A DNA stretch of 25,658 nt from a virus, in the IMG/VR virus record IMGVR_UViG_3300043429_000817, positions 1-25,658 of that record, one strand, 5' to 3'. The notes under the pieces are model-generated. The model saw only the letters and a program-made list of their open reading frames with translations. It had not been told where the DNA came from and searched no databases. Below, one piece after another: positions 1 through 25,658 of this stretch. Both the position numbers and the translations under genes were made by a program. Within the stretch, counting starts at the first letter, position 1; the number at the start of each line of letters is the position of its first letter.

Positions 1-3000
1 ACGCGACATTGTTTGCGCCAGGCGCAAAGGTGTATTGTCTGTAATCGGATGTGTTCAGTGAACTTTCACCAACACCACCAATCTTGGTCATCAATTGATA
101 TGGGCGACTATCAAAACTTGACGCATCATCTGCCGACAAGACTTTGTAGTAAACCAGAATTTCACCTTCAACAGGTTTGTATGCATCTAGGTAAACGCGC
201 AGGTCGCCCGCATCCAAACCATCTGCCAGTGTTACTTTTCTGGTGATGTATGTTGCATATCCCGGACCGCCCGAAGCAGAATCTTCACCCAAGCAGACCG
301 CAACGGCATTTGATGTCGATGTGGTATCACCTGAAATGGTGACTGTTGGTGAACCTGTGTAACCGGAACCCGATGTCAGAATTTCAACACCTGTCACGAC
401 ATTCGCGGTGACGATGGCGCGACCTGTTGCACCCGAACCGTTACCACCAGAGATTGTTACGGTGACATTACTTGCATTTGAATATGCAACACCGCCATTG
501 GTGATTACGATATCTGTGTTTGACAGACCTAGGTTGTTGATGTAGTTTTCGACAGCAATGATACTCAATCGTTCTGTGTCAATTACTGGCGACACATCCA
601 CATTGTCTGTGTCCATTGACAGTTTCAACTGGAACGAAGTGTTGGTTGCAGTCAGTACACGGCGACCGGTCGAATCGTTGAAATCATAGTTCTCACCGAT
701 TTCGAACAGCTTGAATGATTCTTGTGCGCCGGTCGATTCTGTAACAGAAGAGAATCTTGCATCAATTGTGGTGCCTGGCAGAATCAAGTTTTGTTGTGTA
801 ATTTGGAACAAATCCAACGCAACATTCGAAGTTGGTGGTTCAGACAATGCGAACACGACTTCTTTAGGTGATGTTTCGAATTTTGCCTTCATCAGTTTGA
901 ACATCAAGTCTTCTTCTTGGATTGGAGTCCAAGTTGTAGAGTTTTGTGACTTGAACAACGAACCAAGATATGGTTGAGACGAAATCAAACGGTTTGTTCC
1001 GTAAATCTTGTCACCGAAACGAGACAGATAGACGCGATACTTGAAGCTGTTTGCCAACAAGACGACCGCGTACTCTTGTCCCGGATTCAGATAAACTGGT
1101 GCTGGGAATTTGACTTCTGTGTACAACGCAGAGTCATCAAGAGGTTGCGTTGTCGCGGTATTTGCATAACGCGCACCCAATGTTGACGAATCAACTTCAT
1201 TGATATCATCAGGGTCAACAAACGCAGTTGCGAATGGGAGAATCTGAGACGCATGAGGGAAACCGTTCACGACAGGACGGATTTGTACCTGTAGAGGAAT
1301 TGTTGGGTCTTTTGTTTCAACCATCAAACGCAGACTTGTGACGAATAGACCTTTTGGATAAATCGACTGGTCAACCAAAATGGTTTGTGCCAATGGGTCA
1401 ACCCAATCTGTTGTCTGTGTTGTCTGAGTTTCGGTACGAACAACAGTTGTGGTGAATGCACGCTCATCGGTGATATCACTACGAGTCAGAACTGGTGTAC
1501 GGGTTGCAGTGACTTCGCGAGTGAACGAGTTCAGTGTACCTTGTGCGAAATAGTGTGCGTCACCGTTTGTTACGGAATCGGCAAGTTCGCCACTTGAGGT
1601 ATCAGACAAACGAACAACCTTGTCGCCAGTACGGAACTTGACGCCTGTTGCTGGGTCTGGAATGTTCAACTCACCATAAACTTCACCGCGAGTATCCGTG
1701 ACCAATTCACCGATTGAGTACACGACTGGACCTGTTGGAACTGGTGAGAAGTCTGCACTGACTTGTGCTTCGCGAGTCTGCACATTGTATGCAGAAATTG
1801 TTCTTGTCAGACCTGCACCTGTGCCATTTGCGGATGCAATGGTGATTGTCTTGCCGACCAAGAATGTCGAGTTAGACGAAATCGAATTTGCCGCAGGACC
1901 AAGAATGTTGGTGTTCAGTGTGATGGTGTTCGCGGTGATTGTATCGGTATTACCTGAGAAGTGTTCATACGACAGAATACGCGAGTTCGCACCAGCAATT
2001 ACATTGTTGGCGTTAGCAGAACGCAAGAAGGTATTGTTCGCAGTGATGAATGCAGAGTTGCCGTTTGCACCACGAATGTCAGATAGAACAATCTTAGCAG
2101 GGAACGCACGAGCGACCTTGGCATAACCAAGGATTTTGTTTGTCGCTGGTTCGAAAATTTCGACATCTTCGTTGTTGCCCGCTTCATCGACAAACAGTTT
2201 GTTTGTTCCGGTGTGTGCAAGGTTTACAATGTTCAGACGGTTGACATATTGCGATGCCTCGGTCTTGTCGAAGAATGTGTACATACGGGTTTGTGGCAAG
2301 AAACCTTTACCAATGAAACGAATCTTGCTCTTACGAACAAACGGAATCAACGAAGAGTCAATCAGTCTGTTGCCTGTTACTGTACGGATTTCCGCAGAAC
2401 CAACTGTTGTCAATACACCTGTTCTTTGTTCGATTGTATCAACAGAACGAGAAATGGTTGTTTCGACAGTATCGGTAGTTGTGATTTGGCGTCTGTTTGT
2501 AGGGTTTGCAGTTGATGTCGAAGAGACAAGTGTTGTTCCCAAAACAGTATCAACTGGTTCGCCGGTCCACACAGTTTGCCAATCGTTCCAGACAATACCC
2601 GCTTGTTGTTCAGCGGCGATGAATGCCGCACGGTCAATATCATAAGTGATTGTATCTGGTTTCTGTTCGGTGTCGAACCAGACATCCGATGCAGGAGTCA
2701 AATCCATCTGACCAAGGAACAAAGCAGAGTTGTATGGGTTTACATTTTCGGACTTCGATGCAACATTTTGTGTGACGAAGTTTTCTTCGGAATATGGAAG
2801 CAGATACAAAGGACCTTTGCGTGTTGCGCCATTGTCTGAGTATCTTTCCAGTCTGTAGTTTCTCTTGTAGAATGCCGCACGAAGTTCACGGTTGCGCGAG
2901 TCAATCGAACAACGGTAGTCTGTGTTTAGAACATCACCAACACTGTGACCTGTGAATGGGTCAGCAATGATGCCGTTCTTGAATCGTACAAGACCTGTTT

Positions 3001-5983
3001 CACTGTCGATGATTTGAACATCGTTTGCTTGCTTCTCTAGGAAGTTCAGTGCGGTGTAGTATTCGATTTTCTGGACACGCTTCTCGATATTGCCGATATC
3101 ACGCATGGTGAATCTGCGGTTATCAATGTATTGCAATTGAACATTCGCAACATTCGCGGTGTATGGCGGAACGACCAGTTTGTAGATGGTCATACCGTTT
3201 TCTTCTTCCGCAGGTTCTTTTGGTTTCAGTGCAGGAATGCCCTTGACCAATTTGATATCGCGGTCAGATGTGACGATTACTTTATCGATGCGACCCAAGT
3301 AGTATTGGAAATCTGCTTGCAAGTCAATACCAGTTGCAGGCAGAGTGATGTCTTTGTATTCACCAGCAACACCGGAAGTACCCGCTTTGCGGATTGGTCG
3401 GAAGTCGAAGCAGTCACGCAGTTCGTAAACCAGACCACTTGATGGTGAGGTGTAACGAGGAATCGAATCGTAATCTGGATAAGAAACGACATCGAAGTAC
3501 GAACCGGTTGTCACGGTTGGTGCAACTGAGTGATTGAAAATATCCGCAAAGACCACGACATTGCCCGTTGGACCAGAGAATCCCGGTTTCAGCGAAATAG
3601 AACCGTGTTCATACGAATCGTCTCTTTGACCGTTGTCAAGGACATAATTCGATGTGATATCGATTGCAGTTGCCAAGTTTGCCGTTGTGATTGCATTTGT
3701 GCCAAGGTCGTAAACCTTGCGCAGTGTGATGATATCGGCGCAGTACAAAGATTGCGGCGAGTTAGGTGTTTTCAGTGTTGCGGTATCAGCACCACGAATG
3801 AAGTTGACTTGCAGACCCGGCTGATTTACTGTCGCGGCAGGGAATACGGTGACATTCGCGTTAATCGATTGACCGCTTGAAGTTTCTACCAATGCAATAT
3901 CGGCAGTACCCAAAGATTTGGTTCTACGCAGACTGTAACCCAATTCAAGGTCATACTTGTAGTAAACTTTTGCGGTTGTGCCTGTGCCAATTCCCGGCAG
4001 TGTCAGATTAACCGTTGTCTTGACAGAAGTCGAAGAAACGGCAATTTGGTTTGTCGCGTTTGCAAGATTGACCAATTGACCGGCAGTATAAACAGAACCG
4101 CCGCCTGGTGTGACGATTTGAATCAGGAAGTTTTCAACAACATCCGACGGAGACATCGGTGTAGCATTGCCTGGCGTGGTTGTCAATCCATCTGGTGTAT
4201 CGAATGTTGCAAAGTTTACACCGTTGAAAGTTACGACCTGTGTTGCACGACCTGTGACGGTGACATTTGCAACCGAACCACCAACAACATAACTGTATGG
4301 AAGTGGGAACACCAATGTGTTCAAGTTCGATTCGTTGATGAATGCACTTTGATATGGGTCTTGCAGTGATGTGAACTTGGAAGTCGAAGAGACATCCATA
4401 GTTGCGCCAAGGGTGGTGCTTGTATTAGTCACAAAGGACTCTGCATCTCCAAACTGATAATCCAGTGAGAATTTTGTTGCAGTGGTTGGCAGACCAAAAT
4501 CGAATTCGCGGGAGACAGTTGCGACTTTTGTACTTCCGTTGTACGATTCGATTTGGCGAAGTTCGCCTACATTAGCACCATTGTGTTGTACGATACGAAT
4601 CACGACACCTTTGTAAGCATCATTCACAGAAGACGCATTGGTGTCAAGAGTAATTGTGTTTGCGGTACCGCCGGTGGCGTTCGCGCTTCTGTTACCCATT
4701 CGTACATCGAATACATGGAATTTGTAAATGCCGTTTGCGACATTGGTGACGGTATCCAAACCGGACAGACCGCTTTGATAATCTGCGGTACGAACACGCA
4801 GTTTACCAATCTCTGTTGCAGACAGAGCAGTTGTGCTGGTTGTGTTGACCGAGGCAACATTGACGCAGTGTACAGTCAAGTCGGTCAAGGTGTCCAGAGA
4901 AATAGGACCACGGACATTCGCGACATCAACATAATTTTGATAGTTGATTGTCAGGTCATAAGATGTGACTGATGCGTTGTCTTTTGCTTTTGTGTCAACA
5001 AGAACAGTTGGATATGTTTGTTCGAATTCGAAACCTTTGACATATGCCTTACCTGAACTGACCACGACATTGAAGGTGTTGACATCTGCACCATCTTTCA
5101 GTTCAATCAAGAATGGTCGAACTGTGTAGTTACCAGATTCATCAAATGTACGGCGAGCGAGTGTTTTCTCAAGCTCGTTGTACACGAAGTTTTTCATGAC
5201 GCGGGTGACCAGACCACCTTGCAGTCTTACGATTTCAACAAATGAAGAATCGTCTGTGCTTTCTAGATTTCTAGTTGCAAGTTTCAGTGCTTTCTTGAAT
5301 CGAGTTGCGCCGGGCGCTTGATAGTTCGAAGCGTACAGAGCAGGGTCAAGCAGACTGGTGTCTTGGTTTTCATCAACAACCGAGTTGTCAATTTCAAAAC
5401 CAACTCTCAGCGTTGGTGCATTTGAATAACGGTCAAGAACGATTGTCTGTGATGGGAACTTGACAAAGTAACCATCGATGAAGAAAATGCCTTCATTGAT
5501 GCTGAATGTCGAAGAATCGCCTGTCAGACTTGAGTTTGCGGTGGTTGCAGAAAGAACATCATCTTCATCGATGATTGCTTCTGTTGTGGTGAATTTTTCA
5601 CCGGTGATGTATCGAACAACCAGAGTCTTTGGTTCGGTATCAGTTGCATTGAAACCTTCGATGACATATGCACGAACGCCGCGACTTGTGTCATCGGTGA
5701 TGAATTTGCCAGTGAATGACTGGGCATTTGCGGTTTCATTTCCTGCAAGACGGATGTATTTTGCATCCGAGTTGTCATAGGTGAAGTCACCGCCGTTGAT
5801 GATGACGCCATCACGGAAGATGTGACTACCGAAGTTGGCGATTTGACGTTGCAGAATAGACTGAATCTGAGTCAGTTCTCTCGCCTGAACCGCATATCCC
5901 GGACGGAACAAAATTTGCTGAAAGTTTTTACTTTCATCAAAATCGTCAAAGTACGGTTCAATGTTGAAATCTTGGGTAGCCAT
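1..5983 (-). CDS. Giant DUF4815-type virion structural protein (partial, C-terminus beyond window)
   Basis: This frame stays open for about 1994 codons from an ATG at 5983 and runs off the window at position 1, so the C-terminus is missing. The start is supported by a GAGG ribosome binding site just upstream and by the gp8 stop 12 bases before the ATG. The N-terminus (roughly residues 5-70) carries the DUF4815 signature: a PGYAVQARELTQIQ motif followed by an IFRDGVIINGGDF stretch. This domain is known from large structural proteins of cyanophage-type T4-like phages. The rest is beta- and threonine/serine-rich without obvious enzymatic motifs. Near the visible C-terminal end, around residues 1840-1910, are glycine-rich GGVAY/GSGY modules like those in gp6, gp7 and gp8. 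It follows gp8, where T4 has gp9-gp12, so I infer a peripheral baseplate or fibre-connecting role. The exact role is unknown. Confidence 0.88.
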   Translation of the reverse strand, partial: MATQDFNIEPYFDDFDESKNFQQILFRPGYAVQARELTQIQSILQRQIANFGSHIFRDGVIINGGDFTYDNSDAKYIRLAGNETANAQSFTGKFITDDTSRGVRAYVIEGFNATDTEPKTLVVRYITGEKFTTTEAIIDEDDVLSATTANSSLTGDSSTFSINEGIFFIDGYFVKFPSQTIVLDRYSNAPTLRVGFEIDNSVVDENQDTSLLDPALYASNYQAPGATRFKKALKLATRNLESTDDSSFVEIVRLQGGLVTRVMKNFVYNELEKTLARRTFDESGNYTVRPFLIELKDGADVNTFNVVVSSGKAYVKGFEFEQTYPTVLVDTKAKDNASVTSYDLTINYQNYVDVANVRGPISLDTLTDLTVHCVNVASVNTTSTTALSATEIGKLRVRTADYQSGLSGLDTVTNVANGIYKFHVFDVRMGNRSANATGGTANTITLDTNASSVNDAYKGVVIRIVQHNGANVGELRQIESYNGSTKVATVSREFDFGLPTTATKFSLDYQFGDAESFVTNTSTTLGATMDVSSTSKFTSLQDPYQSAFINESNLNTLVFPLPYSYVVGGSVANVTVTGRATQVVTFNGVNFATFDTPDGLTTTPGNATPMSPSDVVENFLIQIVTPGGGSVYTAGQLVNLANATNQIAVSSTSVKTTVNLTLPGIGTGTTAKVYYKYDLELGYSLRRTKSLGTADIALVETSSGQSINANVTVFPAATVNQPGLQVNFIRGADTATLKTPNSPQSLYCADIITLRKVYDLGTNAITTANLATAIDITSNYVLDNGQRDDSYEHGSISLKPGFSGPTGNVVVFADIFNHSVAPTVTTGSYFDVVSYPDYDSIPRYTSPSSGLVYELRDCFDFRPIRKAGTSGVAGEYKDITLPATGIDLQADFQYYLGRIDKVIVTSDRDIKLVKGIPALKPKEPAEEENGMTIYKLVVPPYTANVANVQLQYIDNRRFTMRDIGNIEKRVQKIEYYTALNFLEKQANDVQIIDSETGLVRFKNGIIADPFTGHSVGDVLNTDYRCSIDSRNRELRAAFYKRNYRLERYSDNGATRKGPLYLLPYSEENFVTQNVASKSENVNPYNSALFLGQMDLTPASDVWFDTEQKPDTITYDIDRAAFIAAEQQAGIVWNDWQTVWTGEPVDTVLGTTLVSSTSTANPTNRRQITTTDTVETTISRSVDTIEQRTGVLTTVGSAEIRTVTGNRLIDSSLIPFVRKSKIRFIGKGFLPQTRMYTFFDKTEASQYVNRLNIVNLAHTGTNKLFVDEAGNNEDVEIFEPATNKILGYAKVARAFPAKIVLSDIRGANGNSAFITANNTFLRSANANNVIAGANSRILSYEHFSGNTDTITANTITLNTNILGPAANSISSNSTFLVGKTITIASANGTGAGLTRTISAYNVQTREAQVSADFSPVPTGPVVYSIGELVTDTRGEVYGELNIPDPATGVKFRTGDKVVRLSDTSSGELADSVTNGDAHYFAQGTLNSFTREVTATRTPVLTRSDITDERAFTTTVVRTETQTTQTTDWVDPLAQTILVDQSIYPKGLFVTSLRLMVETKDPTIPLQVQIRPVVNGFPHASQILPFATAFVDPDDINEVDSSTLGARYANTATTQPLDDSALYTEVKFPAPVYLNPGQEYAVVLLANSFKYRVYLSRFGDKIYGTNRLISSQPYLGSLFKSQNSTTWTPIQEEDLMFKLMKAKFETSPKEVVFALSEPPTSNVALDLFQITQQNLILPGTTIDARFSSVTESTGAQESFKLFEIGENYDFNDSTGRRVLTATNTSFQLKLSMDTDNVDVSPVIDTERLSIIAVENYINNLGLSNTDIVITNGGVAYSNASNVTVTISGGNGSGATGRAIVTANVVTGVEILTSGSGYTGSPTVTISGDTTSTSNAVAVCLGEDSASGGPGYATYITRKVTLADGLDAGDLRVYLDAYKPVEGEILVYYKVLSADDASSFDSRPYQLMTKIGGVGESSLNTSDYRQYTFAPGANNVA

Positions 5984-5995
5984 CTAAGCCTCTAG

Positions 5996-7564
5996 TTAAA
6001 AATTAATTGTCAATCTGATGTTTTCTGCTTGTCCGTCTGCACGGTCAGTTTTTGGATCGTTTTTGACGAAAATGATATCGCCAGTTCCCGGTTCAAATTC
6101 TGGTGTTGTGTAACTTTCAACCGCTCTTGATACCAGTGATGTGTTGCCTTTTAACAGACTACCGACGGTTGGTGTACCCAATACATTGATAAGTCTGATT
6201 GTGTTTGTTTCTTGCACATGGACTGTGCCTTGGAATGTGAAATTTTCCAGTGAACTGCCTTGATAGACAATTTCGTTGTCTGTGTACGCTGTGCCCGGAA
6301 TTACAGTGATATTGGTTGTTTGTGAAATAACACTGTTCGCATTCGCATAATCCACACTTGAGTTACTTCCGTATTTATGCGGTGCCGCCAGTAGTCCGTA
6401 TTGACGGAATGAGGTGTCAACTGAAATTATCCCACCTTCGGAAGAGTCTGGGGCACCAATTCGTGTTGCAATCATTACGGTATTCGCGGCAAGTTCTCTT
6501 GCAGGATTATATCCGTATCCATACTTAGGTGCAAGGACGGCGCGGACATTTGCGCCAGTACCGGAACCATGTATGATTGCATTTGCGTAAGAATATCCAG
6601 AACCTCTGGATGTGATTCGTACTTTTTCGATAGTATCGTTCAGTAGGGAAATGGATGCAGAGTAATCGTCTGAACCGTCACCTTTAACTTCAAGTCTTGT
6701 AAACACATCGATGTTTTCACCGACACTGCCTGTACCAATTGTTGGTATCGACAGATTGACGCGGTTATAGGCCGTATCGACACCGGTGATATATGTTTCG
6801 GAAACCAAGTTGCTTCCGGAAATTGCCATGTTGTTTTTGACATTTGAAGTCGAGTTCAAAGTCAGTACGGTACAACCAGTTGCGAATGTTGATGCAAGAG
6901 TCAGAGTAGAATCAAAATACCCTGTTCCAGAATCTTCGACCACAATTTCTGCAATTGAACCGTCAAGCAGGTTGTTCTGACTACTTGAATATTCCAAGTC
7001 TGCAACACTTGTCGGAACAGGCATCCATTCGTCAGTCAGGAACTTGTTCGAAGGTTTGATGTTGTACATATACTTCCAAACATAGTTGTCTGGCGTGTCG
7101 ATGAACCCGTTTGAATTCGACAGGTAGTTGCCCGATGGTTGAATTGTCGATGGTGTCGCGCCGTCATTGTGTACGCACAAATAAACATCAAGTGTGTCGG
7201 TAATGACATACATCGGTTTGCTGTTGCCTGTGGTCTGCACCAAGGTGTTTGCAGGAATCGTGTCATCAAAACTCTTGTAGATGGTGTTCGCGACCCAAGG
7301 TCTGCGTGGAATCACCAGTTCAACATCACTAGTCACCACTTTCTTTGCGGCAAACATCTGACTCCAGACTTCTTTCTCTGTCGCGGTTCCGTCTGTAATG
7401 TTCGGAATATCGGCATCCGAGTTTGCATACGGAATATCATTACCCAAAAAGATGTAATGTGGTCTGTGTGGATAATTTGACGCGAAACCAGCATCAGAGA
7501 ACGAATCTCTGAATCGTACCGCGTTGTCATAAGACAATTTGTATGATGTATATGTGTTTGCCAT
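5996..7564 (-). CDS. 8: Baseplate wedge protein gp8
   Basis: This 522-residue protein matches T4 gp8, a dimeric wedge component that binds gp6, gp7 and gp10, at both ends. Near residues 35-92, YIFLGNDIPYANSD and then DVELVIPRRPW align with the T4 FGRSEPW and AVIPRRDW segments. Residues 158-185 (DNYVWKYMYNI, then MPVP) match T4 DGYVWEYLFEI and VPWP. The C-terminal AENIRLTINF matches T4 EEINILFTF. T4 gp8 is 334 residues; the excess is largely an insertion at about residues 195-345 containing GTGY and GSGY glycine-rich modules, a beta-rich filler also seen in neighbouring gp6 and gp7. The gene follows gp7 after a 19-base gap holding a late promoter box six bases before the ATG. No good ribosome binding site is visible. 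Confidence 0.93.
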   Translation of the reverse strand: MANTYTSYKLSYDNAVRFRDSFSDAGFASNYPHRPHYIFLGNDIPYANSDADIPNITDGTATEKEVWSQMFAAKKVVTSDVELVIPRRPWVANTIYKSFDDTIPANTLVQTTGNSKPMYVITDTLDVYLCVHNDGATPSTIQPSGNYLSNSNGFIDTPDNYVWKYMYNIKPSNKFLTDEWMPVPTSVADLEYSSSQNNLLDGSIAEIVVEDSGTGYFDSTLTLASTFATGCTVLTLNSTSNVKNNMAISGSNLVSETYITGVDTAYNRVNLSIPTIGTGSVGENIDVFTRLEVKGDGSDDYSASISLLNDTIEKVRITSRGSGYSYANAIIHGSGTGANVRAVLAPKYGYGYNPARELAANTVMIATRIGAPDSSEGGIISVDTSFRQYGLLAAPHKYGSNSSVDYANANSVISQTTNITVIPGTAYTDNEIVYQGSSLENFTFQGTVHVQETNTIRLINVLGTPTVGSLLKGNTSLVSRAVESYTTPEFEPGTGDIIFVKNDPKTDRADGQAENIRLTINF

Positions 7565-7570
7565 AACTTG

Positions 7571-7578
7571 TATTTATA
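7571..7578 (-). promoter_or_regulatory. T4-type late promoter box before gp8
   Basis: TATAAATA on the minus strand (TATTTATA on plus) is an exact match to the T4 late promoter -10 box recognised by gp55-type sigma. It lies in the short gp7-gp8 gap, with only six bases (CAAGTT) before the gp8 ATG. With T4 spacing, transcription would start at or within a base or two of the start codon, giving an essentially leaderless gp8 message. The exact match and its intergenic location support it; activity is inferred. Confidence 0.7.
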
Positions 7579-7583
7579 TCGTG

Positions 7584-10349
7584 TTACAGGATGATTATCA
7601 TCTGATTGTTGGAATTAGATAGGAAATTCTGTGTGACGGTGATTTCCGTGTTACTTACGATTGCATTGACGGTGCGAATCTCACCATTAATCGCGACATT
7701 GCTACCAACAACCAGAATTCCTTTCGTGTTCGCGACTTCAAACTTGGTGTTGATACCGGTCACAATGTTGGAATTGGTGTTGATGCTGACCGTACCAGAA
7801 GGCACAAGACCTGCGGTTCTATTCGTTGGTTCGATTTCAATCCAGAAATTAGTTCCGTCAAAGGGACCCAATACCGAAATCGCGGAGTTTGAATAATAAT
7901 CTACTGATGTGCCGGTGAATCCATAGACCACATTTCCAGATTGGGTTCTCTTATCGACATCGGTGTACTTGAATGCAAACAAAGGTTCTGTGTTTGGTCT
8001 TGTTGAAATTGGGTTTGAAGGTATCGCATTGGCTCGATAAACCGTGATGGTACCAGTTTTGTCTGTGTTTCTGTCGTAATAAGATTCAAATTTGTCGCCG
8101 TAAAATACTCTATTATTACTGGTGAAACCTGTGTTACCAAAATAGTAAAACGCACCAAGTTCAATTCTAGATACCGAACCGGAATAGTTATTCATGAAAT
8201 CCATGATGCCATCGGTATCAAGTCCCGGCCCACTTAACAAATTATCAAACGCGAAGTTGTATGAAATTGCTTGGAAGGAAGAAGGTTCCAAATATGACGC
8301 TTGTACCGGCACAATGTTTGATTTGACTCGTTTGATGTTTTCATCAACAGTGTACTGACTCAGTGCCTTGGCGCCGATTGGGTGTACAAGTTCTTTGAAG
8401 ATTTCTTTGTACTTACTGAATTCGGTTTTGCACGAAATGACATATGAATAATTCACATAGTATTCCGCACCTTCGATTCGGATTTCTTCCGTTGACAACA
8501 GACCTTCCGCAGAGGTCCAGCGGCCAGGCAATCTGTTGTATGTGGTGAAGATTTCGGCTGATGCCAATGCGTTGCCGTCACCCGAAGCAGTCAGGTCAAC
8601 TTCTGGTACTGAACTGTAACCTCGGCCGCCTTCGATGATGCGAATTGTTTGAATCTCGCCCGCGCGGAGTCCGCCAGGCACGATTGGTACGAGCGATTCG
8701 CCGTCACCCAATACAGATGCGACATACAGAACTGCACCAACACCGTTTGCAGATGTGACAGAAGAAACAATCGGGAAATATCCCGGTTGATATGCCGAAC
8801 CGCCGTTGGTGACAAGAATATTTGTGATGGCGCCGTTTGCACTGACATGACTGACTTCGGCGGTCAAACCGGAACCAGAGAATGCCATTGGATGATTTGT
8901 GAAGTTCAGTGCGTCACCCACTTCATATCCAGAACCACCTGATGTGATGCCGATTTGACCGATGATACCAAGGTCTTTCAGATAAATGGTATTTGCACCG
9001 GAACCTGCGACAGCTGGCGATTTTACATCAAGAACAGGATTGACCAGTGCGGCAGTTGCAACACTGATGTTTGTGGTCAGTATCGAACCGACTGTAATGC
9101 TGTTTGCAGTCAATGCCTGTGAAATGACAGTATTGATGTTTGCAGTATTTGAGAACCCGTAATCTACGGCATCCAATGTCACTGCACCATAGGCATCAAT
9201 AGTGTCAATAAAGAATGTCACGGTATTCGGTGTGAATTCGCCTGATGAATTGACCGTCAAAACAGATGCGTTGAATACGGTGTTACTGATTCCTTCGGCA
9301 CTGATTACCGCGCCTGGCTGGAAGCCGGCACCGGCATTGACAATGCTCAATTCAGAAATCAGACCAGATGCGACTCTACTGACAATTGCGGTTGCAGGAA
9401 CAATTGACAATCCGCGAATGATAACTGGGTCGCCTACTGCATAACCTGAACCACCATCGATGATGTTGATTTCCTTGATGCGCGATAGCGCATTCATTCG
9501 GACATTCACCAGTTCGTTGTTCAGGTAAATCTGTGTCAGGAATTCTTCGCCTTCAGAGAAAGTTCCTTGTACACTGTTCGGGTCAACAAACACATCATAG
9601 TACGAAAGATTGGTCGAAAGTTTTCTCTCAACTGATTCGATGATGGCATATGCACCAGAGGTGACACCTGTGAGTTTTCGACTTGCCAGTGATGATGCGT
9701 CAAATGATGTGTATGTGATTTTGACTGTTGCATTTGCCGCAGGCGCAGTTGTGAATACCACTTTCTGGTATTCTTTTCTGAAGGTATAATTCGTGTCTTC
9801 GACTTGAAGTACATTGTTCACATAGACAGCAAACTCTGTAGATTCTAGAATTTGATTCAGGTAGAATTCGGTTTCTATTCCGTCTGCGGTAACTTCGGTC
9901 TGAATGTTATCAGCAATCAGAATTGAACTGTCTCTTTTCCACTTACCGTCTGATGCGCGAAGAATGTAGTTTCGTGGATATGTTACCGTGACTTCATCAT
10001 CAAACAACAGTCTGAAAAGAAATTTGAATGATTCTTCTGAACCTTTTGCCAAGTATATCGGCAGAGCATTCTTAATCAGGAATTCTTTTGTGACCATTAC
10101 ATCTTTCGGCAAGAACGAAAGGAATGTGTTAAAGAATTGCTCTTCGAACAAATCTAACGATGAGTCCACATCAGATAGGTGACGCAGTGCTTTCGATTTG
10201 GTCACCAAATCATTGTCGTTTGTTCCTTGTTGTTCTTCCAGAAATCTGTAGTATGCCTGAATAAACGAGACAAACTTTGGATAGTCTGCTCGTACAAAAT
10301 CAGGTACCTGTTCTGGAACAAGTAATGAAATTTTTTCGTTAGTTGTCAT
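7584..10349 (-). CDS. 7: Baseplate wedge protein gp7-like
   Basis: This 921-residue protein lies between gp6 and gp8, the gp7 position in T4. Its N-terminal 150 residues (LVPEQVPDFVRADYPKF, then IYLAKGSEESFKFLFRLLF and DDEVTVTYPRNYILRA) resemble the C-terminal core of T4 gp7, where I recall STKGIEASYKFLFKVLYNEEVEIEI. A later YVNYSYVISCK...YKEIFKELVHPIGAKAL segment (about residues 650-685) resembles the T4 RSYYVMKIKS...VIRFVHPVGFGF stretch. The large N-terminal beta domains of T4 gp7 (1032 residues) are absent. Between the two matches are at least five glycine-rich beta modules (GGSGYAVGD, AGAGFQPG, GGSGYEVGD, GGSAYQPG, GGRGYSS). gp7 joins gp6, gp8, gp10, gp25 and gp53 in the wedge. The start overlaps the gp6 stop in a TAATG junction, suggesting coupled translation. 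Confidence 0.85.
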   Translation of the reverse strand: MTTNEKISLLVPEQVPDFVRADYPKFVSFIQAYYRFLEEQQGTNDNDLVTKSKALRHLSDVDSSLDLFEEQFFNTFLSFLPKDVMVTKEFLIKNALPIYLAKGSEESFKFLFRLLFDDEVTVTYPRNYILRASDGKWKRDSSILIADNIQTEVTADGIETEFYLNQILESTEFAVYVNNVLQVEDTNYTFRKEYQKVVFTTAPAANATVKITYTSFDASSLASRKLTGVTSGAYAIIESVERKLSTNLSYYDVFVDPNSVQGTFSEGEEFLTQIYLNNELVNVRMNALSRIKEINIIDGGSGYAVGDPVIIRGLSIVPATAIVSRVASGLISELSIVNAGAGFQPGAVISAEGISNTVFNASVLTVNSSGEFTPNTVTFFIDTIDAYGAVTLDAVDYGFSNTANINTVISQALTANSITVGSILTTNISVATAALVNPVLDVKSPAVAGSGANTIYLKDLGIIGQIGITSGGSGYEVGDALNFTNHPMAFSGSGLTAEVSHVSANGAITNILVTNGGSAYQPGYFPIVSSVTSANGVGAVLYVASVLGDGESLVPIVPGGLRAGEIQTIRIIEGGRGYSSVPEVDLTASGDGNALASAEIFTTYNRLPGRWTSAEGLLSTEEIRIEGAEYYVNYSYVISCKTEFSKYKEIFKELVHPIGAKALSQYTVDENIKRVKSNIVPVQASYLEPSSFQAISYNFAFDNLLSGPGLDTDGIMDFMNNYSGSVSRIELGAFYYFGNTGFTSNNRVFYGDKFESYYDRNTDKTGTITVYRANAIPSNPISTRPNTEPLFAFKYTDVDKRTQSGNVVYGFTGTSVDYYSNSAISVLGPFDGTNFWIEIEPTNRTAGLVPSGTVSINTNSNIVTGINTKFEVANTKGILVVGSNVAINGEIRTVNAIVSNTEITVTQNFLSNSNNQMIIIL

Positions 10350-12391
10350 TAACTAGAACTTTTTATTAGTGAGACTTCTACAGCAGATGGGTCAGTATCA
10401 TCAACGGTCAGAATTGTGTTGCGCACAGATTGTATCAATCCTTCATCTGATTCCACGGTTACTCTCAAGAATCCGTCAAACGAATCTACGCTTTCGATTG
10501 TGATGTCATTGATTGTAATCAGACCGGTTTCGTAGTTGACTGTGCCTGCATTGTCATTTACGATTTTTCTTTCCGCGTTGATATCGTAGTAAACGGTACG
10601 CAGGTTGCCGATTTTCGAATCGATAACCGCAGTTGCCGATGCACTCTTACCTGTCGCGTCTGTGATTGCCACGACCGCGCGGGAATAATCGGTACCTCTC
10701 TTGGTCAATTCGATTGACTGAATTCTTCCGTTCACAACAGTTGCTTTTGCTTCTGCGCCTGTACCATCACCTGTGATTGTGATGATTGGGTCTGATGTGT
10801 AATCATAACCGGGATTTGCGACAAGGATTTCTGAGATACCTGTGAAAGATTGTGGAACTTCTTCCAGTGTCACATTGCGCAAGGCATCTGCGGAATCAAG
10901 TACACCAAATGTTGTGGTTTGCAGTCTATCAAGTGAGTTTGTACCGCGCGAAAGTGGTACACCGAAATTCAACACATAAGATGACTTGATGCCAATCTTT
11001 GGTTCAAATCTCTTTTGCAGTTTCAGTGTGACATCGTTACCCAAAACAGCGTTGTCAATCGAGTCGATTCTTTCTTGAAGTTTCGAAATGACAACCGATG
11101 AATTGAAATCGTTGAGATAGATGTCGCGGTATTCGTACACCTGCGAGGCAGCAAGAATCTTCAATGCCTCTTGTGACAGAATGGTTTTCTTCGGGTCGTA
11201 TTTGACCTTGATACCAAACAACAGGTACAAGTAGTCTGGGTCACGAATCTCGGTAGAGACGGTCACAACAGATTTTGGAACAATTGTTTCATCGATGATT
11301 CTTTGTTTCTCGGTTTGCGAGAAGAAATAACCGTCTTTTGGTTTCAGTGAGATAAACATCTTACCATAAACTGGTGGACTTTCTTCTTCACCGCCCCAGA
11401 CGGAAATTGCATCGATTGTTGGATATGCCTGCTTCAACAAAACTTCATAGTCTTTTTTAGTGACCAATCGGTTCTGTGTAGAAAATTGTGCGATTGCATT
11501 GTACTTGATTGAGTCAACTGATTCGCGGTTGGAACCACCAGCGGCAGGTTCAACAGTCTCGACAACAAAATTGACCGAGTTCAACACATAATCGACAGGT
11601 GTGAATTCAGAGACTTTGTTTGCCAATGCACCTGATGTGACAAGATATGTCATGTTGATGATTGCGCCGTCTTCAAGTGCCTTACCGATTACACCGTCGC
11701 CGAAACGAATTTGGAAAAATTGGTCTCTGTTTTCTTCAAGGAAGTAAACTGCGGAATCTTGGGTGATATTCAGCACATCGGTGACAAGTTCATAAACTTC
11801 GGTCGATGTGTTACTTGCCGAGGTTACGGAAACTCTCAGTGTGCTGGTGTCCACATTCTTGCTTGGAATGATGAACACTGCATTAGGATTCTGTGAGACA
11901 GAGTTGACATAACGGAACGCAGTCAACGCACCTTCATAGATTTCCAGATTTTCGAAAATGTATTCACTACCCACGGCAGAAACGGTCACATCTTCCAACA
12001 ATACAAAATTGTAAGAGATGTTGTCCAACAGACTTGACCTGAATTTTGTTCCGCGTGATAGGGTCAGTTGTGAATTCGGTGTTGCAGGTGTTGTCAGATT
12101 GACAACCGCCTTGGCGGCTCTTGACGAATGCGGAATGTACCCTAGAGTCTTGGCGTGACCGACCACCGAATCGCGCAGAATCGCGGTATCCATGAATGCC
12201 TCATTGACTGCCATGTTCAAGTAGTAGGCATTGTAGTGCGTGTTGTATGCCAACACATCAATCAGGACATTCAGACCCGAACCTTCAAAGTCATAATCCG
12301 AAAACTCGGACTGTGCCTTCAAAAAGGTCTTGAGATTTTGCTTGATTGTGTCAAAATCAAGGTCGGTAATAATTTTCTGGTTGGTCGCCAT
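10349..12391 (-). CDS. 6: Baseplate wedge protein gp6
   Basis: At 680 residues this is close to T4 gp6 (660). The N-terminal region, including DYDFEGSGLNVLIDVLAYNT and then AVNEAFMDTAILRDSVV, matches T4 DYDFEGSRLNVLCDLLAYNT and its continuation almost residue for residue. The central region (FRFGDGVIGKALEDG and TKKDYEVLLKQAYPTIDAISVWGG) is the baseplate J-like fold shared with contractile injection systems. gp6 forms the dimeric inner ring that holds the six wedges together and drives sheath contraction. The last 180 residues carry glycine-rich modules (NPGYDYTSDP, GDGTGAEAKA, RGTDYSRA) not recalled from T4 gp6. It starts one base after the gp25 stop and ends in a TAATG overlap with gp7, consistent with an operon in assembly order. 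Confidence 0.96.
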   Translation of the reverse strand: MATNQKIITDLDFDTIKQNLKTFLKAQSEFSDYDFEGSGLNVLIDVLAYNTHYNAYYLNMAVNEAFMDTAILRDSVVGHAKTLGYIPHSSRAAKAVVNLTTPATPNSQLTLSRGTKFRSSLLDNISYNFVLLEDVTVSAVGSEYIFENLEIYEGALTAFRYVNSVSQNPNAVFIIPSKNVDTSTLRVSVTSASNTSTEVYELVTDVLNITQDSAVYFLEENRDQFFQIRFGDGVIGKALEDGAIINMTYLVTSGALANKVSEFTPVDYVLNSVNFVVETVEPAAGGSNRESVDSIKYNAIAQFSTQNRLVTKKDYEVLLKQAYPTIDAISVWGGEEESPPVYGKMFISLKPKDGYFFSQTEKQRIIDETIVPKSVVTVSTEIRDPDYLYLLFGIKVKYDPKKTILSQEALKILAASQVYEYRDIYLNDFNSSVVISKLQERIDSIDNAVLGNDVTLKLQKRFEPKIGIKSSYVLNFGVPLSRGTNSLDRLQTTTFGVLDSADALRNVTLEEVPQSFTGISEILVANPGYDYTSDPIITITGDGTGAEAKATVVNGRIQSIELTKRGTDYSRAVVAITDATGKSASATAVIDSKIGNLRTVYYDINAERKIVNDNAGTVNYETGLITINDITIESVDSFDGFLRVTVESDEGLIQSVRNTILTVDDTDPSAVEVSLIKSSS

Positions 12392-12392
12392 G

Positions 12393-12797
12393 TTATCTTG
12401 TTCTTTCTAGTAGAAATGTAATGGATAGTGGTCTTTCCACATTTACGATATTGAAGTTTACGGTAATCGTGTACGCATTGTTGTCGTAGTCAGGTGTGAC
12501 CTGTGTCGATGTGATGCGCGCTCTTGGTTCAAAGTTCTTGATGGTCTGATTCAACTCACGGTCGATTGCCATCGCAGTAACCGTATCAAGGTTTTCGAAC
12601 AGTAGTTTTCTGATGTTCGAACCTTTCTCTGGTTGAAACGGGCATTCATAAAAATTCGTGAGAATCAGATTCTTCATCGAATTGATAACCGCCATTTCGC
12701 CCGTATGCTTCGTGACATCCTTGCGTACAGGATGCGCATTGAAGTTCAGGTCCAAGTCTCGGAACTGTCTTTTTTCTAGGGTGAATACGGTTGCCAT
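12393..12797 (-). CDS. 25: Baseplate wedge protein gp25 (TssE/GPW family)
   Basis: At 134 residues this is the size of T4 gp25 (132). It has the family's conserved FEPRAR motif at about residues 89-94, within a sequence of the kind seen in P2 gpW, TssE and other sheath-initiating wedge proteins. It also has the usual NSMKNLILTN...PEKGSNIRKLLFENL region near residues 38-70. gp25 sits at the inner wedge core with gp6 and gp53, and its homologues provide the attachment for the first sheath ring. A late promoter-like AATAAATA lies four bases before the ATG, so it may be the first gene of a wedge transcript (gp25-gp6-gp7). Its stop is one base from the gp6 start. Confidence 0.95.
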   Translation of the reverse strand: MATVFTLEKRQFRDLDLNFNAHPVRKDVTKHTGEMAVINSMKNLILTNFYECPFQPEKGSNIRKLLFENLDTVTAMAIDRELNQTIKNFEPRARITSTQVTPDYDNNAYTITVNFNIVNVERPLSITFLLERTR

Positions 12798-12801
12798 GTG
12801 T

Positions 12802-12809
12802 TATTTATT
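12802..12809 (-). promoter_or_regulatory. Late promoter-like box before gp25
   Basis: AATAAATA on the minus strand differs from the T4 late consensus TATAAATA only in its first base. The relaxed NATAAATA form is accepted in cyanophage-type T4-like phages. It occupies the 29-base gap between the 273-residue protein gene and gp25, and only ACAC separates it from the gp25 ATG. If used, the transcript would be leaderless. The sequence match is clear; function is inferred. Confidence 0.55.
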
Positions 12810-12826
12810 CGACCAATTAGGTAGGG

Positions 12827-13648
12827 TTACAAATATTTCTCCAGAAGTCCTGCCCTTCCGGTTTTTCTGATTACTTGTCTTTCAGACTGTCCAACGGTGT
12901 TCAACTTGCGCATAGTCTGGATTTCATTGGTCAACTGAACGGAATTGTAATAAAAATTCTCATCGTGGTTGCGTCTCTCATCCATCAATGATGAGACGGA
13001 CTGTATATCGGCAACAATCGTATTGACTGTGTTTGATTCAAGATTTGAATACCAGATGCCGCCGATATTTGCATACATCAAGTTCGCACTTGCAATGGTG
13101 TTCTGGTGCGTGACCAGTGTGTTGTACTTGTCCAACAATTCATCATCGATATACAGACTGGTGAAGTGTCCCATGGTCGGCGCGGTGTTCGTGATACCGT
13201 CTGTCTGATACATGATTGTTCCGATGAAAGTCGCAACAGAAATTGCTTTCTCGTAAGTCATGATGTCTGTGTTCGCATTTGCGGTTTCAGGTGCATCTTT
13301 GACTCGCGACATTCTATCGGTGTGGTCAAGGTATGACAGTGCCACATTCTGCGCCACGGTATTCGCGGCAACAACGACACCTTGCAAGTCACCAGTTGCG
13401 CCAGAAGTGGTCTTGATTGTCTCGCAAATCGTAATCAGATTGCCGGTGACATTCGCAACAGGATTGACATAGTAAGTAGATGTGTTGCTTGTATCGACCT
13501 GTGTGTTTGCCAAATCATCGACCTGCCAGTCCTGCAAATACTTCGGCATCATTTTCAGACGCACGATTGTTTCTTGCGGAAGTTCAGGCACATCAGTTTC
13601 AGTTGCCTGTGGAAAACTGTATCCCAATCTTTCAAATATACCTGCCAT
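12827..13648 (-). CDS. Uncharacterised baseplate-region protein, 273 residues
   Basis: I do not recognise this protein. It starts with MAGIFERLGYSF, preceded by a GAGG ribosome binding site that overlaps the spike gene stop. It ends with a basic RKTGRAGLLEKYL tail. The middle is asparagine/threonine-rich and likely mixed helix and strand (VANVTGNLITICETIKTT; LYIDDELLDKYNTLVTHQNT). The region near residues 230-260 (RRNHDENFYYNSVQLTNEI) looks helical. No signal peptide, membrane segment or catalytic motif is visible. Its place between the spike and gp25, inside a tightly packed baseplate operon, suggests a structural or assembly part of the hub-wedge interface. T4 has the small genes 5.1-5.4 in the equivalent position, but I see no resemblance to the PAAR protein gp5.4. 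Confidence 0.9.
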   Translation of the reverse strand: MAGIFERLGYSFPQATETDVPELPQETIVRLKMMPKYLQDWQVDDLANTQVDTSNTSTYYVNPVANVTGNLITICETIKTTSGATGDLQGVVVAANTVAQNVALSYLDHTDRMSRVKDAPETANANTDIMTYEKAISVATFIGTIMYQTDGITNTAPTMGHFTSLYIDDELLDKYNTLVTHQNTIASANLMYANIGGIWYSNLESNTVNTIVADIQSVSSLMDERRNHDENFYYNSVQLTNEIQTMRKLNTVGQSERQVIRKTGRAGLLEKYL

Positions 13649-13656
13649 TTTCTACC

Positions 13657-14712
13657 TCATAACATAGGAATTGTTGGTGGACCCGATGCGCTCGGGTGAC
13701 TGTGGAAGTTGTACTTCAAAATATTCACGACATCGGTGACATGGAAGAATTGACCGAATGAACCCGACACCAAACCTGTGCAAGTGAATGACAGAGGTGT
13801 TGCGACAGGAATACCTGCGGAGAATCCACCAAGTTCAGTCACAAAACCGTAGATACCGGCACTCATACCAAGACCAGCATCAACGCGCTTGTCTGCGGTA
13901 ATATTTTCGGTCGATGACAATGCACCTTCAACGAATGTATCTGCCTTGATTTTGAATTGACCGTTGCCGATGCCACCACCAATTGCAACGGACATTGTGC
14001 CACCCATGATGTCCGAACCGACAGAAATATCCATTTTGCCGTCAGTATCGACACGGAAATTCTTCTTCACCAGAATGTCATAATTTCCTTCGACAATCTG
14101 GTAACAATCGCCACGGACAATTTCGTATTTGTTGCCTTTGATTTCTGTTGTCGCGTCACCATCGATTGTGATGTTGCAACGACCACTGATTTTGACATTG
14201 TTGTTTTTCGCGACAATCGTGAAACTGTCACCTTGAATCTTGTGTACTTCATCACCGTTTGGGTGCCACTCAAAGAATGTTCCTGTGCGGTGTTGCATAC
14301 GAACTCTTTCGCGGCCCGGCGTATCGTCAAACTCCCAAAAATGTCCTGATTCACTCTGCGTTACACTGTTGAACGGATAAATCGGTGGGTTATCTGGATT
14401 TGCGGCAGAAGGTGGTTCAATCCAACCACTGCCCGATGGTTGAGGTGGAAGTCTCCACGAACTGTCGGATTCTGCCATTTGTGCGGCAGTGTTCTCGACC
14501 ATGTTTGCGTTTGATACGACCGCTTGTTGACCAACACGAATAATTTCTTCTGCAAGGTTGAACTGATTGATTTCTTGGTCAACCGATTCGGTATCAAGAC
14601 GCACGCTGACCGACTCGACACCAGTTTCACCTTCAAGGGTGTTGATTGGTGGAATCGAAACAAACGAATTCGCTTCTTGTAATACTTGGTCTAAGGTTTT
14701 TTCTTCTGCCAT
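13657..14712 (-). CDS. Tail spike, gp5 C-terminal beta-helix as a separate gene
   Basis: The preferred start is the ATG at 14712 (351 residues), two bases after the gp5 hub stop, with GGGG eight bases upstream. An in-frame GTG at 14727 would use up that ribosome binding site. After an acidic linker (to about residue 110), SESGHFWEFDDTPGRERVRM at 120-139 matches the T4 gp5 segment ESGHIQEFDDTPGQERYRL, where the C-terminal part of gp5 begins. Residues 150-245 are a run of short strands (KISGRCNITIDGDATTEIKG, EIVRGDCYQIVEGN) typical of the triple-stranded intertwined beta-helix of the membrane-piercing needle. The C-terminus carries H337-S-H339 followed by a proline-rich end; such HxH motifs bind iron at the spike tip in P2 gpV-type proteins. 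There is no lysozyme domain. Confidence 0.9.
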   Translation of the reverse strand: MAEEKTLDQVLQEANSFVSIPPINTLEGETGVESVSVRLDTESVDQEINQFNLAEEIIRVGQQAVVSNANMVENTAAQMAESDSSWRLPPQPSGSGWIEPPSAANPDNPPIYPFNSVTQSESGHFWEFDDTPGRERVRMQHRTGTFFEWHPNGDEVHKIQGDSFTIVAKNNNVKISGRCNITIDGDATTEIKGNKYEIVRGDCYQIVEGNYDILVKKNFRVDTDGKMDISVGSDIMGGTMSVAIGGGIGNGQFKIKADTFVEGALSSTENITADKRVDAGLGMSAGIYGFVTELGGFSAGIPVATPLSFTCTGLVSGSFGQFFHVTDVVNILKYNFHSHPSASGPPTIPML

Positions 14713-14714
14713 TA

Positions 14715-16238
14715 TTAATATCCCCACTCAGGGCTAACTGTCGTTGCACTTCTTTGTTCCGATTCATCGAACATCGAATCGTAAACATTTCCTAATTGAA
14801 TTGCGGCGGCCTCGATTGATTCGATGTCGCCATATGTTTCTGTTGTTGCAATTGTTTGCAGGTAATCAGGTAGACCTTCAAGACTTTGCAAGTATTCTCC
14901 CGCAAATTGAATCTGGTCCAGACCTTGTTCTAACTCATCAATTTCGTTTGTCAGGTCTTTGACATCTGCAAGAACCTGATTCATCGCATCTGCGCCACCA
15001 AGTTGACCTGCCAATTCTTCTTGAATGAATTCGACAAGGTATGATTTGATGATATTGAGAATTCTCTCAAGACATTCTTTCAACACTCTTCTGAAACGGT
15101 CTGGCAGATTTCTAATCCAGTCAACAATCAATCTTGCCAACTGAACTGTCGTGACAACCAACTTCACGAAGTCTTTGATTTTCTCAACGACCTCAAGAAG
15201 GTCTTGAATAAATGTATTGATTTGCTGGACTTTCTTGGTCCAGTATGCAATTCTTCCTGACGGGTCAGCACCCAACAATGCATTGATTGCTTTTGCGATT
15301 GCTCGCGATACCTTGATTAGAACCTGACGCACATACTTGTTCGCACCGATTCGTTGACGAATTTCCAAATCCGACGGACAGACGTGCATCAATCGGTCGT
15401 TCATGAACTCGATGCCGGTGTTTGCCAAAATACCTCTTGCAAGACGCGAACCTGTTGGTTCATCCGAAGTCGGTGTTTTTGCATACTTCGGTACGCGCAC
15501 ACGGTACTGATAGTTGTATGCGTACTGTTTCGTATTTAGATTGAGACCCCAAGACGAACCAAGTGTAACTTTTGTTGCGCCTCTTGGTGAGACTGTACCG
15601 GCACGAACTGATTCTTTCAATGCGGCATCGGCATACTGTTCTGCTTTTGCGGTGTCATCGGGATATTTGATTTTTTCCTTTGCAAGGAAATCGGAATATT
15701 CAGGATAATCCTCTTTTCGATAATCGATGACAAGAACAACATCGCCATCTGCGGCGGCAGTAGATGCCAGTTGCGCAGAGGTGTAAGGTCCTTGAGAATT
15801 TTCAGTGACGATGACAGTTGTTGATGTGTCTGCATTTGTGACTGTGCCTGCCTCGGCATTTTCGATTTGCTTTTGCAGTTGCGCATCCAGATAGTTCTTC
15901 TGGCTAGGTGTCAATGTCTGTGATGTGTAGATGTCATCTGTTTCAATGCCGGGAAAATATCCCATGACAGTTCGAATCTGTGCCGATTCACCGTCTTGGA
16001 AGAAACCGAATACCCAGTCACCTTCTTTTGGTAGTGATTGTGATTTGCTACCATTGACAGCAGAGACCATCTGTGCCCACGGAAGTTTTTCGCGAGGCAA
16101 AAGACCGGTGTCAAATGAGTCAACACCAATGATACGGACACGCACACGGTTTAACTTGGCGGGGTCGAATCTATCTTCGACAACACCCACCCACCATACG
16201 AACTTTTGCGAACCGTAAAAATCTTGTGAAAGTGCCAT
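14715..16238 (-). CDS. 5: Baseplate hub gp5 OB-fold protein lacking lysozyme and spike
   Basis: Residues 12-95 (KFVWWVGVVEDRFDPAKLNR, then KLPWAQMV and WVFGFFQDGESAQIRTVMGY) closely match the N-terminal OB-fold of T4 gp5 (NLNWFVGVVEDRMDPLKLGR). In T4 this domain seats the needle on the gp27 trimer. T4 gp5 continues into lysozyme and beta-helix. Here the protein instead continues into an unrelated region: a DYRKEDYPEYSDFLAKEKIK segment near 170-190, then from about residue 310 to 470 a long amphipathic helical stretch (AIAKAINALLG, VEKIKDFVKLVVTTVQLARL, LKECLERILNIIKSYLVEFI, DLTNEIDELEQGLDQIQ). It ends SPEWGY. The start overlaps the upstream hub gene stop as TAATG, and the spike gene follows after two bases, consistent with co-assembly. 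Confidence 0.9.
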   Translation of the reverse strand: MALSQDFYGSQKFVWWVGVVEDRFDPAKLNRVRVRIIGVDSFDTGLLPREKLPWAQMVSAVNGSKSQSLPKEGDWVFGFFQDGESAQIRTVMGYFPGIETDDIYTSQTLTPSQKNYLDAQLQKQIENAEAGTVTNADTSTTVIVTENSQGPYTSAQLASTAAADGDVVLVIDYRKEDYPEYSDFLAKEKIKYPDDTAKAEQYADAALKESVRAGTVSPRGATKVTLGSSWGLNLNTKQYAYNYQYRVRVPKYAKTPTSDEPTGSRLARGILANTGIEFMNDRLMHVCPSDLEIRQRIGANKYVRQVLIKVSRAIAKAINALLGADPSGRIAYWTKKVQQINTFIQDLLEVVEKIKDFVKLVVTTVQLARLIVDWIRNLPDRFRRVLKECLERILNIIKSYLVEFIQEELAGQLGGADAMNQVLADVKDLTNEIDELEQGLDQIQFAGEYLQSLEGLPDYLQTIATTETYGDIESIEAAAIQLGNVYDSMFDESEQRSATTVSPEWGY

Positions 16239-17542
16239 TATCTCTTTTTCTTTGTGTAGATTGATGAAACTTCAAGGAATGTTTCGTGACTTGTTGGTGT
16301 AATCGAATGTCTCGTTGCAGTCACGATGTAACGACCGGACAAAATAGGATCCAGTTCACCATCAACTGATTCCGTTTTCACGGAATACTTAGGAACATCC
16401 AGTTGCACCATACTGCCTGCCATGATTTTGAAGTTGCCTGGTAGCGCAAGTTCCATTTTCTTCTGACCAAGCAAACTCAGAATTGCTTTTCGGTGGAACT
16501 TGTACTCTTGTGTATTGTCTTGTGCATTCGCGGTGCTTGGGTCCGATTCTTTGATGTAATTACTCAGTTGTCTTGGTGCAGTAAACGGATAAAACATCAC
16601 ACGCGAATTTACCATTTGATTTGAAGTCGAACCGAACTTATTGACATCTTTCAAATCGCCGACATTGGTTTGCAATCGAACATCAACAGAACCGTCATGA
16701 ATTGTTTCGGGTGTCAAATTGGTCATTTTCAATTTTCTGGTCAATGTGTCGAAACCAATGAATCGACCTGCAATAGAGCCGTTGCGAATGTTATCGACCA
16801 TGTTGTTCTGTGTCAGAATTTTCATGTTGCGCACACCAAAGAATTCCGAACCGATGTTGTCTTCGACATTCTTGACACCGAAGTTCAACTTGAATACGGT
16901 CGGCGATGCAAACAGTGTACTCAATGAAATGAAATTGTACCCGTTGAGATTTTCGAAAAACAGGTAATCGGGTTTGTTCTTGTTCGATACCGCGCGTTTT
17001 GCAATTTCATTGATTGTCTGGAACGGTGTCAGTGTCGGTGCAATGTAGTTGTATGAACCCTTTGATGGTTCAATGGCGCCGAGACCTGATGCACCGTTTG
17101 CAGGAGTAGCCGAAACTCTCAGGTAGTTTTTCAGAATTTTATCGACCATCGATGAGTATGTGCCGGTGAATACCTGTGCGACCTTTGTTTGTTCCGACAA
17201 CAGGAAGTCCGGTGTGGTGAAATGCAACACATAGGTCTTTGATGACTGGTTGATGTTCACGATGTCTGCGACTTTGTAAACGCGGAATCTTTTCTGCAAC
17301 TCAAGTACCTTATCTTCGACCGTCTTACTGATTTTGACATTGATGTATTCGTTTCCGTCAAATCTCAGTTTTTCCAAAAGACTGATAGCATCAATCAACA
17401 CAATACTTCCGGTCATGCAAGGAGAATAAATGGTGTCATATATGATGAGTGCGTTGAACGCATACGAAACATCAAAGACGCCGAACTCGGTGCTCAGCGT
17501 CAACTCTTTAATGACTAATTGGGTAGATTGATTAAGTTGCAT
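16238..17542 (-). CDS. 27: Baseplate hub protein, gp27-like
   Basis: This 434-residue protein is immediately upstream of the gp5 hub gene and overlaps it in a TAATG junction. In T4, gp27 (391 residues) is the trimeric torus that holds gp5 and connects it to the tail tube. The N-terminal strand pattern (LIIYDTIYSPCMTGSIVLID, then FDGNEYINVKISK) resembles the T4 region with DSLYGRNEGMLQFYD and MDGNEIIQISV. The C-terminal part (ALPGNFKIMAGSMVQLDVP ... LSGRYIVTATRHSITPTSHE) resembles T4 FNLTPGVKIIF ... FYVDEVIHELSNNNSVTH. These are the two tube-like hub domains of the gp27/VgrG/gpD fold. The assignment rests on partial motifs plus position, so it is good but less certain than gp6 or gp8. Confidence 0.78.
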   Translation of the reverse strand: MQLNQSTQLVIKELTLSTEFGVFDVSYAFNALIIYDTIYSPCMTGSIVLIDAISLLEKLRFDGNEYINVKISKTVEDKVLELQKRFRVYKVADIVNINQSSKTYVLHFTTPDFLLSEQTKVAQVFTGTYSSMVDKILKNYLRVSATPANGASGLGAIEPSKGSYNYIAPTLTPFQTINEIAKRAVSNKNKPDYLFFENLNGYNFISLSTLFASPTVFKLNFGVKNVEDNIGSEFFGVRNMKILTQNNMVDNIRNGSIAGRFIGFDTLTRKLKMTNLTPETIHDGSVDVRLQTNVGDLKDVNKFGSTSNQMVNSRVMFYPFTAPRQLSNYIKESDPSTANAQDNTQEYKFHRKAILSLLGQKKMELALPGNFKIMAGSMVQLDVPKYSVKTESVDGELDPILSGRYIVTATRHSITPTSHETFLEVSSIYTKKKR

Positions 17543-18186
17543 TATGAAAATACTTTCTGGTCAAAAATCGATACAAACTCTTGTTGCAGTGCCGGTACGA
17601 ATTCTGGTTTCAGAATCTTGATTGTTCTCTTTGCTTCGTTTGTTTCCACTTCATACTGATAGTACGATTTGGTGGTCTTTGTCGTTGTGATGGTCATGTT
17701 TGTGCCATCTTCCAGAACCAGTGAATCGGTTGATGATACGATTTCGTTATATTGCGTTTGGTCGATTTCAACGAACTGTTCGGTTTTCAGATTGCCGTTA
17801 TAGGTAATCTGTTCGACTTTGTAATACGACTTGACATTTGCCATTGCCCAATCGAGACCTGTCTGTGGTGCGGTTGCTTGGTCAGCATATTTTTCTTCAA
17901 TGTAATCAATCAAAGTTTTCTGTTGCAATGGCCACTGATACTGCGGGTCGATGATGTCATTCATGAAAAGAATCATCCAGTGTTTTTCGACATCACCATA
18001 AAGTTTGTGTGCCAACACTTCTGGTGTGTCGCCGTCTTGAATCACATATGAATAATAGACAACCGAATTGTCTTTGAACTGGCGAGCAAGTCGGTAGTTG
18101 ACAGTAATCTTGACTGCCAAATCCAAATTCTTGGTGTCGCCTAGTTTGTAGTCTGTTAGTGGAAACAGTCCGAAATATTTTGCCAC
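17542..18186 (-). CDS. 53: Baseplate wedge protein gp53
   Basis: This 214-residue protein (T4 gp53 is 196) begins at a GTG, two bases after the gp48-like stop, with GGGGG about seven bases upstream. Residues 43-85 (VVYYSYVIQDGDTPEVLAHK, LYGDVEKHWMILFMNDIIDP) match T4 YYIKGSPRPEELANAIYGNPQLYWVLLMCNDNYDP. This is the LysM-like region by which gp53 joins neighbouring wedges through the gp6-gp25-gp53 core. The following QYQWPL and IDYIEEKYADQ parallel the T4 YYGWIT and ASIQKY segments. The C-terminal third (IKILKPEFVPALQQEFVSIF) parallels the T4 IKIIAKSDINSFMNDLIRIM end. The next gene, the gp27-like hub, starts in a TAATG overlap. Confidence 0.93.
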   Translation of the reverse strand: MAKYFGLFPLTDYKLGDTKNLDLAVKITVNYRLARQFKDNSVVYYSYVIQDGDTPEVLAHKLYGDVEKHWMILFMNDIIDPQYQWPLQQKTLIDYIEEKYADQATAPQTGLDWAMANVKSYYKVEQITYNGNLKTEQFVEIDQTQYNEIVSSTDSLVLEDGTNMTITTTKTTKSYYQYEVETNEAKRTIKILKPEFVPALQQEFVSIFDQKVFS

Positions 18187-18188
18187 GA

Positions 18189-19634
18189 TTAACCCCCGAC
18201 CTCAAAGTTGCGTTTCAGTGTCGGCAGGTCATCAGAGTAATTTCCAGATAAAGACTGTCCGATTTGCAGACCTGCGGCCTGTGCTTGCTGGAATGCATCA
18301 TACGGCGATTCGATTCTGACCTGACTGTTTGCCACTTCTTTTCTGGTTTCTGTATAGTTTGCGTAACTTGATTTGGTTTTGTATTCTGCTTCTTTGAACT
18401 GCAATGACAGACGAATCGCAACAGGCATACCTGTTCCGCCTGATTGTGGAATTGGCATATTTTCTACTTCGTATGCCGAGAATCCGTTTGGTGCATAGTC
18501 AATATCAATCGACTCAAGAACACAGGTTGTGATTCTGTCCATGTTCGGGTTCTTTGTACCGTTGTAATAGAATTCGATGTCGAACTCTGACGGTGGAACC
18601 AAGAACGCACCGGCACCCAATCCACCCAAACCATTTGTTGCAATTTCTGGTGCTTGATGGAATCGCAGACAGTCAAGAATCTTGTTGACTTCTACCGCCT
18701 CTTTTTGACTCTTCGGATAGAACATGAAATCAAATCGGAATGTTCGCAGTTGCGGAGTACTGTACACCAATTCAATCATCGGGTTCAATACCATTTGTTG
18801 TGTTGCGGCAAATGCGACTCGCGCCAAATCATTCTTTTCTGAAAAGTAGGACAGAATGAATGGCGTCAGATTTTTACCCAGTCGAGTCAGAGGTGAGTCT
18901 TTCAAAACACCGACACCTTGAGTCGATTCTTGCATGGCAGTCGAGGCGGCACCAATTGCATTTAGCAATCTCGCATCGGTACCGACATTGTATTCGTTGT
19001 AACCCTGTGCATTGGTGAATGCCAGTGTGTCTGGCATATACATGACAATCGTATCTTTTGTTCGTCTCACGGTTCTCGCAAAGTCGGTGCGGAATTCGTT
19101 TGATGTCGCCGAATCAAGAACTGCTTTGACAACTTCACTCAACGCGGTATCTTGTGTCACACCGTCAATCAGACCTTGCGCCGCGGAAAAAGAAGAAAGT
19201 GAACCTGCCTCGGCGGCACTGATGCCTGCATCATTCAGAGCCCTTTGAGTTCGTTCGGCCTCCGATTTGGCGGTCGTATCAGAAGGTGCGTTTCGAAGGT
19301 TTTCCTGTGCAATGTTGTACTCGTTGATTTTCTTGAATCTATCGAGCGCACCAGATGCACTGGTAATGAGACCTGCGATTGTGTTTCCGGTAGTTTGACG
19401 GTTCTCGCGGTTTCGCGAATCACCAGATGCACTGGCGTTCGGAAATTCAGTTTTTCTCTGTTCGTTGATGTGAATGACAACATAGTGACCCTTATCGTAT
19501 GCACCGATGTCTAGTGGGTACCTAAATATGTTGTAATCATTCTTTCCACCTTTATCCAGAAGCAGGTTGTTTCCCGCTTTTCCTGCGGCATCTTCGTTGC
19601 TGAAGGTGATTTGTTGAAATTGCAATTGACTCAT
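18189..19634 (-). CDS. 48: Baseplate tail-tube cap protein, gp48-like
   Basis: This 481-residue protein is the first gene of the minus block, 28 bases downstream of a perfect late promoter box. It has an AGGAA ribosome binding site before the ATG. The N-terminus has YNIFRYPLDIGAYDKGHYVV and the middle DTIVMYMPDTLAF, as expected of gp48 tube-cap proteins of cyanophage-type phages. The C-terminal half (LRTFRFDFMFYPKSQKEAVE, FDIEFYYNG, VLESIDIDYAPNGF, GMPVAIRLSLQFKEAEY) reads as the beta sandwich of the tail-tube fold with its conserved final strand. In T4, gp48 caps the hub and nucleates gp54 and then tube assembly. gp54 is the main alternative; its better candidate here is the plus-strand tube-fold protein. 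Confidence 0.72.
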   Translation of the reverse strand: MSQLQFQQITFSNEDAAGKAGNNLLLDKGGKNDYNIFRYPLDIGAYDKGHYVVIHINEQRKTEFPNASASGDSRNRENRQTTGNTIAGLITSASGALDRFKKINEYNIAQENLRNAPSDTTAKSEAERTQRALNDAGISAAEAGSLSSFSAAQGLIDGVTQDTALSEVVKAVLDSATSNEFRTDFARTVRRTKDTIVMYMPDTLAFTNAQGYNEYNVGTDARLLNAIGAASTAMQESTQGVGVLKDSPLTRLGKNLTPFILSYFSEKNDLARVAFAATQQMVLNPMIELVYSTPQLRTFRFDFMFYPKSQKEAVEVNKILDCLRFHQAPEIATNGLGGLGAGAFLVPPSEFDIEFYYNGTKNPNMDRITTCVLESIDIDYAPNGFSAYEVENMPIPQSGGTGMPVAIRLSLQFKEAEYKTKSSYANYTETRKEVANSQVRIESPYDAFQQAQAAGLQIGQSLSGNYSDDLPTLKRNFEVGG

Positions 19635-19661
19635 TTCTATTTCCTGAGGAATATCGTCCGT

Positions 19662-19669
19662 TATTTATA
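19662..19669 (-). promoter_or_regulatory. Late promoter box driving the minus-strand baseplate operon
   Basis: The minus strand reads TATAAATA, an exact T4 late -10 box, at the divergent gap between the gp48-like gene and gp4. With T4 spacing, transcription would begin near 19656, leaving a 20-odd-base leader with the AGGAA ribosome binding site of gp48. The box shares its last base with the gp4 start codon on the opposite strand, so binding here could also affect plus-strand expression. Confidence 0.75.
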
Positions 19670-20112
19670 TGTCATACGGCAAAACTTATAAGGGTTTTTT
19701 CAAACCCCGCAACCCGCAAAAATACAAAGGAAACGCAGAGAACATCGTCTACCGTTCATCATGGGAAAGAAGAGTGATGAGTTACTTCGATTCTCACGAC
19801 AGCGTTTTGTGGTGGGCATCTGAGGAGATGTTCGTGAGATACAAGAGTCCGTTGGACAATAAAATCCATCGGTATTTTCCTGATTTCATAGTCAGGATGA
19901 GAGACAAGAACGGTGTAGAAAAGACCTACATGATTGAGGTCAAACCACACAGTCAGACACAGTTACCAAAGGGTAACAGAAATACAAAGAGATTGATTCG
20001 TGAGACTGCCACTTATGCTGTTAATCAAGAGAAGTGGAAAGCAGCTGAACTGTTCTGTTTGGAACACGGATGGGAGTTCAAACTGGTAACGGAAAAGGAA
20101 CTGGGGCTTTAA
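19669..20112 (+). CDS. 4: Head completion nuclease-fold protein gp4 (gp50/gp4)
   Basis: This 147-residue protein matches the T4 gp4 head-completion protein in size and pattern. It has a YKGFFKPRNPQKYKG start, then YRSSWERR, an SEE near residue 51, PDFIV at 71-75, IEVKP at 89-93 and a terminal TEKEL. The residues E33, D72, E90 and K92 form the (E)-PD-ExK arrangement of TnsA-like nucleases, giving a plausible active site. In T4, gp4 acts after packaging to finish the head so that the neck and tail can join. No ribosome binding site at normal spacing is visible: GAGGA lies 18 bases before the ATG. The start codon overlaps the divergent late promoter, so its own promoter is unclear. Confidence 0.9.
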   Translation: MSYGKTYKGFFKPRNPQKYKGNAENIVYRSSWERRVMSYFDSHDSVLWWASEEMFVRYKSPLDNKIHRYFPDFIVRMRDKNGVEKTYMIEVKPHSQTQLPKGNRNTKRLIRETATYAVNQEKWKAAELFCLEHGWEFKLVTEKELGL

Positions 20113-20216
20113 TAGGAATCATCATCAAACAGCACACCGCTACTTATGCTTCCGGTAATAGAGCAGAACGGTAAATAAGTGCGCCTAAAAGGTGAAAATG
20201 AGAGTATAAATAGAAC
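20113..20216 (+). other. Intergenic stretch between gp4 and the next gene
   Basis: This 104-base stretch has no ORF of note. It holds a late promoter box at its 3' end (listed separately) and a purine-rich AAGGTGA at 20189-20195, about 21 bases before the next ATG. I see no convincing hairpin terminator after gp4, so gp4 transcripts probably run on. Confidence 0.6.
20205..20212 (+). promoter_or_regulatory. Plus-strand late promoter box
   Basis: TATAAATA on the plus strand is an exact T4 late -10 match, followed by GAAC and then the ATG at 20217. With T4 spacing the transcript would start at about 20218, inside that ATG. Either the first ATG is read only on run-through mRNA from gp4, or the late mRNA is leaderless, or translation begins at the in-frame ATG at 20229. 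It is placed to serve all five downstream plus-strand genes. Confidence 0.72.
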
Positions 20217-20795
20217 ATGGCATATCTAATGGAACGCATCAAACAGCAGTTGGCGAAAGAAGGTTTCGAACCTCGCACCGTCAAGGCGCGTACGTGGTTG
20301 AGAAACAAGGTCAAAGACCTGAGAGTTACACCAACCACCATTATCAAAGACCGCGAAAGACTGAGAGACAGAACTTTCATCGGTAAGATGTATTTCTATT
20401 ACTACGACCCAAAGACCAAAGAGAAGTTGCCGTATTACGACAGATTCCCGTTGGTGATTCCTATCGAAAGATACGCAGATGGGTTCTTGGGTTTGAACTT
20501 GCACTATATTCACCCGAAGCAACGCATTCTGTTGCTGGATGCATTGAGTGAGTACGCGACAAATAAACGATTTGATGATAAGACCCGACTGAGATTGACA
20601 TACAGTTTGTTGAAAGGTGCGTCTAATGCGTATCAGGCAACACCCTGTATCAAGAGATACCTGTTCAATCATGTGCAGTCTCGTTTCGTGGAAATTACCG
20701 CAGACGAATGGGATATCGCGGCACTATTGCCAGTCGAACAGTTTGTCGGCGCAACAAAGAGCAAAGTTTGGTACGATTCCAGAGGCAAATTCTAA
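20217..20795 (+). CDS. Conserved T4-like virion protein, possibly gp2 DNA end protector
   Basis: This is a 192-residue protein, or 188 if translation begins at the second ATG at 20229. It contains a striking KMYFYYYDPKTKEKLPYYDR segment at about 58-77, then FPLVIPIERYADGFLGLNLH and YIHPKQRILLLDAL. I recall this pattern as a conserved protein of exo-T-even phages, located near the head-completion and tube genes. T4 encodes gp3, gp2 and gp4 in neighbouring positions. Because gp4 is next door, gp2 (protects packaged DNA ends) is a reasonable guess, but I cannot match it to T4 gp2 from memory. The N-terminus is basic (VKARTWLRNKVKDLR). The stop overlaps the next gene as TAATG. Confidence 0.85.
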   Translation: MAYLMERIKQQLAKEGFEPRTVKARTWLRNKVKDLRVTPTTIIKDRERLRDRTFIGKMYFYYYDPKTKEKLPYYDRFPLVIPIERYADGFLGLNLHYIHPKQRILLLDALSEYATNKRFDDKTRLRLTYSLLKGASNAYQATPCIKRYLFNHVQSRFVEITADEWDIAALLPVEQFVGATKSKVWYDSRGKF

Positions 20796-21463
20796 TGGCA
20801 GATTTTAGACCATCCGCACTACTTTCACACATCAAAGGTCGTGGCGGTCCCGCAAGAACGAACCGATTCGAAGCAATCGTTCCGATTCCAGAATCGATTC
20901 TGCGTTTCCGTAAAATATCGGAAACCGAGTCGAATTCCGCATCTGTACCAAATGCTCTAGGTGCCGGTGCAACAGACCTCTCACGCGCTCTGGCATTGCA
21001 GTGCGAAGCAACAGAATTGCCGGGCCGTACCCTGATGACACAAGAGGCGAAAATCTACGGACCTGTTTACAAAATTCCGTATCAGACTCAATACAATGAA
21101 ATCAGTCTGACTTTCTTGTGTACCAATGAATTCTATGAACGCCGTTTGTTCGAAACATGGATGAGTTGCATCATGGCACCAGACACGAACAATATGCGAT
21201 TCCAAAACACTTATGCGACAACCTTGCAGGTGATTCAGTATGATGACTCTGTAAACAGCATCTATCGCGTAAGTATGTACAACGCATTCCCAACAGGAAT
21301 TTCACCGGCACCTGTCGCATGGGCAGATGACGGTTTTCACCGACTGACAGTGCAATTTGCGTACACTAAATACGGCATCGACAATTCGGGACCTAAACCA
21401 TCGCAACAAAATGAACAGACGGCTCGCCGAGAACAACTCGGAACGGGACCAGAAGGACCATGA
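20795..21463 (+). CDS. 54: Tail-tube-fold protein, gp54-like tube initiator
   Basis: The start is the ATG at 20795, overlapping the upstream stop as TAATG. This gives 222 residues; a longer in-frame reading from 20708 lies inside the previous gene and is rejected. The core LQCEATELPGRTL (about residues 68-80) resembles FQCKATALPAGIV of the T4 tail-tube protein gp19. The later GFHRLTVQFAYTKY is the typical final strand of tube-fold proteins, including gp54. The N-terminal RTNRFEAIVPIP resembles the opening strand of these domains. In T4, gp54 sits on gp48 and starts tube polymerisation. A gp19-type tube paralogue is possible, but the location beside gp26 and away from a sheath gene favours a baseplate-tube role. 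The C-terminus is a charged, probably flexible tail. Confidence 0.68.
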   Translation: MADFRPSALLSHIKGRGGPARTNRFEAIVPIPESILRFRKISETESNSASVPNALGAGATDLSRALALQCEATELPGRTLMTQEAKIYGPVYKIPYQTQYNEISLTFLCTNEFYERRLFETWMSCIMAPDTNNMRFQNTYATTLQVIQYDDSVNSIYRVSMYNAFPTGISPAPVAWADDGFHRLTVQFAYTKYGIDNSGPKPSQQNEQTARREQLGTGPEGP

Positions 21464-21480
21464 CTATTAAGGAGATTTGA

Positions 21481-22215
21481 ATGTTACCAGTTATTGATGT
21501 ACCAGTTTTCACCGTGAATTTGTTATCTTTGGATAGACCGGTTCGCTTTCGTTGTTTTACCGTAAAAGAAGAAAAGTTGTTCCTGATTGCCGCAGAGTCG
21601 GGTGACGCCGCGAGTATGATGAGTACCACCAAGCAAGTTCTGAAAAACTGCGTCTTGGATGAAATTGATATCGACAGTATTCCTGCATTCGATATCGAAA
21701 CTCTATTCATGCACATCCGCGCACGCTCGGTCGGCGAAGTGGTACAACTGAAATACAAATGCAACAACATCGTTGGTGAGACTGCTGAAGGTGAACCTAA
21801 GCGTTGCAACCACAATGTCAAGATGGAAGTCAATCTGCTGGAAATTCAACCGTCATTCGGTGAAGGACACGAAAAGAAGATTCAACTGAACGAAAATGTG
21901 GGTATGGTATTGAAGTACCCAAATCTGAAAACCATGGAAAAGGCACAACTGTCAACCGATGCCTCAGCACTGATTGGATTGGCAATCGACTGTGTTGACT
22001 ACATCTATGACAAGGATGAAGTGTTTTATTCAAAAGACATTCCTCTCGCAGAACTGGTCGACTGGTTTGAAAGACTGCAAACCAAGGATTTGGAAAAAGT
22101 CAGAAACTTCTTCGATACTCTACCGAGAATCAAGAAAGACATCCACTTCCACTGCACCAAATGTGGTTATGAAGAAGAAATTACTGTCGAGGGGCTAGAA
22201 AATTTTTTCGACTAA
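21481..22215 (+). CDS. 26: gp26-family baseplate assembly protein (tail-assembly chaperone N part)
   Basis: This 244-residue protein has a strong AAGGAG ribosome binding site six bases before the ATG. It resembles the T4 gp26 / T4-baseplate family in the opening strand and helix pattern (RFRCFTVKEEKLFLIAAESG), the FDIETLFMHIRARSVGEVV block at about residues 70-88, and the C-terminal half. Two cysteine pairs, C94/C109 and C225-x2-C228 (HCTKCGY), could make a four-cysteine zinc ribbon. T4 gp26 is needed to assemble the baseplate hub. Position just before a small ORF and a tape-measure-like gene mimics tail-chaperone pairs. The last codons contain a slippery run directly ahead of the stop, predicting a longer fusion product of 310 residues with the next ORF. 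Confidence 0.88.
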   Translation: MLPVIDVPVFTVNLLSLDRPVRFRCFTVKEEKLFLIAAESGDAASMMSTTKQVLKNCVLDEIDIDSIPAFDIETLFMHIRARSVGEVVQLKYKCNNIVGETAEGEPKRCNHNVKMEVNLLEIQPSFGEGHEKKIQLNENVGMVLKYPNLKTMEKAQLSTDASALIGLAIDCVDYIYDKDEVFYSKDIPLAELVDWFERLQTKDLEKVRNFFDTLPRIKKDIHFHCTKCGYEEEITVEGLENFFD

Positions 22216-22295
22216 TGTTTGGTTATGATACTCTGTCAAACTTTTACCAAACAAATTTTGCATTAATGCATCACCACAAATATAGTTTGACAGAG
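22189..22295 (+). promoter_or_regulatory. Predicted programmed -1 ribosomal frameshift signal (gp26 to gp51-like ORF)
   Basis: Elements in order: SD-like GAGGGG at 22189-22194; heptamer T_TTT_TTC at 22203-22209 in the gp26 frame, overlapping a second one, A_AAT_TTT at 22200-22206; gp26 stop at 22213-22215; stem 1 of 8 bp (22216-22223 with 22246-22253, TGTTTGGT/ACCAAACA); stem 2 of 12 bp (22231-22242 with 22284-22295, CTCTGTCAAACT/AGTTTGACAGAG). The 5' arm of stem 2 lies in the loop of stem 1, so an H-type pseudoknot is possible, with loops of about 7, 3 and 30 bases. The spacer is 6 bases. Slipping back one base reads R-L-M and continues into the next ORF, giving a 310-residue fusion. The element set is that of dnaX-type bacterial frameshifting. 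Function is predicted, not shown. Confidence 0.75.
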
Positions 22296-22412
22296 ATAGA
22301 AAATTTGATTCCGTGGGAAAAATTTATATACCTTGAATTGTTGATGAATGTTTTGAGAGAAGAAGAAGAACAAACGAGACAACAACAAGCTGCAATGAAA
22401 TCACAACGATAG
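22215..22412 (+). CDS. Small gp51-like ORF, probable frameshift extension of gp26
   Basis: This 65-residue ORF overlaps the gp26 stop (TAATG). It reads NFALMHHHKYSLTEIENLIP, then WEKFIYLELLMNVLREEEEQ, a compact helical domain with a glutamate/glutamine-rich end. It resembles the small second ORF of phage tail-chaperone pairs and occupies the gp51 position of T4-like phages, though T4 gp51 is much longer (249). No ribosome binding site lies at normal spacing from its ATG; the only GA-rich sequence is 20 bases upstream, before the slippery run. It may therefore be made mainly as the C-terminal part of a gp26 fusion, with some independent product by re-initiation at the overlapping ATG. It is visibly more AT-rich than its neighbours. 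TAG stop; the next gene starts eight bases later. Confidence 0.82.
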   Translation: MFGYDTLSNFYQTNFALMHHHKYSLTEIENLIPWEKFIYLELLMNVLREEEEQTRQQQAAMKSQR

Positions 22413-22420
22413 GCAATTAA

Positions 22421-24751
22421 ATGGCGTCAATCTCCCAATTGTTAGGTGGCAAGAAAAACCAGGATATATCCGATGTGCTGGCAGAAGCTATTTTCGGGAA
22501 AAAATCAAAACCGAAAAAGACAACAACACCAACTGCCCAAAAAGGGTCCGCAACTGTTACTGATGAGTCGCAGATTCCTATCTTACGTTCGATTGCCGCG
22601 AATGCGAGAATTTCTGCAAAGAACTCTATGGCACTGCCGGGAATTCTTCAGCAGACAAACATCATGCAGAAGAATATCGCAAAGTTGGTTCGTCTGCAAG
22701 GCGCGAATCCTACTAACAAAGCTGATGCCTTCTTCTCATCTGCCAAGTTCAGAGAGAATGCCTACGAATCCGCATTCCGTAAAGAATCCGGCGCTGGCGG
22801 TTCGACTTCACCGAAGAAAGAAGATGGTGGCGGAGAAAAGAAAGGAAAAACACTAACCGGTTTTATTGATTCTCTATTGGGAATATTCACCTCATCATTC
22901 ATCAAGAAAATGGTGGTTGGTGGTGTTCTTGTCGCCGGTCTGACCAAGTACTTCAAAGACCCAGTTTTCAAAAAACAAATTGATGAAATGCTGACTGCAT
23001 TCAGAAGAGCATTCATCAATGACAAAGGTTGGGAACTAATCAAGAAAGGTGCCTCAGATGTAGGAAATGTTCTTATTCTGTTGGGCGTTGCTCTCGTTGG
23101 TTTCAAACTTGCACTGAACTATCTTGCAGGTCGTATGTGGGCTGCCGGTGCGGGCATGGGTCGCGGAATGCCGATGCCAAATACACCGGGCCGCGGCGGA
23201 AAACCAGGCAAGCCGGGAAAACCTGGTGCGCCGGCGCCACGAAGAATGGGAACCGGAATTATGGGCGCGCTGACATCCTTGGGTCTGGGTTTTGGTGCTT
23301 CATATTTGATGAGTGATTCCGGCGGAGATTCGGGCGCGACAACAACTACACCAACAGGCGCAGAACAAGTATCCAATCAATCATCGGGTTCAAATCTTGG
23401 TTTGCTTGGCGGTCTTGCGGCACTACAGACAGTAAACACCGGCATCGGCGGTATCAACATGGTTTCGACCGTGATGAGTCGCAAAAAAATTGATGGTAAA
23501 GACCTTGTTTCGAAATCAACAATCAATAAGTGGATTAACAAAATTGGAAAAATCAGGTCCAAAAACTGGGGTGCGCGTGTACTAGGAAAACTCAGAAAAC
23601 GCCTGATGATGAGTAAACTCGGCAGAAAAATCCTACAGAAAGCAATTATCTTTATTGCAGGACTTGTTGCACCGGGACCGGGGTGGGTTGCATCGATTGC
23701 CGCCGCGGCATTCTTTTTGTGGGATGTTTATTGGTTGTACACAATTCTTGAAGAAATCATTCAAGATATTGAGGCAGAAGATGCCGAAGCAGAAGGTGCA
23801 ACAAGCGCATCACGACAAGCGAATTATGACGAAGAAGGACAAAGCAACACATCGTCTCGATTCAAAACCGCGCTGGCCGCGGCAACTGCGATACTGCCGG
23901 GACCTATGGGCATGGCGACTGCTACATCATATTGGGCAGGCCTCGCCGCCGGCGGAAACCTTGCTGATAAATTGGGCATGACTGCTGGCCAAGGTGCATA
24001 CAAAGACATTAACTTTGCGCAAGTCAAAGATAAAATCATTGCGGGTGAAGGCACTGCAAAAGGTGGAAGAAATCCTTATGAGACTGTTTACGGTTTCGGA
24101 CAATTTGGTTCACCATCCAAGAAATTGACCGAAATGACGATTGCTGAAGTGCAAGCATTCCAATCCCAACTGATTAACGCAACACGCGGTAAAGTCAAAG
24201 GTGTAGATTCAAACGAAGGCACCGGTGCTGTTGGTGCATTTCAGTTCACCAAGGAAACACTCGCAACTGCCGCGCAGGCGATTTACGGACAGAATTGGCA
24301 AAAGGTGAAATTCACACCAGAAGCACAAACTGCCATGGCAGAATATATTTTCGATATCTCTAAAGGTAGTAATCGAAGATTGAGTAAAAGATGGGCATTC
24401 TTTAGTGACCTTGATCCGGATTACTCAAGTCTCCGCGCACAAGGTGCCAGTGGCGGCAGCGTACCATATTTGAGTCAAATTCAAGTACCACCGCCGGCAC
24501 CACCAGTACCAGCGCCGGCAAAAAATAAGACTACACCATCTGTTGATGGAAACATCTTCAAAGCACCTGTCGCGGCAAATCTAGGAAAATCTGGTGCGCC
24601 AGCAACAAACTATGTCGTGATTGACCAAAGTCAGACAACAGTTGGTGCGCAATCACAATCCGCGGCGTCACCAGCGGCACAAACAATGCCAAGTGTGTAC
24701 AATCCAGAGCAATTCAATTTGTCTAACATAATGAGAGCATCTGCAATGTAA
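22421..24751 (+). CDS. Tape-measure-like hub/tail lysin with lysozyme-like domain
   Basis: 776 residues. The N-terminal 120 residues include a helical segment (SIAANARISAKNSMALPGIL, MQKNIAKLVRLQG). Hydrophobic, potentially membrane-inserting segments lie at about 148-178, 213-238, 278-297 and 408-447. A collagen-like glycine/proline stretch (GRGGKPGKPGKPGAPAPRR) is at 257-275. Residues 530-665 look like a lysozyme or transglycosylase: KIIAGEGT with E543 as candidate catalytic acid, YETVYGFG, and GTGAVGAFQFTKETL at 601-615, resembling the SSAVGRYQF motif of such domains. A proline-rich linker and a low-complexity tail follow. Position right after the gp26/gp51-like pair suggests the tape measure (T4 gp29 role), carrying the muralytic activity that gp5 lacks here. 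A separate virion lysin is the alternative. Ends TAATAA before a terminator. Confidence 0.8.
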   Translation: MASISQLLGGKKNQDISDVLAEAIFGKKSKPKKTTTPTAQKGSATVTDESQIPILRSIAANARISAKNSMALPGILQQTNIMQKNIAKLVRLQGANPTNKADAFFSSAKFRENAYESAFRKESGAGGSTSPKKEDGGGEKKGKTLTGFIDSLLGIFTSSFIKKMVVGGVLVAGLTKYFKDPVFKKQIDEMLTAFRRAFINDKGWELIKKGASDVGNVLILLGVALVGFKLALNYLAGRMWAAGAGMGRGMPMPNTPGRGGKPGKPGKPGAPAPRRMGTGIMGALTSLGLGFGASYLMSDSGGDSGATTTTPTGAEQVSNQSSGSNLGLLGGLAALQTVNTGIGGINMVSTVMSRKKIDGKDLVSKSTINKWINKIGKIRSKNWGARVLGKLRKRLMMSKLGRKILQKAIIFIAGLVAPGPGWVASIAAAAFFLWDVYWLYTILEEIIQDIEAEDAEAEGATSASRQANYDEEGQSNTSSRFKTALAAATAILPGPMGMATATSYWAGLAAGGNLADKLGMTAGQGAYKDINFAQVKDKIIAGEGTAKGGRNPYETVYGFGQFGSPSKKLTEMTIAEVQAFQSQLINATRGKVKGVDSNEGTGAVGAFQFTKETLATAAQAIYGQNWQKVKFTPEAQTAMAEYIFDISKGSNRRLSKRWAFFSDLDPDYSSLRAQGASGGSVPYLSQIQVPPPAPPVPAPAKNKTTPSVDGNIFKAPVAANLGKSGAPATNYVVIDQSQTTVGAQSQSAASPAAQTMPSVYNPEQFNLSNIMRASAM

Positions 24752-24752
24752 T

Positions 24753-24784
24753 AAAAAAAGGGACCCGAAGGTCCCTTTTCTTTT
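24753..24784. terminator. Bidirectional Rho-independent terminator
   Basis: GGGACC-CGAA-GGTCCC at 24760-24775, extended by AAAA/TTTT to a 10-bp stem with a stable tetraloop. It is followed by TTTTCTTTT on the plus strand, and by a run of seven T on the minus strand (A-run at 24753-24759). It lies between the convergent tape-measure-like gene and gp32 and should stop transcription from both sides. Confidence 0.93.
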
Positions 24785-24799
24785 ACTGCATCGATTGTA

Positions 24800-25658
24800 T
24801 TAATCGTCCAAATCTTTGAACGCATCCCAATCACCACCAGTATCTTTAGCCATCAAGGCATCGATACTTTCCGGTTCATTGTCTTTGAATTTTTCAATGA
24901 CAGTATCCTCAGCTTTGGTGCGAGGTGCTTCTTCACCAGTATGACCCAGTGCCTTATCAAGGCGATTCTTGAGTTGGTCATACGATTTGAAGTTTTTCTT
25001 ATCGGTGAATTCTTTCAGAGAGTATTCACTCTTCCAAAGATTTTCAAGTTTTTCATCATCACCACCGAACAGAGCAGATGGGTCAGCGAATTCAGACTTG
25101 TCGTAATTGCGATATCCTTCGACATTACGGATTTTCAGTTTGAAGTTCGAACCTTCCCACAGGTCAAAAGGATTGACTGCGGTTTCATCTGCGAATTCTG
25201 GATTCATCGCTTCTGAAATTTTGTCAAAAATCTTTTTACCAAACTTGAACAAGCGGACTTGTCCTTCATTAGCAGGATTGCTTGGGTCAGACACGACCAG
25301 AATGTTGGCAATGTAATTCAACTTGCGTTTCTGTTTACGCACAACATCTTTGTTTGCTTCGATACCCGAATTCCAGAGAGTGCTGTTGTGTTCACACACT
25401 GGGCACTTGTCATTGACGGTAGTCAAACAGTTTTCGATGTACCAACCGCCTGGTCCTTGGAATCCGTGATGAAACACGCGAACCCACGGAAGAGCATCAT
25501 CGCCATCTACGGCAGGTGCCGGCAGGAAACGGATGATTGCCATACCATTACCCGCTTTGTCAACTTGCGGTTGCCAGAATCGTTCATCATCTTTCGAACC
25601 TGCATCACCTGACTGATTTGTTGCTTCGATTGCCTTGGTCAGTTTGTCCAGAGAACGG
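24800..25658 (-). CDS. 32: Single-stranded DNA-binding protein gp32 (N-terminus beyond window)
   Basis: The frame stays open from the stop at 24800 to the window end, so the start is upstream and 285 residues are visible. The internal ATG at 25543 is not the start: in-frame upstream sequence includes DKAGNGMAIIRFLPAP, matching T4 gp32 DNAGNGQAVIRFLPS. The zinc site is conserved, with H-x12-C (HGFQGPGGWYIENC), then C-x2-C in KCPVC, as in T4 H64/C77/C87/C90. YIANILVVSDPSNPANEGQV and FKFGKKIFDKI match T4 ANILVVKDPAAPENEGKV and FGKKIWDKI, the OB-fold core. The C-terminus is acidic (DWDAFKDLDD), the tail by which gp32 recruits replication proteins. It coats ssDNA in replication, recombination and repair. 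It is the only non-virion gene here and converges on the plus block. Confidence 0.97.
   Translation of the reverse strand, partial: RSLDKLTKAIEATNQSGDAGSKDDERFWQPQVDKAGNGMAIIRFLPAPAVDGDDALPWVRVFHHGFQGPGGWYIENCLTTVNDKCPVCEHNSTLWNSGIEANKDVVRKQKRKLNYIANILVVSDPSNPANEGQVRLFKFGKKIFDKISEAMNPEFADETAVNPFDLWEGSNFKLKIRNVEGYRNYDKSEFADPSALFGGDDEKLENLWKSEYSLKEFTDKKNFKSYDQLKNRLDKALGHTGEEAPRTKAEDTVIEKFKDNEPESIDALMAKDTGGDWDAFKDLDD

Follow-up and report, generated by a model that had tools for sequence, protein, structure and literature searches.

We conclude that the gene at the left end of the window, a complete IMG/VR record of 25,658 nucleotides (IMGVR_UViG_3300043429_000817), encodes the VrlC/DUF4815 protein, known as the 'tripod' or, in phage A511, the 'pyramid', of a T4-like phage with a probably double-layered baseplate; we put the probability of this reading at about 85%. 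The placement of VrlC in such baseplates has already been published. In the parts of PMC7029224 consulted, VrlC is one of five proteins common to 35 SAR11 phage and cyanophage genomes, and a double-layered baseplate is predicted; an excerpt of PMC6630229 makes the same prediction for VrlC in an Agrobacterium phage. The gene is therefore a new member of a known family, and the protein is ordinary for its phage group. The find is mostly an ordinary one; its modest extras are a conserved small gene that accompanies the DUF4815 gene and the separation from the parts of phage T4. The partnership with the small ORF across phage families and the split against gp11 and gp12 are perhaps the less known points.

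The original prediction described a frame that is open across the left quarter of the window and continues past it, and this is what the ORF listing shows: an ATG start, 1994 codons without a stop and an open 3' end where the frame runs off the contig. Its length, together with the Pfam, PHROG and tblastn matches spread along it, argues against a chance frame. The gene is nearly complete and cut by the contig end, since the five closest relatives in the alignment extend only 47–50 residues further at the C terminus; the predicted full length is about 2,040 aa. The lost end corresponds to a conserved tail, and most other rows of a 15-row family alignment close with a KDLRxIAL-like motif. The giant size that had been singled out at first is not special. 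The 27 relatives counted as full length have 1841–2515 aa, members of the comparison panel described below reach 2421 aa, and VrlC is common to the 35 genomes mentioned above.

The assignment to DUF4815 (PF16075) made in the original prediction was confirmed, with a Pfam match at E 7e-66 and 223.2 bits against a cut-off of 30 and a phrog_358 match in PHROGs at E 0 and 1202.7 bits. When the protein was compared with 50,697 phage records by tblastn, 1,510 matched. The best matches, at about 37% identity across 60% of the query, were the genes named VrlC in two Pelagibacter phages, Mosig and HTVC008M; next came cyanophages, rhizobial phages and others, with further matches in phages of Salmonella, Klebsiella, Vibrio, Staphylococcus, Listeria, Bacillus and Enterococcus. 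Two of the DUF4815 records inspected carry no family name; the others fall in Kyanoviridae, Pootjesviridae, Ackermannviridae and Herelleviridae. None of the 50,697 records covered 80% of the query in a single place and none reached 60% identity, which makes the protein a divergent member of a wide family; megablast of window positions 1–25000 against phages returned no match. Mosig EXVC030M and HTVC008M are phages distinct from the window virus, and their VrlC proteins (2045 and 2001 aa) fall in the same length class, with gp8 upstream and a small ORF after the gene. The DUF4815 profile also matched Synechococcus elongatus, one of 14 control genomes.

Table 1. Features of the predicted tripod gene and of the wedge genes upstream of it, in window coordinates.
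Feature	Position	Strand	Basis or remark
VrlC/DUF4815 protein, predicted baseplate tripod	2..5983	(-)	1994 aa; C-terminus lacks about 47-50 aa
N-terminal conserved part, residues 1-391	4811..5983	(-)	phrog_877 match
Largest insertion, residues 351-888 (538 vs 139 in phage 812)	3320..4933	(-)	segment arithmetic
Small predicted domain in insertion, residues 430-509	4457..4696	(-)	phage Chi tail tip 8vjh_B
Best DUF4815 stretch, residues 878-1107 (profile 363-568 of 570)	2663..3352	(-)	Pfam
Probable lectin-like/CBM domain, residues 1512-1711	851..1450	(-)	phrog_5986, Cwp84 match; exact bounds inferred
C-terminal stretch, residues 1782-1894	302..640	(-)	phrog_460 match, GxGY...P.V.I motif
gp8 baseplate wedge, 522 aa	5996..7564	(-)	Pfam, PHROG; immediately upstream of DUF4815 gene
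gp7-like wedge protein, 921 aa	7584..10349	(-)	PHROG, T4 gp7 alignment
gp6 baseplate wedge, 680 aa	10349..12391	(-)	Pfam, PHROG
gp25 baseplate wedge, 134 aa	12393..12797	(-)	Pfam, PHROG

A solved relative exists. Searched against the PDB with phmmer, the protein matched one sequence, the 1152-aa DUF4815 chain of Staphylococcus phage 812 (ORF65; PDB 9euf, 9eui, 9euj and others; 15 entries, 81 chains). Chain 9euf_0 aligned in four collinear segments covering both halves of the protein (E 8.9e-44), and the family profile retrieved the same phage 812 chain at E 4.4e-202. Window residues 157–350 pair with residues 71–257 of the phage 812 chain, and residues 1615–1705 with its residues 854–946. By segment-coordinate arithmetic, the excess of the window protein over the phage 812 chain between and after the four segments amounts to 85, 399, 263 and about 131 residues, the last figure including the approximately 48 residues cut off by the contig end. 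Nearly all of the roughly 890 extra residues (about 2,040 aa against 1152) thus fall in four stretches, the largest of about 400, and the window differs from phage 812 also in its T4-like genome. In the phage 812 host-range mutant K1 (locus L015, 6992–10449), the annotation divides the DUF4815 gene into two ORFs of 619 and 531 aa.

The fold was predicted with AlphaFold for residues 1–1115 (mean pLDDT 77.6) and 1080–1994 (mean pLDDT 74.5), with low-confidence stretches in both models. Structure prediction by domains had been proposed as a check of the original prediction, and it placed both halves with phage 812 baseplate chains. These were the only chains returned by Foldseek at E up to 0.001 (three per half model, identity 12–15%), and VIA-align paired the C-terminal half with 9euf_0 (Z 18.9, 370 residues, 3.7 Å) and the N-terminal half with 9euj_G (Z 16.2, 333 residues, rmsd 11.0), at 21–27% identity over the paired residues of the phage 812 homologue. 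Against the pre-contraction chain, the N-terminal half reached only Z 7.8, below a phage Chi tail-tip chain (8.5); this value and the rmsd of 11.0 indicate that the parts match and the arrangement does not. TM-scores were low (0.11–0.29) for the same reason. The protein thus shares homology and fold with a resolved tripod/pyramid baseplate chain, with a domain arrangement that was not reproduced. The phage Chi match involves residues 430–509 and part of 8vjh_B (Z 8.5, 74 residues, rmsd 2.7) and is only just over the usual background. Within the best DUF4815 stretch, the model places a long helix at residues 960–988.

The C-half model also matched residues 347–495 of Cwp84 (Z 11.3 and 10.5 over 136 residues), and residues 1512–1711 probably form a lectin-like/CBM domain. 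In the sections of PMC11406892 consulted, the lectin-like domain of Cwp84 is a match of Bacillus phage homologues, and the homologues of A511 gp106, tabled as 'Tail fiber/VrlC', carry CBM folds. Matches of the C-terminal half to complement C3/C5, macroglobulin and other beta-sandwich chains (Z 6.8–8.6) were set aside as common-fold background; a mycobacteriophage Bxb1 tail-tip chain was matched as well (Z 9.5, rmsd 9.0). Closer to the C terminus, the GxGY...P.V.I motif is common to VrlC (residue 1872) and the gp7-like protein (residue 575), its two occurrences comparing with a mean of 0.03 in 500 residue shuffles, a figure that is illustrative only for a pattern picked post hoc. We rejected the 'head closure Hc2' label of phrog_460 as a shared-domain artefact, the profile matching VrlC, gp8, gp6 and the gp7-like protein alike; taken at face value, the phrog_460 matches at 302–640 and 5996–12391 would mislead annotation.

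The genes upstream belong to the baseplate wedge and follow one another on the minus strand in the order gp25, gp6, gp7-like gene and gp8, after which the DUF4815 gene begins. All 66 IMG/VR contigs with enough upstream DNA carry a gp8 homologue just before the DUF4815 gene, at a distance of 4–88 bases in 65 contigs and 368 in one, and we infer that gp8 is the docking neighbour of the VrlC protein. The match of T4 gp8 to PF25691, the wedge-3/tail-fibre-network family, was below threshold (E 3.4e-4, 21.1 bits against a cut-off of 27).

The DUF4815 protein of phage 812 is likely the 'tripod' of phage K and the 'pyramid' of A511. This correspondence (phage K gp148, A511 gp106) comes from papers and from the gene order in the relatives 812-K1 and WIL-1: the order in 812-K1 identifies gp148, called the tripod protein in an excerpt of PMC9241854, with the DUF4815 gene. 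The Listeria phage WIL-1, relative of A511, has a DUF4815 protein of 1151 aa, smaller than that of the window. Downstream of its gene come an ORF of 73 aa and then a receptor-binding protein; the gene just upstream, labelled 'baseplate wedge', has 522 bases and falls short of a full gp8, whereas the window has gp8. According to the passages of PMC9863714 consulted, trimers of A511 gp106 form pyramids that are joined to the wedge protein gp105 via gp104, and the upward pyramids turn to the cell wall once the receptor-binding protein has bound. By analogy with A511 and phage K, three VrlC copies would form a tripod on the wedge arms near gp8. Upon the first contact, head-facing tripods would swing round to the cell, where carbohydrate-binding-like domains could bind surface glycans and contribute to setting off sheath contraction; the four longer stretches may add receptor-contact or spacer domains. 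A trimer at the baseplate edge that reorients on contact is known, in these sources, for the homologues only, and Gram-negative hosts may be approached otherwise than A511 and 812 approach theirs. The assignment provides a protein often recorded as hypothetical or 'virulence-associated' with a clear name and a structural template, and points to the likely baseplate design that such phages use for host finding.

The DUF4815 gene has the same map place after gp8 as gp9–gp12 of T4, and the original prediction proposed that it replaces this set. To assess the proposal we used a panel of 19 phages, comprising 15 complete ones picked for DUF4815 and four T4-type controls (T4, KVP40, Aeh1 and RB49). 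DUF4815 was present in 15/15 picked phages, by construction, and in 0/4 controls. Conversely, gp11 was found in none of the 15 and in all four controls, as was full-length gp12, apart from one weak 60-position match in phage OC (E 3.8e-4). The N-terminal domain of gp9/gp10 was present in all controls and also, as partial matches, in four of the 15 (Mosig, Syn9, P-SSM4 and Melnitz), encoded upstream of gp8 in each; a further match in Mosig, at another place, is weaker. In Mosig this gene lies between the gene in the gp7 position and gp8, where the window has only 19 bases; it is absent from that place in the window and could lie outside the contig. A tblastn search with T4 gp11 matched 1,364 records, with no cyanophages among the ten commonest names or the 40 matches listed. 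Finally, gp9–gp12 directly downstream would speak against replacement, and no match to them was found among the downstream ORFs scanned in near relatives (10 per library, five contigs). The proposal is partly supported: within the panel, the expected absence is seen for gp11 and full-length gp12 and, in four of the 15, not for the gp9/gp10 N-terminal domain.

A stricter version, a true one-gene replacement in which each function of gp9, gp10, gp11 and gp12 passes to the giant protein, the anchoring of long and short tail fibres among them, is unlikely. It accords with the mutually exclusive distribution of DUF4815 and of gp11 and full-length gp12 in the panel, but 4/15 phages keep the gp9/gp10 N-terminal domain and relatives have separate tail-fibre-like genes downstream. 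Moreover, no part of the protein matches gp9–gp12 among the matches listed (Pfam, PHROG, Foldseek), though a remote relation may exist; no sequence relation between DUF4815 and the T4 set was detected, and the two were not found together as a set in the panel.

We consider it less likely still that the protein is mainly a long adhesin or tail fibre and not a baseplate part. The lectin-like match of the C-half model and the annotation of the WIL-1 homologue as 'tail fiber protein' would suit such a function, against which stand the collinear homology to a resolved baseplate component, the fixed place next to gp8 in 66/66 contigs and the occurrence of DUF4815 in several phage families. The 'long fibre connector' offered in the original prediction is likewise not the most fitting term, the solved homologue being a part of the phage 812 baseplate and the A511 homologue, in the consulted text of PMC9863714, a trimeric pyramid. 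Least probable is that VrlC stands in for T4 gp7. PMC7029224 proposes this for pelagimyophages, and an excerpt has gp7 absent and says that it 'appears to be substituted' by VrlC. For the present phage we set this replacement aside, since the gp7 position is occupied by a gp7-like gene; its 921-aa product aligns over residues 10–122 with T4 gp7 648–758 (E 2e-6, single comparison) and matches PHROGs 17744, 26741 and 2885, which T4 gp7 also matches weakly. Judged by its sequence, the window does not fit the gp7 statement of that paper. The N-terminal alignment of gp7 with cyanophages was poor.

The tripod protein appears to have a small companion. The window's own downstream side lies beyond the contig end; in near relatives, the DUF4815 gene is followed by a small coiled-coil ORF and then by tail-fibre-like genes. 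The small ORF came next in 57 of the 58 contigs with at least 230 bases downstream, counted within the next 900 bases at E 8.4e-7 or better with a profile from twelve named phages only; in L068, the only exception, the reading frame is interrupted. The 54 copies picked span 60–85 aa; the ORF bears the motif RDxxSxA and, at the C terminus, a coiled coil (examples: L027 16021–16251; L026 about 15984–16211). A second profile, made from IMG/VR copies only, was run on 1,402 ORFs (ATG, at least 30 aa) from 16 loci. Its top 14 matches were the ORFs right after DUF4815 in 14/15 panel phages, and in the fifteenth, BUCT-ZZ01, a small ORF with another start codon was identified by eye; the T4 locus gave no match over the inclusion threshold with this profile.

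Scores from this second profile were weak for the two Herelleviridae small ORFs (E 0.0033 and 0.0072), on which the link of these ORFs to the others rests, and phage 812-K1 has a weakly scoring small ORF with a similar RD motif after its DUF4815 gene. The N-terminal motif alone gave no significant value in Herelleviridae (0.26 and 0.93), P-SSM4 (0.45) or OC (0.77). The phrog_473 'virion structural protein' profile matched the small ORFs of the IMG/VR copy tested and of HTVC008M, Syn9, phiM9 and PM10, and a phmmer search of the PDB with the phage 812 small ORF (E up to 0.1) returned no match. In A511, the same map place is held by gp107, which an excerpt of PMC11406892 calls a putative chaperone and suggests as a possible binding domain.

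Tentatively, and at slightly less than even odds, these observations suggest that two edge kits are mounted on a shared wedge of gp25–gp6–gp7–gp8 type: either T4 gp9–gp12, or DUF4815 with an obligate small partner (about 60–85 aa, RDxxSxA motif, coiled coil, A511 gp107 position) whose role may be to cap the tripod or make it trimerise; in the T4-like branch, inserted domains would have made the tripod up to two times larger. How tripods assemble could be tested cheaply through this conserved partner gene.

Several observations concern neighbouring genes. Downstream of VrlC in L027 (17449–22170), several ORFs of 108–115 aa lie between Gly-rich tail-fibre-like genes, and those at 17449 and 18189 match phrog_1276. 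Within the window, a 273-aa ORF (12827–13648) had no confident match, and a 776-aa ORF (22421–24751) had only a short match to phrog_6126, 'virion structural protein'. The gp5 hub/lysozyme gene is split into two overlapping genes, one for the N-terminal part (13657–14727) and one for the C-terminal trimerisation part (14715–16238).

Follow-up and report, generated by a model that had tools for sequence, protein, structure and literature searches.

The DNA analysed here (hereafter the window) is a viral stretch of 25,658 nucleotides, in which tail genes are found in the order tail tube, gp26, gp51 and a large ORF. In phage lambda the order is tube, chaperone and tape measure, and the order in the window matches it. 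The genes and sequence elements of the locus are as follows.

20708..21463, plus strand: upstream tail tube gene, gp19-like (phrog_45 tail tube, 4e-39)
21481..22215, plus strand: gp26-like gene of 244 aa, candidate short tail-assembly chaperone (TAC-N), with matches to PF12322 and phrog_150
22189..22194, plus strand: SD-like element GAGGGG, ending 8 nt 5' of the heptamer, putative stimulator as judged by its sequence
22203..22209, plus strand: slippery heptamer T_TTT_TTC in the gp26 frame, before the zero-frame stop
22209..22412, plus strand: -1 frame extension, gp51-like, TAC-C domain, 67 aa and a stop (phrog_634, phrog_150)
22213..22215, plus strand: zero-frame stop TAA of gp26, overlapping the ATG at 22215-22217 as TAATG
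22216-22223 (TGTTTGGT) and 22246-22253 (ACCAAACA), plus strand: stem 1 of the predicted pseudoknot, 8 bp, perfect pairing
22231-22242 (CTCTGTCAAACT) and 22284-22295 (AGTTTGACAGAG), plus strand: stem 2 of the predicted pseudoknot, 12 bp, perfect pairing, lineage-specific
22421..24751, plus strand: downstream 776-aa ORF, probable tape measure gene as judged by position

The gp26-like protein matches the Pfam family T4_baseplate (PF12322, 3.7e-55) and phrog_150 (1.7e-62). The 3' end of its gene is read as GAG GGG CTA GAA AAT TTT TTC GAC TAA, and a second in-frame heptamer, A_AAT_TTT (22200-22206), overlaps T_TTT_TTC. The elements of the signal were found in the order and at the distances given in the original prediction: GAGGGG, 8 nt, T_TTT_TTC, a 6-nt spacer (22210-22215) and two perfect interlocking stems of 8 and 12 bp. 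The downstream ORF lies exactly in the -1 frame, which stays open from the CGA codon at 22209 until a stop codon is reached at 22410-22412. The coding capacity of the fusion is 243+67 = 310 aa; both the frame relation and the size had been predicted. An ORF called in the manner of public annotations would start at ATG 22215. The gp51-like extension matches phrog_634 (2e-25) and positions 238-277 of phrog_150, and the fusion scores 251.6 bits against phrog_150 (positions 7-276, across the junction) compared to 212.4 for gp26 alone. Across 16 genes of the window only seven A/T slippery heptamers lie in frame, and the overlapping pair at the gp26 end accounts for two of these. Six T followed by a pyrimidine occur 9 times in the window, fewer than the 27 occurrences expected. 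The gp4-like head closure gene also carries an in-frame T_TTT_TTC close to its start (19695-19701), and AAGGG immediately precedes this heptamer.

The flanking genes were characterized as well. The listed tail tube ORF is overlapped by 88 bases by the ORF of a gp2-like DNA end protector (20217-20795). The true start of the tail tube gene is probably later than the listed one, since phrog_45 is matched only from residue 32 onwards. The C-terminal part of the 776-aa ORF matches phrog_6126 (virion structural protein). An attempt to identify this ORF as the tape measure by homology to T4 gp29 yielded no significant similarity, and hence the role is assigned from its position. The distance from gp51 to the first long ORF downstream is about 500 bases in one group of relatives (L003), whereas the two are nearly contiguous elsewhere; this group may have an extra gene in the gap.

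The original prediction proposed a comparison of the gp26-gp51 junction in related phages as a check. A search of viral contigs with gp26 gave 23 loci. TTTTTTC/T occupies the homologous site in every one of them (23/23), and on contigs that reach far enough the gp51 domain follows in the -1 frame. Among loci anchored on gp51 and counted before any heptamer filter was applied, the slippery heptamer is present in the gp26 frame in 79 of 80. The sole exception (L065) was rejected as a counter-example given that the 3' end of its gp26 is deleted. In this record (positions 1-700) gp26 jumps mid-gene into the gp51 region, apparently due to an internal deletion or a misassembly. Phages with the heptamer include S-SSM6b, P-SSM7, KVP40, phiN3, Moby, IG49, Aeh1, MED4-213 and Vibrio D479.

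Collapsing the sequences at 85% nucleotide identity resulted in 77 lineages, and the slip site is present in all 77 analysed lineages (identity below 85%); as this set was built from sequences with TTTTTT at the site, the counts obtained before filtering are the fairer measure and are given above for that reason. Every one of the 77 lineages has T in the third position of the codon preceding the Phe-Phe pair and uses TTT for the first Phe; with amino acids and codon usage taken into account, the log10 P values are -16.2 and -13.5, respectively. These values measure strength and are not exact probabilities, because the lineages share ancestry. A core of the AAGG, GAGG or GGAGG type occurs in the same interval in most of the 77 lineages. 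The SD-like element sits on conserved Glu-Gly codons, and its conservation could be partly protein-driven.

In T4 and its close relatives gp26 and gp51 are two divergent genes. Pfam T4_baseplate (PF12322) matches T4-type gp26 (positions 1-206) and gp51 (positions 1-201) about equally well. We built a profile from 75 computed -1 fusions and compared it with both T4 proteins. It aligns with T4 gp51 as one continuous domain (15-245) that passes through the junction, whereas the match to T4 gp26 stops at the junction. The Phe-Phe pair is kept at the end of T4 gp26 but is coded by TTC TTT, which is not slippery, and gene 25 comes next. Since the fusion profile runs uninterrupted through the junction in T4 gp51, this protein appears, by sequence comparison, to be a gp26 paralogue with the same C-terminal extension, that is, the long form made from a duplicated gene and the full-length counterpart of the fusion. 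Thus, the T-even phages have two forms from two genes (gp26, and gp51 as a gp26-like protein plus extension), whereas in the window both forms would come from one locus. The gene families and the short and long chaperone forms are common to the two systems. Together these comparisons give a consistent picture in which T4 gp26/gp51 is this chaperone pair in duplicated form, made without frameshifting, and they bear out the earlier proposal that gp26 and gp51 are a chaperone pair, here with a short and a long form; the chaperone reading of the two genes is right, as far as homology can tell.

Two other ways of making a gp51 product were weighed against frameshifting. According to one of them, translation terminates at TAA 22213-22215 and restarts at ATG 22215, giving a separate gp51 of 65 aa, with the heptamer being incidental. 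The TAATG overlap in the window would by itself fit such coupled reinitiation too, 15 of the 77 lineages have an ATG starting two bases into the stop, and a separate gp51 is annotated in many records. However, a start codon near the stop for the second ORF, as present in the window, is not conserved across the lineages: in 53/77 the -1 frame contains no ATG, GTG or TTG over the eight codons that follow the slip, and the sequence encoded there is still homologous and kept in frame. In public annotations gp51 is often truncated or omitted; it is annotated as starting inside the conserved domain in P-SSM7 and Vibrio D479 and is not annotated at all in S-SSM6b and Aeh1. No joined CDS for gp26 was found among the public records examined. 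Reinitiation also leaves unexplained both the fixation of T_TTT_TTN at synonymous sites and the full-length gp51 of T4. We consider it very unlikely as the source of the conserved arrangement, while reinitiation at TAATG as an extra product in the window phage is possible. The other model derives the long form from transcriptional slippage on the T6 run. It draws on the homopolymeric run of T, which reaches eight T in some relatives (e.g., L067). On the other hand, the runs on which bacterial RNA polymerase slips are usually longer than six T before a C, and this mechanism predicts neither the strict X_XXY_YYZ phase nor the SD-like core upstream nor an excess of structure on the 3' side; we regard it as extremely improbable.

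The fixed heptamer, the lack of a gp51 start codon in most lineages and the alignment of T4 gp51 across the junction make -1 frameshifting the best explanation. The slip site and the -1 relation were found in every analysed slip-bearing lineage, most of which have no separate gp51 start, in line with the original prediction of a -1 shift at T_TTT_TTC assisted by an SD-like element; that the frameshift is real is very likely on these sequence grounds. We therefore propose, with a probability of about 0.92, that the gp26-like gene ends in a programmed -1 frameshift site producing a short (TAC-N) and a long (TAC-NC) chaperone, the client of which is most likely the tape measure. Most ribosomes would read TTT TTC GAC TAA and release the 244-aa TAC-N. 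With the interaction of GAGGGG with the anti-SD sequence holding them from behind and the pseudoknot from the front, a fraction of them would shift from T_TTT_TTC to TTT_TTT_C and translate 67 more codons to yield the 310-aa TAC-NC. By analogy with lambda gpG/gpGT, both chaperones would most likely coat and fold the adjacent tape measure protein and recruit tail tube subunits. The efficiency of the shift, its stimulation in the cell by GAGGGG and the pseudoknot, and the tape measure as the client are parts of the scheme that we infer.

The two stems interlock to form an H-type pseudoknot predicted from the sequence. The chance of its occurrence was estimated from 4000 redraws of synonymous codons in the region, with the protein encoded in the -1 frame kept. 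The stacking energy of the pseudoknot, -35.3, compares with a redraw mean of -17.0 (sd 4.2) and was reached in 0 of the 4000 redraws, and a 12-bp stem was present in 2 of them; the earlier statement that a 12-bp complement is unlikely by chance is thus supported. The nested folding energy of the region was reached by 0.5% of the synonymous redraws, and the nested fold of 22210-22300 has z = -3.4 relative to dinucleotide shuffles. Compared with synonymous redraws, the 60 nt following the slip are more stable over 60 lineages (mean z -1.25, P 2e-7), while the next 60 nt, used as a control stretch, have a smaller excess of stability (mean z -0.50, P 0.002). The same lineages show no overall enrichment of pseudoknot potential (mean z -0.37, P 0.09), with the window being the most extreme of the 60 (z -6.7).

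The pseudoknot of the original prediction was therefore upheld in part. It is far from chance in the window phage, but its 12-bp stem is absent from all other relatives compared, and hence it is lineage-specific and stem 2 is not backed by covariation. In pattern scans of the viral collection stem 2 was found in only one record, the gp26 of which is identical to that of the window; the scans also gave one relative lacking stem 2. A universally conserved hairpin or a covarying pseudoknot after the slip was rejected, given that stem 2 is not shared and the folds differ between lineages, and a search of Rfam for a known RNA family at the site gave no match. It is conceivable, though we hold it to be the less probable case, that the frameshift is real and the pseudoknot non-functional, with the slip site and the SD-like element being sufficient and the 12-bp stem being a coincidence or serving a nested form. 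The restriction of stem 2 to this phage and the lack of overall enrichment agree with this, as does the lowest-energy nested fold, which uses stem 2 and not stem 1. The failure of synonymous recoding to match the pseudoknot, its extreme rank among the lineages and the excess of nested structure at the same place in other lineages argue the other way. In our reading of the sequences, a 3' stimulator is common but specific to each lineage, and in the window phage it would be a pseudoknot. We give about even odds to a broader proposal, in which an H-type pseudoknot tunes the frameshift here and has evolved recently atop an ancient and essentially fixed slip site. Outside the T-evens, the 3' stimulator of the T4 superfamily would then turn over fast while the heptamer stays fixed, each lineage resetting the ratio of short to long chaperone.

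The original prediction stated that no case had been described for gp26/gp51 of T4-like phages. This claim of novelty was wrong, because a T4-like TAC pair has been published: the TAC genes of T4-like phages were identified by Vladimirov, Gautam & Davidson 2022 (PMID 34826709, as cited in PMC10885494 and PMC12846349). The identity of T4 gp26/gp51 as a TAC pair is taken from that paper as cited, and our comparison fits the published assignment. As described in PMC10885494, Vladimirov et al. 2022 found that, in place of frameshifting, some T4-like phages have a short gene together with a longer fusion gene, and the view of T4 gp51 as the long form from a duplicated gene agrees with that account. 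For -1 signals of the poly-T type in T4-like TAC-N genes, PMC12846349 cites the same work. According to PMC12846349, the TAC locus of Vandenendeviridae and Andersonviridae has a conserved poly-T slip motif, GTTTTT, at the end of TAC-N followed by an open -1 frame, and the ORF downstream of TAC-N is usually misannotated. That locus resembles the window in the conserved poly-T slip motif and the open -1 frame, while the motif itself differs. Hence, a frameshifted TAC pair in a T4-like phage is not new in kind, and the pseudoknot is the part specific to the window phage.

In genomes of marine T4-like phages gp51, annotated as a "baseplate hub assembly catalyst", is frequently cut short or absent, and the present data point to it being the tail of a frameshift fusion. 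The evolution of stimulators can be studied on the many slip sites found in nature, the 3' structures of which differ. Because some members of the slip-bearing group are cyanophages that have laboratory hosts, the prediction can be tested directly.

The lambda gpG/gpGT and P2 E/E' pairs, which the original prediction named, resemble the window in layout: the short gene has a -1 frameshift close to its end (predicted in the window), and the pair lies between the tail tube and the tape measure (presumed in the window). Their heptamers differ from that of the window. A sequence search for a solved structure of gp26 found none. The AlphaFold model of gp26 has a pLDDT of 92.5, and its comparison with the PDB gave no significant match; for 2ob9_B, the HK97 tail assembly chaperone, the probability was 0.41 with an rmsd of 2.8 over 62 columns and E 3.4, a weak resemblance of the model to 2OB9 that is suggestive at most.

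Ackermannviridae (L029, L035, L123, L124) and Vibrio phage D528 (L030) have the gp51-like domain in the -1 frame without the heptamer. The gp26/gp51 junction carries a near-invariant ATTTTCATTTAAT in the four Ackermannviridae genera and CTTTTCAAGTAATG in Vibrio phage D528.
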